Part shown: piece after piece, positions 1-64,000 of the stretch
How positions within the stretch are numbered: position 1 is the stretch's first letter
How the letters are laid out: every line of letters starts with the position of its first letter
Assembly (NCBI GenBank): GCA_903847605.1
Contig: CAINED010000013.1
Coordinates: forward strand, 439,000-502,999
From: an uncultured Hyphomicrobiales bacterium
GTDB lineage: Bacteria; Pseudomonadota; Alphaproteobacteria; Rhizobiales; Beijerinckiaceae
Length of the DNA: 64,000 bases
Reading direction: 5' to 3'
Notes under the pieces: model-generated
Seen by the model: the letters and a program-made list of their open reading frames with translations, nothing else
Told to the model about the DNA's origin: nothing
The model's database searches: none
Program-made: the position numbers and the translations under genes

Positions 1-986
1 ATACGGCGACCTATATCGTCATCAACCTGATGCTGCAGAACTATCTCTACGGCAGCGTGCGCTGGCCCTGGGTCTCCGAACTCTACGAGTATCTGCAAGG
101 TGTGTTTCTGGCGAAGGCGATCGTTTCGGTTCTTGGCAATCCGCGCAAACCGACGTTCAACGTGACGGCGAAGGGCCTGACGCTCGATAACGATCATCTG
201 TCGGAATTGGCCTGGCCGTTCTTTGCGATCTGGGGCGCACTGTTCGCTGGCGGGCTGATGGCGACATGGCGCTACTTCTTCGAACCCGGCGTCAGCAATC
301 TCATGGTCGTCGTCGGGGCCTGGAATACTTTCAACATGCTCATTGCAGGCGCGGCGCTGGGTTCGGTCGCGGAGCGCAAGCAGCCGGATCGTCACCCGCG
401 TCTCACCATTACGCGCAAGGGCGTATTCCATAGCGGCGGCGTGAAAATTCCTGTCGCCATCGAGAACGTATCGGCGGGTGGCTGCGCAATCCGTCCGCTG
501 GAAGATGCGCCGCCATTCGATTGGCGCGTCGACGATACCGAGGGCCGGCTTTGGGTCGAGCCAATGGGAGAGGTCGTCAAGGCCGAAACGATACCGATCG
601 TTCTCAAGCACATTTCGAACAACAAGGGGCAGCTGCAATACGGTTTCGAATTCCCCGAGCTGAAGGCCGAGGAATATTACGTTCTCGCCGATCTCATGTA
701 TGCGGATTCGGATGCCTTGCCGCGCTTCCTTCGTTCGCGCCGCAAGCACAAGAATGTCTTCGCCGGCACATGGCAGTTCATCTTCTGGGGGATGGTCGAG
801 CCGTTCCGCGCATTCTCCTACATGCGCAAGAAGCCGCATGAGGAAGCGCCCGTGGTCGAAGAGAAGAAGGCGCCTGAGCTCCCGCATGTCGAGACGACAT
901 GGCTGCGCAAGCTGATCGCCATCGCCAACACCAAGGATACGCCGCAGGCGCGGAAGCCCGCCGAAAGCGGCGCGAAAGTCGCGTGA
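1..986 (+). CDS. bcsA: Cellulose synthase catalytic subunit BcsA, C-terminal part (5' truncated by window edge)
   Basis: This is the 3' end of the inner-membrane glucosyltransferase that polymerises UDP-glucose into cellulose and extrudes the chain. The frame is open from the first complete codon (position 3), so the start and the glycosyltransferase domain lie outside the window. Visible are the last membrane segments (LAWPFFAIWGALFAGG and a following hydrophobic stretch) and a PilZ domain over roughly codons 115-230 of the fragment. The PilZ domain has a basic RKQPDRHPR stretch and the motif NVSAGG (the N/DxSxxG element), which is the c-di-GMP binding signature of this family, so allosteric control by c-di-GMP is expected. 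The stop codon lies inside the region where bcsB begins, so the two are co-translated or nearly so. Confidence 0.95.
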   Translation, partial: TATYIVINLMLQNYLYGSVRWPWVSELYEYLQGVFLAKAIVSVLGNPRKPTFNVTAKGLTLDNDHLSELAWPFFAIWGALFAGGLMATWRYFFEPGVSNLMVVVGAWNTFNMLIAGAALGSVAERKQPDRHPRLTITRKGVFHSGGVKIPVAIENVSAGGCAIRPLEDAPPFDWRVDDTEGRLWVEPMGEVVKAETIPIVLKHISNNKGQLQYGFEFPELKAEEYYVLADLMYADSDALPRFLRSRRKHKNVFAGTWQFIFWGMVEPFRAFSYMRKKPHEEAPVVEEKKAPELPHVETTWLRKLIAIANTKDTPQARKPAESGAKVA

Positions 987-1006
987 GAAAAGGATCGATT
1001 TTCAAA

Positions 1007-3694
1007 GTGAAAAAAGCGCTGCGCACAAAATGCATCGTACTGGCGGTGTCGGCACTTTTGCCGGCAGCCTTCGCCGGCTTGCGTGCGCAGCCCATATTTA
1101 CGACGGCTCCGCCGCATCTTCAGGGCATGAAGCCCGCGCAGCCTTCCGCTCCTGCGCCATTGCCGCCCCGTGCGCCTGCTGCAATTGAAAAGCCCGCCGA
1201 GCGTTTGTCGCAGCCCCAGCCGCAACAGCAGGCTGCGCCGCGGATGCTGCCGATACCCGGCATGCAGCCGGCCGAAAAGAATCCGGCCCCGGTGGCGCCA
1301 GCCGTTGCGGCGCAGCCCTCTCCTGCGGCGCCGACGACGACGGAAATTCTGGCGCGTATCGGCCAGGCGACGCAAAAGCCGGCGGAGCGCGTTATCCGCC
1401 ATCTCACCAACAACATTCAAGGCTTCCGTCTTTCCGGCGAAATCGGCACGTCGGAATGGCCTGTTTATTTCACGCAAGCGCAGGCGCAGGACAGACTGCA
1501 ATTCCAGCTCGGCTACCTCTCCGCCGTTTCGGTGATGCCTGAAGCGTCAGTCATCAAGCTCTTCATCAACGATACGCTGGTCGGGCGCGCGAACATTCAG
1601 CCGACGCAGGGCGTACGCACGATCGTTTTCGATATTCCGTCCGGCCTCGTCAAAGCGGGCTTCAATTCCGTGCGCTTGTCAGCAGAGCAGCGCCATCGCG
1701 TCGATTGCTCGCTGAATGCGACCTACGAGTTGTGGACACAGATCGATCCGGGAAAAACAGGCTTTGTGCTTCCTGCCGGCGATGCGGGCGCGACAGGTTT
1801 TGCCGATCTTGCCGCGCTGCCGCCGGACGAACAGGGCGCCTTGCCGATCCGTATCGTGCTGCCGCCGAAAAGCACGCCGCAGCATATCGAACGCATCATC
1901 CGCTCGGTGCAGGCAATCTCGCTTGTCGGCCGTTTCGAACAGCCTGTCGTCGACATCGGTCCGCTGGCGAGCGGCCAGCACGGGATCAATCTCGTCATCG
2001 GCGCAGCGACATCGATCAACGATGTATTGATTGCCGCGCGCACAGGCCCTGTGAACGGACCGCGCGCGATCATTTCTCCCGCGACGCCGGGACGGCGCAC
2101 CACGGTCATTCTCACAGGCCGCAACGATAGCGAAATCGACCTGGCGATGAGCCAGATGATGGCGGCGACGCAGATGCGCGGCACGCCTGAGGGACTGCGC
2201 GCGGCGCGCGCCTTTCCGGGCTACCGTATTGAGGGCGGCCAGCGCGTGAAATTGCGCGACATGGGTCTTGCGAGCCAGGAATTTTCGGGACGTCTCTTTA
2301 AGGCGGCGTTCAATCTCATCATGCCGCCGGACTTTTATGCGGCGGACTATGGCAAGGCGATCCTCGATCTCGCTGGCGGCTATTCCGCAGGGCTCACGAA
2401 TGCGGCGCAGATTGTCGTCAGCGTCAACGGGCGCAACGCCGTGAGCCAGAAGCTGCCGAAATCCGGCGGCGAAGTCTTCAAGCAAAATCCGATCCCGTTG
2501 CAACTTGGGCATCTTCGCCCGGGTCTCAACCGCATCGAGATCGAAGCGCAGGTTCCGGTGGCGGAAGACGAAGCCTGCGATCCGCTGGCCGCGATCAACG
2601 GGCGCAAACGATTTCTCTTTCTGGATACGACAGAAATCGAAATGCCGCTCATTGCGCGCATCGCGCGCGTGCCCGATCTCGCCATCACGGCGACCGGCGG
2701 CTTTCCCTTCACTGGCGGCGCCCGGCCCAATCTTTATGTGCCCGCGCCGGATCGTCACGCCATTGCGGCGTCCGCAACTTTCGCGGCGCATCTTGCCATT
2801 GCGGCGGGCAATATCGTCGACTTCCGTTTTGCCGTGACGCGCCCCGCGATCGGTTCAGGTCCGACGCTTGTGATGGCCCCGTTCTCGAGTCTCGATGCCG
2901 ACATGCTGGCGTCTGTCGGTCTCAAGCGCGACGACCTGCACGAGAAGTGGCAGGAGCGCCTGAACGAGCCGCCGCGCACGCCTGGCGGCGAAGAACTCTC
3001 CGAGTGGGAGTTGATCGCGCGCAACCGGCTCGTGCTTCAACGCAACTTTCCGGCGGCTTGCCACATGCCGCGGCCGCCCGGAGGTTTCAAGACAGCGTTC
3101 ATGTTCGATTCGATGCCTGTTGGCTCCATCGATGACGACAAGCCCCAGCAGAGAGACCTGTTCGCGGAATGGGATACGCGCGTGCGTAACCAGTCGCGGA
3201 TCATGGGCTATATCTCGGGTATGGCTAAAGACGTGAACGACTGGTTCCGCGGCACCTATAGCGGCGCGCGGGTCTGGATCGACAAGCGGCTGGAGTTGAA
3301 TGCCACGTCGCCGATCACGCGGGAATCATCGCTGATCGTCGCGCAGAACCTTCTCGGCGACAGCACGAGCCATGTCTGGACGATTGTTACGGCGCCGAAC
3401 ACCGGCCTTCTCGCCCAGTCGATGAATTGTCTCGTCGATCCGCGCGTGTGGCGTCAGATCGCGGGCCGCATCGCCGTGCTGAATGCGAACGATGGGGCGG
3501 TCGTCGAAATTCCTGCAACGGACTCGCGGCTGATTCCGACGCAACCGCTTTCGGTGCGCAATGTGCGCCTGATTGTCGCCGGATGGTTCTCGCTGAACAG
3601 CAAGGTCTATGTTTTCGCGGCGCTGCTGATGGCGCTTCTCCTTGCGGCAAGCACCCGTCTCTTCCTGGCCAATGTCGGACGGAGGGACGGATGA
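1007..3694 (+). CDS. bcsB: Cellulose synthase periplasmic subunit BcsB
   Basis: Periplasmic, membrane-anchored partner of BcsA that guides the growing glucan out of the membrane. About 895 residues, a normal length for BcsB. I choose the GTG at 1007 because it is followed by a basic, hydrophobic signal peptide (VKKALRTKCIVLAVSALL) with an AAAAGGA stretch upstream; a GTG at 983 that overlaps the bcsA stop is the alternative. After the signal peptide comes a proline/alanine/glutamine-rich linker (about residues 30-110), then the jelly-roll/flavodoxin-like carbohydrate-binding region, and a single C-terminal transmembrane helix (VYVFAALLMALLLAAS) that anchors it next to BcsA. It overlaps bcsZ by 4 bases (ATGA). 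Confidence 0.93.
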   Translation: MKKALRTKCIVLAVSALLPAAFAGLRAQPIFTTAPPHLQGMKPAQPSAPAPLPPRAPAAIEKPAERLSQPQPQQQAAPRMLPIPGMQPAEKNPAPVAPAVAAQPSPAAPTTTEILARIGQATQKPAERVIRHLTNNIQGFRLSGEIGTSEWPVYFTQAQAQDRLQFQLGYLSAVSVMPEASVIKLFINDTLVGRANIQPTQGVRTIVFDIPSGLVKAGFNSVRLSAEQRHRVDCSLNATYELWTQIDPGKTGFVLPAGDAGATGFADLAALPPDEQGALPIRIVLPPKSTPQHIERIIRSVQAISLVGRFEQPVVDIGPLASGQHGINLVIGAATSINDVLIAARTGPVNGPRAIISPATPGRRTTVILTGRNDSEIDLAMSQMMAATQMRGTPEGLRAARAFPGYRIEGGQRVKLRDMGLASQEFSGRLFKAAFNLIMPPDFYAADYGKAILDLAGGYSAGLTNAAQIVVSVNGRNAVSQKLPKSGGEVFKQNPIPLQLGHLRPGLNRIEIEAQVPVAEDEACDPLAAINGRKRFLFLDTTEIEMPLIARIARVPDLAITATGGFPFTGGARPNLYVPAPDRHAIAASATFAAHLAIAAGNIVDFRFAVTRPAIGSGPTLVMAPFSSLDADMLASVGLKRDDLHEKWQERLNEPPRTPGGEELSEWELIARNRLVLQRNFPAACHMPRPPGGFKTAFMFDSMPVGSIDDDKPQQRDLFAEWDTRVRNQSRIMGYISGMAKDVNDWFRGTYSGARVWIDKRLELNATSPITRESSLIVAQNLLGDSTSHVWTIVTAPNTGLLAQSMNCLVDPRVWRQIAGRIAVLNANDGAVVEIPATDSRLIPTQPLSVRNVRLIVAGWFSLNSKVYVFAALLMALLLAASTRLFLANVGRRDG

Positions 3695-4821
3695 ACATCC
3701 TTCTCCGTCTGCGTTTCCACATCGTCGCGATCCTTCTGGCTCTCGCGCCGGCAACATGCTTCGCGCAGTCCCAACCCGCGCAGCCGCCGGAGATCGAACT
3801 TGCGCTGAACGCGCGTGACATACCGCTGGGAGGCGCGCTGAAGTCGCCGCGCTTCTGGTACGATTACAAGGCGCGTTTTGTATCGGCGCAAGGGCGCGTC
3901 ATCGATACGGCGAACGGGCTCATCAGTCATAGCGAAGGGCAGGGCTATGGCATGCTCTTCGCCGTCGCCGCCAACGACCGCGAGGCCTTCGATCGCATCT
4001 GGGGTTGGACGCGCGCCAATCTCATGGTGCGCGATGATCAATTGATTGCGTGGCGCTGGGAGCCGGGCCAGCGACCGGCCGTTGCCGACATGAACAACGC
4101 CACCGACGGCGATATTCTCGTCGCCTGGGCTCTGACGGAAGCCGCCGAATTGTGGGCGGAACTTTCCTATCGCGTTGCCGCGCGGCGCATCGCCACCGAG
4201 GTCGGCCGCAAGACGATTGTCTTCAAGACCAAGCCAGGGGCGCTGCTGATGCCCGCGGTTACAGGCTTCTCCGCGCAGGAACGTCCGGATGGACCGGTCA
4301 TCAACCTCTCCTATTATGTATTCCCCGCGTTGCCGCGACTGAAGATCGTAGCGCCGGAATACGACTGGTCGGGTCTTGCGCAATCCGGGCTCGATATTCT
4401 CAAGGCGTCGAATGCCGGCGGCGCAAAGCTCCCGAGCGAATGGATGTCAGTGCGCGAAGGGCAGGTGAAGCCGGCCGATGGCTTTGCGCCGCACTTCTCC
4501 TACAACGCCATCCGAATTCCTCTTTATCTCGCCTGGGCTGGCATCGGCGATCGCGATCACTATCGCGAATTCATGAACTGGGCGAAGCGCCGCAGCAGCA
4601 TCCTTCCCATCGTCGACGTGAAGAGCGGGCAGGAAGCCGACGCGTTCCGCGAGCCAGGTTATGCGGCGGTGGCGCATCTTCTCGATTGCATCGTCGCAGG
4701 AGGCACGACCAGCGCGGATGTCGCCGTTCCGCGCGAAGGCCAGAACTATTATCCGGCGACTTTGCAGTTGATGTCGCTTCTTGCGATCCAGATGAGGTAT
4801 GCGTCATGCGTGCGCACCTGA
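3691..4821 (+). CDS. bcsZ: Periplasmic endo-1,4-beta-glucanase BcsZ (glycoside hydrolase family 8)
   Basis: Cellulase found in most bcs operons, thought to trim or relieve mis-assembled cellulose in the periplasm. About 376 residues. The ATG at 3691 overlaps the bcsB stop (ATGA), has a GGAGGG site in front and opens a clear signal peptide (MNILLRLRFHIVAILLALAP, cleavage near CFAQS). The GH8 hallmark HSEGQGYGM is present, with the probable catalytic acid Glu82, followed by WAWRW-type aromatic substrate-binding residues and NNATDGDILVAWAL, the second conserved acidic motif. The catalytic residues needed for activity appear intact. The 3' end overlaps the next gene by 16 bases, again indicating one transcript. 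Confidence 0.94.
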   Translation: MNILLRLRFHIVAILLALAPATCFAQSQPAQPPEIELALNARDIPLGGALKSPRFWYDYKARFVSAQGRVIDTANGLISHSEGQGYGMLFAVAANDREAFDRIWGWTRANLMVRDDQLIAWRWEPGQRPAVADMNNATDGDILVAWALTEAAELWAELSYRVAARRIATEVGRKTIVFKTKPGALLMPAVTGFSAQERPDGPVINLSYYVFPALPRLKIVAPEYDWSGLAQSGLDILKASNAGGAKLPSEWMSVREGQVKPADGFAPHFSYNAIRIPLYLAWAGIGDRDHYREFMNWAKRRSSILPIVDVKSGQEADAFREPGYAAVAHLLDCIVAGGTTSADVAVPREGQNYYPATLQLMSLLAIQMRYASCVRT

Positions 4822-7706
4822 TCGCAATAACTTCGATCCTTTGCGCGTTGCTGATCGCGACGCCGTTCGCCGCGCAGGCCCAAGCTGCGCGCGAAGAAGG
4901 GTTCCTCGTCGATGTGCCGGCTTCGGCAGCGCCGGTGATCGCACCGCCGGCGCCGCGCGCGCCAGCAAAGCCTGTGCCGCAAGTCGAGACAGTGCCCGCG
5001 GCTGCGCCGGGGCAATCCGCAAAACCGTGGCCTTCGCCGGAGCAAGCGAAAGCGCCCGATCCGCGGCCCGAGCCCGAAGCCGGAGCGAAGATCGTACCGC
5101 TCGCCACGGACGGCCGCGGTCCCGACGAGAGTGCGCTACGTTACTATGCATCGCTGCAGCAGACGCGGCGCGTGGAGACCGAAATCAAGCGGCTTCAGCG
5201 CCTCTATCCCGACTGGAAGCCACCGGAAAATATCTTTAACGCGCCGGCCGCAGGCGCTGTCGACGAACAGCCGTTCTGGGATCTGTTCGCGCTCGACAAG
5301 ATGGAAGAGCTGCGCGCCGAAATCGACAAACGCATGAAGAAAGAGCCGGGCTGGCAGCCCTCGCCCGATCTCATGGACAAGATGAAGCGCAAGGAATCGC
5401 GCCTCAACATCACCTCGCTCTGGAAGGCGGGTAAGTGGAAGGACATTATCGCCTTCGTGCGCGGCAATGCGGAAGCGGTCGGCGAAGATACGGATGTTGA
5501 TATTCTCTGGACCGTCGCCGAGGCCTACGCCAAGACGAAACAGACGACCGACGCGCTGAACACCTACAAGGCGATACTCAAAAACAATCGCGAGCCTTCG
5601 CAACGGCTCGCGACGGTGCAGAAGGCGATGGCCGTTCTGCGCATGTCGGATGTCGAAGAACTGCTCGGCATGGCGAAAAAGGATTCGCGCGGCTACAGCG
5701 AGTTCGACGTCATTTCCATCGACATATCCCGCGGACGTATCAGCGCCTATCTTCACGACGAGCGCGAGGAGCCGATTCCCGAGGCCGAACTGCGCGCTTT
5801 CGAGCACTACGCGAAAGAGGACAAGGATCCCAATCAGGCCGGACTTGTCGCCTGGTATTATTACAAGATCCGCACCTTCTCGCAGGCGCTGGAATGGTTC
5901 AAGCATTCGGTATCGCGCGGCGGCGATGCGATGATCGCGCATGGACTCGCCCATTCGCTGCGCGAACTCGGGCTCTATCGCGAGACCGAAGATGTCGCCT
6001 ATGCGTGGCGCGAGCCGCTGGTGAACAACGCTATTCTCTTCATCGATATTCTCGAGCGCGATCTCACCAAGCAGGTGCCGCCCTATATCGAGCCGGAGCG
6101 GCTGCTGCGCTATGCGCAGGTGACGATGGACGGCGCGTCCGGCGAGGGCGCGCAGGCGCTCGCCTGGTACGCCTATAATTCCTGCCAGTTTCCGACGGCG
6201 CTCGAATGGTTCGAGCGCGCCGTCGCATGGTTGCCGAAAGAGGCGACCGTCTACGGCTATGCGCTGACTTTGCAGAAGCTGAAGAAGACGAAAGAATTCT
6301 GGGACACGATCAATCGTTACGACGGGCTCTTCCCGAAAGTTATCGACATCATCTATCCCGACGATTACCAGCATCCGCCGACGCCCTGCGAACTGGTGGA
6401 GGGGCGCGCGCAGCAGCGTCCGGCGCAGCCGGTTCCGCAATATGGCTATAGCGTGCCTTCGCCTTATACGGCGCAGCCGACTGCGATCGCCCCCTACGGA
6501 GCGCCTCGTCCGGCGGCCATGCCGGGAATCGTTGGTTACGGCGGAACGCCTGCGCCAGCCGCCCCACCGCAGCAGGCGCAACCGGCTCAAGCGCCGGTCG
6601 CTCAGGCGCCGGGTGCCGCAATGCCGGCAGCGCAGCCTCAGCCCTTCGGGCAGCCGCCAGCAAATCCCTATGCGACGCCGCAGCCTTTTTACGCGCAGAC
6701 GCCGCAAGGCATGCCCGGTTACTATCAGAATCCAAACCAGGTCTATCGCCGCGAACCTCGCATCGATCGCAAGCTGTTCCCGGTGTCCGTCGATCCGCAG
6801 AACCCGCTGCGCTTTTATCCGACCGGCCGTTACATGGGGCCGCAAGCCAGCGCGGCATCGCAGGGCATGGCGATGCAATCGCCGCTCGTCAACGAGCCGC
6901 CGATGGCGATGCTGCAACTCGTCGCGCGTCGCGTGCCCGATGTGACGCGCATGCCCTACGAGCGCTGGGGCTATGCGCTGCTGCCGGGCTATAACGGTAT
7001 CAACATTCCGACGGGGCCGCACAGTTCCGAGAAAGCGCCTTCGGGCACATTGTGGACGACGATCATGGCGCGCGATGCCGCTTCGACGCGCGGCGGCGCG
7101 TTCGATCCCATTCGCAACGATGTCGCGGCGCTCCTGCAGCGCATGAGCTCGATCCCGCGCGTGCCGCCGCCCGCCGCCTCCATTACGGGGCCCTGGACCG
7201 CGCCACGTCCTTACAAGTCGCGCGAGCAGCTCGAGGCCGAAGGTCTGCTGCAACCCGCGAATGCGAGCGCTGGACCCGCGGACGTTCCGCGCGCCAGTGC
7301 GCCGGCCTCGGTCTCGATGATGCCGCCGGGTGGCGCAACCGCGCCGCAAGCCGAACTGCCGCCGGGCGCGCGCGAATTGCCGCCGCAGGCGACGAAGCCG
7401 TCTGTGCCCGCCGCGCCGCCGCAGAGCAACATCGTTCCGCCGAAAGCCAGGGTCGAAAGCAACGCGCGCGACACGCTCGGCAAACAGGCAGCCGAATTCT
7501 ACAATCGCAAACAGTTTGCGGAGGCGCTCGAAGCGCTCGATCGCAGACTGAAGACCGCGCCGGAATCGACCGACCTCCGCCTCATTCGGGCATGGTCGCT
7601 TTTGAACCTCAACAGGGTCGAAGAAGCCAAACAGGTGTTCAGCACGCTGTCGAGCCCTGCGCGTCCCCGCGCCAGCGCGGATAGCGGCAATGCAAGAACG
7701 AGATGA
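4806..7706 (+). CDS. Large exported TPR protein of the cellulose operon (BcsK-like)
   Basis: About 966 residues, starting inside the end of bcsZ. A signal peptide (MRAHLIAITSILCALLIATP, cleavage near AQAQA) indicates export. A proline-rich stretch is followed by helical repeat units over about residues 110-520 (for example ALEWFKHSV, ALEWFERAVAWLP), a strikingly Pro/Gln/Ala/Tyr-rich segment (about 530-640), a conserved-looking block with RMPYERWGYALLPGYNG (about 715-735), another Pro-rich spacer, and a final TPR pair (about 888-950). It occupies the place BcsC has in enterobacterial operons, but I see no C-terminal beta-barrel, so it cannot by itself be the outer-membrane pore. In the Roemling-Galperin scheme, as I recall it, such a protein in a bcsABZ operon corresponds to BcsK. 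That assignment is inference from position and architecture. Confidence 0.75.
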   Translation: MRAHLIAITSILCALLIATPFAAQAQAAREEGFLVDVPASAAPVIAPPAPRAPAKPVPQVETVPAAAPGQSAKPWPSPEQAKAPDPRPEPEAGAKIVPLATDGRGPDESALRYYASLQQTRRVETEIKRLQRLYPDWKPPENIFNAPAAGAVDEQPFWDLFALDKMEELRAEIDKRMKKEPGWQPSPDLMDKMKRKESRLNITSLWKAGKWKDIIAFVRGNAEAVGEDTDVDILWTVAEAYAKTKQTTDALNTYKAILKNNREPSQRLATVQKAMAVLRMSDVEELLGMAKKDSRGYSEFDVISIDISRGRISAYLHDEREEPIPEAELRAFEHYAKEDKDPNQAGLVAWYYYKIRTFSQALEWFKHSVSRGGDAMIAHGLAHSLRELGLYRETEDVAYAWREPLVNNAILFIDILERDLTKQVPPYIEPERLLRYAQVTMDGASGEGAQALAWYAYNSCQFPTALEWFERAVAWLPKEATVYGYALTLQKLKKTKEFWDTINRYDGLFPKVIDIIYPDDYQHPPTPCELVEGRAQQRPAQPVPQYGYSVPSPYTAQPTAIAPYGAPRPAAMPGIVGYGGTPAPAAPPQQAQPAQAPVAQAPGAAMPAAQPQPFGQPPANPYATPQPFYAQTPQGMPGYYQNPNQVYRREPRIDRKLFPVSVDPQNPLRFYPTGRYMGPQASAASQGMAMQSPLVNEPPMAMLQLVARRVPDVTRMPYERWGYALLPGYNGINIPTGPHSSEKAPSGTLWTTIMARDAASTRGGAFDPIRNDVAALLQRMSSIPRVPPPAASITGPWTAPRPYKSREQLEAEGLLQPANASAGPADVPRASAPASVSMMPPGGATAPQAELPPGARELPPQATKPSVPAAPPQSNIVPPKARVESNARDTLGKQAAEFYNRKQFAEALEALDRRLKTAPESTDLRLIRAWSLLNLNRVEEAKQVFSTLSSPARPRASADSGNARTR

Positions 7707-7720
7707 CGGGACGAGATGAG

Positions 7721-8923
7721 ATGAAACGGCTCCTGCTTCTGCCGCTCGCATTATCCCTCGGAGGCTGTACCTTCGGCTTCATGCAGAAGGATTATGTCTC
7801 GCGTTCCGAAACCATCCCCGTGCGCGCCGTTCCCGCGTCCGTCGGCACAATTCCCGTGCAGGGCGTTCCCGCCGAAAGCGATGCGGCAGCCGAAGCGCGG
7901 CGTATTGCGGCTCTTCTATTGCCTGAAACCGCCGGCCAGATCCTGCGCATTCGCGAGAAGAACTTCGTCAACGGCACGCGCCAGGAAATCGTCATCGCCA
8001 CCGACAAGGGCACTTATGGCGAGAACGTCATCGACGTTCACATCCGCACGGCAGAACCCTCCGCGAAACACGTCAATCCCATGATGATCGGCCCGCCGTC
8101 GGAAAGCGGTATCCGCACGGAAATCCTGTCGCGCTTTCCGGATGTCCCCATGAATATCGTCACGCGTCCCATGCGCAATGCGCTGGGTCCGTTCGGTCTT
8201 GCCATCGGCAGGCATCCTGCGGGCTCGCGCTGTATCTTCGCGTGGCAATGGATTGACGATCTGCGCGAATCTTCGCCGGGCATGTCGAACCTCGTGAAGA
8301 TGAATGCGCTGATGTCCGGCCGCGGTCTCGCAGCGTCCATCAGGATCCGCCTCTGCCGCAGCGATTCGACCGTCGATCAGCTTGCGGGGCATATCGAAGG
8401 TTTGCGCGCAGGTTCAAGCGATGCGCTCGAACGCATTGCGCGGATGGATCGGCGCGATGCCGATGGCGAGACGGTCGCCGTCAACGGCGTGCGCGGCACG
8501 CCGCTGCTCAAACCGGTGTCCTCGCAAAGCCTCGAGGCCGCCATCGCGCGGCCTGCCGCCAAGCCGGCTGCGCCCGTTCAGACCGCGCAGGCGAAACCGA
8601 AGCCGAAACCACAACCGGCGAAACAGGCCGAGCCGCCAAAGCCGAGACGCGTTGTCGAGCAGGCGCCGAAACCTGCGCGCCAGACTGCGCCGCCACCACT
8701 GCCGCAACCTGTCGCCGCGCCGCAGCCTGCGCCCACCTATGCCGCGCCGCCGACCGCGGCTGTGCCGCCGAACGCCTATGGCCAGCGCTATCTCGCGCCG
8801 GTCGCCGGCGTTACGGCTCCCGCTGCCTATGGCGGCGCTGCAGGCAATCGCGCTGCCGGGAATCTGGCGCTGCCGCCACAGGCCTATCGAGGGCCCGGCG
8901 CGCCCCAGCAACCGGCTCAGTAA
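7721..8923 (+). CDS. bcsN: Cellulose biosynthesis lipoprotein, BcsN-like
   Basis: About 400 residues. The ATG at 7721 gives a textbook lipoprotein signal peptide (MKRLLLLPLALSLGGC, lipid-attachment Cys16); an in-frame ATG at 7703 overlaps the previous stop (ATGA) and is the alternative. The folded part covers about residues 20-225 and includes GPPSESGIRTEILSRFP and FAWQWIDDL, with two cysteines (in GSRCIFAWQW and IRLCRSD) that could pair in the periplasm. The last third is a low-complexity Pro/Ala/Lys/Gln tail that could reach through peptidoglycan. Position at the end of a Rhizobiales-type bcs operon and the lipobox fit BcsN (family CBP_BcsN), an alphaproteobacterial cellulose-operon protein of unknown mechanism. 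The symbol is probable, not certain. Confidence 0.65.
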   Translation: MKRLLLLPLALSLGGCTFGFMQKDYVSRSETIPVRAVPASVGTIPVQGVPAESDAAAEARRIAALLLPETAGQILRIREKNFVNGTRQEIVIATDKGTYGENVIDVHIRTAEPSAKHVNPMMIGPPSESGIRTEILSRFPDVPMNIVTRPMRNALGPFGLAIGRHPAGSRCIFAWQWIDDLRESSPGMSNLVKMNALMSGRGLAASIRIRLCRSDSTVDQLAGHIEGLRAGSSDALERIARMDRRDADGETVAVNGVRGTPLLKPVSSQSLEAAIARPAAKPAAPVQTAQAKPKPKPQPAKQAEPPKPRRVVEQAPKPARQTAPPPLPQPVAAPQPAPTYAAPPTAAVPPNAYGQRYLAPVAGVTAPAAYGGAAGNRAAGNLALPPQAYRGPGAPQQPAQ

Positions 8924-9143
8924 ATTGGCAACGCTGCAATCGAGACAAATTTAAGCGATCGTATAAACGCTTGCTAAGCGTAACGGCATCGCGTCGTCTA
9001 TTCTGACATCCAGTTAAGGAAGGGGTGACGCAAGGGAATGATTATGGCGTGTGCTGATTGAAGTGGGGACTTCATCCGGACCGTTCATGTCCGGGACAGA
9101 ATCCGGGTGGTAAATCCGGGGCGTTACTAGTTCGGGGGTCGCG

Positions 9144-9413
9144 ATGTCGATGACGGATTTCGAACGTATGCTGTCTGCGGTTCTGCCTGCCACGGGCCGA
9201 ACGTCGCTGACGCTCACTGAATTTCCGCGCGGCGACGACAGTCTTACGCAGATTCTCGAGAAGGCGATTCAACTCGGCAATCGCCGCAGTTCGCGTCTGA
9301 CCGAAATCTATCTGCCGATGCGCGAATATCCGTCCATGGGCGCGAGCTTCTGGCACGTTCCCGTGCAGGACAGCGGCACGCAGGATGTCGTGCGTCTCGT
9401 CTTCGAGAACTGA
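9144..9413 (+). CDS. Small hypothetical protein (89 aa)
   Basis: I do not recognise the family. The frame starts MSMTDFERMLSAVLP, with a G-rich ribosome-binding-like stretch (TTCGGGGG) just upstream, and has no signal peptide or membrane segment, so it is presumably cytoplasmic. It is mixed alpha/beta in appearance, with a conserved-looking IYLPMREYPSMGASFWHVP stretch. It follows the cellulose operon after a 220-bp gap that contains a 6-bp hairpin (8967-8981) and no clear promoter, and it ends two bases before the stop of the convergent molybdoenzyme gene. Codon use resembles that of neighbouring real genes. A role linked to cellulose is possible only by position. Confidence 0.55.
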   Translation: MSMTDFERMLSAVLPATGRTSLTLTEFPRGDDSLTQILEKAIQLGNRRSSRLTEIYLPMREYPSMGASFWHVPVQDSGTQDVVRLVFEN

Positions 9414-9415
9414 GG

Positions 9416-11782
9416 TTAATTACCGGCCCTTTTCCGAGCGTCTTGTATTGCATGCCACACGCGCGCAGGCGTAACAGGCATGTCCATGTGTTCGATTCCA
9501 TAACTTGCAAGCGCATCGCTGACAGCGTTGACTATGGCCGATAGCGCCGGCGTCGTGCCGCCTTCGCCGCCCGCCTTGATGCCGAGGGGATTGGTCGGCG
9601 AGAGAACCTGCGCAATTTCGGTGCGGAACATCGGAAAGGCGTCGGCGCGCGGCATGCCGTAATCCATAAAGGAGCCGGCAACAGGTTGCCCGCTTGAAGG
9701 ATCGAGCGCGCAAAGCTCCCACATCGCCTGTCCAACGCCTTGCACGATTCCGCCATGCGTCTGGCCATGTACGATGAGCGGATTGATGCAGCGGCCGACA
9801 TCGTCCACCGCGGCGTAGCGCGTCAATTCGACATGGCCGGTGTCAGGATCGACTTCCACTTCGCAGATAGCGCAGCCGTTCGGGAATACGGGCTCGTGCA
9901 TCTCGTTGTCGGTGACGACGGCAAGGCCGTCGACAAGATCCCCGGGCAATTTTTGTTTCGCTGCCTCGCGCGCCAATTCGAACATGTCGAAGGAGTGGTT
10001 GGTTCCTTGCAAGCTGAAACGCCCATCGCTCCATTCGACATCTGCTGGCTTCGCATCGAACAGATGCGCCATGACCGCCTTGCCTTTTGCAACGAGTTCC
10101 CTTGCGCCTTTTGACATGACAGTCGCCGCATGACGCATGGAGCGGCCGGAATGCGTGCCGCCGCCGAGACGCACGATCTTCGTGTCGCCCATGACGACAT
10201 CGATATCATCGACCCGCAAATGGATCAGGTCCGCAAGCACCTGCGAGAAACTTGTTTCGTGTCCCTGTCCGCTCGGCTGTGTGCCGATGACGAGCGTAAC
10301 ACGCCCTCCCGGCTGGACAGTTATTTCCGCGCGCTCTTTCGGCGACCCGATGGAGGATTCGACATAGTGCGCGAGGCCGATGCCTGCGAGCTTGCCGCGC
10401 TTGGCAGCGTCGCGCTTGCGCCTGGTAAAGCCATTCCAGTCGGAAATCTCCATGGCGAGATCAAGCTGGTTTTCGTATTCGCCACTGTCGTAGGTAGCGC
10501 CGACTGCATTTGTGTAGGGCATCTGGCGCGGCTTCACGAGATTCTTGCGGCGCAGCGCAATGCGATCGAAGCCCAGACGTCGTGCAGCAACGTCGATGAT
10601 CCGCTCGATGGCGAAATTCACTTCAGGCCGGCCCGACGAACGATAGGCCTGGGTCGGCATTGTATTCGTAAACACGGCGCGGGCGCGCAACGTCGCAACA
10701 GGAATATGATACGAGCCTGTGATCAGTCCGGCTCCCTTGCCGAGCGGCGAAAGCGACACGCAGCGCGCACCGACATTGCTGATATTGTCGGCGCGAAAGG
10801 CGAGAAACTTGCCATCTTTGCGCAAAGCCAGCTCGACGCGGGTGAGAAGGTCGCGGCCCTGATAATCGGTGAGCAGACTTTCATAGCGGGAGGATACGTA
10901 TTTGACGGGAAGGCCGAGTTTCTGCGACGCCCAGAGTACAAGACCATATTCGACATAGACTCTGTTTTTGGCGCCGAAATTGCCGCCGACGTCGAAAGTC
11001 ATCACGCGCAGTCTGGCGGGATCGATCTTGAGAACCGACGCAATCTCGTTCTTCTGCCGCACAGCGCCGCCGCCGCCGACATAAAGCTCGCATTCGCCGG
11101 TTTGCGGATCGCAGAAGCCGAGCGCCGCGCGCGGCTCCATGGCTGCCGCCGTCACGCGAGGAATATGTATATCCATCTTCACGACATGATCGGCGGCGGC
11201 GAAGGCGGCCGCGGTCGCGGCCTCGTCGCCAAAGGATGAATCCACGAGGACATTGTGCGCGACTTCGTTCCACACAGAGGGCGCACCGGCTTTAATGGCG
11301 TCTTCCTGACCGAGAACGAAAGGCAGTTCTTCCCATTCGATTTCCACGGCGGCCGCTGCATCCTGCGCTTGCCATTCGGTTTCGGCGACAACCATGGCGA
11401 CGGCTTCGCCCACATGCCGGGCCTTGTCTGCAGGAAGCAGGAGATGCGGACCGATGAAAATCGCCGAGCCGCCGGGGCCCGTCAGTTTCATGTCATATTT
11501 GGTTTTCGGGATGGGATCGTGCGGGATCGCGCCCAGGCCATTCGCTTCACAATCCGCGCCGGTGAAGACGCCCAATACGCCGGGCATGGTCAGTGCTTTT
11601 TCCTTGCGGATCGCAACGATGCGAGCATGCGGATAGGGCGAGCGCGCCATGGCCGCCCAGACTTCGCCGGGTAGTGAGAAGTCGCCGGTGAAGCGCCCCT
11701 GGCCCGTAATGAGCCGGTCATCTTCCTTGCGACGAAGCGGCTGGCCAATGTTCCGGATGTCCAGAAATTCGGGCTTGTTCAT
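9416..11782 (-). CDS. Xanthine dehydrogenase/CoxL-family molybdopterin-binding subunit (solitary)
   Basis: About 788 residues, the normal length of the molybdenum cofactor-binding large subunit of the xanthine oxidase family, which hydroxylates or oxidises aromatic heterocycles, aldehydes, CO or aryl-CoA substrates. Start ATG at 11782 has AGGAAA in front and opens MNKPEFLDIRNIGQPL. Family features seen: GRFTGDFSLPGEVWAAMARS near the N-terminus, EPRAALGFCDP, AYRSSGRPE (the active-site loop), GTQPSGQGHETSFSQV, and the C-terminal GGEGGTTPA containing the expected catalytic glutamate. The loop is not the AYRCSFR of true form I CO dehydrogenase, so CO oxidation is unlikely. No [2Fe-2S] or FAD subunit gene lies beside it, which is unusual. 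It is divergent from ubiD. Confidence 0.85.
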   Translation of the reverse strand: MNKPEFLDIRNIGQPLRRKEDDRLITGQGRFTGDFSLPGEVWAAMARSPYPHARIVAIRKEKALTMPGVLGVFTGADCEANGLGAIPHDPIPKTKYDMKLTGPGGSAIFIGPHLLLPADKARHVGEAVAMVVAETEWQAQDAAAAVEIEWEELPFVLGQEDAIKAGAPSVWNEVAHNVLVDSSFGDEAATAAAFAAADHVVKMDIHIPRVTAAAMEPRAALGFCDPQTGECELYVGGGGAVRQKNEIASVLKIDPARLRVMTFDVGGNFGAKNRVYVEYGLVLWASQKLGLPVKYVSSRYESLLTDYQGRDLLTRVELALRKDGKFLAFRADNISNVGARCVSLSPLGKGAGLITGSYHIPVATLRARAVFTNTMPTQAYRSSGRPEVNFAIERIIDVAARRLGFDRIALRRKNLVKPRQMPYTNAVGATYDSGEYENQLDLAMEISDWNGFTRRKRDAAKRGKLAGIGLAHYVESSIGSPKERAEITVQPGGRVTLVIGTQPSGQGHETSFSQVLADLIHLRVDDIDVVMGDTKIVRLGGGTHSGRSMRHAATVMSKGARELVAKGKAVMAHLFDAKPADVEWSDGRFSLQGTNHSFDMFELAREAAKQKLPGDLVDGLAVVTDNEMHEPVFPNGCAICEVEVDPDTGHVELTRYAAVDDVGRCINPLIVHGQTHGGIVQGVGQAMWELCALDPSSGQPVAGSFMDYGMPRADAFPMFRTEIAQVLSPTNPLGIKAGGEGGTTPALSAIVNAVSDALASYGIEHMDMPVTPARVWHAIQDARKRAGN

Positions 11783-11818
11783 CGAGCGTTTCCTGTGCGC
11801 CTGGTGAGGCCGGGCTAT

Positions 11819-11856
11819 GGTTGCTCCGCTACAGGATGGTCTGTATGAACGCAACC
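11819..11856. promoter_or_regulatory. Nested 38-bp dyad in a divergent promoter region (putative operator)
   Basis: Between the molybdoenzyme gene (start 11782, leftward) and ubiD (start 11891, rightward) two inverted repeats share exactly one centre (between 11837 and 11838). The inner one is TACAG (11830-11834) with CTGTA (11841-11845); the outer one is GGTTGC (11819-11824) with GCAACC (11851-11856). Two arms separated by about one helical turn on each side suit a dimeric or tetrameric regulator governing both transcripts. No regulator gene is next to it. The symmetry is seen; the operator role is inferred. Confidence 0.4.
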
Positions 11857-11890
11857 AATCGAGGACGACAGCGGGAGCGGAACGGCATAG

Positions 11891-13549
11891 ATGGCAAGCG
11901 AACTGTCAAATGCGCCCGGCGACTTTCAGGCACATCTCGCGCTGCTGGAGCGGAAAGGGCTGCTCGTTCGCATCGACCGCCCGATCTGCAAGGATACCGA
12001 GATTCATCCGCTGATGCGCTGCCAGTTCCTCGGCAATTATCCCGAGAGCGAACGTCGCGCCTTCATGTTCACCAATGTCCATGGCGCGAAGGGCGAAAAA
12101 TACGACATGCCCGTCGTGGTCGGCGCGCTTGCGGCTTCCAGCGAAATCTACGCCATGGGCATGGGCGTTCCGGTTGCAAAGCTGGCGGATGCGTGGATCG
12201 GGGGTATTGCCAATCCTGTCGAGCCTGTGCTGGTCGATGACGCGCCCTGCCACGAGGTCGTGATCACAGGCGACGAACTGACCAAACCCGGCGGCGGTCT
12301 CGACCGGCTTCCCATTCCCATCTCGACGCCCGGATTCGATGCGGCGCCCTATCTGACGGCGACGCTCTGCGTGACGAAGGATCCGGAATCCGGCATCCGG
12401 AACATGGGCACTTATCGCGCGGGGTTGAAAGCGCGCGACAGGCTTGGCGTGCGCATGGCGTCGCGGCTTTCGGGCGCTGGCGGCTATGCGCACTGGCTGA
12501 AATACCAGAAGCTCAAACAGCCGATGCCGATCGCCATCGTCGTCGGCTGTGCGCCGGTTGTGCTTTTTACCGGGCCGCAAAAGCTTGCAACGGATCAGGA
12601 CGAAATGGCCGTCGCCGGCGGTCTCGCCGGTCGTGCGATGCGTGTGACGAAAGCCAAGACTGTCGATCTCGAAATACCCGCCGATGCGGAAATCGTCGTC
12701 GAAGGTTTGATCGATACGGATATGTTGGAACCAGAAGGTCCGTTTGGCGAAAGCCACGGCCACATCGCGCTCGAGGACTACAACATGTCCATGCGCGTGA
12801 CGGCGATCACGATGAAGAAGAAGCCCGTCTTTGCCAGCGTCCTCAGCGAAGTCACGCCGTCCGAGTCGAGCATACTCAAGAAATCCGCCTACGAGGCGCT
12901 CTTCCTGCAACATCTCAGGCATCATCTCGACATCAAGGGCATTCGTAATGTCGTGATGCACGAGCCGCTGACGAATTTACGTAAAGTGATCTTCCTGCAG
13001 TTCGCGCATGGCGCGCAGAAGACCGAAGTGTGGCGCGGCCTGCAGGGCGCTTCGACCCTGCAAGCGCAATGCGGCAAGATCGTCATAGCCGTTTCCGAAG
13101 ACATCGACGCCCTCAACACCGACGCTATCTTCTGGTCGCTCGCTTACAGGGCCGATCCCGTTGCGGATACGCAGCTTATTCCCCACCGCGCGGGCGGACA
13201 CGGACCCAAGGCTGGCGCGGGCAGCGGCGACTCAACCATGCTGATCGATGCGACGCTGAAACACCCGACATCGCCGCTCGCCCTGCCGGCGAAACCGTTC
13301 ATGGAAAACGCGCAAAATATCTGGAACGAACTACGCACGCAGCACAATCTGCCGCCGGTCAGCATGAAAGCCCCATGGCACGGCTACGATCTCGGCGATT
13401 GGGCGACGGAGTGGCAGGCTTTCGCCGACAACGCCACGAAAGGCGATTGGGAATTGAATGGCCTCAACACATTCGCGCGCCGCCGCGCCGGTCTCAAGCC
13501 GGAAACCCCAGTGCGCAATGTGGAAAAGCCTGATGCAAGCAAGCATTGA
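11891..13549 (+). CDS. UbiD-family prenylated-FMN (de)carboxylase
   Basis: Cytoplasmic non-oxidative decarboxylase, about 552 residues. UbiD-family enzymes use prenylated FMN, made by UbiX, to decarboxylate (or carboxylate) aromatic, heteroaromatic or unsaturated acids. The key active-site residues are visible: the arginine in NMGTYR (Arg176) and the EGPFGE motif, whose two glutamates (Glu282 and Glu287) match the Glu277/Glu282 spacing of the fungal Fdc1 enzyme. The ATG at 11891 has GGAGCGG upstream. It heads a rightward run with two binding proteins, a hydrolase, an SDR and a TauD-type oxygenase, so a catabolic rather than ubiquinone role is likely. No UbiX gene is in the window, so the cofactor would have to come from elsewhere. 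The substrate is unknown. Confidence 0.88.
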   Translation: MASELSNAPGDFQAHLALLERKGLLVRIDRPICKDTEIHPLMRCQFLGNYPESERRAFMFTNVHGAKGEKYDMPVVVGALAASSEIYAMGMGVPVAKLADAWIGGIANPVEPVLVDDAPCHEVVITGDELTKPGGGLDRLPIPISTPGFDAAPYLTATLCVTKDPESGIRNMGTYRAGLKARDRLGVRMASRLSGAGGYAHWLKYQKLKQPMPIAIVVGCAPVVLFTGPQKLATDQDEMAVAGGLAGRAMRVTKAKTVDLEIPADAEIVVEGLIDTDMLEPEGPFGESHGHIALEDYNMSMRVTAITMKKKPVFASVLSEVTPSESSILKKSAYEALFLQHLRHHLDIKGIRNVVMHEPLTNLRKVIFLQFAHGAQKTEVWRGLQGASTLQAQCGKIVIAVSEDIDALNTDAIFWSLAYRADPVADTQLIPHRAGGHGPKAGAGSGDSTMLIDATLKHPTSPLALPAKPFMENAQNIWNELRTQHNLPPVSMKAPWHGYDLGDWATEWQAFADNATKGDWELNGLNTFARRRAGLKPETPVRNVEKPDASKH

Positions 13550-13562
13550 GAGGAGCGGAACG

Positions 13563-14591
13563 ATGCGAAAGATCCTTCTGGCGCAAGCAGCCAGCGCTGC
13601 ATTTGCTTTGTCTGCCACTCTCTCGGCACAAACTGCCTCCGCAGATCCCATCGCCGATTTTTACAAGGCGAGGGGCTTGCGCATCATGCTCGGCCATCCG
13701 CCCGGCGGCTCCTACGATCTTTATGCGCGGCTCGCGGCCGATCACTTTCGCCGATTCATTCCGGGCGCGCCGACGATCGTTGTCGAACACAAGCCGGGCG
13801 GCGGCGGCGTTGTCGCGACGGCGTTCTTTTACGCGAATGCGCCGCGCGACGGTTCGGTGATCGCGCTTTTCCCTGAAACCATCGTGCATACGCAATTGCT
13901 CGAGCCCGAAGTCGGCAAGTGGAAAGTGCAGGACATGCGCTATGTCGGCTCGTTCGCGCCTGTCAATGCGGCCTTCGTTTTTCGCAAGGGAGCGCCGGCG
14001 CTCGCGCCGGACCAGATGCGCAACATGAAGACGCGCGCCGGTTGCACCGGCCGCAATTCGCAGAGCTATCAATATCCCGCTTTGCTGAAGTCGCTGGACG
14101 GCTTCCAGTTCGAAATCATCTGCGGCTACAAGGGTTCGCAGGAATCCGTTCTGGCGATGGAGCGCGGCGAGGTCGATTTCGTCTCGTCAGCCTGGAACTC
14201 GTGGCGCGCCACGCACAAAGGGCCGATTGGCGCCAGGGAGATGATCGTCGCCATTCAGGCCGGGTTGCGGCGTGAGAAGGAACTCTCGAATGTTCCGCTG
14301 ATGCAGGAACTCGTCGCCGATCCGCAGAAGAAAAAGGTGATCGAATTCGCTTCTGCGGGCGCTGCCATCGGCCGGGCATTGATAACGCCGCCAAATACGC
14401 CCGCCGACAAGCTTGCAGCCTTGCGGCAAGCCTTCGACAGGATGGTCGTGGACAAGGAGTTTCTGGCGGACGCCGGGCGACGCCAGCTTGTCATCGATCC
14501 CGACGATGGCGCCGCCATCGACAAAGTTGCGCAGGAGATCGCTGCCGCGCCGAAGGATCTGATCGACGCCGCTTCGGCCGCGATGAAATAG
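13563..14591 (+). CDS. Periplasmic TctC/Bug-type solute-binding protein
   Basis: About 342 residues, extracytoplasmic receptor of the tripartite tricarboxylate transporter type, which binds small carboxylates. ATG at 13563 follows GAGAGGAGCG and opens a signal peptide (MRKILLAQAASAAFALS, cleavage near ASADP). Mature-protein landmarks: PPGGSYDLYARLAADHF and the phosphate/carboxylate-loop-like KPGGGGVVATAFFY, then CGYKGSQESVLAMERGEVD. The ligand-binding family fold is clear, but this branch differs from the canonical PFPAGGxxD Bug sequences. The TctA/TctB membrane subunits are absent nearby, so it must use a distant permease or act as a sensor. It starts 13 bases after ubiD, so it probably delivers the ubiD-pathway substrate. 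Confidence 0.85.
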   Translation: MRKILLAQAASAAFALSATLSAQTASADPIADFYKARGLRIMLGHPPGGSYDLYARLAADHFRRFIPGAPTIVVEHKPGGGGVVATAFFYANAPRDGSVIALFPETIVHTQLLEPEVGKWKVQDMRYVGSFAPVNAAFVFRKGAPALAPDQMRNMKTRAGCTGRNSQSYQYPALLKSLDGFQFEIICGYKGSQESVLAMERGEVDFVSSAWNSWRATHKGPIGAREMIVAIQAGLRREKELSNVPLMQELVADPQKKKVIEFASAGAAIGRALITPPNTPADKLAALRQAFDRMVVDKEFLADAGRRQLVIDPDDGAAIDKVAQEIAAAPKDLIDAASAAMK

Positions 14592-14602
14592 GACTTCAGG
14601 AT

Positions 14603-15397
14603 ATGACATCTGCAAAAACGAGAGACGGCGTAACCATAGGCTATTCGCTGGTCGGCGACGCCGGCGCCAGGAACAAGGTGGCGCTCATTCATTCGCTGGC
14701 GATGGATCGCGAATTCTGGCGGCCGGTCGCGGAGAGCATTTCAGATCGTTGCGTCGTCGCCATCATCGACTGCCGCGGCCACGGCGCATCGGACAAACCG
14801 AAGGGGCCGTACACGACGGCGCTCTTCGCCGACGATCTCGCCGATGTCATGGACCATCTCGGCTGGGAGAAGGCCGTCGTGGCCGGCGCTTCGATGGGCG
14901 GCACCGTCGCCATCACATTCGGCCAAAAATATCCGCAACGCACGGCGGGGCTCGGCCTCTTCGATACGACTGCATGGTATGGCGAAACCGCGCCGAAGGA
15001 CTGGGCGGAACGGGCGCAGAAAGCGGCCGAAGAAGGACTCGCCAGCCTCATCGGCTTTCAGAAGACGCGCTGGTTCTCCGACGCCTTTCGCGAGCAACAC
15101 GCGGATGTCGTCCAGTCCTGCATCGATGTGTTTCTCAGGAACGATGCCGCCGCCTATGTGGCGACCTGCAACATGCTGGGCGCAACGGACTTGCGTGCCG
15201 GACTTTCCGCCATGAAGATGCCGGTGCGCATTGCTGTCGGGGAAGAGGACTATGCGACACCCGTCGCCATGTCGCAGTCGCTCAAGGCCGCTTTGCCGCA
15301 GGCGTCGCTCAGTGTCATCAAGGGTGGCCGGCATCTTACGCCGCTTGAAGTCCCCGATGTCATTGCCTCGGAAATCCGTGCACTTTTGACCGATTGA
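14603..15397 (+). CDS. Alpha/beta-hydrolase (3-oxoadipate enol-lactonase-like)
   Basis: About 264 residues, cytoplasmic. ATG at 14603 with TTCAGGA in front. The alpha/beta-hydrolase fold is shown by the oxyanion region LIHSLAMDREFW, the strand-turn DCRGHGASDKP, the nucleophile elbow GASMGG (Ser97), a late acidic GEEDYAT and a C-terminal histidine in GGRHLTP. The sequence resembles 3-oxoadipate enol-lactonase (PcaD/CatD), which would place it in the lower beta-ketoadipate route, but carboxylesterase or C-C hydrolase activity cannot be excluded. It lies 11 bases after the binding-protein gene, in the same presumed operon as ubiD. Confidence 0.8.
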   Translation: MTSAKTRDGVTIGYSLVGDAGARNKVALIHSLAMDREFWRPVAESISDRCVVAIIDCRGHGASDKPKGPYTTALFADDLADVMDHLGWEKAVVAGASMGGTVAITFGQKYPQRTAGLGLFDTTAWYGETAPKDWAERAQKAAEEGLASLIGFQKTRWFSDAFREQHADVVQSCIDVFLRNDAAAYVATCNMLGATDLRAGLSAMKMPVRIAVGEEDYATPVAMSQSLKAALPQASLSVIKGGRHLTPLEVPDVIASEIRALLTD

Positions 15398-15436
15398 ACG
15401 GGCTTGGGCGCAACCACTTGCGCCCTGCTGCCCGTT
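15397..15436 (+). terminator. Long bipartite hairpin after the hydrolase gene
   Basis: An inner perfect stem GGGCGCAA / TTGCGCCC (15406-15413 with 15418-15425, loop CCAC) is extended by an outer perfect stem AACGGGC / GCCCGTT (15397-15403 with 15430-15436). It starts at the stop codon of the hydrolase gene. No T-tract follows, so it may be a rho-assisted terminator, a 3'-end stabiliser or an attenuator before the SDR gene. Confidence 0.4.
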
Positions 15437-15491
15437 GCGACATCATTCTCTCGGGACGCATGCGACAGATCATGCGCCAGGGAGGAATGAC

Positions 15492-16286
15492 ATGGCGGGT
15501 TTCACGGCAGGTTTCGACGTCACGACCGCATTTTCGATGAAGGACAAGGTTGTCATCGTCACGGGCGGCGGCACGGGCATCGGCAAGGTCTATAGCCAAA
15601 GGCTTGCCGAAGGCGGGGCGAAAGTGGTGCTCGCCGATATCGCAGCGGAGGCTTCGGACAAGCTCGCAGCCGACATAACCGCTAAAGGCGGCGCCTGCAT
15701 CTCGGTGCCCACGGATATCTCCGATCCCGACGCCGTGCAGAAAATGGTCGACGCCACGATCAAGGCCTATGGCCGTATCGACGGGCTCGTCAACAATGCA
15801 TCGCTCATGAGCGTGCTGGAGCGCGGCGACTGGTTCAAAATCGACGTGAAAGAATGGGACCGCGTGATGGAAGTCAATCTGCGCGGTATTTTCGTGTGTT
15901 GCCGCGCTGTCTATCCGCATATGAAAGCGCAGGGCGGCGGGCGCATCGTCAACATTTCCTCCGGCCGTTTCTGGCTCGGCAGCCCCAATCGTCTGCACTA
16001 TTCGACATCGAAGGCCGGCGTCATCGGGCTGACGCGCTCGCTGGCGAGCGAACTCGGCGACGACAATATCGGCGTCAACGCGATTACGCCCGGCTTTACG
16101 CTGAGCGAAACCCAGCTTGCCACTTCGTCGTCGAATTATGTCGCCGGACGCGATCTCAATCGCTGTTTCAAACGCCCGCAAACGCCCGACGATCTCGTCG
16201 GTGCGGTGTGGTTCCTGTTGTCGGACGCCAGCGGATTCATGACGGGGCAAACTTTGAACGTCGATGGCGGGCAGGCCTATCATTAG
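15492..16286 (+). CDS. Short-chain dehydrogenase/reductase (SDR)
   Basis: About 264 residues, cytoplasmic NAD(P)-dependent oxidoreductase. The ATG at 15492 has a strong GGGAGGAA site. Classical SDR elements: cofactor motif TGGGTGIG (residues 24-31), NNAS at 101-104, catalytic Ser157 in NISSG, Tyr170 and Lys174 in YSTSK, and C-terminal FMTGQTLNVDGGQ. An aspartate after the second beta strand (LADIA) suggests NAD preference. It lies in the ubiD-led cluster, so it probably oxidises a diol or alcohol intermediate; the substrate is not recognisable. Confidence 0.85.
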   Translation: MAGFTAGFDVTTAFSMKDKVVIVTGGGTGIGKVYSQRLAEGGAKVVLADIAAEASDKLAADITAKGGACISVPTDISDPDAVQKMVDATIKAYGRIDGLVNNASLMSVLERGDWFKIDVKEWDRVMEVNLRGIFVCCRAVYPHMKAQGGGRIVNISSGRFWLGSPNRLHYSTSKAGVIGLTRSLASELGDDNIGVNAITPGFTLSETQLATSSSNYVAGRDLNRCFKRPQTPDDLVGAVWFLLSDASGFMTGQTLNVDGGQAYH

Positions 16287-16297
16287 GAGGCACGACG

Positions 16298-17158
16298 ATG
16301 GAAGCAGCCGAACAGACGGTTACCTTCGAACTTCTGAGCGCAACACTCGGTGCGCGGGTTCATGGCGTCGACCTGACCAGGGAGATCGACGAAGCCTGCG
16401 CGGAAACGCTGCGGCAAGGACTTGCAAAGCATATGGTACTCTGCGTCTCCGACCAGAAGATTTCGGGCGACGATCAGATCCGTTTCGCGCGCGTTTTCGG
16501 CAAGGCCGACGCGGATTTCGTCGGCAAGCCGTCGTTTCACGAGCAGGCGAGCGATGACGGTCCCGCCAAGCGCGGCGTGCTCTTCATTTCCAACATGAAG
16601 GAGGACGGCAAGAACGTCGGCGCATTGCCTGACGGCGAGTTGCAGTTCCATTCCGATGGCGCGCATCGCAAGTCGCCCTATCGCGCCACGACGCTTTATT
16701 CGATCAAAATACCCTCACGGGGCGGCGATACGAAATTCGCCAACATGGCTGCGGCATGGGATGCGCTGCCGCCGTCGTTGCAGGAGCGTCTTCTCGATTT
16801 GCGCGTTCACAATGTCTACGACACCCGGGCGCACTTGCGTTCGCAGACCGATGAGAACGACGACACTTTATCCAATGCCGTGCATCCGCTCGTGCAGACG
16901 CATCCCGACACAGGCCGCAAGTCTCTCTTTCTCAGCCGCCTCATGACGCGCAAGATCGTCGGCTGGGATCGCGCGGCCAGCGACGCCTTGCTCGATCAGC
17001 TTTTCGATCACATCGAGAAGCCCGAGTTCGTCTATGCGCACAAATGGCGGCTCGATGAAATTGTGATCTGGGACAATCGCAGCGTGAATCATGCACGCAG
17101 CGATTTTCCGCCAGAGGAAATACGGCACATGAGACGGGTGACCGTATCGGAGCCGTAG
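16298..17158 (+). CDS. TauD/TfdA-family Fe(II)/2-oxoglutarate dioxygenase
   Basis: About 286 residues. Family members hydroxylate substrates such as taurine, 2,4-D or other acids with 2-oxoglutarate and oxygen. The start at 16298 follows TAGGAGG, 11 bases after the SDR stop. The iron facial triad is present: His118 and Asp120 in FHSDGAH, and His265 in SVNHARSDF, with arginines (RHMRRV) near the end to bind 2-oxoglutarate. No signal peptide, hence cytoplasmic. Position between an SDR and a carboxylate-binding protein argues for a catabolic hydroxylation or ether/side-chain cleavage step. Confidence 0.87.
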   Translation: MEAAEQTVTFELLSATLGARVHGVDLTREIDEACAETLRQGLAKHMVLCVSDQKISGDDQIRFARVFGKADADFVGKPSFHEQASDDGPAKRGVLFISNMKEDGKNVGALPDGELQFHSDGAHRKSPYRATTLYSIKIPSRGGDTKFANMAAAWDALPPSLQERLLDLRVHNVYDTRAHLRSQTDENDDTLSNAVHPLVQTHPDTGRKSLFLSRLMTRKIVGWDRAASDALLDQLFDHIEKPEFVYAHKWRLDEIVIWDNRSVNHARSDFPPEEIRHMRRVTVSEP

Positions 17159-17187
17159 ATCAATCGTTGCATTCAGGGGAGGGAATG

Positions 17188-18201
17188 ATGACGAAAGCAA
17201 GAACAATAGTGGCGCTGGTTGCCGCATTGGTCTCATGTTCGGCATGGGCGCAGAGCGGCGATTTCTACAAGGGCAAGACGGTCAAGCTCGGCATTGCAGC
17301 GGGCCCCGGCGGCGGCTTCGATACGATCGCCCGGACCATCGGCGAATATCTCGGCCGTCATATTCCCGGCAATCCCGGCGTCGTGCCGGAAAACCGCATT
17401 GGCGCGGGCGGCCGCGTGATGGCGAATTGGCTGTTCAATGTCGCCGAGCGCGACGGGCTGCAAATCGGAATGCTCGGGCCGTGGTCCGTGTTCGAACCAT
17501 TCTGGGATCAGCCCGGCATCCAGTTCGAACCGGCGAAGTTCAACTGGCTGGTGAGCGCCAATCGCGAGGCCTCCAGTTGCATGTTCTGGAAAGGGCGCGG
17601 CGTCGACAGTTTCAAGGACATGCAGACGAAAGAATTGCGTGTCGGTTCGTATGGCCCGACATCGGCGCAGACGCAGGACGCTCTCGCGCTCAACGCCCTG
17701 CTCGGCACAAAGCTGAACATCGTGCACGGTTACAAAGGCACGAACGATACGATGCTCGCCGTCGAGCGCGGCGAACTCGAAGGCACCTGCGGCATCTGGG
17801 CGTCGAGCGCCATGTCCGCCTATTCGAGCCAGATTACGCGGGGCGACCTCAAGGTCGTCGTGCAACTCGGCTTCAACGATCACCCGGATTTCAAGGGGAT
17901 CGAAAATCCGATTGCGCGCGTCACCAATCCCGACGACCGCGCGGCGCTGAAACTGATCTTCGGCCAGCTCGATATCGCGCGTCCCTTCGCCGCGCCGCCG
18001 GGCGTGCCGGCCGATCGGGTGGCGATCCTGCGCAAGGCGTTCTGGGATACGTTGCACGATCCGGAACTGATCGCGACCGCGAAGAAACGCGGGCTCGATC
18101 TGCGTCCGCTGGAAGGCGAAAAGGTGCAGGCCTTCGTCGACGAAGTCTACAAGACGCCGAAATCCGCCATCGAACGCGCCAAGAAAATTCAGGGCTATTG
18201 A
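17188..18201 (+). CDS. Periplasmic TctC/Bug-type solute-binding protein
   Basis: About 337 residues; a second solitary receptor in this island. I prefer the ATG at 17188 because the GGAGG core (17178-17182) is then 5 bases away; an ATG at 17185 is adjacent. Signal peptide MTKARTIVALVAALVSCSAWAQS. Mature features: FYKGKTVKLGIAAGPGGGFD, NRIGAGGRVMANWLF and HGYKGTNDTMLAVERGELEG. The DFYKGKTV opening and YKGxxxxMLAVERGE block are shared with the binding proteins at 13563 and 50591, which form one subgroup distinct from the canonical one at 57465. No TctAB genes are adjacent. Confidence 0.85.
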   Translation: MTKARTIVALVAALVSCSAWAQSGDFYKGKTVKLGIAAGPGGGFDTIARTIGEYLGRHIPGNPGVVPENRIGAGGRVMANWLFNVAERDGLQIGMLGPWSVFEPFWDQPGIQFEPAKFNWLVSANREASSCMFWKGRGVDSFKDMQTKELRVGSYGPTSAQTQDALALNALLGTKLNIVHGYKGTNDTMLAVERGELEGTCGIWASSAMSAYSSQITRGDLKVVVQLGFNDHPDFKGIENPIARVTNPDDRAALKLIFGQLDIARPFAAPPGVPADRVAILRKAFWDTLHDPELIATAKKRGLDLRPLEGEKVQAFVDEVYKTPKSAIERAKKIQGY

Positions 18202-18206
18202 GACTG

Positions 18207-18229
18207 GCGGGCTGCGGTCTGCAGCCCGC
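18207..18229. terminator. Hairpin between convergent genes
   Basis: Perfect 9-bp stem GCGGGCTGC / GCAGCCCGC with a 5-base loop (GGTCT), located 5 bases after one stop and 12 bases before the other of two convergent genes. Probably a bidirectional terminator, although T-tracts are weak on both sides. Confidence 0.45.
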
Positions 18230-18240
18230 AAATTCTTCGC

Positions 18241-19236
18241 TCAGGTCTTCACGGAAGGGTTGATCCCTTCCGGGAAAATGTCCTCCGGCTTCACCAGCTT
18301 TTTCGCAATGCCCTGCTCGTAGGACCAGGTGAGGAAGGCTTCGAGCGTCTTGCGATTTTCTTCGATGCCGTAGGGATAAAAGTCGCCTTTGAAGAGATCG
18401 CGCATCTTCTCTGCGATATCGAGCATCCAGGGAATCGGATAACGGGAAACGCCGCCTTCGAGCATGCGATCGACAGCGCGTTTCCGCGATTCGTCGAAGG
18501 CAAGATAGAGATTGCGCGCGAGCCAGGGATATTCGTTCAGAATGTCGCGCCTCATAGCGATGACATGCATGATCGGGAAAACGCCGGTACGTTTGAAATA
18601 ATTCTCTTCCTCGGCGCGATAGTCCTGGAACAGGCGCACCATGTTCTTGTTGCCGGCCCGGAAGGGTTTGGGAATGGATGCGGTGAAGATCGCGTCGAGT
18701 TCACCTGATACGAGCATGTCGCTCAGCGTCTTGTCGTTGATCTGCGTGAGCTTCAGTCCGTTCGGCAGGTTGAGCGGAACCTTTTCGGTGCGGCCGACAT
18801 CTTCCGTGCCCGCCTGCACCCAGTCGATGCTCGTCAGCGGCACGCCGGCGTCATGCTGGAGCCAGCCGCGCGTATAAACCGCCGCCGTCTGCGCCCATTC
18901 CGGCACGCCGATGCGCTTGCCCTTCAGGTCCGCAGGCGACTTGATGCCTTTCGACGGATTCACATAGATCGAAGACAGGCGAAAGACCCGCGAGGCGAAG
19001 ACCGGCAGGCCGATAATGTCGGGGTTATCGGCCGTCACCTGCGCCGAGAACTTCGCGAAGGACATTTCGCTGACATGCCACTCGCGCCAGGCTGAGAAGC
19101 GGGTGAAGATTTCGTGGATGTCGAGTTCCATCCATGTGGGATCGATACCCTCGGCCTCGATCTTGCCCGATTTGAAATCGCGGAAATGATCGTAATCGCT
19201 CGTCGCGATGGTGACGTGAACCTTGCGCCCGGCCAT
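18241..19236 (-). CDS. 4,5-dihydroxyphthalate decarboxylase-like protein (NMT1/binding-protein fold)
   Basis: About 331 residues. The ATG at 19236 is preceded by GGGAGGA. There is no signal peptide (MAGRKVHVTIATSDYDHF), so although the fold is that of a periplasmic binding protein it should be cytoplasmic, as in the Pht5/OphD 4,5-dihydroxyphthalate decarboxylases. Sequence blocks typical of that family are present: SEMSFAKF, LPVFASRVFRLSSIYVN, DLKGKRIGVPEWAQTAAVY and IFPIMHVIAMRRD-like text near the centre. The known enzyme converts 4,5-dihydroxyphthalate to protocatechuate; here the substrate is uncertain. It is divergent from a VOC gene and close to UbiD, giving the island two unrelated decarboxylase types. 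Confidence 0.75.
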   Translation of the reverse strand: MAGRKVHVTIATSDYDHFRDFKSGKIEAEGIDPTWMELDIHEIFTRFSAWREWHVSEMSFAKFSAQVTADNPDIIGLPVFASRVFRLSSIYVNPSKGIKSPADLKGKRIGVPEWAQTAAVYTRGWLQHDAGVPLTSIDWVQAGTEDVGRTEKVPLNLPNGLKLTQINDKTLSDMLVSGELDAIFTASIPKPFRAGNKNMVRLFQDYRAEEENYFKRTGVFPIMHVIAMRRDILNEYPWLARNLYLAFDESRKRAVDRMLEGGVSRYPIPWMLDIAEKMRDLFKGDFYPYGIEENRKTLEAFLTWSYEQGIAKKLVKPEDIFPEGINPSVKT

Positions 19237-19376
19237 AAGTCCTCCCGTATTCTGCTTTGTCGTGAGGCGATAGCGCCTGCATCTGCGTCTGGCAAGCGCA
19301 GGGCGCAAATGCTAACCTGCGAAGGAGATCCGGCCAAGCCTCTGCGACGAGCGCCGGACCCGATCGGGAAGGACAG

Positions 19377-20189
19377 ATGGCGGCGCGCATAAACCACATG
19401 GCGATGAACAGCCCGCAATGGCACATGACCGCGAAATTCTACGAAGCGGTGTTCGGCTTGCGGCAATCGGGAAAGTCGAACAGGCCGCTCAACGGCGTTT
19501 CGGTCGGCGACGGTTATGTCGGTCTCAACATAAACCCGTTGCGCGACGGCTACGTCGGCGGTCTCGATCATTTTGGCATGGTGGTCGACAGTATCGAGGA
19601 TGCACGCGAGCGCATGGAAAAGAAATTCGCCGGGGCGGCCATCGTGAAGCGGCCGTCGACGCGGCCCTTTGCGCAATATTCCGCACACGATCCAGACGGC
19701 AATGTCTTCGATCTCGCCGAACCGAAAAGCAAGCTCAACGAAATCTATGCCGATCAACAGGCCGGCGGCTGGTCGCAGGAGCGCTATCTCAACAAGTTCG
19801 CGATACGGACGATGAACGCCGAACTCTGCGCGGAATTCTACCAGGAAGTCTTCGGCCTGCAGTTGCAGAATTCCGGCGCCGACAAGCCCGGCTGGCATCT
19901 CACTGATGGGCGCGTGACGCTGTCGATCCTTCCGTGGTCGATTCCGATCTTCGAAAATATTTCGATCAAGCGGCCCGGCCCGGATCATATCGGCTTTAGG
20001 GTCGAAAACCTCGATACGTTCAAGGCGCATTTGGAAGCGTGCGCGGGCGCGGTTTCCTATCTCGCGCCGATCCGTCTTGGCGGCAGCAAGGAAGCCGATG
20101 CGCGGCGCGATTTTCTCGCGCGCAGCGCGACCGGCAAGATGCAGATCTGCGATCCCAACGCCGTGTGGATCGACATCACCGACGAATGA
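19377..20189 (+). CDS. Two-module VOC-superfamily protein (extradiol dioxygenase/glyoxalase-like)
   Basis: About 270 residues made of two vicinal-oxygen-chelate modules (about 1-120 and 140-270). Module 1 keeps a plausible metal triad: His7 (INHMAM), His65 (GLDHFG) and Glu115 (FDLAEP). Module 2 has a histidine in GPDHIGF but no histidine at its first strand (KFAIRTMN). In type I extradiol ring-cleavage enzymes such as BphC the metal normally sits in the C-terminal module, so this is the reverse. Ring cleavage is suggested by the downstream C-C hydrolase 22 bases away. Start ATG at 19377 follows GGGAAGGA. Confidence 0.75.
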   Translation: MAARINHMAMNSPQWHMTAKFYEAVFGLRQSGKSNRPLNGVSVGDGYVGLNINPLRDGYVGGLDHFGMVVDSIEDARERMEKKFAGAAIVKRPSTRPFAQYSAHDPDGNVFDLAEPKSKLNEIYADQQAGGWSQERYLNKFAIRTMNAELCAEFYQEVFGLQLQNSGADKPGWHLTDGRVTLSILPWSIPIFENISIKRPGPDHIGFRVENLDTFKAHLEACAGAVSYLAPIRLGGSKEADARRDFLARSATGKMQICDPNAVWIDITDE

Positions 20190-20211
20190 CATGCGAACGC
20201 GGGAGGATAAC

Positions 20212-21078
20212 ATGGACGACGTTGCGCAAAAGGCCGGGATTTCCGAAAAGTCCATCACCGTCGATGGGTTGAACGTCCGCTATCTCGAAGCCGGCAGCGG
20301 GCATCCCGTGCTGATGTTGCATGGCGCATCGCTTGGATCGTCCTGCGACGTCTTCATCCGCAATATGGGTCCGCTGGCGAAAGCGGGATTCCGCGCCATC
20401 GCCTACGATCAGCCCGGCTTTGGATTGTCCGATACGCCGGCCGATCTTTCGACGCCCTATCGCCGGAAGTTTATTCCGAAACTCGTGGACGCGCTGGGCC
20501 TCGGCAAAGTTGCGCTCTTCGCGCATTCGCAATCGGGCTCGATGGCTTGGCAGCTCGCGCTCGAAATGCCGGAGCGCTACAGCCATCTCGTCGTGCTCGG
20601 CACCGGCAGCCTGCTGCCGCCGCTTGAAGAAAAGAAACAGGGTCTCGACGCTGCCGCGCAACAAAGGCTCGAACGGCGCATGGCTGCGAAAGAGCCTGAT
20701 ATCGAGGACACGCGCAAGCTGCTCGAAGCCAATCTCTTTCATCACGAATTGATCACCGACGAAGAACTGGCGCTGCGGCACTCGCGCAGCGTCGGTAAAG
20801 CGTTTGAAGCGTTTGTCGCGCGCAGCGAGCAGGAGGAGAATGCGCCGAAGAAGGCGAAGTCCGGACCGGAGCACTGGCAGCGCGTGGATGAGTTGAAGGT
20901 GCCTTCGATCCTGATCTACGGCCGCGAAGATCGCGCCAACGCCTATGAGCGCGTGACGATGTGGAAACAGAAACAGCCTTCGCTCAACCTGCACATCGTC
21001 AACGGCTGCAAGCATCTCGTGCCGTGGGATGCTGCCGACGAAGTCATGCGCCTTACAATCCCATTCATGAAAGCCTGA
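20212..21078 (+). CDS. Alpha/beta-hydrolase, meta-cleavage-product hydrolase-like
   Basis: About 288 residues. ATG at 20212 with GGGAGG seven bases upstream. Fold markers: LMLHGASLGSS (oxyanion region), YDQPGFGLSD, nucleophile elbow AHSQSG (Ser106), acid in YGREDRAN and histidine in GCKHLVPWD. These match the MhpC/BphD group that hydrolyses the vinylogous 1,5-diketones made by extradiol cleavage. The gene directly follows the VOC-type gene, the usual order of ring cleavage then hydrolysis. The elbow is A-H-S-Q-S instead of the usual G-x-S-x-G, which small-residue replacements allow. Confidence 0.78.
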   Translation: MDDVAQKAGISEKSITVDGLNVRYLEAGSGHPVLMLHGASLGSSCDVFIRNMGPLAKAGFRAIAYDQPGFGLSDTPADLSTPYRRKFIPKLVDALGLGKVALFAHSQSGSMAWQLALEMPERYSHLVVLGTGSLLPPLEEKKQGLDAAAQQRLERRMAAKEPDIEDTRKLLEANLFHHELITDEELALRHSRSVGKAFEAFVARSEQEENAPKKAKSGPEHWQRVDELKVPSILIYGREDRANAYERVTMWKQKQPSLNLHIVNGCKHLVPWDAADEVMRLTIPFMKA

Positions 21079-21079
21079 T

Positions 21080-22084
21080 CTACAGCGGCGATATGCGGCT
21101 TGCAGCTTTCTGCTGTCGCAGCACGTCTTCCAGCAGCTTCACGCAGGCATAGACAGCGTTGATTGCCGGCGTCGCGACGCCCGTGATGGACCCGAGTTCG
21201 ATCACCGAACCGACAAGCGCATCGATCTCGCTGATGCGTCCGGCCTCGATGTCCTGCAACATCGATGTCTTGTGTTCGCCGACGGCCTGCGCGCCCGCGA
21301 TACGTTTTTCCAGCGGAATGCGAAAGCGTATGCCCAGCGCTTCGCCCACGCTTTGAGCTTCGCGCATCATGTCCGCCGCCAGCGCGCGCGTCTGCGGATA
21401 AAGGCAGATATGCGCGAGTGTCGCGTGAGTGAGTGCGCTGATCGGATTGAAGCTGAGATTGCCCCACAGCTTCGTCCAGATCTCGGCGCGTATGTCGCTG
21501 ACGATGGGCGCACGGAACCCTGCTTTCAAAAAAACCTCTGAGACCTTTTCGATACGCTCCGTCTTTGCGCCGTTTATTTCAGAAAGCGAAAAGCGATTGC
21601 CCTCGATCAGCTTGATCACGCCGGGCGCCGCGATCTCTGCGGCGGGATAAACGACGCTGCCGATCGTGCGCTCTGCCGGCAAATGGTCGGCGACGACATT
21701 GCCGGGATCGACACTCGCAAGCCTGCGTCCATCATGTTCGCCGCCGTGGCCGATAAAATACCACCAGGGAATACCGTTCTGCGCTGTGAGCACCATGGTC
21801 TCGTCGTGAAATAGCGCAGGCAGTTCTCGCACCACCTCGGCGACCTGATGCGCCTTCATGCCGAGAATGACGAGGTCCTGCTGCCCGACATCGGCAATGC
21901 GCTGGCTCGCCGCGACGCGAGCAACGATGTCGTCTTGTCCGTCCTCGATGAGTTTCAATCCATGATTGCGGATCGCTTCGAGATGCGCGCCACGCGCGAT
22001 GACGCTGACGTCTTCGCCGGCATGGGCGAGCCGCGCCGCCAGCAGGCCACCGATGGAGCCTGCGCCGATTACGCAGATGCGCAT
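21080..22084 (-). CDS. 2-dehydropantoate 2-reductase (ketopantoate reductase) family protein
   Basis: About 334 residues, NADPH-dependent reductase of the PanE/ApbA family. The ATG at 22084 opens MRICVIGAGSIGG, the Rossmann dinucleotide motif GAGSIGG. Further family marks: KLWGNLSFNPISALTHAT, which carries the conserved KLxxN catalytic region, and an all-alpha C-terminal half. It is a candidate for the pantothenate pathway reductase, but it sits at the end of a catabolic island with no other pantothenate genes, so it may reduce a different 2-oxo acid there. It converges on the hydrolase gene with a 1-base gap. Confidence 0.82.
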   Translation of the reverse strand: MRICVIGAGSIGGLLAARLAHAGEDVSVIARGAHLEAIRNHGLKLIEDGQDDIVARVAASQRIADVGQQDLVILGMKAHQVAEVVRELPALFHDETMVLTAQNGIPWWYFIGHGGEHDGRRLASVDPGNVVADHLPAERTIGSVVYPAAEIAAPGVIKLIEGNRFSLSEINGAKTERIEKVSEVFLKAGFRAPIVSDIRAEIWTKLWGNLSFNPISALTHATLAHICLYPQTRALAADMMREAQSVGEALGIRFRIPLEKRIAGAQAVGEHKTSMLQDIEAGRISEIDALVGSVIELGSITGVATPAINAVYACVKLLEDVLRQQKAASRISPL

Positions 22085-22155
22085 GGATTGCCTTTCTTCC
22101 CCCGGCCGATGCAATATCGGCCTGCGCTGTCGCCGCGCTTATTAAATACATGAAT

Positions 22156-22232
22156 TGGCGGTCCCGACAGGATTCGAACCTGTGACCTTCGGTTTAGGAA
22201 ACCGCTGCTCTATCCTGCTGAGCTACGGAACC
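22156..22232 (-). tRNA. tRNA-Arg, anticodon CCU
   Basis: The leftward transcript starts GGTTCCG at 22232, pairs with CGGGACC to make a 7-bp acceptor stem (one T-G pair), and carries D-arm GCTCAGCAGGATAGAGC, anticodon loop TTCCTAA (anticodon CCT), and T-arm with GGTTCGAATCC. The 3' CCA is encoded in the DNA (22156-22158), after a G discriminator. The 27-43 pair of the anticodon stem appears mismatched (G-A). It reads AGG arginine codons, rare in this G+C-rich genome. Confidence 0.93.
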
Positions 22233-22288
22233 GCGAGAGGTTTTCACGCGCCGTGTTTATCACACGAGGCATAAATGAAAAGCTTGTG

Positions 22289-23125
22289 ATGCTCGCTTAT
22301 GGCGTCCTTTGCTGCGCGGCTCTGTCGGGGCCAGCGCGCGCGCAAGATGCTAACGCCCCGGCGGTTTGCCGTCCCGGCCAGACTGTCGAAATCGCCGTCG
22401 AATCCGCCGATGTCCATCTCGAAATCCGGTTGGCCGACGGCCGCAAGCTTCTGCTTCGCGGCATAGAACCGCCGCGCGGCACGCCGTCCATTGCGCGGCT
22501 CGCAGAGGAAGCTCGAGCCTATCTCAACGGCCTGATCGCGGGGCGCAAACTTCAGGCGGAGATCGAGTCTGAGGCGCGTGACCGCTGGGGACGCTATCCC
22601 GCAACCATCATCGACGCCGGAGGCCGCGCGATTGCCGAACTCCTGCTGGGCAACGGCTGGGCGCGGGTGGATGCCGGAAGCGCCGGCGCCGGCTGCCTCG
22701 CGGCTCTGTTGCAACGGGAAGCCGAGGCGCGGGCCGGCAAGCAGGGCATCTGGGCCGACCCCGCCTATGCCGTGCTGAAGTCTGGAGACCGGGACGCTTT
22801 GGCGCAGCGTGCCGGCGAAATCGTCCTGGTCGAAGGTCAGGTGACCAGCGTCGGGCAATGGCGCACTCTCACGTTCCTCAATCTCGGAAAGGACCGCCGC
22901 GCCGATCCGGCGGTGGTTCTTTCACGGAGGCTTGTTGCGGCTCTGGAAAAGGAGGGCCGAAGCGCTTCCGGCCTGACCGGTGCGACGATTCGAGTGCGCG
23001 GCCAGTTGCAGATGCGGACCTCGCCGCGAATCGAGATTTTTTCCCCCGGCGCCCTGGAAGTGCTTTCGGCGGTTGCAAAATCTGCTGAGCCCCGGCCGGG
23101 AACCGCGCGCCGCCGGGCGAATTGA
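22289..23125 (+). CDS. Exported thermonuclease-like (SNase-fold) protein
   Basis: About 278 residues. The ATG at 22289 starts a short signal peptide (MLAYGVLCCAALSGPARAQ); longer GTG starts upstream (22253, 22286) are in frame but give a less regular leader. A staphylococcal nuclease-type OB fold occupies about residues 35-155, with RGIEPP, EARDRWGRYPATI and LLGNGWARV, typical of the SNase family. The classical catalytic set (Arg35, Glu43, Arg87 of SNase) is only partly evident, so nuclease activity is not assured. The C-terminal half (VEGQVTSVGQWRTLTFLNLG) looks like a second OB-type domain. It probably acts in the periplasm. Confidence 0.75.
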   Translation: MLAYGVLCCAALSGPARAQDANAPAVCRPGQTVEIAVESADVHLEIRLADGRKLLLRGIEPPRGTPSIARLAEEARAYLNGLIAGRKLQAEIESEARDRWGRYPATIIDAGGRAIAELLLGNGWARVDAGSAGAGCLAALLQREAEARAGKQGIWADPAYAVLKSGDRDALAQRAGEIVLVEGQVTSVGQWRTLTFLNLGKDRRADPAVVLSRRLVAALEKEGRSASGLTGATIRVRGQLQMRTSPRIEIFSPGALEVLSAVAKSAEPRPGTARRRAN

Positions 23126-23218
23126 CGCAATAATCCCGCTCTGCCGAAGCAAGTCGCGCTACAAGAACGAAATTGATTCGACGGGCCGTATTTGCCACAG
23201 GTTGGGCCCAATTCCGTG

Positions 23219-24739
23219 ATGAGCGTAGCCTCGGCAATGTTGGTTCTTCCTTCCATCGGCAGCACAGGGTTCTTGCGCCACTTCGCGGCGCTGGGATTGC
23301 TGCTGTCGGTTGCCGGCTGCGCCACGCTCGATCCGGATGGCAGCAAGTTCGGGCAGCCCCCGCCGCCGGGGCCGGAAACCTCCGTTCCCTCGACCGCCCC
23401 GCGGACGACCGGCATCGAGACGCGCGCTGCCGCCGACCAACGCTATGTCATTGGACTGTTTGGCGGAATTTACCGCGCGCCGCCCGTCGAGGCGCATCTC
23501 AACGGCATTCTGGCGAAGCTGGCTGCGGCCAGCGATACGCCGCAGGAGGTTTATAAGGTCACCTTGCTCAATTCGCCCGCTGTGAACGCCTTCGCGCTTC
23601 CATCGGGCGATCTCTTCGTGACACGAGGGCTGCTGGCGCTCGCCAACGATTCTTCGGAAATCGCGGCGGTCATGGCGCACGAGATCGGCCACGTGGCGGC
23701 CCGACACGCCTTTCAGCGCGAGGAACAGCAGAAGATCGAGCGCCTGCGCACCAATGTCGCCAATACCGTCCAGAACCGGCAGCGCGGTGAGGAAATCGAA
23801 GCGACGGGCAAGCTGAATCTCGCCAGCTTTTCCCGCCAGCAGGAACTCGAGGCCGACCGCTACGGCGTCGCTCTCGTCGGTAAGGCCGGGTTCGATCCCT
23901 ACGGCGCCTCGCGCTTCCTGCGCTCCCTCGGCCGGTCGCTCGAATGGCGAAGCTGCCAGCAGGATTCGAACACGCCGCGCGAACAGGTCGACATCATGTC
24001 GAGCCATCCCTCGACACCAGGCCGCATCCAGCAGGCGATCATCTCGGCCCGGCAGATCGGCGCACCCGGCATCGGTGATCCCGGCCGGGACGCCTATCTC
24101 GACGCCATCAACGGCATCGATTTTGGCGACGATCCTGCCGAAGGCATCGTGCGCGGGCTGAATTTCACCCATCAGAAGCTGGGCTTCGCCTTCACTGCGC
24201 CCGAAGGTTTCACGCTCGAAAACTGCTCGCAGGCGATGATCGGCGTCACAGGCAGCCGGATGGAGGCGATCCGTCTCGATATCGTGCAGCTTCCGGCGGG
24301 ATCAGGCATCGAGGATTATATCGCATCCGGCTGGGTCGAAGGTCTCAAGAAGGAAACGATCCAGCAACGCAACGTCAATGGCCAGCAGGCGGCCACTGCG
24401 GAAGCCGAGAGCAACGGCTGGAAATTTCGTGTCGGCGTGGTGCGGCTGAACGGCGAGGTCGCGCGCATCATCTTTGCTGCGCGAAATATGACGCCCGATC
24501 TGGATGCCCGCTTCGTCCGCTCGATCGAATCTTTCCGGAAATTGCAGGGCGGCGAGGCGCAGGGTGTGCGGGCTTTGCGGCTCGCCATCGCGCGGACTTC
24601 AGGTTCCGAAAGCGCCGAATCGCTGGCGCGCCGCATGGGCGCGCCGGGCCGCGGGATCGATCTGTTTCTGATGCTCAACGGGCTGCAGAAGGGAAGGCCG
24701 CTCGAAGCAGGTCAGCGCTACAAGCTGGTTGTCGAGTAG
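23219..24739 (+). CDS. M48-family metalloprotease lipoprotein
   Basis: About 506 residues from the ATG at 23219 (an in-frame ATG at 23237 is possible). A lipoprotein signal ends in LLLSVAGC (Cys34). The zinc protease motif is HEIGH (His154, His158) with the downstream glutamate in ELEADRYG as the third ligand, so catalysis appears intact. This resembles BepA/LoiP-type periplasmic M48 proteases that control outer-membrane protein assembly. A long C-terminal extension ends in a region (GAPGRGIDLFLMLNGLQ ... GQRYKLVVE) that looks like a degenerate LysM-type or substrate-binding tail. A related gene lies at 55989. Confidence 0.88.
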   Translation: MSVASAMLVLPSIGSTGFLRHFAALGLLLSVAGCATLDPDGSKFGQPPPPGPETSVPSTAPRTTGIETRAAADQRYVIGLFGGIYRAPPVEAHLNGILAKLAAASDTPQEVYKVTLLNSPAVNAFALPSGDLFVTRGLLALANDSSEIAAVMAHEIGHVAARHAFQREEQQKIERLRTNVANTVQNRQRGEEIEATGKLNLASFSRQQELEADRYGVALVGKAGFDPYGASRFLRSLGRSLEWRSCQQDSNTPREQVDIMSSHPSTPGRIQQAIISARQIGAPGIGDPGRDAYLDAINGIDFGDDPAEGIVRGLNFTHQKLGFAFTAPEGFTLENCSQAMIGVTGSRMEAIRLDIVQLPAGSGIEDYIASGWVEGLKKETIQQRNVNGQQAATAEAESNGWKFRVGVVRLNGEVARIIFAARNMTPDLDARFVRSIESFRKLQGGEAQGVRALRLAIARTSGSESAESLARRMGAPGRGIDLFLMLNGLQKGRPLEAGQRYKLVVE

Positions 24740-24940
24740 CCTTTTCAATAATCGATTGAAGGCGTTGCGCCTTCCGGGGCCTATCGCGGCCTGCGCCTGC
24801 GCGGCCTGCCTGCATCCCGCAACTCACAAGCAATTGAACCCGCTCGCCCCCTCCGGGCCCAAAAACATCGACGAGCCATGAAACCGGATCGCTCGCCCGT
24901 TCGTAGTCACGGATAGGCCGGAAAGCCGAGAGGCGGGGCG

Positions 24941-24960
24941 GACGAAGAGCGCTTCGTCCG
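24941..24960 (+). promoter_or_regulatory. Perfect hairpin in the rpoH leader
   Basis: GGACGAAG (24941-24948) and CTTCGTCC (24953-24960) form a perfect 8-bp stem with loop AGCG, ending about 15 bases before the AGGAGG ribosome-binding site of rpoH. Translation of sigma-32 is thermally regulated by mRNA structure in some bacteria, so a role in the leader RNA is conceivable. That role is inference. Confidence 0.35.
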
Positions 24961-24986
24961 GCCAGTTCGGGTTTCAGGAGGTGCAT

Positions 24987-25862
24987 ATGGCGCACATCGA
25001 AGAAGTGTCCAGTGGTCTCGTCCGCCGTGCGCGCAGCGCCCCCTTTCTGGAACGAGAGGAGGAGCACGCGCTGGCTCTGCGCTGGAAGCACGACAAGGAC
25101 CAGAAGGCTCTGCACGCCATGACTTTGGCGCATATGCGTCTGGTGATGGCGATTGCCTCGCGCTTCCGCCACTACGGCCTGCCAGTGGCTGAGCTGGTGC
25201 AGGAAGGGCATATCGGCCTGCTTGAAGCCGCGGCTCGCTTCGATCCCGAACGCGAGGTGCGCTTTTCCACCTATGCAACGTGGTGGATTCGCGCCTCGAT
25301 CCAGGACTATATCCTGCGCAACTGGTCGATCGTTCGCGGCGGAACAAGCTCGGCGCAAAAGGCTCTTTTCTTCAATCTGCGTCGGTTGCGCGCGAAGCTT
25401 TCGCGCCTCGCGCCAAGTGAAAGCAGCGCCCAGGTTTTCCAGAACATCGCGCTCGCGCTGGGCGTCTCGACCTCCGATGTCGAAACCATGAACGCACGGC
25501 TTTCCGCGCCGGATACCTCTCTCAATGCGCCCGTCTCGAATGATGGCGAAGGCGAAGGCGCGGAACGCGGCGACTTCCTCCTGGACGACAGTCCGACCCC
25601 CGATCTCATTGTCGCCGACCGGATCGACGGCGAGCGGCGTTCCGAGTGGTTGCGCAGCGCGATGGGTTGTCTCAACCAGCGCGAAATGCGCATTTTGCGC
25701 GCACGCCGGCTGGAAGAAGAGTCGTCCACGCTGGAGACGCTTGGCGAGGAACTCGGCATATCCAAGGAGCGCGTGCGGCAGATCGAAAATCGCGCGCTGG
25801 AAAAATTGAAGAGCGCATTGGTGAGCCGGCACGGCGATGCGGTTACGCAAGTGTTAGCTTAA
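24987..25862 (+). CDS. rpoH: RNA polymerase sigma-32-type factor (RpoH)
   Basis: About 291 residues, a group 3-like heat-shock sigma factor. The ATG at 24987 has AGGAGG with proper spacing. Region 2 is clear: DLVQEG-type core contact (AELVQEGHIGLLEAAARFDP), and the -10 recognition stretch FSTYATWWIRASIQDYILRNWSIV. The segment QKALFFNLRRLRAKL is the RpoH-box-like region specific to sigma-32. Region 4 carries LGEELGISKERVRQIENRALEKLK, the -35 helix-turn-helix. Rhizobiales often have two rpoH genes; which one this is cannot be told here. It stands alone with its own leader. Confidence 0.93.
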   Translation: MAHIEEVSSGLVRRARSAPFLEREEEHALALRWKHDKDQKALHAMTLAHMRLVMAIASRFRHYGLPVAELVQEGHIGLLEAAARFDPEREVRFSTYATWWIRASIQDYILRNWSIVRGGTSSAQKALFFNLRRLRAKLSRLAPSESSAQVFQNIALALGVSTSDVETMNARLSAPDTSLNAPVSNDGEGEGAERGDFLLDDSPTPDLIVADRIDGERRSEWLRSAMGCLNQREMRILRARRLEEESSTLETLGEELGISKERVRQIENRALEKLKSALVSRHGDAVTQVLA

Positions 25863-25980
25863 ATCAGCGCGCCATCAAACGGTATCGTTTAATGGCGTAT
25901 AAGCTGTTCGATTCCGGATATTGATAGCTTCGCTTTCGCGAAAAACCGACGTCTTTTCGCGCAACGCTATAGCGTGCGTG

Positions 25981-26691
25981 CTAGAAATAGCGGCTGTCTT
26001 CCATCGCCAGCTTGAGTTGAAAACTCTGGAACTGTTGCAAGACAGGCATGAGCCACGCACGCAGGCTGGCGCGCACGACAATCGACATGGAATCCGACGG
26101 GTCCGTCAGGAATTTCGAGAAAGAGAAACCGGGATCCTCGATCGCGCGGCGCACCAGTGGATCGAGCGCCTTGATTTCGAACGTATGAACTGCCGGAAAG
26201 CGCGCCAGATAATCGAGACCATTTGGGCCCAGAGGCGCCGCCCCTTCATTGCCGACGACAGCAAGCCCGATTTCGGGCCATCTTGCGACCATGTCTTCGG
26301 CCGTCTGCAACGCCGTTTCGCTGCCATCGGGAATATAAAGGAGATAGGGGCGCACGCCCCGCCTGCCGGCCTCGGCGAAAAACTCCGTTGTCGTCGCTAT
26401 GTCGAAGAAACTCTTCCACGCGCGCGTCCAGACGTCGACGATTTTCGGCACGCCATCCGTCAGCAGGAGATTGTCGAAGAGCGCAACTTGTCCCTGTATC
26501 GTCGCGAGATCGGCGATCGAGACATCGCGCGGAAAGCATTGCGCGAATTGCGACTCGTGCGGATCGGTGTCGAATCCGACGAAAGGCTGATTCGTATACG
26601 TGTAAAAATCCGCGAACAGGCGCGCCACTGTCGTGACGCCCGTGCGCGCATGGGGCGAGCAGACGATGAAGGCATGTGTGCGCGCGCTCAT
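25981..26691 (-). CDS. ParA-like P-loop-fold protein with degenerate Walker A
   Basis: About 236 residues. The N-terminus SPHARTGVTTVARLF aligns with the ParA/MinD deviant Walker A (xKGGxGKTT), but both lysine positions are replaced (His14 and Val19), while the following strand GFDTDPHE keeps the look of the aspartate-containing segment. ATP hydrolysis in the ParA manner is therefore unlikely. The rest of the chain (LYIPDGSETALQTAEDM; VVGNEGAAPLG) keeps the fold. It lies 39 bases downstream of, and on the same strand as, a full ParA-like gene, so the two are probably co-expressed and may form a heterodimer. I do not recognise a named family. Confidence 0.7.
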   Translation of the reverse strand: MSARTHAFIVCSPHARTGVTTVARLFADFYTYTNQPFVGFDTDPHESQFAQCFPRDVSIADLATIQGQVALFDNLLLTDGVPKIVDVWTRAWKSFFDIATTTEFFAEAGRRGVRPYLLYIPDGSETALQTAEDMVARWPEIGLAVVGNEGAAPLGPNGLDYLARFPAVHTFEIKALDPLVRRAIEDPGFSFSKFLTDPSDSMSIVVRASLRAWLMPVLQQFQSFQLKLAMEDSRYF

Positions 26692-26730
26692 GCGTTTCTC
26701 ACCCCGCGCATTCGGGTGTCAGCCGTGGGC

Positions 26731-27474
26731 CTATTCCTTCGCGGCGACCGGCTTGCCCTCGATAATGGCAGGCAGGCCGACGCGATCGAATTCGGCGGCA
26801 ATCGTCTTCTGCCACGTGCGGACATAGCCGCGCAGAACGAAAGAACTGTTGGCGGCGGAACCATCGGCCTTCTTGTTGGCGCCGAAGGTCGAGAACGGCA
26901 CGCCCGCGAGTTCAACCTGCTCGTAGGCCATTTCGTTCAGCTTGGGGATTACGATATCGTCGGCGTGCTTGGCCTTCTTGAAATAGTTCGCATAGGTCTG
27001 CGGCGACCATTCGAAGAAGGTCGTATCGTTGATGAAGTTCTTCACGAGGAAATAGGCGGCGTCGGCGACATAGGGCACGGTCTCTGCAATCTCGTCGAGC
27101 GAGGCGATGGACGAGCCGAGAATGTGCAGGACGATGAAATTGTAACGGCCTTCCTTCACCGCATCGAGGAAGCCGACATCCTGCAGCGCCTGAAGGGTCG
27201 TCGCCAACTGGCCGGCGCGCACGTCGATGACCGATACCTTCGGCCCCGAAGTCTCCAGCGTATCCAGAATTTTCATCTGGTCGGGGGTCGAGGTGATGTC
27301 CACCACTTCGGTCTGGTTGGGGTGGAAGCGCATCAGCGTGCCGCGCGGAAATTCCGTATCGAAGGCGCGGGCGAGAATGTTGTTCGCCGCCAGATAGTCC
27401 AGAAGAGCCCGAGAAACCGTGGTCTTGCCCACGCCGCCCTTGTCGGCTCCCACCAGAATGACTGTCGGCTTCAT
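26731..27474 (-). CDS. ParA/MinD-like deviant Walker ATPase
   Basis: About 247 residues, cytoplasmic. It begins MKPTVILVGADKGGVGKTTVS, a canonical deviant Walker A with the signature lysine (Lys12) and the P-loop lysine (Lys17). A Walker B-like strand is VSVIDVRAG. AGGAGC precedes the ATG. Such ATPases position or partition plasmids, chromosomes or protein complexes, or drive polar assembly, usually with a partner DNA-binding protein. No ParB-like gene or parS-like repeat is adjacent, so classical partitioning is unlikely. It is followed by the degenerate paralogue at 25981. The cargo is unknown. Confidence 0.78.
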   Translation of the reverse strand: MKPTVILVGADKGGVGKTTVSRALLDYLAANNILARAFDTEFPRGTLMRFHPNQTEVVDITSTPDQMKILDTLETSGPKVSVIDVRAGQLATTLQALQDVGFLDAVKEGRYNFIVLHILGSSIASLDEIAETVPYVADAAYFLVKNFINDTTFFEWSPQTYANYFKKAKHADDIVIPKLNEMAYEQVELAGVPFSTFGANKKADGSAANSSFVLRGYVRTWQKTIAAEFDRVGLPAIIEGKPVAAKE

Positions 27475-27790
27475 TTCGTCTGCTCCTGCGCCCGGCCGCC
27501 CGGATTCCGGGACAATTTATGGCAATTCGCGCCGCTTATAGCATAAAGACCGGCCAAGGTAGCGCCCGTAAACGAATTGTTAGCAAACATGGTTAGCGGG
27601 AGCGGGAGGCAGGGTCCGGGACTGCATCAGTCCCGTGATTCCAGTTCCCGCCGGATCTGGCTTCATCAGAAATCCAAGGCCGCTCGACGCTGGCAGAGCT
27701 CTGCGGCGGACGCTGGTTGCGGCAGCGCAACATGCTTCATAATATCCGCGCCCGATTGAACCGGCTCAGGCCGGCGAGGACCGCTGACGC
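27475..27790. other. 316-bp intergenic region between divergent genes
   Basis: This gap separates the leftward ParA-like gene from the rightward acyl-CoA synthetase gene and should hold both promoters. I see one perfect hairpin, GGGACTG / CAGTCCC with loop CAT (27618-27634). I could not make a convincing -35/-10 pair on either strand. Short open frames here lack ribosome-binding sites and recognisable products. Confidence 0.5.
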
Positions 27791-29404
27791 ATGCTGCCGG
27801 ACATCAGGAATTACGACGCGCTCTACCAGGCTTTTCGCTGGCAGATTCCCCAGGACTTCAACATTGCGACGGTCTGCTGCGACCGCTGGGCAGACACGCA
27901 ACCCGGCAGCGCCGCCATACTCGATGTTCGCGGCGACCAGACGATCACGGTGACCTATGCAGCCTTGCGGCAGCGCGCGAGCCGTTTCGCCAACATGCTG
28001 GCGGCGCGAGGCGTCGCGCGGGGCGATCGCATCGGGATCATGCTGCCGCAAGGCAGCGATGTCGCGGCGGCGCATCTCGGCGTTTACAAGCTCGGCGCGA
28101 TTGCGGTGCCGCTGGCCATCCTCTTCGGCGTCGACGCGGTCGAATACCGGCTGGAGGACGCTGGCATCAAGGTGCTGATCACCAATGCCGACGGCGTCGC
28201 GAAGCTGCGCAAGATCGAACGACTGCCGCCGACACTGCAGGCGGTATTTTCCGCTGATGGCGGCGACGGCGATATTCTCGATCTCGAGCGCGAGCTTGCC
28301 GCGGTCTCAGATCAGGCTGCAACGGCTGCGACGACGCCCGACGACCCTGCCATGATGGTCTATACGTCGGGCACGACCGGATCGCCGAAAGGCGCTCTTC
28401 ACGGTCATCGCGTGCTGCTGGGCCATCTGCCGGGCACGCAGTTCACGCATGATTTTCTCCCCCAGCCGGGCGACCGCATGTGGACACCGGCGGACTGGGC
28501 CTGGGCGGGGGGACTGCTCAACATTCTTCTGCCCGCGCTTTATTTCGGCCTGCCTGTCATTGCGCGCAAGTTCGAGCGCTTCGATGCGGAAGCCGCCTTC
28601 GATCTGATCGCGCGCACAGGAATTCGCAACGCCTTCATTCCGCCGACGGCCCTGCGCATGTTGCGCTCGGTGGAAAATCCCCGCGCGCGTTTCAATCTCA
28701 ATCTGCGCTCCATCGCATCGGGCGGCGAGTCGCTCGGCGCGGAAGTCTATGAATGGGGACGGAGCGCGCTGGGGCTCGTCGTGAACGAGTTCTATGGCCA
28801 GACCGAATGCAATCAGGTGCTCGGCTCCTGCGGCGCTGCAGGCCTCAACAAACCCGGCGCCATCGGCAAGCCCGTGCCGGGTCATCGCGTCGCCATCGTC
28901 GATTTCGAGGGCCGTCCATGCAAGCCCGGCGAGACCGGACAGATCGCGATGCTGCGGCCCGACCCCATCATGTTCCTCGGTTACTGGAACCGGCCGGAAG
29001 CCACGCGCGACAAGTTCATCGGCGACTGGATGACGACAGGCGATCAGGGCGTGATGGACGATGAGGGCTTCTTCAGTTTCATCGGCCGCGACGACGATGT
29101 CATTACTTCGGCGGGCTATCGCATCGGTCCCGGCGAGATCGAGGATTGCATCATCAGGCATCCCGCCGTCGCCATCGCCGCTGCGGTCGGCAAGCCGGAC
29201 CCGCTGCGCACGGAGATCGTGAAAGCCTATATCCAGCTGCGGCAGGGCTATGAGGCGAGCGATGCGCTGGCGGCCGAAATCCAGTCCTTCGTGCGCACGC
29301 GACTATCGGCGCATGAATATCCGCGCGAGATCGCCTTCATCGACGACATGCCCCTGACGACAACGGGCAAGATCATCCGCCGCGAATTGCGCGCGCGTGG
29401 ATGA
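27791..29404 (+). CDS. AMP-forming acyl-CoA synthetase (acetyl-CoA synthetase/MACS-like)
   Basis: About 537 residues, ANL superfamily. It activates a carboxylic acid to its CoA thioester with ATP. Signature motifs: YTSGTTGSPKG (191-201, the phosphate loop), FYGQTECNQVLGSCG near the middle (adenine pocket), TGDQGVMDDEG, GRDDDVITSAGYRIGPGEIE (hinge and A8 motif), and TTTGKIIRREL with the C-terminal catalytic lysine. The profile is that of medium-chain or acetoacetyl/propionyl-type synthetases; substrate chain length cannot be read reliably. It stands divergent from the ParA-like pair and could feed the thiolase at 34343. Confidence 0.9.
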   Translation: MLPDIRNYDALYQAFRWQIPQDFNIATVCCDRWADTQPGSAAILDVRGDQTITVTYAALRQRASRFANMLAARGVARGDRIGIMLPQGSDVAAAHLGVYKLGAIAVPLAILFGVDAVEYRLEDAGIKVLITNADGVAKLRKIERLPPTLQAVFSADGGDGDILDLERELAAVSDQAATAATTPDDPAMMVYTSGTTGSPKGALHGHRVLLGHLPGTQFTHDFLPQPGDRMWTPADWAWAGGLLNILLPALYFGLPVIARKFERFDAEAAFDLIARTGIRNAFIPPTALRMLRSVENPRARFNLNLRSIASGGESLGAEVYEWGRSALGLVVNEFYGQTECNQVLGSCGAAGLNKPGAIGKPVPGHRVAIVDFEGRPCKPGETGQIAMLRPDPIMFLGYWNRPEATRDKFIGDWMTTGDQGVMDDEGFFSFIGRDDDVITSAGYRIGPGEIEDCIIRHPAVAIAAAVGKPDPLRTEIVKAYIQLRQGYEASDALAAEIQSFVRTRLSAHEYPREIAFIDDMPLTTTGKIIRRELRARG

Positions 29405-29416
29405 AGTCTCTTGCTC

Positions 29417-30712
29417 TCAACGCGGATGCTTTTGCGTCAGCCGGTAATAGGCGCGCTTGGCGACCGCGCGAATCTTGCGTCGGGCCGATTCCCTGTTCAG
29501 CGCAAAGGCGAGGCGGCGCGGCGATGCATTGAACGTCGCGATGGCGAGATCGCCGATTTCCATGCGCTCGCGCCAGATGTGATCGATCATGGGATGATCG
29601 GGAATGGCGCAGGAATTGATGACTTCATGCGCGCCGTTCTCGATCATGCGTGTCGTCATCTCCAGCGAGAAGAGCACGCCCGGCGAATAACGCGCGAAAG
29701 CCTCATCGTAGGCCGTCTTCCAGTAGAAGGCCGTATCGTGCGCGCTCAGCACGACGCCCATGGCGATGGGCCTGCCATCGAGTTCGAGCGCATCGATGCG
29801 GCAAGCGCCGCGCGCCGCGAAGTTTCGCGCCATCGTGCGGGCGAATGTCGCCGTCGAGGGATCGGATAGCAGCGCCGAGGATTGCCCCCCTTTCCAGCCC
29901 GAGGCTTCGAGGGCGAGAAAGGCTTCCATGGCAGGCTTGATGGCGTCGACGCCTTGCGCCGACGTGTAGGCAATTCGGCCGAGGTCCTCGAGACGCCGGC
30001 GTTGCCGCCGCAATTCCTTGCGTTTCTTCGGCGAGATGAAATTGCGGGCAAATTCCGCGGGATCGTTTCGGTTGGTCACGATGGCGCGCGAACGTCTGTC
30101 GAAGATGCGCGCCGCAAGCCCGTGCGTCATGCAATGGGTTCCGAGCAGCCGCGCGACGGCGCCGCTCAGATTGCTTTGCGGAAAGATGATGGTTTCGACG
30201 CCGGGAAAGCGCTGCGACACAAAGCCTTGCAATGCCTCGATGGCGGCCGCGCCATCGTCGCGGTCGATCAGGGGCGCGCCAGCGGCCATCATGGGATTCG
30301 ACCATAGATGCAGAATGCCGCCGCGGCCGGTCTTTGGCGGATGAAGGGCGAAAAGCCCGATCAGACGATGCTCTTCAGGCGCAGGCGAATTTTTCCACAC
30401 CAGCAGAAACGAAGGACGCCGCGCGGCTGGCACATGCTGTACGGACGCCAGTGCAAATCCGGGTTCGAGAAAGACATTGGGTTCGAGGGCGCGCGACGTC
30501 AGGTCGGTCCATGCGTTAACGTGACGGGCCGCTTCCTCCCATTCCAGCAATTCGGTCTGCGTTGGGGGTGTGGGCGAGGGCACAACGCGCGGCGACTGCG
30601 ATGGGGCCGATATGGCGGGCGCGGCAGAAGCCGGCGCGTGCTGCGCGTTCAGCCAGTTCAGCGGAACCGGCTGGCTTAGCAAAGGCCCAAACAGAAAAGC
30701 TCTGTTGCGCAT
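29417..30712 (-). CDS. GNAT-family acetyltransferase, CelD/BioF2-like (COG5653 type)
   Basis: About 431 residues. Proline-rich N-terminus (about 20-55), then a double GNAT-like fold. Features include FLEPGFALASVQHV, the basic stretch ISPKKRKELRRQRRRLE, AFLALEASGWKGG and FYWKTAYDEAFARYSPG, which recur in the family annotated as cellulose biosynthesis protein CelD or BioF2-like acetyltransferase. These proteins are thought to acylate polysaccharides or lipid-linked sugars. With a bcs operon 20 kb away, a role in cellulose or exopolysaccharide modification is possible but not shown. No signal peptide or membrane segment is seen. Confidence 0.75.
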   Translation of the reverse strand: MRNRAFLFGPLLSQPVPLNWLNAQHAPASAAPAISAPSQSPRVVPSPTPPTQTELLEWEEAARHVNAWTDLTSRALEPNVFLEPGFALASVQHVPAARRPSFLLVWKNSPAPEEHRLIGLFALHPPKTGRGGILHLWSNPMMAAGAPLIDRDDGAAAIEALQGFVSQRFPGVETIIFPQSNLSGAVARLLGTHCMTHGLAARIFDRRSRAIVTNRNDPAEFARNFISPKKRKELRRQRRRLEDLGRIAYTSAQGVDAIKPAMEAFLALEASGWKGGQSSALLSDPSTATFARTMARNFAARGACRIDALELDGRPIAMGVVLSAHDTAFYWKTAYDEAFARYSPGVLFSLEMTTRMIENGAHEVINSCAIPDHPMIDHIWRERMEIGDLAIATFNASPRRLAFALNRESARRKIRAVAKRAYYRLTQKHPR

Positions 30713-30849
30713 GACCCACCTGACGCAGTCCGCACCGGCGTTAAGCCAATGTGAACCATCACTGTCCCGATCCGGGACCGGAAGCGGCCGGGCGCGGCCG
30801 CTCGTGGGTTAACGAACAATTAATGGGCCAACGGCGGACTCGCGGCGGA

Positions 30850-31998
30850 TCACGAGTGATTGAAGAGGCCGCCACCGCCGGGATTGAGAGGATTGGCCGC
30901 AAGCGCAGCAGCATCAGGCGTATCGACGGCGGGCATGCCGCAAAACGCGCGCCAGAGCCCTTCCACATGGCCCTTCTGCAAGTCCCTCACGATGCAGACG
31001 ATCCGCGTCGAATGATCCTCGTCCGGCCAGGCGTCGAGACGCAGTGGCGGGTGGAAGACATGTTGCACGCCGTGGATGACGAGCGGGCGTGCAGCATCGT
31101 CCGCGAGCGCCACGATGCCTTTTATGCGTAGCAGCGAAGCGCCGTGCAATTGGCGCAGCATGTCGAGAAAGAGTTGCAGGCTCGCAGGGGCAATCGGGCG
31201 GTCTGCCGTGAGAACGAAAGAGTGAATGCGCGAATCGTGCGGCCCCGCCGATTTCGCAGTCTCGCTTTTCGCTGCGCCTAGCACGGCATTGAACGCTTGC
31301 GCATTCAGCCAGCGGCGAACCTGTTCGCTCTTGGTTGCGGGATCATAGACGCCGGCATTCAGCAGTTGCGCCGCGCCGGCTTGCGCAACGTCGAGAAGCT
31401 GAGCCGATGGATTGAGGTCATGCAAGCGCTTCCGCAGGCGCGCGAGTTCCGCTTGTGCCGCAGGCATTTCGCACAAGTCCGCCTTCGTGACGATAATGCG
31501 GTCGGCGACTGCCGCCTGTTTCAGGCCTTCAGGAAATTCGTCGAGCGTGTGCATGCCGTTGACAGCGTCGACGAGCGAAATCACGCCATCCAGCCTGAAG
31601 CGCAGCATCAGGTAGGGATGTGTCATGATCGTGTGAAGCACGGGGGCAGGGTCGGCAAGGCCCGTTGTCTCGACGATCACGCGCTCGAAGGGCTTGATGC
31701 GGCCATTGTCGCGACGGCGCAATATGTCTTCGAGCGTATCGACGAGTTCGTCGCGGATCGAACAGCAGACGCATCCCGATGCCATCAGGATCGTATCGCC
31801 ATCGACCTTTTCGACGAGCAGATGATCGAGACCGGCCTCGCCGAATTCGTTGATGAGGACAAGCGTGTCCGCGAGCAGCGGATCGCGCAGCAGCCGGTTG
31901 AGAAGCGTGGTCTTCCCGGCGCCGAGAAATCCGGTGAGAACCGTGAACGGAAATGGCGGCGGCGGCTTGCGCCGCAACGCCTCCGAATCGCTCGTCAA
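30850..31998 (-). CDS. CobW/COG0523 G3E-family GTPase (metallochaperone type)
   Basis: About 382 residues. The only credible start is TTG at 31998, overlapping the stop of dacC as TTGA, so translation is probably coupled. G3E features: Walker A GFLGAGKT (23-30), INEFGEAGLDH (switch/Mg region), the metal-binding GCVCC motif (Cys76, Cys78, Cys79), ETTGLADPAP (Walker B region) and a C-terminal CobW_C domain with HGVQHVFHPP. These GTPases deliver zinc, cobalt or other metals to target enzymes. The D,D-carboxypeptidase upstream is not a metalloenzyme, so the link between them is unclear. Confidence 0.87.
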   Translation of the reverse strand: MTSDSEALRRKPPPPFPFTVLTGFLGAGKTTLLNRLLRDPLLADTLVLINEFGEAGLDHLLVEKVDGDTILMASGCVCCSIRDELVDTLEDILRRRDNGRIKPFERVIVETTGLADPAPVLHTIMTHPYLMLRFRLDGVISLVDAVNGMHTLDEFPEGLKQAAVADRIIVTKADLCEMPAAQAELARLRKRLHDLNPSAQLLDVAQAGAAQLLNAGVYDPATKSEQVRRWLNAQAFNAVLGAAKSETAKSAGPHDSRIHSFVLTADRPIAPASLQLFLDMLRQLHGASLLRIKGIVALADDAARPLVIHGVQHVFHPPLRLDAWPDEDHSTRIVCIVRDLQKGHVEGLWRAFCGMPAVDTPDAAALAANPLNPGGGGLFNHS

Positions 31999-33305
31999 CG
32001 CCGCCGTCCGGACGCGACCTGCTTGCCCTTGGGTTTGGCGGCAGGTTTTGCCTGCGCGGCCTTTTGGCCCCGCGCCTGCGGAACCGCACGCCCCGACGCT
32101 GCCGGCGGCTTCGCGCCGAGGATCAGCGGTTTCGCTGCCGTGCGCTTGTTGGGCTCGGCCTCTGCTTCCGGATCAACGCCGGTGGGGCCGGCGACCCGGC
32201 CGGTCCAGCCGGGGGCGCGACCGAGATAAATCGGCACCGGTTGCAGAATGGCGCGCTCGCCGAGCGGCACGCCGCTGAAATTGGCCATGGTGCGACCCTG
32301 CGCCGGACCGGAGCCCTGGCCGCGATTGCGCTCGGAAAGGAAGAAGGATGCAGCCGAATCTTCCTGCGGGGCGAAAGCCAGTGGCGCGGAGGCCCCGATG
32401 GGGATCGGCACTTCGCCCTCGGAATTGCGGCCGCGGCTGCAGACTTCCGGCCGCATGTCCGGGGCCGCGCCGCCGGTCACCGGCATGGATTCGACATTGC
32501 CGCTGCCGCGGATGGAGAAGCTGGCGTCGAACAGCGCCATGGCCTGCAGGGTGCGCACGCGCGCGTTCTGCGCGCCCATGACGACGGCGATGAGCTTGCG
32601 CCCGCCCTGCGTCGCCGTCGCCACGACATTGAAGCCGGAAGCGCAGACGAAGCCGGTCTTCATGCCGTCGGCGCCAGGATAGCGTCCGATCAGGCCGTTA
32701 TGGGTGGGGATGATGCGCTTGCCGAGTTGCAGCGCGCCGATGCCGTAGAGATGGCTGTGCTGCGGGAAATCCTGCAGCAGGCGGCGGGCGAGGATCGCCA
32801 TGTCGCGCGCCGAACTGACGTGTCGGGGATCGTGCAAGCCGTTCGGATTGACGAAGTTCGAATCGCGCATGCCGAGACCGCGCGCCACATCGTTCATTTC
32901 GCTGGCGAAACCTTCGACCGAACCGGAAATGGCCTCGGCTATGGTGATCGACGTGTCGTTCGCCGATTTCACCATGATGATCTTGAGAGCGTTTTCGAGC
33001 GTCAGTTCGCTGCCCGGCTTCATGCCCATCTTCGAGGGGGCGGCCCGAGCTGCGCGAGCCGAGACCTTCATGGGTGTCTGCAAGGTGATCTTGCCGGTGC
33101 GCACGGCGTTGAGCGCCACATAGACGGTCATCAACTTCGTAACGGAGGCCGGATACCACGGCCGTGTTGCATCTTCCTGATGTAGAACTTCGCCCGACGC
33201 CGCGTCGATCACGAGGGCGGGGGCGGCGGCAACCTGCGCCGATAGTGTCATTCCCGTGAAAAGTGCGGCCGCAGCGGCCAGGCGGGAGGTGTGGTAAACT
33301 GCCAT
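31995..33305 (-). CDS. D-alanyl-D-alanine carboxypeptidase (PBP5/6 class)
   Basis: About 436 residues, serine-type peptidoglycan hydrolase that trims terminal D-Ala from stem peptides. The ATG at 33305 begins a signal peptide (MAVYHTSRLAAAAALFTG, cleavage near VAAAP), with AAAGG upstream; longer reading into the 5' region gives no signal peptide. Active-site motifs are complete: SVTK (Ser54, Lys57), SAN (Ser114, Asn116) and KTG (216-218). After the catalytic domain the protein continues into a low-complexity Pro/Ala/Lys-rich, very basic tail (ending KPKGKQVASGRRR) rather than the amphipathic membrane anchor of E. coli PBP5, suggesting charge-based wall or membrane association. Confidence 0.9.
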   Translation of the reverse strand: MAVYHTSRLAAAAALFTGMTLSAQVAAAPALVIDAASGEVLHQEDATRPWYPASVTKLMTVYVALNAVRTGKITLQTPMKVSARAARAAPSKMGMKPGSELTLENALKIIMVKSANDTSITIAEAISGSVEGFASEMNDVARGLGMRDSNFVNPNGLHDPRHVSSARDMAILARRLLQDFPQHSHLYGIGALQLGKRIIPTHNGLIGRYPGADGMKTGFVCASGFNVVATATQGGRKLIAVVMGAQNARVRTLQAMALFDASFSIRGSGNVESMPVTGGAAPDMRPEVCSRGRNSEGEVPIPIGASAPLAFAPQEDSAASFFLSERNRGQGSGPAQGRTMANFSGVPLGERAILQPVPIYLGRAPGWTGRVAGPTGVDPEAEAEPNKRTAAKPLILGAKPPAASGRAVPQARGQKAAQAKPAAKPKGKQVASGRRR

Positions 33306-33525
33306 TCGTAATGCCTTTGTCCCTGCGTTGGCGCTTTCCCGAAGTCGGCGCAGCGTCAGCGAATGAACCCAGTCCCTTTCCCTGAGCCCCTTATGCCATG
33401 GCCGGCAGGCTTGCGCCACCCTTGTGGCGCTCTTGCAGCGAAGCTCGAAGACCATTTCAATCATCGGGTTAATTACGGCCGGCGAGGCGATTCGTCACCC
33501 CGGTTCTCAATTGAAGGTCAAAGGC

Positions 33526-34260
33526 ATGAGCGGCTTTGCACTCGTCGCGATGGGAATAGCCCTGGCCGTCGCGATTTTTCTGCTCCTGCAGACGCGCGAC
33601 AAAATGCGCGAGGCCGGCCGGGCCGAGTTCATCCGCACCTACCAATGGCCGCCGGGCCTGCTCGACAAGCTTGCGGAGAAACATCCGCGCTTCCAGCGCA
33701 AGGAGACGGCTCTCGTCAGCCAGGGACTGCGCCAGTTCTTCATGGCCTATCTCAAGGGCGGCCGCCGCTATGTCGCCATGCCCTCGCAGGTCGCGGACGA
33801 CCTCTGGCACGAATTCATTCTCTACACGCGAGACTATAACGCCTTCTGCAAACAGGCCTTCGGGCAATTCCTGCATCACACGCCGGCCGTCGCCCTGGCG
33901 CCTGAAAAGCGCGAGAGCAATGCGGGGTTGCGGCGCATCTGGTGGCAATGCTGCAAGGAAGAAGGCATCAATGCGAAAAATCCCTCTCGCCTGCCGCTGC
34001 TTTTCGCGCTCGACAGCAAGCTGAAGATACCCAACGGCTTCGTCTATCATTCCAATTGCGAACGCCTGCGGCGCGGCGGCGACGCCACGGCGCATTGCGG
34101 CGGCGATTTCTCCAGTTCGTCGGTCGATGGCGGCACATCTGGTTTCGGTGACGGCGACGGCAATGTCACGGCGAGCGCGGACAGCGGTGGCGGCGACAGC
34201 AGCAGCGACAGTGGCGGTGGCGGCTGTGGTGGCGGTTGCGGAGGTGGCGGCGGCGATTGA
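33526..34260 (+). CDS. GRDP-like (glycine-rich domain-containing) membrane-anchored protein
   Basis: About 244 residues from the ATG at 33526. One N-terminal transmembrane helix (MSGFALVAMGIALAVAIFLL) is followed by a domain with DDLWHEFILYTRDYNAFC and FGQFLHHTP. This W-H ... Y..FC ... FG.FLHH pattern is typical of GRDP-like proteins (family PF07173), studied mainly in plants and of unknown biochemical role. Conserved cysteine pairs occur in QCCKEEG and SNCERL. The C-terminal 50 residues are almost only Gly, Ser and Asp with two C-terminal cysteines (GGGCGGGCGGGGGD), a probable disordered or metal-binding tail. Divergent from the carboxypeptidase gene. Confidence 0.7.
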   Translation: MSGFALVAMGIALAVAIFLLLQTRDKMREAGRAEFIRTYQWPPGLLDKLAEKHPRFQRKETALVSQGLRQFFMAYLKGGRRYVAMPSQVADDLWHEFILYTRDYNAFCKQAFGQFLHHTPAVALAPEKRESNAGLRRIWWQCCKEEGINAKNPSRLPLLFALDSKLKIPNGFVYHSNCERLRRGGDATAHCGGDFSSSSVDGGTSGFGDGDGNVTASADSGGGDSSSDSGGGGCGGGCGGGGGD

Positions 34261-34342
34261 CGCTTCGGCCTGAGTCGAAAGCATGGTCGCATTTCGTCCC
34301 GCTCATGGATATTATCGGGACGAACGGCGAGGAGATTTCCCA

Positions 34343-35509
34343 ATGAGTGCCAACATCATCGGCTGGGCGCATCTGCCCTTCGGCAAGCACGAGAACGAGA
34401 CGGTCGAATCCCTCGTCGTGCGCGCGGCGAGCGAAGCCATCGCCCATGCGGGCGTCGATCCTGCTGCGGTGGATGAAATCTTCCTCGGGCATTTCAACGC
34501 CGGTTTCAGCGCGCAGGATTTTACCGCCTCCTTCGTGCTGCAGGCCAATCCGGCCTTTCGCTTCAAGCCGACGACGCGGCTCGAAAACGCCTGCGCTACA
34601 GGCTCCGCCGCAGTGCATACCGCCATCCGCGCGCTCGAATCGAAGCGCGCACGCTGCACGCTGGTCGTCGGTGTCGAGCAGATGACGAAGACGCCGCCTG
34701 TCGAGATCGGGCGCAATCTCCTGAAGGCGTCCTACCTGCCGGAAGATGGCGACAATCCCAATGGCTTTGCCGGCATATTCGGCAAGATCGCCGAGGCCTA
34801 CTTCCAGAAGTATGGCGATCAGTCCGATGCGCTCGCGATGATCGCCGCGAAGAACCACAAGAACGGCGTCAACAATCCCTATGCGCAGATGCGCAAGGAT
34901 CTCGGCTATGCCTTCTGCCGCGAGGAGAGCGACCGCAATCCCTTCGTGGCGGGACCGCTGAAACGCACCGATTGCTCGCTCGTCTCCGATGGCGCGGCGG
35001 CGCTGGTCATTGCGGACGACGATTTCGCCTCAACCGCGCAACGCGTAGTCACGTTCAGGACGGCGCAACATGCGCAGGACTTTCTGCCGCGCGCGCATCG
35101 CGACATCATCGCCTTCGAAGGCTGCGGCGTGGCGTGGAAGCGCGCCCTGGCCGACGCAGAGATTTCGTTGAACGATCTTTCCTTCGTCGAGACGCATGAT
35201 TGTTTCACCATCGCCGAACTCATCGAATACGAAGCGATGGGCCTCGCCGCGCCGGGGCGTGGCGCAGATGTCGTCCGTAGCGGCGTCACGCAAGCTGACG
35301 GCAAGCTGCCGGTCAATCCGTCAGGCGGATTGAAAGCGAAAGGCCATCCCATCGGCGCAACAGGCGTTTCGATGCACGTTCTTACGGCGATGCAACTTTG
35401 CAACGATGCCGGCGGCATTCAGGTGAAGGACGCGAAACTTGGCGGCGTCTTCAACATGGGCGGCGCTGCCGTAGCGAATTATGTGAGCATTCTGGAACGA
35501 GTGAAGTAA
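34343..35509 (+). CDS. Thiolase-family acetyl-CoA acyltransferase
   Basis: About 388 residues. The ATG at 34343 follows GAGGAGA. Thiolase landmarks: nucleophile Cys84 in ENACATGSAA, NPSGGLKAKGHPIGATG (His and Gly of the HxxxG motif) and a C-terminal NMGGAAVANYV. The last motif lacks the usual CxG cysteine (GGAAVAN instead of CxGxG), which places it in the SCP2/SCPx-thiolase-like group rather than the biosynthetic PhbA type. It would cleave or form a 3-oxoacyl-CoA, a plausible last step of aromatic or acyl breakdown in this region. Confidence 0.87.
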   Translation: MSANIIGWAHLPFGKHENETVESLVVRAASEAIAHAGVDPAAVDEIFLGHFNAGFSAQDFTASFVLQANPAFRFKPTTRLENACATGSAAVHTAIRALESKRARCTLVVGVEQMTKTPPVEIGRNLLKASYLPEDGDNPNGFAGIFGKIAEAYFQKYGDQSDALAMIAAKNHKNGVNNPYAQMRKDLGYAFCREESDRNPFVAGPLKRTDCSLVSDGAAALVIADDDFASTAQRVVTFRTAQHAQDFLPRAHRDIIAFEGCGVAWKRALADAEISLNDLSFVETHDCFTIAELIEYEAMGLAAPGRGADVVRSGVTQADGKLPVNPSGGLKAKGHPIGATGVSMHVLTAMQLCNDAGGIQVKDAKLGGVFNMGGAAVANYVSILERVK

Positions 35510-35538
35510 ATTTCAAGTATGAAGTGAGGTAACGCGTC

Positions 35539-35994
35539 ATGAATATTCGTGAGTTGGAAACTGCCAAACCATTTTCTGGGATTAATCGAGTTGATGCCTT
35601 CCCATGGCGGGCTATTCATAATTTTGCCGTTGCGGCCAGTGCAGCAATAATTTTGGCGGGATGCGCATCGTCGCATATGCGTCCGCATGTTGGGCAAGAT
35701 ATACGCGCAGTAATGACTGAAAATGGACCACTGGTAAATGCATTCGACATGGGTGACGGACGACGTGCCTTTCAATTTATGTGGGGGGGTACTCAGGTTG
35801 GAATTGCCCGAGTAGCAACTCCAAATGCTAGCGCAATATCTAACAACCAGGCATTGACTTCAAACGCGCCATTGCAAGCTAGTGGCGCGATAATTGGTAC
35901 AGGGTGTTTAATCACCTATATCGCTGATTGGAACAGTGGTCGCTCGGGTTGGATTGTCACGGAGTTTAAGTTCCCCAACCAGTTGGTCTGTTAG
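35539..35994 (+). CDS. Hypothetical lipoprotein in an A+T-rich segment
   Basis: About 151 residues. An unusually long N-terminal region (28 residues) precedes a hydrophobic stretch AVAASAAIILAGC with a lipobox (LAGC). The mature part contains MGDGRRAFQFMWGGTQ and two further cysteines (GTGCLITY; the C-terminal residue is Cys). I do not recognise the family. The gene and its flanks (about 35510-36060) are clearly richer in A and T and use different codons from neighbours, suggesting recent transfer. A run of seven G (35783-35789) sits inside the coding sequence and could slip. Confidence 0.65.
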   Translation: MNIRELETAKPFSGINRVDAFPWRAIHNFAVAASAAIILAGCASSHMRPHVGQDIRAVMTENGPLVNAFDMGDGRRAFQFMWGGTQVGIARVATPNASAISNNQALTSNAPLQASGAIIGTGCLITYIADWNSGRSGWIVTEFKFPNQLVC

Positions 35995-36062
35995 TGTTAG
36001 AACCTGAAGGGCCTTCATGATCCCATTCATTCCATATTTGCAACAACAAGTAACGTTAAGCC

Positions 36063-36962
36063 ATGTCACAGATCCAGCACTTATCCCACATCGGCTTTAT
36101 CGGTCTCGGCAATATCGGCTTGCCCATGACGCAGGTCTTGCTGAAAGCCGGTTTCAAGGTCAGCGGCTACAGTCTGACGAATATGGACAGGTTCGCTGAC
36201 GCAGGCGGGATGGCCGCATCATCGGCGGCGGATGTCGCGCGCCAGTGCAATATCATCCTGCAATGCCTGCCCGCAGCGCCGGCACTTGAAAGCGCAGTCT
36301 ACGGGCCGGAAGGCATTCTCGCCACGCTGCAGCCCGATAGCGTTGTCATCGAACTCTCTTCTTACGCGTTGAAGGACAAGGAGCGCTTGCGCGACGCCAT
36401 CGCAGGGAAGGGCGCGACGCTGCTCGATTGCGAACTCACCGCGCGCAATGCCGGCAAGACCGTGCTGGCGCGCGAGGAGGTCATCTTCGTCGGCGGCGAC
36501 GAGAAACTTGCGCAGGAGATGAAACCCATCTTCGATGCGCTGACGCCGCATCACCGCTACATGGGCGGCTTCGGCGCGACGCTGAAAGTGAAGACGGTCA
36601 ACAATCTTCTCGTCGGCGTGAATGCGATGGCGGCTGCCGAAGCGCTGGCGCTCGGCACGCGCGCTGGCCTCGATCCCGTGCTGCTCGCGGAGTTGCTGCC
36701 GATGGGCGCGGGCACATCCGCAAGTCTCGAAAACTACGGCCTCGCCATGGCCGAGAAGCGCTATGCCGATATCCTCACCGGCGAACTCGGCACGTTCAAC
36801 AAGTATTTTTCGCTGATCGAGGATCTCGCGAAATCCTGCGACGCGCCGACGCCGCTGACCGATATTTCCCGCGACTACTTCAATCGCGCGATGAATGACG
36901 GTCATGCGGCTCACGGCATTCAGGCGCTCTACGATGTCATGATGAAGGACGCGCAGAAATAA
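36063..36962 (+). CDS. Beta-hydroxyacid dehydrogenase family NAD(P)-dependent oxidoreductase
   Basis: About 299 residues, 3-hydroxyisobutyrate dehydrogenase-like. The Rossmann motif is GFIGLGNIGLPM (11-22). The catalytic lysine is probably Lys177 in KTVNN, following the family pattern K-x-x-N. The substrate-binding motif that normally reads DAPVSGG is here DCELTARNAG, so the substrate is not simple 3-hydroxyisobutyrate. The all-helical C-terminal dimer domain is intact. It lies just before the Rieske oxygenase genes (convergent with them) and may oxidise a hydroxyacid produced in the same pathway. Confidence 0.85.
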   Translation: MSQIQHLSHIGFIGLGNIGLPMTQVLLKAGFKVSGYSLTNMDRFADAGGMAASSAADVARQCNIILQCLPAAPALESAVYGPEGILATLQPDSVVIELSSYALKDKERLRDAIAGKGATLLDCELTARNAGKTVLAREEVIFVGGDEKLAQEMKPIFDALTPHHRYMGGFGATLKVKTVNNLLVGVNAMAAAEALALGTRAGLDPVLLAELLPMGAGTSASLENYGLAMAEKRYADILTGELGTFNKYFSLIEDLAKSCDAPTPLTDISRDYFNRAMNDGHAAHGIQALYDVMMKDAQK

Positions 36963-36980
36963 TTCTGCGCTCTCTCGCCA

Positions 36981-37469
36981 TCAGATCGGAATCACCAGCA
37001 GCGTATCTATTCGCCGCGATTCCAGCACGACGAGACGGTCCGCCAGTTTCAGCACGCCGTTGTCCTCGACGATGCGATCCATGTAGCGTCCGCAGTTGAA
37101 CAGCGACATGTTTCCGTCCGCCATGGTGCGGAACACCGCGAAATTCGATTGCGTGCGAATGCCATCGACAGCGACGGACAGGATTTTCAGCGCGCTGATG
37201 CTGTGATTGTAGGTGTGCGGCTCGAATATATTCGCCGTGCGCATCGCGGAGATGCGATCCGCCATCATGCCGCGTCCCTCGCAATAGACGAGGCAAACCG
37301 GCAATCCCAGCGACAGGTTTTCGCGTGACGTCACGCGATAAACGCCATCCCCGGTGAAGAAATCCGGCCATTGCTCCAGAGCGTCGTCGTCGATGCACTG
37401 CACGTAATCGGCGAACAGCGCTTCGATGCGCAGTCGGAGAGAGAGGTCGTTGGCGAGCGTTGTGGTCAT
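36981..37469 (-). CDS. Aromatic-ring-hydroxylating dioxygenase, beta subunit
   Basis: About 162 residues, the small structural subunit of an alpha3beta3 Rieske dioxygenase (NTF2-like fold). The ATG at 37469 has GGGAACC upstream. Family pattern: an early FFTGDGVYRVTSREN, central RTANIFEPHTYNHSIS and late YMDRIVEDNGVLKLADRLVVLESRRIDTLLVIPI. It is downstream of the alpha-subunit gene on the same strand, separated by 118 bases that contain an intergenic repeat element. It has no catalytic metal site of its own. Confidence 0.88.
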   Translation of the reverse strand: MTTTLANDLSLRLRIEALFADYVQCIDDDALEQWPDFFTGDGVYRVTSRENLSLGLPVCLVYCEGRGMMADRISAMRTANIFEPHTYNHSISALKILSVAVDGIRTQSNFAVFRTMADGNMSLFNCGRYMDRIVEDNGVLKLADRLVVLESRRIDTLLVIPI

Positions 37470-37480
37470 TTTGGTTCCCG

Positions 37481-37585
37481 GAGATGTCATCCCGGCCGGA
37501 GCGAAGCGAAGAGCCGGGATCGGTTGGGGACGGCATGATTGAATCGCGACCCCGGATAAAATGCTGCGCATTTTTCCGGGGTGAC
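37481..37585. repeat. Intergenic repeat element, family A copy 1
   Basis: It begins GAGATGTCATCCCGGCC, continues with GCGAAGCGA and a CGGGAT block, and ends in a near-perfect hairpin: CCCCGGATAAAATGC paired with GCATTTTTCCGGGG (37550-37582). The same order of blocks occurs at 54249-54350. It lies between the two dioxygenase subunit genes and may process or attenuate their shared transcript. Confidence 0.75.
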
Positions 37586-37587
37586 AA

Positions 37588-38841
37588 TTACACCCCCATC
37601 AGCTCCCGCCAGCCTTTCCAGAAACCGCGTACGGCGGCTTCGGTGACGCGCGAGCCTTCGGTGGGTTCGATGTTGCGACCGCCCATGGGCATGACGGTTT
37701 GCGCTGTGGGATCGGCTTTCGCCGCCGTCTGCACCCAGCCGCCCACGCAGCCGTCTTCCATTGAAATGAGACCGGCGGGCCCGACGAGATTGTTCACCTT
37801 GAGCCGCAGTTCCTGCATATCCACATCGTCGTCCTCGAAACCGAGGATCGTCCAGATCAATTCGCTCTTGTCGACGCCCTTGGGCACAAGCTGGCGCATG
37901 GCGAGCGCATTGAGAATCTGCTGCACGACGGTCGTCGGGAAAATCGTCTGGATGGCGTTCGTCGTGTAGTCGCCGAGCTCCAGCTTGTGCTCCATCATGC
38001 GCACATCCTGCAGCTTGTACTGATCCTTCAGCGAGCGCACCTGCTCCTTGCCGACAACATCATCGCTATCCTTGTTGCGCACGGTGTAGCTCAGATGATG
38101 CCAGCCATTGTCCGACAGCTTGATGCCGCCGCCCATCGTCGGGCGCACGACGCCGAACGTGTTGTGAAAGACGTGCAACAGGCTTGCGTGATAGGCGTCC
38201 TTGTTGTTCTCGACGTAAAGCTTCCAGTTATTCGGCAGCACCTGGCTGTGATAGCCGAGCACCTTCAGCTTCTTCGGAAACACGCGGTCGATGTTGGCGC
38301 AGAGTTCCGGGCCGATATAGTCGCGGAAGGGCGGCGTCCTGTCGGAGAAAGTGCCGAAGATCAGGCCGCGATACGTCTCGACGCGCAGGCGTTGCAGCCC
38401 GTTCTTCTTTAGATCGAATTCCGGATCGAGGCCGCCCTTGCCATTCACACCGCGGCGGAAGGCGACGCCAGTGAGGTTGCCGGCGAGGTCATAAACCCAG
38501 TTGTGATAGACGCAGGTCAGTTCCTGTACGTTGCCGCGCGGCTTGAAGCAGACGAGCGACCCCTTGTGCGCGCAGCGGTTGACCATGGCGTTGATGTTGC
38601 CGTCGCGGTCGCGCACGACGATGAGCGGCGCATCGCCAGCGAAGGTCGTCTTGAAGTCGCCGGGATTGGGAATTTCGCATTCGAGGCCGATGAAATTCCA
38701 CACCGGCCCCTGGAAGATGCGCTGCTGCTCAAGCGCATAGAGCGTCTCGTCCGTGTAGACGCGATAGGGCGTTTGCGAAGTGTCGCTGTGCGGCCATCGG
38801 AAATCCGTTTCGTGGCGTGCCGCGACGCTGCCGTCGTCCAT
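37588..38841 (-). CDS. Aromatic-ring-hydroxylating dioxygenase, alpha subunit (Rieske)
   Basis: About 417 residues. Start ATG at 38841 with GGGAGCG upstream. The N-terminal Rieske [2Fe-2S] domain has Cys90, His92 (NRCAHKG) and Cys110, His113 (LTCVYHNW). The catalytic domain has the mononuclear iron site ENNKDAYHASLLH with His217 and His222 and Asp214 as the electron bridge between clusters. It should add two hydroxyls, or one, to an aromatic ring. The beta subunit follows; ferredoxin and reductase genes are not in the window, so electrons must come from unlinked partners. The sequence is in the anthranilate/salicylate/benzoate-like range but the substrate is not determined. Confidence 0.92.
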   Translation of the reverse strand: MDDGSVAARHETDFRWPHSDTSQTPYRVYTDETLYALEQQRIFQGPVWNFIGLECEIPNPGDFKTTFAGDAPLIVVRDRDGNINAMVNRCAHKGSLVCFKPRGNVQELTCVYHNWVYDLAGNLTGVAFRRGVNGKGGLDPEFDLKKNGLQRLRVETYRGLIFGTFSDRTPPFRDYIGPELCANIDRVFPKKLKVLGYHSQVLPNNWKLYVENNKDAYHASLLHVFHNTFGVVRPTMGGGIKLSDNGWHHLSYTVRNKDSDDVVGKEQVRSLKDQYKLQDVRMMEHKLELGDYTTNAIQTIFPTTVVQQILNALAMRQLVPKGVDKSELIWTILGFEDDDVDMQELRLKVNNLVGPAGLISMEDGCVGGWVQTAAKADPTAQTVMPMGGRNIEPTEGSRVTEAAVRGFWKGWRELMGV

Positions 38842-38970
38842 CTTTTCGCTCCCGGGGTGCACGCGCCCTGCGAGCGCGTTTCATTCATGCCATTCTTAAA
38901 CAAACATGCGCGCATGAAAAAGGCCGCCAGCGAAATTCGCGGCGGCCCCAATTCGTTCAAGCGTTTCCGA

Positions 38971-39270
38971 TCACCACGGCGACCATGCGCCGAAACGGCC
39001 CGGCAAGGTCTCCGCACCGTAGCGGCTGCGATGGTGCAGATAGGCCGGGAAGTTATGCGCGGTGTCCATGGTGACGTAGCGCTGCATGCTGCCGACCGGC
39101 GGATATTTGCCGCTGTCGAGGAAGCTGCGCTGGGTGATGGTCAGCTGGCGCGGGTTCTTCTTTTTGCGGCTCTGCGCCTCGGCGCTCGCCACGGTCACGG
39201 CCAGCATGGCTGCCGAACTTGCGGCGATCACGAGTGTAGCAACGGCCCGCCGCCCAAAAACTCCCAACAT
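38971..39270 (-). CDS. Small exported hypothetical protein
   Basis: About 99 residues. The ATG at 39270 has GAGGA upstream; an ATG at 39282 is in frame. A signal peptide (MLGVFGRRAVATLVIAASSA, cleavage near SAEAQS) is followed by a basic stretch RKKKNPRQL and a short domain with LDSGKYPPVGSMQRYVTM, HNFPAYLHHRSRYG. I recognise no named family. It is probably periplasmic. It stands alone between two hypothetical/dioxygenase genes on the same strand. Confidence 0.65.
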   Translation of the reverse strand: MLGVFGRRAVATLVIAASSAAMLAVTVASAEAQSRKKKNPRQLTITQRSFLDSGKYPPVGSMQRYVTMDTAHNFPAYLHHRSRYGAETLPGRFGAWSPW

Positions 39271-39398
39271 GGACTTCCTCATTCGGTTCGAATCCAGAGC
39301 CTTACTTTACGCCGAAATTCGCCGCGCGCGACAGGAATCGAACGCCGGCGAGAAGATTTGGTTGCGGTGTGGCGAAATCGCCGGGGCGTGCCGGCCGG

Positions 39399-40253
39399 TC
39401 AGCGGCGGCGATTTTCCGCCTGCGCCAGCGTTCCCTTGAGCGGGAGGCCAGGGGCGGCAGTGGAAAGCCATTCCGGTTGCTTGCCCGGCGCGGCGGCATT
39501 GCGCACCTGCGCGCAATCGCGGCGTCGTTGGGTTTCGGTCGCTGCGAAATATTTGCCGAGGTCGCGGTCGTCGCCGGAAGAAAGGAGATCGAGCCGGTTG
39601 ATGGCGCAGACGAGGGCGTTGCGATCGACAGGCCGATCCGCCGTGCCGCAGCCGATGCCGGAAAAGCCGATGCCCGGCGCCTGCCTCGGCAGGCGGAAAC
39701 CGATGCAGGCAGTGAATTTTTCGCCTGTCTGCACTTGCAGGTCGGCCATTTCGACCTTGCCGAAACGGGTTTCGACCTGTCCGGGCAGGGCGGAGCGCGA
39801 AACCGCAGCCCCCGCTCGCGCCGCCAGCCGCGCCATGTCCGGGAAGAGCGCAACCGCAGGCTCCTGAACTTCGCCGTAGCGGCGGATTTCGATCCGCAGC
39901 CAGTTCCCCTTGCCAGGCTCTTCGGCGCCGAAAGATAGGGAATCCACGCGGTCGCCGTTCGTCTGGTGGCGGCGCGCGGAAAACTGGCGGGGTTCCGCGC
40001 CGAAGGCCTGCGAGGGCATGGCGTAAAGCTGGAAGGGCCGGACGATTTCGATCCATTCCGCGCGGGGGGCGGCAGGACGCTCGGGCGACTGGGTGGCGAA
40101 TTCCGGCGGGTCGAGCAGGAAGGCGGCGACGCCGGCCATCGCCGTCAGGGTGACGGCCGTTGCGAACAGGGTTTTCAGCACGCGCCTGCCGAAGCCCGGC
40201 AAACGCCTCAACGCTGGGCCGGACAGGTTTCCGGCCGTACTCGACACCGACAT
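39399..40253 (-). CDS. Hypothetical membrane-anchored periplasmic protein
   Basis: About 284 residues. The ATG at 40253 has GGGGAGCG upstream. A basic N-terminus (RRLPGFGRRVLKTLF) leads into one transmembrane helix (ATAVTLTAMAGVAAFLL), so the rest is likely periplasmic. Three or four cysteines (ACIGF, GIGCGT, LVCAIN, RDCAQV) could form disulfides. It has an alternating beta-like pattern but no domain I can name. It is divergent from asd across a 274-bp gap in which I see only short inverted repeats such as GCAT-TGCAAT-ATGC. Confidence 0.65.
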   Translation of the reverse strand: MSVSSTAGNLSGPALRRLPGFGRRVLKTLFATAVTLTAMAGVAAFLLDPPEFATQSPERPAAPRAEWIEIVRPFQLYAMPSQAFGAEPRQFSARRHQTNGDRVDSLSFGAEEPGKGNWLRIEIRRYGEVQEPAVALFPDMARLAARAGAAVSRSALPGQVETRFGKVEMADLQVQTGEKFTACIGFRLPRQAPGIGFSGIGCGTADRPVDRNALVCAINRLDLLSSGDDRDLGKYFAATETQRRRDCAQVRNAAAPGKQPEWLSTAAPGLPLKGTLAQAENRRR

Positions 40254-40527
40254 CGAACGCTCCCCGGCCACTTCTGGCGCAAGATCGACCGATAAAGTTT
40301 GAACGATGTCGTTGAGCGCAAAGTTACCAGCCGCCCGCCTTTTGCCCGAAAGGTGAATCGAACGTTAACAAGCGTTACGGCGCGACTTTCAGCGTTCGAT
40401 CGGCGCGCCGTCAACCGGAATCGTTTGACTTCCCGTCATGCGCATGTTTTGGAGCGCGCTGCATTGCAATATGCATCTGTCCGAGGGCTGCGCCGCGGGC
40501 GGAAGCCGACCATTCAGGATCGATATC

Positions 40528-41562
40528 ATGGCTTTCAAGGTCGCCATCGTCGGCGCCACAGGCAATGTGGGCCGGGAAATGCTGGACATTCTGGCGGAGC
40601 GCAAGTTTCCGGTGAGCGAGGTCGTCGCCCTCGCCTCGGCGCGGTCCATGGGCACGGAAGTCTCGTTCGGCGACAAGACATTGAAGTGCAAGCACCTCGA
40701 CACCTACGATTTCTCCGACACCGACATCTGCCTGATGTCGGCAGGCGGCGGCGTCTCCAAGGAGTGGTCGCCGAAGATCGGCGCGCTCGGCTGCGTCGTC
40801 ATCGATAATTCTTCCGCCTGGCGCTACGATTCCGACGTGCCGCTCGTCGTGCCGGAAGTGAATGCCGATGCGCTGAAGGATTTTTCGCGCCTCAACATCA
40901 TCGCAAATCCGAACTGCTCGACCGCGCAGCTCGTCGTCGCGCTGAAGCCGCTGCACGACAAGGCGAAGATCACGCGTGTCGTCGTTTCGACCTACCAGTC
41001 GGTGTCCGGCGCGGGCAAGGAAGCGATGGATGAATTGTTCTCGCAGACACGCGCCGTTTTCGTGTCCGATCCCGTCACGACGAAGAAGTTTCCCAAGCGC
41101 ATCGCCTTCAACCTCATTCCGCAGATCGACGTCTTCATGGAGGACGGCTACACCAAGGAAGAGTGGAAGATGATGGCGGAGACGAAGAAGATCCTCGATC
41201 CGAAGATCAAGCTCACCGCCACCTGCGTGCGCGTGCCCGTCTTCATTTCCCATTCGGAATCGGTCAACGTCGAGTTCGAAAATCCGATCACGCCTGAGGA
41301 AGCGCGCGAGATCCTGCGCAATGCGCCCGGCGTTCTCGTGATCGACAAGCGCGAGCCCGGCGGCTACATCACCCCGCACGAGGCGGCAGGAGAGGACGCG
41401 ACTTACGTTTCGCGCATTCGCGAGGATGCGACCGTCGAGAACGGCCTCGCCTTCTGGTGCGTGTCGGACAACCTGCGCAAGGGCGCGGCGCTGAACGCGA
41501 TCCAGATCGCCGAAGAGCTAGTGAAGCGCAAGCTGATCGTCGCGAAGAAGAAAGCGGCCTGA
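40528..41562 (+). CDS. asd: Aspartate-semialdehyde dehydrogenase
   Basis: About 344 residues. It reduces aspartyl phosphate to aspartate semialdehyde, the branch point to lysine/diaminopimelate, methionine and threonine. The ATG at 40528 follows TTCAGGA and opens MAFKVAIVGATGNVGREML, the NADP-binding motif. Active-site Cys130 lies in ANPNCSTAQL. A conserved block EKRIAFN-like (FPKRIAFNLIPQID) and the substrate-binding VRVPVFISHSESVN are present. It is followed by a strong terminator. It works in the same pathway as dapF at 46965. Confidence 0.96.
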   Translation: MAFKVAIVGATGNVGREMLDILAERKFPVSEVVALASARSMGTEVSFGDKTLKCKHLDTYDFSDTDICLMSAGGGVSKEWSPKIGALGCVVIDNSSAWRYDSDVPLVVPEVNADALKDFSRLNIIANPNCSTAQLVVALKPLHDKAKITRVVVSTYQSVSGAGKEAMDELFSQTRAVFVSDPVTTKKFPKRIAFNLIPQIDVFMEDGYTKEEWKMMAETKKILDPKIKLTATCVRVPVFISHSESVNVEFENPITPEEAREILRNAPGVLVIDKREPGGYITPHEAAGEDATYVSRIREDATVENGLAFWCVSDNLRKGAALNAIQIAEELVKRKLIVAKKKAA

Positions 41563-41585
41563 ATTCAATAGATTGAGATAAACCG

Positions 41586-41619
41586 GCCCGCTGCCCGCAA
41601 GGCGGCGGGCTTGTTTTTT
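41586..41619 (+). terminator. Rho-independent terminator of asd
   Basis: GCCCGCTGCC pairs with GGCGGCGGGC (one mismatch) around loop CGCAA and is followed by TTGTTTTTT. It lies 23 bases after the asd stop codon. Confidence 0.85.
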
Positions 41620-41667
41620 GGCGTACTTTCTATAAGTTGGGATGCAATTCTAGAATTGAGGTCCGCC

Positions 41668-41916
41668 ATGGGCATCAGCATCAAGAACGACGAGGTCGAG
41701 AAGATGGCGCGCGCACTGGCGCAGCGCCATGGAGTCGGCCTGACCGAGATTATCCATGAAGCGCTCAGGGAGAAGATGGAGCGCGAAGAGAGAAAGCCGA
41801 GTTTGGCCGAGCGCATCAAGCCGATTCAGGACCGGATCGCGTCGTATCCGCCGACGGGCCTGAAGGCGGACAAAGCATTCTTCGACTGGATCAATGGCGA
41901 AGACGAGAGAAAGTAG
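41668..41916 (+). CDS. VapB/PSK-type antitoxin
   Basis: About 82 residues. ATG at 41668 with GAGG upstream. The N-terminal half (MGISIKNDEVEKMARALAQRHGVGLTEII) matches the Rv0623/PSK transcription-factor-type antitoxins (PF07704), with a short ribbon-helix-helix-like DNA-binding part; the C-terminal half is charged and would wrap the toxin (DKAFFDWING). Its stop is 2 bases before the toxin start. Autoregulation of the pair is the norm; the upstream ATTCTAGAAT (41647-41656) is a perfect 10-bp palindrome and a possible operator. Confidence 0.8.
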   Translation: MGISIKNDEVEKMARALAQRHGVGLTEIIHEALREKMEREERKPSLAERIKPIQDRIASYPPTGLKADKAFFDWINGEDERK

Positions 41917-41918
41917 CC

Positions 41919-42338
41919 ATGGTCGTTGTAGACGCTTCTGCGCTGGTGGCGATCATTTGCGCCGAAGCCGACGCAGACACGCTTCTCAATGCCATTGAGA
42001 CAGCGCCGGACAGCGTCGCGTTTCGCAAGGTATCGGAGATTTCGATTTGGGAAGCGGCATGTGCGGTCAGCCGCATCAAACGTGTTTCCAGACCGCAGGC
42101 GCTACTTGAAGTTGAAAATTTTCTGAGGGCAGCGTCGATTTCGCGTGCGGCGGCAGACGAGCATGTCACGCGAATTGCCGTGGATGCCGCCGAGCGCTAC
42201 GGGGCGGGCAATATTCAAGGAAATCCTGCGATCCTGAATCTCGGCGACTGCTTTTCCTACGCCACCGCGCGTTATTTCTCGGCGAGACTCATCTGCAAGG
42301 GCGAGGACTTTCGTCGCACGGATATCGAGATCGCCTAG
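41919..42338 (+). CDS. VapC-type PIN-domain toxin ribonuclease
   Basis: About 139 residues, full length for VapC. The PIN-domain acidic residues are visible: Asp5 in VVVDASALVAI, a glutamate in SIWEAA and an aspartate in LGDCFSYA, with a final conserved region LICKGEDFRRTDI. Such toxins cut tRNA or rRNA when their antitoxin is degraded. Directly downstream of the antitoxin gene, so this is one two-gene operon inserted after asd. Confidence 0.87.
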   Translation: MVVVDASALVAIICAEADADTLLNAIETAPDSVAFRKVSEISIWEAACAVSRIKRVSRPQALLEVENFLRAASISRAAADEHVTRIAVDAAERYGAGNIQGNPAILNLGDCFSYATARYFSARLICKGEDFRRTDIEIA

Positions 42339-42341
42339 CGT

Positions 42342-42677
42342 TCAATCCAGCGCGCTCAAATCCAGCGGTCTGATGGCGCCCATCCAGATCGCGCGGTCGC
42401 GATGATCGACGAGCGCATTTTCCGTATTCGGATGCGAGAAGATTGTGAGGCCGTCGCGGTTCATTGCGAGCCAGGTGAGCACCGGCCCCACCTTCTCCGG
42501 CGGCACGGTTAGCTGGCAGCTCCAGTCGGGATGCGGTCCCACCGGGCGTTCGTGCATCCTGCCCATTCTTATGCCGAAAATTTCGCTGCAGCGCGTGCAG
42601 ACGGCGCGCGCCTTCTCCACGCTCGCCGCGTCGAAATAGACGTGGGCATGGAATGACGGGAATTCGTTCTCGTTCAT
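42342..42677 (-). CDS. DOPA 4,5-dioxygenase-family protein
   Basis: About 111 residues from ATG at 42677 (TTGGAGCG upstream). It matches the short DOPA 4,5-dioxygenase family (PF08883): FHAHVYFD at the N-terminus, RPVGPHPDWSCQL in the middle and FSHPNTENALVDH near the end, with three conserved histidines likely to bind iron. Fungal and plant relatives cleave catechol-type rings such as DOPA; bacterial members are mostly uncharacterised. The toxin gene at 41919 converges on it with 3 bases between. Cytoplasmic. Confidence 0.82.
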   Translation of the reverse strand: MNENEFPSFHAHVYFDAASVEKARAVCTRCSEIFGIRMGRMHERPVGPHPDWSCQLTVPPEKVGPVLTWLAMNRDGLTIFSHPNTENALVDHRDRAIWMGAIRPLDLSALD

Positions 42678-42807
42678 GCTGCGCTCCAAGGGGTCATGCG
42701 CCAATGTATTTGGCCGGCGTGCCTGGGCAAGCTCGTGCGCCGGTTCTTGCTAATGCGGCTGATTTCATGTGAATTCGGATTCAACAAAACGCAACGAAGG
42801 AAACGCC

Positions 42808-43971
42808 ATGTCGCTCGCCGAAGCCCGCCGCAAACGCATCCTCACCACGCATGTCGGCTCGCTGCCGCGCCCGGCCGCGTTGAGCGAACTCATGGTCGCG
42901 CGCATGGACGGGCGGACGGTCGATCAGGCGAAATACGACGCGACCGTGCGCAAGGCCGTGAAGGATTGCGTCGACTGGCAGGCGAAATGCGGCATCGATA
43001 TCGTCAGCGATGGCGAGCAATCGAAGACCGGCTTCTTCGCCTATGTGAAGGAACGTGTCGGCGGCGTCGAGCCGCGTTCGGCCGGCGCGAAAGGCCGCGA
43101 CCACACCAAGGAGATCGACGCCTTTCCCGACTTTTATGCCGCGGGACATTCGGGCACGCAGCCGGCGGGTTCGCAATGCACGGGTCCCATGAAATACACC
43201 GGCATGGAAATTCTCAAGGCCGATCTTGAAAATCTGAAGGCGGCCGTCGCCGGTCACGACTTCGCCGACGTCTTCATCCCCGCAGCGTCCGTTGGCACGG
43301 TCGAGGGCGCGGTCGTCAACATGCATTACAAGACCGAGGACGAGTTTCTGGAAGCCTGCGCCGAAACGATGCGCGTCGAATACGAAGCGATCGCCGCGGC
43401 GGGCTTTTCCGTGCAGCTCGACGACCCGCGTCTTGCCATGCACTACATGCTCAATCCCGACATGACGATCGAGCAAGCGCGCAAATGGGCGTGGCGGCGC
43501 GTTGAAGCCATGAACCACTCGATCCGCAACATTCCGGCCGAGCGGGTAAGGCATCATACCTGTTACGGCATCAACATGGGCCCGCGCACGCACGACATGG
43601 AGATGAAGCATCTCATCGACATCATTCTGGGCATCAACGCGAATTATTATTCGTTCGAATACGGCAATCCGCGCCACGAGCATGAATGGAAGATCTGGGG
43701 CGACGTGCATATGAAGGAGGACAAGGTCCTGCTTCCGGGCGTCGTCACGCACGCCAGCGTGCTCGTCGAACATCCCGAACTCGTCGCCGAGCGCATCTGC
43801 CGCTTCGCCAGCGTCGTCGGCAAGGAGAATGTCATCGCCTCGACCGATTGCGGCTTTGCTTCGACGCCTCGCGCCGTGCCTGAAGTGATCGACTCCATCG
43901 TCGAAGCCAAGCTGAAGAGCCTCGCGGAAGGCGCGCGCCTCGCGACGAAACAGCTTTACGGCGGTAAATGA
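42808..43971 (+). CDS. MetE C-terminal-like cobalamin-independent methyltransferase
   Basis: About 387 residues, equal to only the catalytic C-terminal half of MetE. ATG at 42808 with GAAGGA upstream. The zinc ligands are all recognisable: His and Cys in HHTCYG, Glu in YYSFEYGNP and Cys in STDCGF. The start TTHVGSLPRP is typical of the family. Stand-alone proteins of this type are often annotated as 5-methyltetrahydropteroyltriglutamate-homocysteine methyltransferase but many act on other methyl donors or acceptors, including demethylation in aromatic catabolism. It overlaps the next gene by 4 bases. Confidence 0.85.
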   Translation: MSLAEARRKRILTTHVGSLPRPAALSELMVARMDGRTVDQAKYDATVRKAVKDCVDWQAKCGIDIVSDGEQSKTGFFAYVKERVGGVEPRSAGAKGRDHTKEIDAFPDFYAAGHSGTQPAGSQCTGPMKYTGMEILKADLENLKAAVAGHDFADVFIPAASVGTVEGAVVNMHYKTEDEFLEACAETMRVEYEAIAAAGFSVQLDDPRLAMHYMLNPDMTIEQARKWAWRRVEAMNHSIRNIPAERVRHHTCYGINMGPRTHDMEMKHLIDIILGINANYYSFEYGNPRHEHEWKIWGDVHMKEDKVLLPGVVTHASVLVEHPELVAERICRFASVVGKENVIASTDCGFASTPRAVPEVIDSIVEAKLKSLAEGARLATKQLYGGK

Positions 43972-44333
43972 AAGTCGAGGGGATGAAGGTCTATGTCACC
44001 CGAGGCAGCGTGCACGCGGGCGACGATACGGATGCTCCGCATGCGGCCACGTTCGACTTTCCGGAGGACGCCGATCTGAAATCTGTCGTTGCCGATCTTG
44101 CGCAGCGATACTTACCCACCGTCATCGGCGGCAATTCCGTGTGGTCGGTTGTCTCGAATACAATGGTCGCCATCGTCGCCGGGCGTTGGCGGGAACCGCG
44201 CATGTTCCTCGCCTTCGAAAGCGATCTCGACCGCCGCGACGGCATACTTTGCCTGCATTTCAACTACCATGCTCAGGAAGATCCCGAGGCCGTCTGGCGG
44301 ATATTCTGGAGCTTCCGGACCAAAGGGCAGTAG
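43968..44333 (+). CDS. Hypothetical protein translationally coupled to the MetE-like gene
   Basis: About 121 residues. Its ATG at 43968 overlaps the methyltransferase stop (ATGA), which strongly suggests a real, co-translated gene. No signal peptide. The sequence (MKVYVTRGSVHAGDDTDAPH, LPTVIGGNSVWSVV, LHFNYHAQEDPEAVW) looks like a compact alpha/beta domain and I do not recognise the family. A partner or accessory role for the methyltransferase is the simplest inference. Confidence 0.65.
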   Translation: MKVEGMKVYVTRGSVHAGDDTDAPHAATFDFPEDADLKSVVADLAQRYLPTVIGGNSVWSVVSNTMVAIVAGRWREPRMFLAFESDLDRRDGILCLHFNYHAQEDPEAVWRIFWSFRTKGQ

Positions 44334-44419
44334 CGGGCAAACGGTGCATTCACTAAGCCCAAAAGGAATGCGAGCGGCAGGCTGCGTCGGCCTGTCAAAA
44401 AGCTATCATAAATTGCTCA

Positions 44420-44450
44420 AATGAAAAGGGCGCAGTTGAATGCGCCCTTC
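44420..44450 (-). terminator. Terminator of the PsiF-repeat gene
   Basis: A perfect 9-bp stem AAGGGCGCA / TGCGCCCTT (44426-44434 with 44441-44449) with loop GTTGAA. Read leftward it is followed by TTTTCATTT, giving a normal rho-independent terminator 20 bases after the stop of the leftward gene at 44470. Confidence 0.8.
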
Positions 44451-44469
44451 CAGATGATCTCCAGTCAGA

Positions 44470-44814
44470 TCACGCGCCGCCATTGTCGGCGATGCATTTC
44501 TTGGTGAAGCTCGCCTGCGCTGCGCCGGCAAGTTTCTTCTCCTTCGCCTCGGTCTCGCATTTCGTGGTGGCAGCGTCGGTCACGCATTTCTTGGAGAAAC
44601 TGGCCTTGGCGGCACCGGCGAGTTTCTTCTCGGTCGCCTGCAATTCGCAGGATTCGACCGGCGACTCCGAAACGCATTTCTTCAAGAAGCTGTTCTTGGC
44701 CGCGCCGGCGAGCTTCTTTTCCGTCGCCTGAACCTCGCAGGTCTGGGCGAAAGCGCCATTGGCGGCAAAGCAGAATGCGATGGCGAACGGAACAGCGAGT
44801 ACGAGTCTTTTCAT
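44470..44814 (-). CDS. Exported PsiF-repeat protein
   Basis: About 114 residues from the ATG at 44814. Signal peptide MKRLVLAVPFAIAFCFAANG, cleavage near AFAQT. The mature protein consists almost wholly of three repeats with exact 30-residue period (starting at Cys26, Cys56 and Cys86), each with the core EKKLAGAAxxSFxKKC. This fits the PsiF repeat family (PF07769), first noted in a phosphate-starvation-inducible protein of E. coli, function unknown. Each unit has two cysteines, suggesting disulfides or metal binding in the periplasm. No pho box could be identified upstream with confidence. Confidence 0.82.
   Translation of the reverse strand: MKRLVLAVPFAIAFCFAANGAFAQTCEVQATEKKLAGAAKNSFLKKCVSESPVESCELQATEKKLAGAAKASFSKKCVTDAATTKCETEAKEKKLAGAAQASFTKKCIADNGGA
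44473..44739 (-). repeat. Three 90-bp tandem repeats encoding PsiF units
   Basis: Three in-frame units of 90, 90 and 87 bases, with GAGTTT/CTTCTTCT-type blocks repeated at identical spacing. The first two units are the closest. The array is entirely inside the PsiF-repeat gene and could expand or contract by recombination. Confidence 0.8.
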
Positions 44815-44909
44815 CTCGGGTCTCCCAATAGGCATCTTATGCCGACTCAAATCATAGCGCGCGTCCAAGTGCGCGAACAGGGCGGAAATTCGGCGAGTTG
44901 TTGCGGCCT

Positions 44910-45659
44910 TTACGTAACGAGGATCGTGACGCTGATCGCCACCAGAAACCAGAGCACGAGAATCTTGAAATGGCGGGCGGGCAGGACGTGAAACAATCTG
45001 GCGCCGAGCCAGACCGAAAAGATGGATGGAATCATGAATATGGCGACATGAGTGACAACGCGCGAGGTCACCGCGCCAGCGACGATGAGGGCGATAAAGA
45101 CCGAAATCGTCACGGCGGCCATGGCCGAGACGATATTGGCGCGCTGGGTCGAGGCCTCGCCGGGTAAAGCCATCAGGTAGAGAACAGTGGCAGGTCCGCC
45201 GACGCCGGCCAGGCCGTTGATCAGTCCGGTCAGGCCGCCTGACACAAAGCCCGGGAAAATTCCGCGCGGGCCGCGATAGGTCCAGCCGCGCATCGTGATG
45301 AGGGTCGCGAGAAGGACCAGAGCCGCAATGATTTTCTTCACGATGGCCGGATCGAGCGAGACGAGCAGCGCGGTGCCGGCGGGCGTCAACGCCAGCGAGC
45401 CGGCGATCATCGGCCCGACATCTCGCCAGTTGGTCAACGGGATGGCGCGCGGAATGAGCTGCAGGGTGGCGAATGCGCCGAGGCCTGTCATGGTCGCCAG
45501 GGCTTCAACCGGCCCCCAGAGCAGCGCGAGCAGCGGCACCATGACAAGGCCGGAGCCGAAACCGGTAAAGCCGCGCACAACGCCGCCTGCGACGACCGTC
45601 GCCAGCGCCAGAGTGAATTCGAGCGGCGTGTAAATCCAGAAAGAGGCGAGGTAAGACAT
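44910..45659 (-). CDS. TauE/SafE-family (TSUP) membrane permease
   Basis: About 249 residues with 7-8 hydrophobic segments. The signature GGVVRGFTGFGSGLVMVPLLALLWGP near the N-terminus and its half-repeat FVSGGLTGLINGLAGVGGPATVLYLM define the 4-toluene sulfonate uptake/sulfite exporter family, inner-membrane exporters of sulfite, sulfoacetate or other organosulfur anions. It overlaps mtaB by one base (TGATG) and so is in an operon with dapF and mtaB, an odd functional combination. The cargo is unknown. Confidence 0.85.
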   Translation of the reverse strand: MSYLASFWIYTPLEFTLALATVVAGGVVRGFTGFGSGLVMVPLLALLWGPVEALATMTGLGAFATLQLIPRAIPLTNWRDVGPMIAGSLALTPAGTALLVSLDPAIVKKIIAALVLLATLITMRGWTYRGPRGIFPGFVSGGLTGLINGLAGVGGPATVLYLMALPGEASTQRANIVSAMAAVTISVFIALIVAGAVTSRVVTHVAIFMIPSIFSVWLGARLFHVLPARHFKILVLWFLVAISVTILVT

Positions 45660-46957
45660 CAGGCGCAGGCCGCCTGCCTTGCAGGGACGCCCCGCAGCAT
45701 CGCGCCGTCATGGCCGGTGATATCGATCTCGACGATCTGCCCGCGCTCGAAGCCCTGGAGTCGCACGGGCGTGAAATCGGGCAGGCGCGCGACCTCGCCG
45801 GCTTCCGTCAACACGTCGGCCCTGCGGCCGACTAGCCGGGCAAGATGCGCCTGCAAGGCTTCCGCGCCGTATTCGCGCAAGCGTCTCGCGCGCTCCCTGA
45901 TTTCGCCATGCGGCACCTGCGGCATGCGCGCGGCCGGCGTTCCGGGCCGGGGCGAATAGGGAAAGACGTGCAGGAAGGTGAGCCCGCAATCCGCCACGAG
46001 GTCGAGCGAACGCCGGAACATCTCGTCCGTCTCGGTCGGAAAGCCCGCGATGATATCGGCGCCGAACGTCATGTCGGGCCGCAAGCGGCGTATGTCCGCG
46101 CAGAAGCGGATCGCGTCGTCGCGCAGATGGCGGCGCTTCATGCGCTTCAAGATCAGGTCATCGCCGGCCTGCAGCGAGAGATGCAGATGCGGCATCAGGC
46201 GCTCTTCGCTCGCGATGCAATCCCTGAGGTCGTCGTCCGCCTCGATGCAATCGATCGAGGATATGCGCAGCCGCAAGAGCTCCGGCACATGGCGCAAAAT
46301 CGTCTTCACCAGCTTGCCGAATTCCGGCGCGCCCGGCAGATCGTGGCCCCATGAAGTGATATCGACGCCGGTCAATACGATTTCGCGATAGCCGTTGGCG
46401 ACGAGACGACGGCATTGCTCGACAACCTCGCCGGCCGGCGCGGAGCGCGAGGGGCCGCGCCCGTAGGGGATGATGCAGAAGGTGCAGCGATGATCGCAGC
46501 CATTCTGCACTTCGACGAAAGCGCGCGTGTGACCTTCGATGGCGTCGACGCTGCCGCTGGCGACGAAATGATGGGCGGTTTCCGGCAGCGCTATGATGTC
46601 GTTGACGCGGGTTCGCGGCGCGAGATCGTCGGCGAAATCGAGCGCTGCCCATGTCTGCGGCTTCGCCTTGTCGGCATTGCCGATCACGCGCGCAACCTGC
46701 GGCATATCCGCGAACATCTTTGGATCGATCTGCGCCGCGCAGCCGGTGACGACGATCTTCCTTTGCGGCTCTTCGCGCGCGATGCGGCGAATGGTCTGGC
46801 GCGCCTGACGCACGGCTTCGCCTGTGACAGCGCATGTGTTGACGATGACCACATCGTCATGTCCCGCGCTTTCGGCGGCGCGGCGCATGGCCTCGGATTC
46901 GATCGTGTTGAGCCTGCAGCCGAAGGTCACGACATCGACGGAGGGGCGCGCGCTCAT
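45659..46957 (-). CDS. mtaB: tRNA t6A37 methylthiotransferase MtaB
   Basis: About 432 residues. Radical-SAM enzyme that converts t6A37 to ms2t6A37 in tRNAs reading ANN codons. The start is ATG at 46957 (alternative 46963). The N-terminal UPF0004 domain has VDVVTFGCRLNTIESE and VNTCAVTGEA, the cysteines of the auxiliary cluster, with VVTGCAAQ. The radical-SAM cluster cysteines are GCDHRCTFC. A C-terminal TRAM-like part (VRLQGFERGQIVEIDI) binds tRNA. Follows dapF with almost no gap. Confidence 0.93.
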   Translation of the reverse strand: MSARPSVDVVTFGCRLNTIESEAMRRAAESAGHDDVVIVNTCAVTGEAVRQARQTIRRIAREEPQRKIVVTGCAAQIDPKMFADMPQVARVIGNADKAKPQTWAALDFADDLAPRTRVNDIIALPETAHHFVASGSVDAIEGHTRAFVEVQNGCDHRCTFCIIPYGRGPSRSAPAGEVVEQCRRLVANGYREIVLTGVDITSWGHDLPGAPEFGKLVKTILRHVPELLRLRISSIDCIEADDDLRDCIASEERLMPHLHLSLQAGDDLILKRMKRRHLRDDAIRFCADIRRLRPDMTFGADIIAGFPTETDEMFRRSLDLVADCGLTFLHVFPYSPRPGTPAARMPQVPHGEIRERARRLREYGAEALQAHLARLVGRRADVLTEAGEVARLPDFTPVRLQGFERGQIVEIDITGHDGAMLRGVPARQAACA

Positions 46958-46964
46958 GCCCATC

Positions 46965-47855
46965 TCATGCCTGTGCACGCTCGAAGAGCGAAGCATCGAA
47001 ACGCCCCTCGAATTCGAGTTCGACATCGCCGGTCATCAGCACATGACCATCGCTTTCGCGCCATTCGATCACGAGTTCGCCGCCGGGCAGCGCAATGGTC
47101 GCGCGCTTCTCCGTCAGACTGCGGCGAACGGCGGCGACAAGCGTGGCGCAGGCGGCCGACCCGCAAGCGAGCGTGAGCCCAGTGCCGCGCTCCCAGACTT
47201 TCAATTCGATGCGTTCGCGTGAAACGATTTGAGCCAGCGAGACATTCACGCGCTGCGGAAACATCGGGTGATGCTCGATCTGCGGTCCGAGCGCCGCGAG
47301 ATCGTGATTGGCAATGCGCGACACGAAGAACACCGCGTGCGGATTGCCCATGTTCACGGCGGCAAAAGGGCCGAGCTTATCGGCGCCTGGCGGCGGCTGC
47401 GGCAGTTCGACGGCGACCGTGTCGGCGAAATCGTCGCGCAGCGGGATTTCCAGCGCTTCGAGGCGCGGCGCGCCCATGTCGACGGCGAAACGCCATTGGC
47501 CTTCGCGCGTGCATTCGAGCAGACCGGCATCGCTCTCGACAACGAGGCTCTGCGTCGGCGTGCCCTCGGTGAGCGCCCAGGCGACGCAGCGCGTGCCGTT
47601 GCCGCAAGCGCCGGAAAGCGAGCCATCGATATTGAAAATCTTCATACGCGCCGCCGTTCCGGGTGTGACCGGATCGTAAAGAACCATCATCTGGTCGTAG
47701 GCGAGCGGACGCCCTTCGTGATTCCCTTTGCCGATCGCGCGCGCCTCGGCCGCATCGACGCGGATATTCGTCCCGCGCAGATCGAGCACGATGATTTCAT
47801 TGCCGATGCCGTTCATCTTCAGGAACGGGCGGTTGGCGAGCGGCGGCATGGTCAT
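46965..47855 (-). CDS. dapF: Diaminopimelate epimerase
   Basis: About 296 residues. It interconverts LL- and meso-diaminopimelate for peptidoglycan and lysine. I choose ATG at 47855; 47849 is equally possible. Opening FLKMNGIGNEIIVLDLR is typical. Both catalytic cysteines are present: SGACGNGTRCVAW and LACGSAACAT. No second cysteine is missing, so the two-base mechanism is intact. It starts an operon with mtaB and tauE, reading leftward, and is divergent from the GyrI-like gene. Confidence 0.95.
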   Translation of the reverse strand: MTMPPLANRPFLKMNGIGNEIIVLDLRGTNIRVDAAEARAIGKGNHEGRPLAYDQMMVLYDPVTPGTAARMKIFNIDGSLSGACGNGTRCVAWALTEGTPTQSLVVESDAGLLECTREGQWRFAVDMGAPRLEALEIPLRDDFADTVAVELPQPPPGADKLGPFAAVNMGNPHAVFFVSRIANHDLAALGPQIEHHPMFPQRVNVSLAQIVSRERIELKVWERGTGLTLACGSAACATLVAAVRRSLTEKRATIALPGGELVIEWRESDGHVLMTGDVELEFEGRFDASLFERAQA

Positions 47856-48002
47856 CCCGGTTGTCGGAAAGCGCCGCTTATAATGCGGATGCCGTCCACG
47901 CCCAAATCTTCGGCACGAAGGCGAGGGGCATGCCCTGTCCATGCGGGAGCGAGACGCCTATATTGAGAGCTTGGGAATCACCCTCCGGCGCAGGAGCGCA
48001 AC

Positions 48003-48623
48003 GTGTTCGGCAAGACCGCTCTTCTTTCCGCTGGCCTCGCACTGGCCCTCGCACTGTTTCCCGTTGCGACGGGATTTGCGCAGGCCCCCGCGCCCGTTCC
48101 TGCCCCCGCGCCCGCCGCGCCCGAGCCTGAACAGCCCGGCGACACGACGCAGGAAACCGCGACGGTCGCGCCGATCGAAATTCCCGAGCGGTCGGCCATC
48201 GTCTTTCGCGGCAAGTCGAAATGGGACGACGGCTACAAGTCGCTGACCGAAGCCTTCAAGAACCTGCGCGCAGAGGCCGACAAAGCAAAGCTGAAGGTGA
48301 ACGGGCGACCGCTCGCGATCTTCGTGCAGAGCGACGACGAGGGCTTTACCTTCGAGGCGCTGATGCCCGTGGAGATACCGGGGGCCGCGCCGTCTTTCTC
48401 GGCGGGCTTCACCGCGGGCAAAAGCCCCGGCGGACAGGCGCTGAAATTCGAACACCGCGGCGCTTACGAGGATATCGAGTCGACCTATGAAGCCATCGCC
48501 GCCTATCTCGACGAGAAAGGCCTCGCCGCGCGCGACGAACTCATCGAGGAATTCGTCAACGAGGGAACCGGCGCGGACGATACGGAGATATCCGTCGATA
48601 TTTATGTTCTGCTGAAGCCGTAA
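48003..48623 (+). CDS. Exported GyrI-like (AraC effector-binding-fold) protein
   Basis: About 206 residues. GTG start at 48003 with AGGAGC upstream. A signal peptide (LLSAGLALALALFPVATGFAQA) and a Pro/Ala spacer (about 28-55) precede a GyrI/Rob-type small-molecule binding domain: RSAIVFRGKSKWDDG, FEALMPVEIPG, EHRGAYEDIESTYEAIAAYL and a terminal EISVDIYVLLKP. This fold normally sits in cytoplasmic regulators or gyrase inhibitors. A secreted version suggests a periplasmic ligand trap or sensor. The ligand is unknown. Confidence 0.75.
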   Translation: MFGKTALLSAGLALALALFPVATGFAQAPAPVPAPAPAAPEPEQPGDTTQETATVAPIEIPERSAIVFRGKSKWDDGYKSLTEAFKNLRAEADKAKLKVNGRPLAIFVQSDDEGFTFEALMPVEIPGAAPSFSAGFTAGKSPGGQALKFEHRGAYEDIESTYEAIAAYLDEKGLAARDELIEEFVNEGTGADDTEISVDIYVLLKP

Positions 48624-48635
48624 TCACAGACGCTT

Positions 48636-49700
48636 TCAGGACGTCGCCAGTTCCAGCACTTCGCCCGGACGTTTCACCGCAAATCTCGCCGCCGAAATGT
48701 TTTCGCGTGTCAAAGCCTGCGCCAGCAATTTTGGCGGCTCGTCATGTGGCTCGTCGGTGAGCTGGAATGTCCCCCAGTGATGGGCGAGCGCCTGTTCCGC
48801 GCCGCAGAGTTGCAGCACTTTCACCGCTTCCTCGGGATTGATGTGATGATCCCGCATGAACCAGCGCGGTTCGTAGGCGCCGATGGGGATGATCGCCAGG
48901 CGGAACGGCCCGTGTTTTTCACGCGCCTTGCGGAAGAGGTCGCCATCGGCAAAGCCGGTGTCGGCGATGTGATAGATTTTTCCCGATGGCGTTTCGAGCA
49001 CGAATGCCGACCACAACGCCATGCGCCTGTCGAACAATCCGCGCGCCGACCAGTGATAGCTAGGCTCGAAATGCACGGATGAACCCGGCGCGAGATCGAA
49101 TTTCTCGCCCCAGTCGAATGTGCGCATGCGCTCCGCCGGCACGACGCCCTGCATGATCACGTCGTTGCCGAGCGGCGTCAGGAACATTGCCCGGGTATGC
49201 ATGGCCGCAAGCAGGCCAAGCGTCGTCAGGTCGAGGTGATCGTAGTGGTTGTGAGAAACGAGCACTGCATCGAGCGGAGGCAGGCTGGCGAGACCGATGC
49301 CCGGCGCGTTGATGCGGCGCGGTCCGGCGAACTGGAAGGGACTCGCACGCTCGGCCCAGACTGGATCGATGAGAATGTTGAGGCCGTGCGTCTGAATCAG
49401 CACGGTTGCGTGCCCGACATAGGAAACGCGCAGCGCGCTGCCGGTGACGCGTGCGGGCGGCTTGTCTTCCACGCCGGGATTCGAGGCGGGCCATAGAGCT
49501 TTCTGCCGGCCGGTTTGCCAGCGCAGGAGGTCGAGGCGCGATTTCTCCTGCGTAAAGCCGTCGATGAAGAATTGCGTGCCGTCGAAATGGTCGGTCTTCG
49601 GCCCGGAGTAATAGGGATTATAGTTCGAGCGCCAGCCGATGAAGCCGCCGGCGGCCAGAACCGGCAGGGCGAGCGAAGCGAGGAAACGGCGGCGATTCAT
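48636..49700 (-). CDS. Exported metallo-beta-lactamase-fold hydrolase (NAPE-PLD/UlaG-like)
   Basis: About 354 residues. The N-terminus MNRRRFLASLALPVLAAGG resembles a twin-arginine signal (RRRFLA). The metal-binding motif is HNHYDHLD (His150, His152, Asp154, His155) with GHATVLI upstream and DTGFADG, HHWGTF downstream, giving a full two-metal site. The overall sequence is closest in style to N-acyl-phosphatidylethanolamine phospholipase D-like bacterial proteins that cleave phosphodiesters in membranes. It converges with the GyrI-like gene. Folding before Tat export would suit a metalloenzyme. Confidence 0.85.
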   Translation of the reverse strand: MNRRRFLASLALPVLAAGGFIGWRSNYNPYYSGPKTDHFDGTQFFIDGFTQEKSRLDLLRWQTGRQKALWPASNPGVEDKPPARVTGSALRVSYVGHATVLIQTHGLNILIDPVWAERASPFQFAGPRRINAPGIGLASLPPLDAVLVSHNHYDHLDLTTLGLLAAMHTRAMFLTPLGNDVIMQGVVPAERMRTFDWGEKFDLAPGSSVHFEPSYHWSARGLFDRRMALWSAFVLETPSGKIYHIADTGFADGDLFRKAREKHGPFRLAIIPIGAYEPRWFMRDHHINPEEAVKVLQLCGAEQALAHHWGTFQLTDEPHDEPPKLLAQALTRENISAARFAVKRPGEVLELATS

Positions 49701-49798
49701 GCAGGGACAATTGGTGTCCTGCGCTTTATGGTCAAGGAAAAGCCGCGCAAACTCCGTTCACGAGTTCGCGGGCTGAAAAATCGCAAGGGCGGGATCCC

Positions 49799-50530
49799 AT
49801 GGGTGCAATGGCAGGCGAGCGGATTGCCGTGGTAACAGGTGCGTCGCGCGGGATCGGTCACGCTGTCGCGATGGAACTGGCGCGGCAAGGCGCAAGGGTC
49901 ATCGCCGTCGCACGGTCCTTGGAAGCGCTTGCAAACCAGCGCGGCAATGGTTTCGACGAGCGGATCGTGCCGCACGCCTGCGATCTCGGCGACATCGGCG
50001 CGTCGCAGGCGCTGGCGGATCGTGTTTCGCCATTCGGGCGGCTCGACATTCTCGTTTCGAACGCAGCGACCATGGGGCCGCGCGTCAATCTCGGCGCGCT
50101 CCGCGAAGACGACTGGCGCGGCGTCATGGCTGCGAATGTCGACGCCAACTGGCGGCTCATCCGCGATCTCGGACCGTTATTGCAACGCTCGGATGCGCCG
50201 CGCGCCGTATTCCTGACATCGGGTTCGGGCAGCCGGCTGGCACCGGGGCGTGGCGCCTATGCGATTTCCAAGGCCGCGCTCGACGCCATCGTGCGCACAT
50301 GGGCTGCGGAAGCCGAAGGCACGAGCCTGCGTGTCATGCTGGTTAATCCCGGACCGACCCGCACCGACATGCGCGCTTCGATCAAACCGGACGAAGATCC
50401 GATGACGCTGCCGGCGCCCGCAGAGCTTGCGCCGAAAATTGCAGCCATGTGTTCGCCGGATTGGCGGGAGAACGGGCTGTTCTATGATTTTCCGCGCGAT
50501 GCCTTGTTGCGCTATCGCGAACCGGCATGA
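49799..50530 (+). CDS. Short-chain dehydrogenase/reductase
   Basis: About 243 residues (ATG 49799; 49808 possible). Classical SDR motifs: TGASRGIG (13-20), NAA (88-90), Ser141 or Ser143 in LTSGSGS, and YAISK with Tyr154 and Lys158. Of the general fatty-acid/sugar-reductase type without substrate-specific marks. It lies divergent from the MBL-fold gene and 60 bases before a solute-binding protein gene with which it may form a small catabolic operon. Confidence 0.85.
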   Translation: MGAMAGERIAVVTGASRGIGHAVAMELARQGARVIAVARSLEALANQRGNGFDERIVPHACDLGDIGASQALADRVSPFGRLDILVSNAATMGPRVNLGALREDDWRGVMAANVDANWRLIRDLGPLLQRSDAPRAVFLTSGSGSRLAPGRGAYAISKAALDAIVRTWAAEAEGTSLRVMLVNPGPTRTDMRASIKPDEDPMTLPAPAELAPKIAAMCSPDWRENGLFYDFPRDALLRYREPA

Positions 50531-50590
50531 ATCTTCAGCTTGTCCCGGTTCAGTTTTAAGTCTCAAATGAAGAAAAGACGGGAGGACATC

Positions 50591-51601
50591 ATGCGCGCAA
50601 TTCTCTGGTCGCTCGTTGCCATGACGAGCGCCGCGACAGCGCAGGCGCAAACGCCGGAAGAGTTTTACAAGGGCAAGACCGTCGAAATCTATGTGGGGAC
50701 ATCGCCGGGCGGCGGCTACGATCTCTATGGCCGTCTGGTCGGACGTCATATCGGCGCGCATATTCCCGGCAAGCCAACTGTTATCGTGAGAAACATGCCC
50801 GGCGCGGGCCATCTCAAGATGGCGAACTATGTCTTTAACGCAGCGCCGCGCAGCGGGACGGTGCTCGCGACAGCGCCGCAGGCGATCGCCATCGAACAGG
50901 CGATGAAGACCGAAGGCATCCAATACGACGCCAGCAAGTTCACATGGATCGGGCGCGTCGCGCCGGTCGTCGAAGTCACCTACACATGGCACGAGTCGCC
51001 AACCAAAACGCTCGAGGATGCGCGCAAGCGCGTCACTGTCATGGGCGGATCGGGCGCGGCCTCGCCGACGGTCTTTTATCTGAAAGCGCTCAATCAGCTC
51101 GCGGGCACGAAATTCAACGTCATTCCCTCCTACCCCAGCAATGCCGAGACGAATCTCGCCATGCAGCGCGGCGAGGTCGAAGGCGGCAGCAAGGCCTGGG
51201 CGTCGATGAAGGTCGATAATGCGGACTGGCTGCGCGACAAGAAGGTCAACATTCTCGTCCAATATGCCGATGCCCGTGCGCACGATCTGCCCGATGTCCC
51301 GCTGATGATGGAACTCGGCCGCGACGAGAACGAGAGGCGCGCGCTCAAACTCTTCGCCATGGGCAATGCGATGGGCCGCTCCATCATGGCGACGCCCGAA
51401 ATTCCGGCAGATCGCGTAGCCGCGCTGCGCAAGGCGTTCATGGACATGATGAACGATCCCGAACTCATCCGCTTCGTGCGCGACAAGAACATCGATTTCG
51501 GTCCGGCGCTCGATGGTGCAGGCTTGCAGAAGCTCGTCGAGGAAACCCTGGCGATTCCGCCTGAAGTCGTCGCGCTCGCAAAGAAGGCGCGCGGCGACTG
51601 A
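50591..51601 (+). CDS. Periplasmic TctC/Bug-type solute-binding protein
   Basis: About 336 residues. ATG at 50591 with GGGAGGA upstream; signal peptide MRAILWSLVAMTSAATAQAQ. Mature features TPEEFYKGKTVEIYVGTSPGGGYD, NMPGAGHLKMANYVF and ETNLAMQRGEVEGG. It belongs to the same subgroup as the proteins at 13563 and 17188 by its FYKGKTV opening. No membrane subunits nearby. Its TGA and the stop of the convergent rluA-type gene abut exactly (TGATCA). Confidence 0.85.
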   Translation: MRAILWSLVAMTSAATAQAQTPEEFYKGKTVEIYVGTSPGGGYDLYGRLVGRHIGAHIPGKPTVIVRNMPGAGHLKMANYVFNAAPRSGTVLATAPQAIAIEQAMKTEGIQYDASKFTWIGRVAPVVEVTYTWHESPTKTLEDARKRVTVMGGSGAASPTVFYLKALNQLAGTKFNVIPSYPSNAETNLAMQRGEVEGGSKAWASMKVDNADWLRDKKVNILVQYADARAHDLPDVPLMMELGRDENERRALKLFAMGNAMGRSIMATPEIPADRVAALRKAFMDMMNDPELIRFVRDKNIDFGPALDGAGLQKLVEETLAIPPEVVALAKKARGD

Positions 51602-52342
51602 TCAGGCGGGCGAGCGCGACTCGATATATGCGGGTTCGGGAAATCTTTCGGCGCTCCAGCCGCAAGCCCTCAGCAGTGCCCGCATATGCTCCGGCACGGG
51701 CGCCGTGACTTTCACGGGGTCGTGGTTCTTCGAGATGGGTACTGCGATGTCGCGCGCCAGCAGTTGCAGGCCGGGGCCGCCCTCGCGCGGGGCGCTGCCG
51801 TAGATGGGATCGCCGACGATGGCGTAGCCGGATGTCGCGCAATGGACGCGAAGCTGGTGCGTGCGGCCGGTCAGGGGCTTCAATTCCAGCCAGCAGACCG
51901 GCCTGCCTTCGCCGTCCTGCCCGCGGCCCATCACCTTCCATCGCGTCTGTGAGGGCAGTCCCAGCGGATCGTGCTGCATCCACCAGCCGCGAGTCGCATC
52001 GCGGCGGCCGAGCGGCATGTCGATGAGGCCCTCGTCTTCTTCCGGACCGCCTTCGACGACCGCCCAGTAGGTTTTGCCGACCTGTCCGTGCTTGAACAAC
52101 TTGCCCAGCTGTTCCAGCGCCTTGCGATGGCGGCCGAGGACGAGGCAGCCGGACGTTTCCCGGTCGAGCCGATGCGCGAGCGCGGGCACGCGCGGCAGGC
52201 CGAAGGCGAGGATGTAGAAATAGTCCTCGAGATTCTCGCCGCCCTTGGGGCCGCGATGCACGGCGATGCCGGCGGGCTTGTCGATGACCAGCATCAGACC
52301 GTCGCGGTACAGGAGGCGGCGCAAAATCTCTTCCGGCGTCAT
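51602..52342 (-). CDS. RluA-family RNA pseudouridine synthase
   Basis: About 246 residues from ATG at 52342 (no strong ribosome-binding site seen). Catalytic aspartate lies in HRLDRETSG. Other blocks: VIDKPAGIAVH, GKTYWAVVEG, PLTGRTHQLRVH. There is no S4 domain, as in the RluA/TruC-type single-domain enzymes. It isomerises uridines in rRNA or tRNA; the exact site cannot be told. Divergent from ftsY with 64 bases between. Confidence 0.9.
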   Translation of the reverse strand: MTPEEILRRLLYRDGLMLVIDKPAGIAVHRGPKGGENLEDYFYILAFGLPRVPALAHRLDRETSGCLVLGRHRKALEQLGKLFKHGQVGKTYWAVVEGGPEEDEGLIDMPLGRRDATRGWWMQHDPLGLPSQTRWKVMGRGQDGEGRPVCWLELKPLTGRTHQLRVHCATSGYAIVGDPIYGSAPREGGPGLQLLARDIAVPISKNHDPVKVTAPVPEHMRALLRACGWSAERFPEPAYIESRSPA

Positions 52343-52406
52343 GCGATAGAGGCTATCGAGTGTGCGGACTGGCCCGTCAAGCGCGGGCGGCAATCTGGAC
52401 GGGCGA

Positions 52407-53468
52407 ATGGCCGAAGGCGAAAACAGGAAACCGGGACTTTTGGGGCGTCTTTTCGGGCGCAGCGAGCCTGCGCCTGCCCCGCAAAGCGATGCGGTTTCCC
52501 GCGATGGCGACGTTCCGCCGGCCGAAGCTTCACCGAAGCCCGAGCCCAAACGAAGCTGGTGGCAGCGCCTGCGCGAAGGGCTGGCGCGGTCCTCCTCCGC
52601 CCTGTCCCAGGGCATCGGCGACATTTTCACCAAGCGCAAGCTTGATGCGTCGACCCTGGAGGAGCTGGAAGACATCCTGATCCAGGCCGATCTCGGCGTT
52701 GCCATGGCCTCGCGCATTTCCGAGGCCGTGGGCAAGGGTCGCTACGACAAGGAAATCGCGCCCGAAGAAGTGAAAGAGATTCTCGCCGCCGAAGTCGAAA
52801 AGGTGCTGACGCCGGTGGCGATGCCGCTTGTCATCGACGCGACGAAAAAGCCCTTCGTGATCCTCGTGATCGGCGTCAACGGCTCCGGCAAGACGACGAC
52901 CATCGGCAAGCTCGCGTCGAAACTTCACGGCGACGGCCACAAGATCATGCTGGCCGCAGGCGACACGTTCCGCGCCGCGGCCATCGAGCAGTTGCGGATC
53001 TGGGGCGAGCGCACCAACGCGCCTGTCATAGCGCGCGAACAGGGATCGGATGCCGCCAGCCTCGGCTTCGAGGCCATCGAGGCCGCGCAGAAGGAAGGCG
53101 CGGATGTCCTCATCATGGACACGGCCGGCCGGCTGCAGAATCGCGCCGAACTGATGGCGGAACTCGAAAAGGTCGTGCGCGTGATGAAGAAGGTCGACGC
53201 CGCCGCGCCGCATGCCGTGCTGCTGGTGCTCGATGCGACGGTCGGCCAGAACGCGCTCAACCAGGTCGAGATTTTCGCGCGCACGGCCGGCGTCACCGGT
53301 CTCGTGATGACTAAACTCGACGGAACCGCGCGCGGCGGCATCCTGGTCGCCATAGCCGAAAAATTCGCCCTGCCCGTGCATTTCATCGGCGTCGGAGAAG
53401 GCGTCGACGATCTCGAGCCGTTCGAAGCGCGCGATTTCGCACATGCAATTGCCGGAATCGCGCGGTAG
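52407..53468 (+). CDS. ftsY: Signal recognition particle receptor FtsY
   Basis: About 353 residues. GTPase that docks SRP-ribosome complexes at the membrane. A short acidic/basic N-terminal A region (1-55) ends in WWQRLREGL, the amphipathic membrane-targeting helix, then the N domain (LDASTLEELEDILIQADLG), and the G domain: GVNGSGKTTTIGKLA (G1), DTFRAAAIEQL, DTAGRLQN (G3), TKLDGTARGG (G4) and GVGEGVDDLEPF at the end. The gene lies beside yciB, as in many Rhizobiales. Confidence 0.96.
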   Translation: MAEGENRKPGLLGRLFGRSEPAPAPQSDAVSRDGDVPPAEASPKPEPKRSWWQRLREGLARSSSALSQGIGDIFTKRKLDASTLEELEDILIQADLGVAMASRISEAVGKGRYDKEIAPEEVKEILAAEVEKVLTPVAMPLVIDATKKPFVILVIGVNGSGKTTTIGKLASKLHGDGHKIMLAAGDTFRAAAIEQLRIWGERTNAPVIAREQGSDAASLGFEAIEAAQKEGADVLIMDTAGRLQNRAELMAELEKVVRVMKKVDAAAPHAVLLVLDATVGQNALNQVEIFARTAGVTGLVMTKLDGTARGGILVAIAEKFALPVHFIGVGEGVDDLEPFEARDFAHAIAGIAR

Positions 53469-53483
53469 GCGGATACTGGACAG

Positions 53484-53610
53484 CGCGCCCTTTTTCCCTC
53501 GCGCTTCGAGACGGCCCGCGTTGCGGGCCTCCTCAGCATGAGGGAAAAAGGGCGCGATCATCGCCTCATCCTGAGGAGCGGCCGAAGGCCGCGTCTCGAA
53601 GGACGAGGCG
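53484..53610. repeat. Head-to-head pair of palindromic intergenic repeats (REP-like), family B
   Basis: Copy 1, read on the minus strand (53504-53544), and copy 2, on the plus strand (53564-53610), share CCTCAT-CTGAGGAG, a short GC hairpin and CGTCTCGAAG. CTTCGAGACG (53504-53513) is the exact complement of CGTCTCGAAG (53592-53601). Copy 1 contains GGCCCGC / GCGGGCC. A 17-bp perfect inverted repeat, CGCGCCCTTTTTCCCTC (53484-53500) with its complement (53540-53556), also overlaps copy 1. This resembles the widespread CTGAGGAG-type repeats of Bradyrhizobium relatives. It may terminate ftsY transcription. Confidence 0.8.
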
Positions 53611-53630
53611 ACTAACCGGATGTTATGTTG

Positions 53631-54248
53631 ATGGATGCAAGAGTCGAAGAAAGCCCGCGTTCAGCCGCCCGCCCCAAGGTGAATCCGCTGTTGAAGCTGG
53701 TGCTGGAAATGGGGCCGCTGGTTGCCTTCTTCATCACCAATTCGAAGTTCGGCATATTCCCGGCGACCGCCGTGCTGATGGTCTGCGTCGTCGCGGCGCT
53801 GATCGCCTCATATGTGCTGACCAAGCACTGGCCGGTCATGCCGGTGGTCACCTGCGTCGCGGTAATCTTCTTCGGCGCGCTGACGTTCTTCTTTCACGAC
53901 GAACTCTTCATCAAGCTGAAGCCGACCATCGTGAACGCCATCTTCGGCGCGGCTCTGCTCGGTGCGCTCGCCTATAACAAGTTGCTGCTGCCCGTGGTGC
54001 TCGACAGCGTGATGTCGCTGACGGAAGAAGGCTGGCGCAAGCTGACCGTGCGCTGGGGGCTGTTCTTCTTTGCGCTCGCCATTCTCAACGAAATCGTCTG
54101 GCGCACGCAGACGACGGATTTCTGGGTCAGCTTCAAGACCTTCGGCATCATGCCGCTGACGGTCGTCTTCGCGCTGACGCAGATACCCGTCATCATGAAG
54201 CACGAGCTGAAAGAAGAAGAGGCCGGGAAGTCGCCCGAGCATTTTTAG
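53631..54248 (+). CDS. yciB: Inner-membrane-spanning protein YciB (septation protein A family)
   Basis: About 205 residues (ATG 53631; ATG 53625 also in frame). Five to six transmembrane segments. Family marks: LLKLVLEMGPLVAFFITN at the N-terminus, GALTFFFHDELFIKLKPTI and WRKLTVRWGLFFFALAILNEIVWR. The E. coli homologue affects cell envelope integrity and septation together with other membrane proteins. Located between ftsY and the ccm genes, the usual Rhizobiales position. Confidence 0.92.
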   Translation: MDARVEESPRSAARPKVNPLLKLVLEMGPLVAFFITNSKFGIFPATAVLMVCVVAALIASYVLTKHWPVMPVVTCVAVIFFGALTFFFHDELFIKLKPTIVNAIFGAALLGALAYNKLLLPVVLDSVMSLTEEGWRKLTVRWGLFFFALAILNEIVWRTQTTDFWVSFKTFGIMPLTVVFALTQIPVIMKHELKEEEAGKSPEHF

Positions 54249-54350
54249 CGAGATGTCATCCCGGCCGAGCGAAGCGAGAGTCGGGATCGCAAAGTAAATG
54301 AACTTCGACGCGTTCCCGGATAAAATGCTTCGCTTTTTTTCGGGACGACC
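54249..54350. repeat. Intergenic repeat element, family A copy 2
   Basis: Starts GAGATGTCATCCCGGCC, then GAGCGAAGCGAGAG and TCGGGAT, and ends with CCCGGATAAAATGC plus GCTTTTTTTCGGG, in the same order as the element at 37481-37585. It lies between the convergent yciB and ccmG genes, where the T-rich end could help termination. Confidence 0.75.
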
Positions 54351-54357
54351 TACTCAA

Positions 54358-54948
54358 CTACTTCATCGCCTTTTCGATTTCTGGAATCAGCATATTCTTC
54401 AGCGCCTGTTCGGAAATCGGTCCTATAAACTTGTAGGCGATGGTTCCATCGGCCTTGATCACAAACGTTTCCGGCACGCCGTAAACGCCGAAGTCGATGC
54501 CCGTGCGGCCCGAGCGATCCGCGCCGATCAGCGCATAGGGATTGCCGAGATCGGCGAGAAATTTTTTCGCGTTGGCCGGAATGTCCTTGTAATTCAGGCC
54601 GGCGATGCGCAGTCCCTTCGCCTTGAGCGTTTCGTCCTTAGCTAGCGCCATCAGTTGTGGATGCTCGTCTCGGCAGGGCCCGCACCAGCTCGCGAAAATA
54701 TTGATGACGGTGACGCCGCTTTTCCGGAGGTCGGCATCGGCGAAGCCCGGCTGCGTCATGCCTTCCAGCGGCGGCAGGTTGAAGGCCGGCACGGACCGTC
54801 CGATCAACGCAGAAGGCACGCGCGAGGAATCCGTGCCGAGTCGCGAGAGAAACAGACCGGCCAGCGCGAGGAAGATCGCGAGCGGGATCAGCGCAAACAT
54901 AAAGCGCCGCGCGTTGCCGGACGTTTGTTGGGTTGTCGGATCGCTCAT
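54358..54948 (-). CDS. ccmG: Thiol:disulfide oxidoreductase CcmG/DsbE
   Basis: About 196 residues, cytochrome c maturation. The ATG at 54948 overlaps the ccmD stop (ATGA) and has CGGAAG upstream. One N-terminal transmembrane helix (FMFALIPLAIFLALAGLFL) anchors a periplasmic thioredoxin fold. Active-site cysteines are Cys89 and Cys92 in ASWCGPC, with YGVPETFVI containing the cis-proline. It keeps apocytochrome heme-binding cysteines reduced for heme ligation. Confidence 0.94.
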   Translation of the reverse strand: MSDPTTQQTSGNARRFMFALIPLAIFLALAGLFLSRLGTDSSRVPSALIGRSVPAFNLPPLEGMTQPGFADADLRKSGVTVINIFASWCGPCRDEHPQLMALAKDETLKAKGLRIAGLNYKDIPANAKKFLADLGNPYALIGADRSGRTGIDFGVYGVPETFVIKADGTIAYKFIGPISEQALKNMLIPEIEKAMK

Positions 54949-55097
54949 GCGTCTTCCGCCTCGGCGCCGCGCGGGGGAAATTTTTGCAGCGCCCGGCGCA
55001 GCGCGAAATAGTCGCTCGTGATCGCGCCGATCATGCCGAGCAGAACCAGGGCAGTGACGGCATAGGCCGCGAGAATGAAAGCGCCGTGCGTGGTCAA
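54945..55097 (-). CDS. ccmD: Heme exporter protein CcmD (50 aa)
   Basis: A very short gene with a TTG start at 55097 that overlaps the ccmC stop (TTGA); its stop overlaps the ccmG start (ATGA). The protein begins MTTHGAFILAAYAVTALV (with TTG read as Met), a single transmembrane helix, continues LLGMIGAITSDYFALRRALQ, and ends in a short charged tail. The HGxF-helix-Y.ALRR pattern is the CcmD signature. It stabilises CcmE with the CcmABC complex. Easily missed because of its size and start codon. Confidence 0.9.
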   Translation of the reverse strand: MTTHGAFILAAYAVTALVLLGMIGAITSDYFALRRALQKFPPRGAEAEDA

Positions 55098-55822
55098 CGC
55101 GCGTCCTCCTGCGCCGCGAGAATCGACAGGCGTCGCAACCGGCGGCGCAGGATTTCATTGCGCGTCGACATCATGTGCAGCGTGAAAAAGAGAATCGTGA
55201 AGCCGAGCGCCATCACCAGAAGCGGCCACAGCATGGAGGGATGGATCGTCGGCCCGCCGAGCCGGAAAACGGAAGCAGGCTGATGCAGCGTCGACCACCA
55301 GTCGACCGAGAATTTGATGATCGGCAGGTTGACCGCGCCGACGAGGGTGAGGATCGCCGCAGCGCGCGCCGCCTTCGGCGGCTCCTCGATGGTCTGCCAC
55401 AGCGCAATCAGGCCGAGGTAGATGATGAAGAGTACGAGCACCGAGGTGAGCCGCGCGTCCCATACCCACCACGTTCCCCACATGGGCTTGCCCCAGAGCG
55501 AGCCGGTGACGAGGCAGATGAAGGTGAAAGCTGCGCCAAGGGGCGCGGCGGCCTTTTGGGCCGCGTCTGCGAGCGGATGCCGCCAGACCAGCGTGCCCAG
55601 CGCCGACAGGCACATCACGCCATAGCAGAACATCGACAGCCAGGCGGCGGGAACGTGGATATACATGATGCGCACGGTCTCGCCCTGCTGATAATCGGCG
55701 GGCGAAGAAAAGAACGCCCCCCACAGGCCGAAAGCCAGCAGCGCGACCGCGAGCGCCCCCGTCCAGGGGATCAGCGCATTGGCGAGGCGCAGGAAATTGG
55801 CGGGATTGGCGTATTTCCACAT
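55094..55822 (-). CDS. ccmC: Heme exporter/handling protein CcmC
   Basis: About 242 residues, six transmembrane segments. ATG at 55822. The tryptophan-rich heme-handling motif PMWGTWWVWDARLTS is intact, as are conserved histidines in YIHVPAAWLS and HQPASV that ligate heme. It presents heme to the chaperone CcmE. It is the first gene of a tightly overlapping ccmCDG operon. In relatives ccmB normally precedes it; here two other genes intervene. Confidence 0.94.
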   Translation of the reverse strand: MWKYANPANFLRLANALIPWTGALAVALLAFGLWGAFFSSPADYQQGETVRIMYIHVPAAWLSMFCYGVMCLSALGTLVWRHPLADAAQKAAAPLGAAFTFICLVTGSLWGKPMWGTWWVWDARLTSVLVLFIIYLGLIALWQTIEEPPKAARAAAILTLVGAVNLPIIKFSVDWWSTLHQPASVFRLGGPTIHPSMLWPLLVMALGFTILFFTLHMMSTRNEILRRRLRRLSILAAQEDAR

Positions 55823-55988
55823 GGGCGCAGATGTATTGCCCGGCCGGGCCAAAGGCAATTGTCCGAGCGCAAGAGGGCGGCAGCATCCGATCACGCTTAT
55901 GTGGACTCGGTGGATTTGAGGTCGCGGCAGCATTCCGGTAAGCCGGTTGTGGTCTCCTGAAACCGGTTTTTCGTTCTACGGCTTCTCC

Positions 55989-57461
55989 ATGCGTTTTGTC
56001 TGGCTGTTTGTGGCTCTTGCCCTTGGCGGTTGCAACGCCGCCAACCAATCCTCGCTCGTCACCCCGACGATCGCCGAGGTGCAACAGGCCGCCACCTCGC
56101 CCTGGGTGTCCAGGACGCTGGAAACCGACGTTGTCAGGCGTTTCGGCGGGGCCTACAGCCATCCGCCAGCCGAAGCCATGCTGCAGGAAACATTGCAGGA
56201 TCTGACGCGGGCTTCGGGGATCGAGGGCCTGCCGCAGCGGGTGATCCTGCTGGATTCGGCGATCTACAACGCCGCCGCTCTCCCAAATGGCCAGCTTTTC
56301 GTGACGCGCGGCATGCTGGCGCTGGCCAACGACAGGTCGGAAATCGCGGCGGCGCTGGCGCATGAGCTTGGCCACGTCATCGCCCGCCATTCGGCCCAGC
56401 GGGTGGTGGCCCGGGCGCAAGCGCAGGCCGATGCGCAGAACGTGGCACGCACCTTTGGCGATCCCGAAATCACGCGTGCGACGGTCTCGGCCTATCAGCA
56501 ATCGCTGGCGGCGTTCTCCCGCGAGAAGGAAATAGAGGCCGACCGCATCGCGGTCGATCTCCTGCGCAAGGCGGGCTACGACACGGTCGGCGCCCTGCGC
56601 ATGATGCAGTCGCTCGATCGCATGAACGCTTTTTACGCCAACCTCGCCCGCGTGCAGCGCGCACCTTCCTCGCCGCTGGCGAGCCATCCCACCACAACCG
56701 AGCGCGTCGAGGCGACGCGGAAACTCGTTGCTGCGGCGAGCGGCGGGCGCACCGACCGCGAGCGCTACCTCGCCAGCATTTCCGGCATTGCTTTTGGCGA
56801 AACAGGGCGCGGCGGTTTCGTGCGCGGGCGCTCCTTCCTGCACCGCGGTCTCGATATCGCGATCACCATGCCTCAGGGCTATGTGGTGCGCGGTTATGCG
56901 GACGCCGTCGGCGCGGTGAAGCAGGGCGGCAAGAGCGTGATGATCTTCCGGCGCATGGCCGATGGCGTCGCGGGCGATCCCGAGGCGGCGCTGCGTCTGC
57001 TGTTATCGCGCGCCAACGTGCCGGTGACCATTACGCCGCTCGGTGGATCGCAGCGCGGCGCAATGGCGGCTATCGATACGCGCACAGGCAAGTCGCGGCT
57101 GGCGGTCGTCGTGGTCGGCGCCCGCGTCTACCGGCTTTTCATGACGTCCTCCGCGCCCGACGGCGCATTCGACCGCGATTTTTCAGAAACGATAGCCACG
57201 TTGCGCAATCTCGGCCCGCAGGACGAGCGCGTCGCGCGCCAGCAGGCGGTGCGGATCGTACGCGCCGAGGGACCGGGCGCGCTGGCGCGGCTCGCGGCGC
57301 AGAGCGGCGATCCCGATCACGGGCTGCAATTGCTGCTCGCGCTGAACGGCCTGCGTAGTGCGGCGGACCTGCGTCCGGGAGCGCAGATCAAGGCGCTGGA
57401 ACTGGGCGACGCGCCCATTGCAAACGCCACGGCGCAACCTGTGACCGCTCAGGGCAGCTAG
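55989..57461 (+). CDS. M48-family metalloprotease lipoprotein (second copy)
   Basis: About 490 residues. The ATG at 55989 opens MRFVWLFVALALGGC with lipid-attachment Cys15. Zinc motif HELGH (His125, His129) plus EIEADRIAV for the third ligand. The C-terminal region DPDHGLQLLLALNGL ... GAQIKALELGD parallels the tail of the protease at 23219, so the two are paralogues with the same three-part layout. It stands alone on the plus strand inside the ccm region. Likely periplasmic quality control. Confidence 0.88.
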   Translation: MRFVWLFVALALGGCNAANQSSLVTPTIAEVQQAATSPWVSRTLETDVVRRFGGAYSHPPAEAMLQETLQDLTRASGIEGLPQRVILLDSAIYNAAALPNGQLFVTRGMLALANDRSEIAAALAHELGHVIARHSAQRVVARAQAQADAQNVARTFGDPEITRATVSAYQQSLAAFSREKEIEADRIAVDLLRKAGYDTVGALRMMQSLDRMNAFYANLARVQRAPSSPLASHPTTTERVEATRKLVAAASGGRTDRERYLASISGIAFGETGRGGFVRGRSFLHRGLDIAITMPQGYVVRGYADAVGAVKQGGKSVMIFRRMADGVAGDPEAALRLLLSRANVPVTITPLGGSQRGAMAAIDTRTGKSRLAVVVVGARVYRLFMTSSAPDGAFDRDFSETIATLRNLGPQDERVARQQAVRIVRAEGPGALARLAAQSGDPDHGLQLLLALNGLRSAADLRPGAQIKALELGDAPIANATAQPVTAQGS

Positions 57462-57464
57462 CTG

Positions 57465-58439
57465 CTATTCGAGTGTCGGGCCGAAACGCTTCTTGACGAT
57501 ATCGCCCCATTGCTTGCGTTCCGCCGCGAAGAATTTCGTGGCATCCGCCGGCGAAAGGCTGTCGACATTGATGCCGAGCTGCGCGATGCGCGCCGCCACT
57601 TCCGGTGTTTTCAGGACAGCGTCCACATCCCTGTAGATTCTTTCGGACAGCGCTGGCGGCAAAGCCGGCGGGCCGACCAGCCCGAACCATGTCAGCGCAT
57701 ACATGCCCTCCACGCCCCCTTCGTCCATCGTCGGGACATTGGGCAGGATGCTCGCGCGTGTCTTCGCTGTTGTCGCGATGGCTTTGACCTTGTCGCCCTC
57801 GATCATCGCTTTCGCCGTCGTCACGATGTCGAAAACCATGTCGACATGGCCATTCATCACATCGATAAGAGCAGGCGCCGCGCCACGGTAAGGCACGTGG
57901 ACCATTTGTACGCCCGTGAGGATTTCCAGTTGCAGCGCGGCCAGATGCGCCGTCGAACCTACGCTCGATGAGGCATAGGTGACTTTGCCCGGGTTTGCCC
58001 TGGCGTAGTTGACCAATTCCCGCGCGGATGCCGCGGGAAAGTTGGGCCGCGTCACGAGTACGTAGGGCACGCTGCCGACCATCGAGATCGACGCAAAGGT
58101 CGCCGGATCGTAGCCGGGATTTTTGTAGATGAAGGGATTGATCACGAGCGGCGGCGCTGGAACGAAGAGCAGCGTATGCCCGTCAGGCGTCGCCCGCGCA
58201 ATGGTTTGTCCGCCGATATTGCCGCCTGCGCCGGACATGTTGTCGACCACGACGGACTGGCCCCATTTCCGCGACAGGTGCTCCGCGATGAGCCGGGCCA
58301 GCACATCGGTACCCGAACCCGCCGGGAACGGCATGATCATGCGCACCGAGCGCGTCGGATAGTTGTCTTGCGCCTGCAGGGATGCAGCGGGGAAAAGAAA
58401 TGCAATCAGGCAGGCGCAAAGCGATACGAGTAATTTCAT
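57465..58439 (-). CDS. Canonical TctC/Bug-type solute-binding protein
   Basis: About 324 residues. ATG at 58439 with GGGAGG upstream and signal peptide MKLLVSLCACLIAFLFPAAS. Textbook Bug sequence: YPTRSVRMIMPFPAGSGTDVLAR, NMSGAGGNIGGQTIAR and VPYRGAAPALIDVMNG. It binds small carboxylates. No TctAB partner genes. It lies between ccmB and ccmC on the same strand, 103 bases after ccmB, and may be expressed by read-through from it. Confidence 0.9.
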   Translation of the reverse strand: MKLLVSLCACLIAFLFPAASLQAQDNYPTRSVRMIMPFPAGSGTDVLARLIAEHLSRKWGQSVVVDNMSGAGGNIGGQTIARATPDGHTLLFVPAPPLVINPFIYKNPGYDPATFASISMVGSVPYVLVTRPNFPAASARELVNYARANPGKVTYASSSVGSTAHLAALQLEILTGVQMVHVPYRGAAPALIDVMNGHVDMVFDIVTTAKAMIEGDKVKAIATTAKTRASILPNVPTMDEGGVEGMYALTWFGLVGPPALPPALSERIYRDVDAVLKTPEVAARIAQLGINVDSLSPADATKFFAAERKQWGDIVKKRFGPTLE

Positions 58440-58542
58440 TCTTGCCTCCCATCGGCGCTTTGATTTTTGGCTGAGCCGCATCGCGCCGTGTTTGGCTGCA
58501 TGTTGCCCTTCCGCCCGGAAGTCGGCAAGCGCTTGTGAAAAC

Positions 58543-59214
58543 TCAGTCCCCCATGCCGCGCAGCGCCGCCGCCGCCGCAAAGGGGGCGAGCGCCATCGCG
58601 GCCAGCGACAGGCCTGCGAGGACCAGAAGCGGCGTCGCGAAGGGGATCGTACCGCCGCTGGCGGCAGACGCTGCGGAAACGCCGAATATCAGCACCGGAA
58701 TGGCCATCGGCAGGATCAGGATGGCACTCAGGAGTCCGCCGCGACGCATCGAGGCTGTCAACGCTGCGCCGATCGCGCCGAGAAACGTCAGGGCCGGCGT
58801 GCCCACGAGAAGAGTCGCCGTCGTGCCGGCGAGCGCTGTCGCATCCATCGCCAGCATCAGGCCGAAGAAAGGCGCGGCGACAACGAGCGGCAGGCAGGTC
58901 GCGATCCAGTGAGCGATGCATTTTATGGCGACGATTAATTCGAGGGGCGCATCGGACAGGCGCAACAGGTCAAGCGATCCATCCTCGTGATCGGATTGAA
59001 ACAGCCGGTCCTGCCCGAGCAGTGTCGCGAGCAAGGCTGCGATCCAGAGGATTGCCGGCCCGATGCGCGAGAGCAAGTTCAGATCGGGCCCGATCGCGAA
59101 AGGCACGATTGTTACGAGGATCAGAAAGAACACGACGCCGATCGCCGCGCCGCCGCCGATGCGCCGGGCCAGCCGCAATTCGCGCAAAAGAAGCGCTGCG
59201 AGCGGAGATTTCAC
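58543..59214 (-). CDS. ccmB: Heme exporter protein CcmB
   Basis: About 223 residues, six transmembrane segments, membrane subunit of the CcmAB ABC transporter needed to release holo-CcmE. Starts MKSPLAALLLRELRLARRIGG and contains the family block LFQSDHEDGSLDLLRL with the conserved acidic residues. Its ATG overlaps the ccmA stop (ATGA), so translation is coupled. Confidence 0.93.
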   Translation of the reverse strand: MKSPLAALLLRELRLARRIGGGAAIGVVFFLILVTIVPFAIGPDLNLLSRIGPAILWIAALLATLLGQDRLFQSDHEDGSLDLLRLSDAPLELIVAIKCIAHWIATCLPLVVAAPFFGLMLAMDATALAGTTATLLVGTPALTFLGAIGAALTASMRRGGLLSAILILPMAIPVLIFGVSAASAASGGTIPFATPLLVLAGLSLAAMALAPFAAAAALRGMGD

Positions 59215-59876
59215 GCCGTCGCTCCCCGTGCGCGCTGCGCCTCGATCCGCAATTCGCGCGCGCCTTCAAGCCCGAGCGGGGAATGGGTCGCGGCGACGAC
59301 GATGCCACCGTTGTCGAGATGGGCGCGCATGATACCGGCGAAGCGCTGTTGCGCCGCCACGTCGAGCGCCGTGGTCGGCTCGTCCAGAAGCCACAGGGGC
59401 CGGCGCGCCACAAGAAGCCGCGCGAGCGCGACGCGTCGCTTTTGACCTGCGGAAAGATAGCCCGCGGGAAAATCCGCAACGTGAGGCAGATCGACGGCGG
59501 CCAGCGCCGCTTCGGCGCTTGAACCCTGCCGCCCGAGCATGGCGGCCCAGAAATCGAGATTTTCCCGTACCGTCAGCCCGCTTTTCATGCCGTCGGCATG
59601 GCCGAGATAATGGGCAAAGAGGCCGGGCGGATCACCCACTTCGATCCCGTCACCGCTCACCCGAATGGTTCCCGCCAATGAGGGGAGCAGGCCGGCGAGG
59701 GTGCGCAACAGGGTCGATTTACCCGCGCCGTTCGAACCGGTGACAACCAGCGCTTCCCCGCCGGCAAGCGAAAACGACAGATCCGCCGTCAACGCGCGCC
59801 CGCTGCGGCCGATGGCCAGATTTTCGGCAGCAAGCCGAAAATCCCGCCAGCCTTCGAAGGTAGAATGAAGCGACAT
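59211..59876 (-). CDS. ccmA: Heme exporter ATP-binding protein CcmA
   Basis: About 221 residues. ATG at 59876 within the divergent region with acnA (97 bases). ABC signature elements: Walker A TGSNGAGKST (Lys53), LSAGQKRRVALARLL (signature), LLDEPTTALD (Walker B) and ATHSPLGL (H-loop). Slightly long N-terminus (MSLHSTFEGWRDFRL) before the core. Works with CcmB, and indirectly CcmCD and CcmE, in c-type cytochrome assembly. Confidence 0.94.
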   Translation of the reverse strand: MSLHSTFEGWRDFRLAAENLAIGRSGRALTADLSFSLAGGEALVVTGSNGAGKSTLLRTLAGLLPSLAGTIRVSGDGIEVGDPPGLFAHYLGHADGMKSGLTVRENLDFWAAMLGRQGSSAEAALAAVDLPHVADFPAGYLSAGQKRRVALARLLVARRPLWLLDEPTTALDVAAQQRFAGIMRAHLDNGGIVVAATHSPLGLEGARELRIEAQRARGATA

Positions 59877-59973
59877 GATCTTCGTGTAGCCCTTGCCGCG
59901 AAAATTATCTATAAGCCGCGCGGTTTCTGCTATCGGACCAATATCCCGAGGCCAATCAGACAGGACGCAGCCG

Positions 59974-62697
59974 ATGTCGCTCGACAGTTTCAAATGCCGC
60001 AAAAAACTCACCGTAGGTTCCAAGACCTATCATTACTTCTCGCTGAAGACGGCGGAGAAGAACGGTCTCAAGGGCATTTCGCAACTGCCGTTTTCGATGA
60101 AGGTGCTGCTCGAAAACCTCCTGCGTTTCGAGGACGGCCGTTCGGTCAAGAAGGAAGACATCGTCGCCTGCGCCGAATGGCTGAAGAACAAGGGCAAAAC
60201 GGAAGTCGAAATTGCCTTCCGTCCGGCGCGCGTCCTCATGCAGGATTTTACGGGCGTTCCGGCTGTCGTCGATCTCGCGGCCATGCGTAACGCAATGCAG
60301 TCGCTCGGCGGCGACGTGAAGAAGATCAATCCGCTCGTCCCCGTCGATCTTGTCATCGACCATTCCGTCATCGTCGACGAATTCGGCAATGCGAAGGCGT
60401 TCAAGAAGAATGTCGATCTCGAATATTCGCGCAACGGCGAGCGCTACACCTTCCTGAAATGGGGCCAGGGCGCGTTCGACAATTTCCGCGTCGTGCCGCC
60501 GGGCACCGGCATCTGCCACCAGGTGAATCTCGAATATCTCGCGCAGACGGTCTGGACGCGCAAAGAGAAATACGCGCCCAAGAAGGGCAAGGCCGAGACT
60601 GTCGAAGTCGCCTATCCCGACTCGCTCGTCGGCACCGACTCGCACACGACCATGGTGAACGGTCTCTCCGTTCTCGGCTGGGGCGTCGGCGGCATCGAGG
60701 CGGAAGCCTGCATGCTCGGACAGCCGCTGTCGATGCTGCTGCCTGAGGTGATCGGCTTCAACCTCACCGGCAAGCTGAAGGAAGGCGTTACCGCCACCGA
60801 CCTCGTGCTGACCGTCACGCAGATGCTGCGCAAGAAGGGCGTCGTCGGCAAGTTCGTCGAATTCTATGGCTCGGGTCTCGACTCGCTGACGCTGGCCGAC
60901 CGCGCGACCATCGGCAATATGGCGCCGGAATATGGAGCGACCTGCGGCTTCTTCCCGGTGGATGGCGAAACCATCGATTATCTCAAGACGTCTTCGCGTA
61001 CGCCGGGCCGCATCGCGCTCGTCGAGAAATATGCCAAGGCGCAGGGCCTCTTCCGCACGCGCACGACGCCCGATCCGGTGTTCACGGACTCGATGGATCT
61101 CGATCTCGGCACCGTCGTTCCCTCGATGGCAGGCCCGAAGCGTCCGGAAGGCCGTATTCCCCTGGAAGGCGTCGCCACCGGCTTCTCGGCCGCCATGGCC
61201 AGCGAGTACAAGAAGGCCGACGACATGGACCTGCGCTACAAGGTCGACGGCAAGAACTACGATCTTGGCCACGGCGACGTGGTGATCGCGGCCATCACCT
61301 CCTGCACCAATACGTCGAACCCGAGCGTGCTGATCGGCGCGGGCCTTCTGGCGCGTAATGCTGTCGCGAAAGGTCTGACCGTAAAGCCGTGGGTGAAGAC
61401 ATCGCTCGCGCCGGGCTCGCAGGTGGTCGGCGAATATCTCGCTTCGTCCGGCCTGCAGAAGGATCTCGACAAGCTCGGCTTCAACCTGATCGGCTATGGC
61501 TGCACGACCTGCATCGGCAATTCCGGTCCGCTGGCCGAGGAAATTTCCGAGTCGATCAACAAGAACGGCATCGTTGCGGCCGCAGTGCTTTCTGGCAACC
61601 GCAACTTCGAGGGTCGTGTCAGCGCCGACGTGCAGGCGAACTATCTAGCCTCGCCGCCGCTCGTCGTCGCGCACGCCATCGCCGGCACGGTGACCAGGGA
61701 TCTGACCAAGGAGCCGCTCGGCAAGGACAAGAAGGGCAACCCGGTTTTCCTGAAGGACATCTGGCCGACCTCGAAGGAGATCGACACTTTCATCCGCAAA
61801 TACGTGACGAAAAAAGTGTTCAAGTCGCGCTATGCCGACGTGTTCAAGGGCGACACGAACTGGCGCAAGGTGAAGGTCCCCACCGGCGAAACCTACAAGT
61901 GGGACATGTCCTCGACCTATGTGCAGAATCCGCCGTATTTCGAAGGCATGACGATGACGCCCGACAAGATCGTGGACGTCAACGATGCGCGTATCCTGTC
62001 GCTGTTCGGCGACAAGATCACGACCGACCACATTTCGCCGGCCGGGTCGATCAAGTTTGCCTCGCCTGCCGGCAAGTGGCTGTCCGAGCGCCAGGTGCGC
62101 GAGCAGGACTTCAACCAGTACGGCACGCGCCGCGGCAACCATGAAGTGATGATGCGCGGCACGTTCGCCAACATCCGCATCAAGAACTTCATGAACAAGG
62201 ACAAGGACGGCAATGTCCTCGAAGGCGGCATGACCACGCATCATCCCTCGGGTGAGCGCATGTCGATCTACGATGCTGCCATGAAATATGCGGCGGAGAA
62301 TGTGCCGCTCGTCATCTTCGCGGGCGAGGAATACGGCAACGGCTCCTCGCGCGACTGGGCGGCGAAGGGCACGCGCCTCCTCGGTGTTCGCGCCGTGATT
62401 GCGCAGAGCTACGAGCGCATCCATCGCTCCAATCTCGTGGGCATGGGCGTGCTGCCGCTGACCTTCGAGAAGGGCATGTCGTGGCAATCGCTCGGCCTAG
62501 ATGGCAGCGAACTGGTCACGATCAGCGGCCTGACCGAGATCAAGCCGCGCCAGCAGATGGAAGCGACGATCAGGATGAAGGACGGCAAGAACAAGAAGAT
62601 CGCGCTCGACTGCCGCATTCTCACGCTCGACGAGCTGGAATACTACAAGCACGGCGGCATCATGCCTTACGTCATCCGCCAGCTCGCGGCGGCGTAA
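59974..62697 (+). CDS. acnA: Aconitate hydratase A
   Basis: About 907 residues, TCA cycle enzyme isomerising citrate to isocitrate with a [4Fe-4S] cluster. ATG at 59974 with ACAGGA upstream; opens MSLDSFKCRKKLTVG. Cluster cysteines are in SCTNTSNPS and YGCTTCIGNSGP. The swivel-domain motif EYGNGSSRDWAAKGT is intact. Length and order of domains match the AcnA/IRP type (not AcnB). It ends in a strong terminator. Confidence 0.97.
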   Translation: MSLDSFKCRKKLTVGSKTYHYFSLKTAEKNGLKGISQLPFSMKVLLENLLRFEDGRSVKKEDIVACAEWLKNKGKTEVEIAFRPARVLMQDFTGVPAVVDLAAMRNAMQSLGGDVKKINPLVPVDLVIDHSVIVDEFGNAKAFKKNVDLEYSRNGERYTFLKWGQGAFDNFRVVPPGTGICHQVNLEYLAQTVWTRKEKYAPKKGKAETVEVAYPDSLVGTDSHTTMVNGLSVLGWGVGGIEAEACMLGQPLSMLLPEVIGFNLTGKLKEGVTATDLVLTVTQMLRKKGVVGKFVEFYGSGLDSLTLADRATIGNMAPEYGATCGFFPVDGETIDYLKTSSRTPGRIALVEKYAKAQGLFRTRTTPDPVFTDSMDLDLGTVVPSMAGPKRPEGRIPLEGVATGFSAAMASEYKKADDMDLRYKVDGKNYDLGHGDVVIAAITSCTNTSNPSVLIGAGLLARNAVAKGLTVKPWVKTSLAPGSQVVGEYLASSGLQKDLDKLGFNLIGYGCTTCIGNSGPLAEEISESINKNGIVAAAVLSGNRNFEGRVSADVQANYLASPPLVVAHAIAGTVTRDLTKEPLGKDKKGNPVFLKDIWPTSKEIDTFIRKYVTKKVFKSRYADVFKGDTNWRKVKVPTGETYKWDMSSTYVQNPPYFEGMTMTPDKIVDVNDARILSLFGDKITTDHISPAGSIKFASPAGKWLSERQVREQDFNQYGTRRGNHEVMMRGTFANIRIKNFMNKDKDGNVLEGGMTTHHPSGERMSIYDAAMKYAAENVPLVIFAGEEYGNGSSRDWAAKGTRLLGVRAVIAQSYERIHRSNLVGMGVLPLTFEKGMSWQSLGLDGSELVTISGLTEIKPRQQMEATIRMKDGKNKKIALDCRILTLDELEYYKHGGIMPYVIRQLAAA

Positions 62698-62722
62698 GCA
62701 TTGCGACGCGCTGAATAATGCC

Positions 62723-62748
62723 GGGCGCGCCTTCGGGCGCGCCCTTTT
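62723..62748 (+). terminator. Rho-independent terminator of acnA
   Basis: Perfect 9-bp stem GGGCGCGCC / GGCGCGCCC with a stable TTCG tetraloop, followed by TTTT. It begins 25 bases after the acnA stop. Confidence 0.9.
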
Positions 62749-62826
62749 GTTGCCGGCATTGAATTTCCACGCCGATATTTCACCGCAATCTCTGCCGAAG
62801 ATCGCATCGCATTCACCGGAGCCGCG

Positions 62827-63579
62827 ATGGGACGCCTTGTTTTCTCCTGCCTTGCAGCCCTAAGTCTCGCCGGCCCGGCGCTCGCGCAGCAATCGGCGCA
62901 GCAACCCTATGCGCCAGTGCGCGTGAGCATTGGCGATCTCGGCATCCGCGATCCATCCTTCGTCGCCTTTCGCGACCGCATGCGGGAAATTATCCGCTCG
63001 CGCGACAGGGCCAGATGGCGAGGGGCCGTTTCGCCGCAATTCCGCTTTCTGAAGGATCTCGGCGGCGGTTTCGACAAGCGCAAGAGCGCCGTACAAAACG
63101 CCGAATACGCCATGCGTTTCGATTCCGTCGGCGAAGACGGAAAGCCCGATCGCAACGCCGGATGGAAAACACTGGAAGCTTTTTTCGCACGTCCATTCGG
63201 CCATAGCGACATTGCGCAACGCAGCCTCTGCGCGCCAGCGCGTCCGCGCTACAACGAAAAGGCGTTCGAGGCCCTTCTCAAGCGGACGGACACGAGCGCG
63301 CTCGGCGATTGGGAAGCCATCGGGCCGAATGTGAATGTCCACGCCGCGCCGCGTCACACGTCGCCGGTGATCGAACAGACGGGATTGATCTTCATTCGCA
63401 CGGAGCACCGGCAAAGCGATGGCGCGCTCCGCGGCTGGAAACGCGTCGTCACGCCATCGGGCAAGCCCGGCTTCATACGCGAGGATTCGATCTCCTCGAT
63501 TTTCGAAGCACAACTCTGCGCCGCGAAGAACAATCGCGGCGAATGGCGCATCGTCTACTGGGTCGGCGGCGGCGACTGA
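62827..63579 (+). CDS. Exported hypothetical protein with a C-terminal SH3-like domain
   Basis: About 250 residues. Signal peptide MGRLVFSCLAALSLAGPALAQ. Residues about 30-145 form a helical domain of unknown family (RDPSFVAFRDRMREIIRSRD). Residues about 155-225 (WEAIGPNVNVHAAPRHTSPVI ... GWKRVVTPSGKPGFIRED) look like a bacterial SH3b domain, a common wall- or peptide-binding module. Probably periplasmic. It follows the acnA terminator, so it has its own promoter. Confidence 0.7.
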   Translation: MGRLVFSCLAALSLAGPALAQQSAQQPYAPVRVSIGDLGIRDPSFVAFRDRMREIIRSRDRARWRGAVSPQFRFLKDLGGGFDKRKSAVQNAEYAMRFDSVGEDGKPDRNAGWKTLEAFFARPFGHSDIAQRSLCAPARPRYNEKAFEALLKRTDTSALGDWEAIGPNVNVHAAPRHTSPVIEQTGLIFIRTEHRQSDGALRGWKRVVTPSGKPGFIREDSISSIFEAQLCAAKNNRGEWRIVYWVGGGD

Positions 63580-63598
63580 ACGGATGCCGTTGCGAAGT

Positions 63599-64000
63599 CT
63601 AAGGATTCGCCTTCATCCACGCGTGCATGTCCTGCAGGGCTGCGAGAATCTCGAACTGCGGTTCGTAGCCGATGATGTTCTTCGCATTCGTCGGATCGCT
63701 GCGCCGGCGCATGTTCGGCAAGGAAATCGCCGTACCCTTGGGCGTGTCGATGCGAATGTTTGCGCCGGGCACGACCTTGCGCAAGGCGTCTGCGAATTCG
63801 TCCGGCGCCGTCGGCTGGCTCATGGTGACGTTGAAGACGCCGTTGCCGAGTTCTTTCGCTTTCAGCGCCAGCACCGTGCCGCGGCCCGCATCCTTCGAAT
63901 AGACCCATTCCATCGTGCCGGCAGGCACAACCGCCTCGCGTCCCACCATCGCGTTGCGCAAGGCTTCGCGCACCACATTCGAGGGACCGCCGCCGCCCGC
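63599..64000 (-). CDS. NAD-dependent epimerase/dehydratase family protein, C-terminal part (5' truncated by window edge)
   Basis: The frame is open to the window edge; the visible 134 codons end in DMHAWMKANP. Content (PSNVVREALRNAMVGREAVV, WVYSKDAGRGTVLALKAKEL, NIIGYEPQFEILAAL) matches the substrate-binding C-terminal part of extended SDR enzymes such as nucleotide-sugar epimerases. The nucleotide-binding half lies outside, so substrate and cofactor cannot be judged. Confidence 0.8.
   Translation of the reverse strand, partial: AGGGGPSNVVREALRNAMVGREAVVPAGTMEWVYSKDAGRGTVLALKAKELGNGVFNVTMSQPTAPDEFADALRKVVPGANIRIDTPKGTAISLPNMRRRSDPTNAKNIIGYEPQFEILAALQDMHAWMKANP

Follow-up and report, generated by a model that had tools for sequence, protein, structure and literature searches.

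Two separately conserved catabolic gene sets, one of them possibly a CoA-free route for a heteroaromatic acid, adjoin in an uncultured Hyphomicrobiales bacterium

Do eleven neighbouring catabolic genes that include two decarboxylase-like genes encode one pathway or two? The question is raised by a cluster from an uncultured Hyphomicrobiales bacterium (Beijerinckiaceae; GCA_903847605.1, contig CAINED010000013.1), located at 9416-22084 to the left of a tRNA-Arg gene (Table 1). All eleven genes are intact according to the open reading frame list and the Pfam/NCBIfam matches. The initial annotation had interpreted them as a single pathway for a carboxylated aromatic compound, an interpretation that is partly supported: all genes it named are present and open in this range, and they are of catabolic types that are conserved as neighbourhoods. 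Our preferred reading, to which we give a nearly even chance, is that two catabolic modules which predate the cluster came together once to form it, module A being a CoA-free, hmf-like route for which an oxygen-heteroaromatic acid fits best and module B a second aromatic-acid set. Both modules probably serve the breakdown of ring-shaped carboxylic acids.

Table 1. Genes of the cluster and its right edge. Coordinates refer to the window, the whole 64,000-nucleotide stretch of DNA that was analysed.
Feature	Module	Coordinates	Strand	Basis
Molybdenum hydroxylase large subunit (CoxL-like)	A	9416..11782	-	Pfam/NCBIfam
UbiD-family decarboxylase	A	11891..13549	+	UbiD Pfam 168.8 bits
TctC-type solute-binding protein (TctC1)	A	13563..14591	+	PF03401 31.2 bits, cut-off 27
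Enol-lactonase-like alpha/beta hydrolase (PcaD-like)	A	14603..15397	+	TIGR02427 198 bits, under cut-off
SDR	B	15492..16286	+	Pfam
TauD/TfdA-type 2-oxoglutarate dioxygenase	B	16298..17158	+	PF02668 210 bits
TctC-like solute-binding protein (TctC2)	B	17188..18201	+	Kinship to annotated TctC of L081
4,5-dihydroxyphthalate-decarboxylase-like protein	B	18241..19236	-	9jp7 match E 3.1e-65
Two-domain VOC protein, extradiol-dioxygenase fold	B	19377..20189	+	VOC/glyoxalase 54.5 bits
BphD/HsaD-like alpha/beta hydrolase	B	20212..21078	+	NCBIfam, below cut-offs
Ketopantoate-reductase-like (PanE) oxidoreductase, last cluster gene	B	21080..22084	-	NF005089 447 bits, cut-off 223
tRNA-Arg(CCT), right edge of cluster		22156..22232	-	ARAGORN

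Among the loci examined, the two modules adjoin in three species only, that of the window and two related MAGs (L009 and L010). In these three, ten genes are collinear at 71-84% DNA identity to the window, and their UbiD proteins group together in a single clade (SH-aLRT 99) that lies within those of loci with module A only. We surveyed 68 other UbiD loci for genes within 8 kb of UbiD at set identity thresholds; many of the contigs are short, and many of the loci are closely related, so that the counts are not independent. At 66 of the 68, the genes for the dihydroxyphthalate decarboxylase, the VOC protein and the BphD-like hydrolase are all lacking. Conversely, UbiD is lacking in 16 of the 18 other regions with a VOC ortholog (in one of these, G159, a UbiD lies about 16 kb from the VOC gene). 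Since most of the relatives examined carry the modules apart, we reject a single ancestral pathway, and with it the idea that the genes form one pathway by descent. Each of the two decarboxylases is part of its own set, conserved apart from the other. The initial annotation had asked for neighbourhoods holding both decarboxylases and had named scattered subsets in relatives as a sign against its proposal; the outcome lies in between, the pair being kept in the window, L009 and L010 and the relatives holding two coherent subsets.

The separation of the modules elsewhere would also be expected if their joining were a chance neighbourhood of independent modules beside a tRNA gene, and the tRNA-Arg gene indeed starts about 70 bases past the cluster end. 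In two relatives, however, the gene order has been retained although their DNA differs from that of the window by 16-29%, which argues against chance, and the left flank carries the same genes in L009 and L010. This explanation is thus very improbable. A recent island insertion at the tRNA is unlikely as well, since identity is similar over the ten genes and the left flank matches; the nuclease gene to the right of the tRNA (at most 52% identity) is of no use as an anchor. Between the window and the two fused relatives the SDR protein shows 96-97% identity, compared with 76-78% in L115 and L117; at the DNA level the identity to the fused relatives is only 82-84%, which rules out a recent transfer of this gene. 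Six genes, from UbiD to TctC2, are co-directional with gaps of 11-94 bases and are therefore likely to be co-transcribed across the border between the modules.

Could the genes still function as one linear pathway? A di- or tricarboxylated carbocyclic aromatic compound would then be hydroxylated, decarboxylated twice (by UbiD and the dihydroxyphthalate-decarboxylase-like protein), cleaved by the VOC protein as an extradiol dioxygenase and hydrolysed by the BphD-like and enol-lactonase-like enzymes. Against this, the two decarboxylases occur together at just two of the 68 other UbiD loci, a UbiD of at least 75% identity is present in just 8 of the 19 genomes with a VOC ortholog, and none of the eleven cluster proteins matches a Rieske dioxygenase family in Pfam/NCBIfam. 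A further objection comes from the VOC protein. Over its whole chain it has the two-domain VOC fold of catechol dioxygenases and type I extradiol enzymes, as had been proposed, and a BphD-like hydrolase gene follows, a likeness to systems with catechol 2,3-dioxygenase or BphC. Type I extradiol dioxygenases, however, carry a 2-His-1-Glu metal site in the C-terminal domain. The corresponding columns 140, 204 and 266, which we paired with the dioxygenase ligands by our own matching of strand positions, hold Lys, His and Asp in the window, and Lys occupies the canonical C-terminal metal-His position in all 18 aligned orthologs, window included. An invariant His-His-Asp set (His7, His65 and Asp112) is found in the N-terminal domain instead; a search of open-licence papers on VOC metal sites gave no match. 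Because of the Lys, it is doubtful that the ring is opened by extradiol cleavage, and we regard the linear pathway as unlikely.

Module B is a second set, conserved at genus level. At least one of the genes for the decarboxylase, the hydrolase and PanE lies near the VOC gene at 15 of the 18 other VOC loci (decarboxylase 11/18, BphD-like hydrolase 11/18, PanE 7/18). The decarboxylase-like protein matches NMT1 (23.1 bits, cut-off 20.5) and, with residues 28-346 of its 355-residue reading frame, PDB 9jp7 ("4,5-dihydroxyphthalate decarboxylase"), and can be regarded as a near whole-length homologue of that enzyme; by eye, no signal peptide was seen in it. This relative of the decarboxylase is what the cluster has in common with the phthalate 4,5-dioxygenase pathway, but the cluster proteins include no phthalate dioxygenase, and the SDR is not assigned as a dihydrodiol dehydrogenase. 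The BphD-like hydrolase reaches 112 and 107 bits against HsaD/BphD cut-offs of 400 and 462. In TauD, H118, D120, H265 and R276 are invariant in the window and five other rows, among them L107 and L108, which are repeats of L010 and L009 respectively. Two carboxylate-binding proteins had been proposed for the cluster. TctC1 has the expected family match, whereas TctC2 has none in Pfam or NCBIfam. Over 326 residues, TctC2 nevertheless shares 34% identity (E 1.6e-55) with a protein of L081 that is annotated as the binding protein of a tripartite tricarboxylate transporter; it is 28% identical to TctC1 and has 70% identity in the two fused relatives.

Module A is a widespread, separately conserved gene set. 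UbiDs of its branch occur in 46 of 51 genomes of the genus (E 1e-100) and in records that carry the labels Rhizobiales, Burkholderiales, Sphingomonas and Acidobacteria; a homologue with 65% identity to the window UbiD is encoded on plasmids of Sinorhizobium fredii. R176, E282 and E287 are invariant in all 19 aligned rows, and we take this Arg-Glu-Glu set to be the prFMN-binding residues of UbiD enzymes; by family, the window UbiD would use prFMN. A single UbiX is encoded elsewhere in the window genome. The closest PDB match, at 153 bits only, is 6h6x, presumably HmfF, with H297 of HmfF assumed to be position 296 of that chain. Ser326 of the window protein aligns to this His, and all 19 UbiDs of the branch have Ser here. 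H297 was reported to be key to furan specificity (PMC7976604). We thus rule out that the window UbiD is an HmfF.

A relative of the molybdenum hydroxylase large subunit (domains Ald_Xan_dh_C, MoCoBD_1 and MoCoBD_2) adjoins UbiD in all 20 selected loci of the genus. No small or medium subunit gene lies beside it in the window cluster; CoxS and CoxM genes are found 3' of UbiD in relatives L146, L147, L148 and L150, and an unlinked CoxS/CoxM pair is located at G000:C2:5676-6927. The best solved match is a CO dehydrogenase large chain (462 bits), followed by 6-hydroxypseudooxynicotine dehydrogenase (380 bits) and quinoline 2-oxidoreductase (333 bits). A score of 481 bits against the NCBIfam cut-off of 991 and the loop AYRSSGR, which is AYxCSFR in aerobic CO dehydrogenases, set the protein apart from those enzymes.

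The third enzyme, the alpha/beta hydrolase, stays below equivalog level for PcaD (cut-off 255.85). Its top PDB match is 2xua (PcaD, 3-oxoadipate enol-lactonase; E 9.5e-32), and W134, R137, R156 and W157 are invariant and identical to 2xua. This is the likeness to the protocatechuate/beta-ketoadipate pathway, of which the cluster lacks the ring-cleaving pcaGH as well as pcaB and pcaC. Of the 68 loci, 34 have the window-type large subunit within 8 kb of UbiD and 14 have a second type, never both, leaving 20 with neither. The lactonase-like gene accompanies 19 of the 34 window-type loci, compared with none of the 14 second-type loci and 4 of the 20 others. Some but not all of the 15 window-type loci without it are on short contigs; L081 and L083-L085, plasmid loci of Sinorhizobium and Neorhizobium, lack it despite full flanks. 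With one query each (E 1e-8), a CoA ligase, CaiB (CoA transferase) or ECH gene was found at none of the 34 window-type loci, whereas ECH is present at 12 of the 14 second-type loci and CaiB at 2 of the 14. A UbiX gene lies within 8 kb of UbiD at 25 of the 68 loci, one for an NMT1-type binding protein at 26 and a TctC1-like gene (at least 45%) at 14. Some module A loci vary in content, such as L139, which has an Ldh_2 dehydrogenase and a different hydrolase as extra genes. A CoA-ligase-like gene was noticed by eye at 27791-29404, outside the window cluster.

Module A looks like a shorter relative of a known furan-acid pathway. The hmf cluster for HMF, furan-2,5-dicarboxylate and 2-furoate, known for example from Pseudomonas umsongensis GO16, comprises the three-subunit molybdenum enzyme hmfABC, the UbiD hmfF together with psfC as an accessory for making its cofactor, "hyd" as a putative hydrolase, and the CoA enzymes hmfD and hmfE (PMC12064950, Table 2). 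Shared are UbiD with a cofactor-making partner, a molybdenum hydroxylase and a putative ring-opening hydrolase. In contrast, among the eleven window proteins Pfam/NCBIfam finds neither the CoA ligase HmfD nor the CoA hydrolase HmfE, the hydrolase is PcaD-like and the UbiD is from another branch lacking the furan-selective His. The chemistry of module A would most resemble the hmf pathway minus CoA, and the combination of UbiD, molybdenum hydroxylase and PcaD-like hydrolase would best suit an oxygen-heteroaromatic acid as substrate.

We infer the following order of reactions. UbiD, with prFMN from the UbiX encoded elsewhere, would take off a ring carboxylate; the molybdenum hydroxylase, whose small and medium subunits would come from genes elsewhere, would add a water-derived oxygen to an electron-poor ring carbon; and the PcaD-like hydrolase would open the resulting enol-lactone. 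An example would be furan-2,5-dicarboxylate to 2-furoate, to 5-hydroxyfuroate (which equals 5-oxo-4,5-dihydrofuran-2-carboxylate) and to 2-oxoglutarate. The Ser in place of the furan-selective His, the window-type loci without a lactonase-like gene and the module A loci of differing gene content weigh against this reading. In the three joined species, module B products may feed or extend module A. It is possible, if rather unlikely, that module A is precisely this, an undescribed, widespread CoA-free furan dicarboxylate/furoate route ending in 2-oxoglutarate, alongside a sister form of CoA type in Burkholderiales, equipped with two UbiDs, ECH and succinate-semialdehyde dehydrogenase, that strips both carboxylates to give succinic semialdehyde. 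None of the open-licence literature matches listed describes a CoA-free furan route or a UbiD/molybdenum hydroxylase/lactonase cluster, which is weak evidence of absence.

Nitrogen heteroaromatics are classic substrates of molybdenum hydroxylases and of some UbiDs. Module A might therefore act on a pyridine, pyrrole, quinoline or indole type carboxylate, the PcaD-like hydrolase opening a lactam or having another role. The matches of the large subunit behind CO dehydrogenase point this way, as do the UbiDs for indole- and pyrrole-carboxylate described in PMC8988006 and PMC7976604. However, the recurrent hydrolase is enol-lactonase-like rather than an amidase, and reading through the L030 and L048 gene lists by eye brought up no amidase-like gene. 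We consider a nitrogen heteroaromatic quite improbable.

If the oxygen-heteroaromatic reading is true, a common but uncharacterised pair of decarboxylase and hydroxylase would gain a function that can be tested, as part of a short route of three steps without CoA. The UbiD branch of this pair is near-universal in the genus, yet distant from any solved UbiD. Such a route would matter for furandicarboxylate, described as a plastic monomer in PMC12064950.

The genes that the initial annotation had listed were confirmed, and eleven open genes lie within the coordinates of the cluster (see table). They fall into module A (CoxL-like Mo-hydroxylase large subunit, UbiD, TctC1 and a PcaD-like, that is enol-lactonase-like, hydrolase) and module B (SDR, TauD, TctC2, 4,5-dihydroxyphthalate (DHP) decarboxylase-like, VOC, BphD-like hydrolase and PanE-like). 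With the start codons that we chose, the gaps between successive genes from UbiD to TctC2 are 13, 11, 94, 11 and 29 bases. The left flank also contains a TPR gene and one that is BcsN-like (cellulose synthesis). By eye, a second possible aromatic region was seen at 27791-38862 (CoA ligase-like, thiolase-like and hydroxyisobutyrate-dehydrogenase-like genes, Rieske dioxygenase alpha and beta), as was a small gene pair resembling VapB/VapC toxin-antitoxin at 41611-42338.

Genes of the cluster and its flanks
Feature	Position	Strand	Placement
Small ORF	9144-9413		left flank of cluster
CoxL-like Mo-hydroxylase large subunit	9416-11782	-	divergent from UbiD
UbiD	11891-13549	+	
TctC1, PcaD-like hydrolase, SDR, TauD-type dioxygenase, TctC2		+	in this order after UbiD
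DHP-decarboxylase-like gene	18241-19236	-	after TctC2
VOC, then BphD-like hydrolase		+ (both)	after DHP-decarboxylase-like gene
PanE-like gene		-	last of cluster, after BphD-like hydrolase
tRNA-Arg			beyond PanE-like gene

Both modules are joined as in the window in two related MAG loci, L009 and L010. A quick tree built from 81 UbiD rows places the three A+B loci in one clade (SH-aLRT 99) nested inside A-only loci. The window thus represents a single joining of module A with module B, one event and not a recurring pairing. Ten genes are kept in order across the three loci and identity to the window is 71-84% for DNA and 68-97% for protein, showing that the cluster is an old one that has been retained, an argument for some shared function. 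The proposal that all genes form one pathway is therefore supported in part by the kept order, but module B genes were found near UbiD at only 2 of 68 loci, L009 and L010.

The scored set comprised 42 loci from a UbiD search of genome contigs, six plasmid loci and 20 genus loci, the latter picked mostly for high UbiD identity; neighbourhoods were scored within 8 kb of UbiD, with identities of at least 58% for window-type CoxL, 55% for a second CoxL type and 40% for PcaD-like. Window-type CoxL was present at 34 of the 68 loci and the second type at 14, both together at none of the 68; PcaD-like was found at 23, UbiX at 25, CoxS at 38, CoxM at 16, GntR at 12 and an NMT1-type binding protein at 26, counts which contain numerous near relatives and are not independent events. 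Short contigs are common in this set; the 38 loci with at least 5 kb on both sides gave 19, 11, 15 and 1 for window-type CoxL, second type, PcaD-like and module B, respectively. In all 20 genus loci CoxL adjoins UbiD; 12 of them have PcaD-like and 10 have CoxS within 8 kb, and none has module B near UbiD. In module A, a TIGR02444/DUF2390 protein of unknown function repeatedly occurs near a UbiX, PcaD-like or GntR gene; it was identified by family search in L048, from the annotation in L081 and L082, and by eye in L014 and L015.

VOC orthologs (67-79% identity) occur in 18 other genomes and, with the window's own, in 19/51 genus genomes; two of these 18 loci, L107 and L108, correspond to the L010 and L009 contigs, respectively. 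Near VOC, the 18 loci contain DHP-decarboxylase-like (11), BphD-like hydrolase (11), PanE (7), SDR (4, at least 70%), TauD (3, at least 60%) and UbiD (2); at L109, L111 and L121 decarboxylase, hydrolase and PanE are all absent near VOC. L117 has the window's order, PanE-hydrolase-VOC-decarboxylase-TauD-SDR, in a region without UbiD. L115 has the same order without TauD, and in its genome, G159, UbiD lies about 16 kb from VOC on one contig. DHP-decarboxylase-like paralogs were also seen with class II aldolase-type genes adjacent or nearby (L159:6925-8648, with a Pfam match, and L169:16015-19877).

A lactonase-like gene lies near UbiD at 19/34 window-type loci, 0/14 second-type loci and 4/20 loci with neither CoxL. 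Within 8 kb of UbiD, single queries for CoA ligase, CaiB and ECH had no match at any of the 34 window-type loci; among the 14 second-type loci, CoA ligase matched at 0, CaiB at 2 and ECH at 12. Thus, a lactonase-like hydrolase accompanies window-type CoxL, and CoA enzymes accompany the second type. Succinate-semialdehyde dehydrogenase at 11/14 second-type loci (in L035 it scores 733 bits, cut-off 646) and two UbiDs in eleven of these Burkholderiales loci suggest that succinic semialdehyde is the end product there. A cluster of two UbiDs, UbiX, second-type Mo hydroxylase, ECH-family protein and succinate-semialdehyde dehydrogenase recurs in Paraburkholderia, Caballeronia and Burkholderia (L025, L028, L029, L032-L035, L041-L044; complete gene lists examined for L035 and L044).

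The window's genome encodes 12 CoxL-type large subunits including the window's own (E < 1e-150), and CoxS and CoxM adjoin only one of them (contig C12), two others (C80, C72) ending close to a contig end. A second CoxS-CoxM pair is alone on an 8.8-kb contig (C2:5676-6927). Possibly, one CoxS-CoxM pair could be common to several large subunits. The places noted for this subunit arrangement are this genome's contigs, L160:5670-6942 and L167:5358-9140.

UbiD residues R176, E282 and E287, which we take to be its prFMN set, are invariant (19/19 rows), and one unlinked UbiX was found in the genome. The nearest solved relative of the PcaD-like hydrolase is PcaD of 2xua; its W134, R137, R156 and W157 do not vary among the aligned rows. 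On chemical grounds, UbiD, Mo hydroxylase and lactonase would allow oxygenase-free ring opening only if a ring oxygen is present. The furan-2,5-dicarboxylate/2-furoate (hmf) pathway uses enzymes of the same kinds, with a CoA ligase and a CoA hydrolase in addition (PMC12064950). One residue of its UbiD, HmfF, is reported as key for furan specificity (PMC7976604); the window's UbiD has Ser there, which counts against a furan substrate. So does the absence of a lactonase-like gene within 8 kb of UbiD at L081 and L083-L085, rhizobial plasmid loci with full flanks. Of most use here are module A, as a widespread uncharacterised unit, and the recognition of the window as one joining of A with B.
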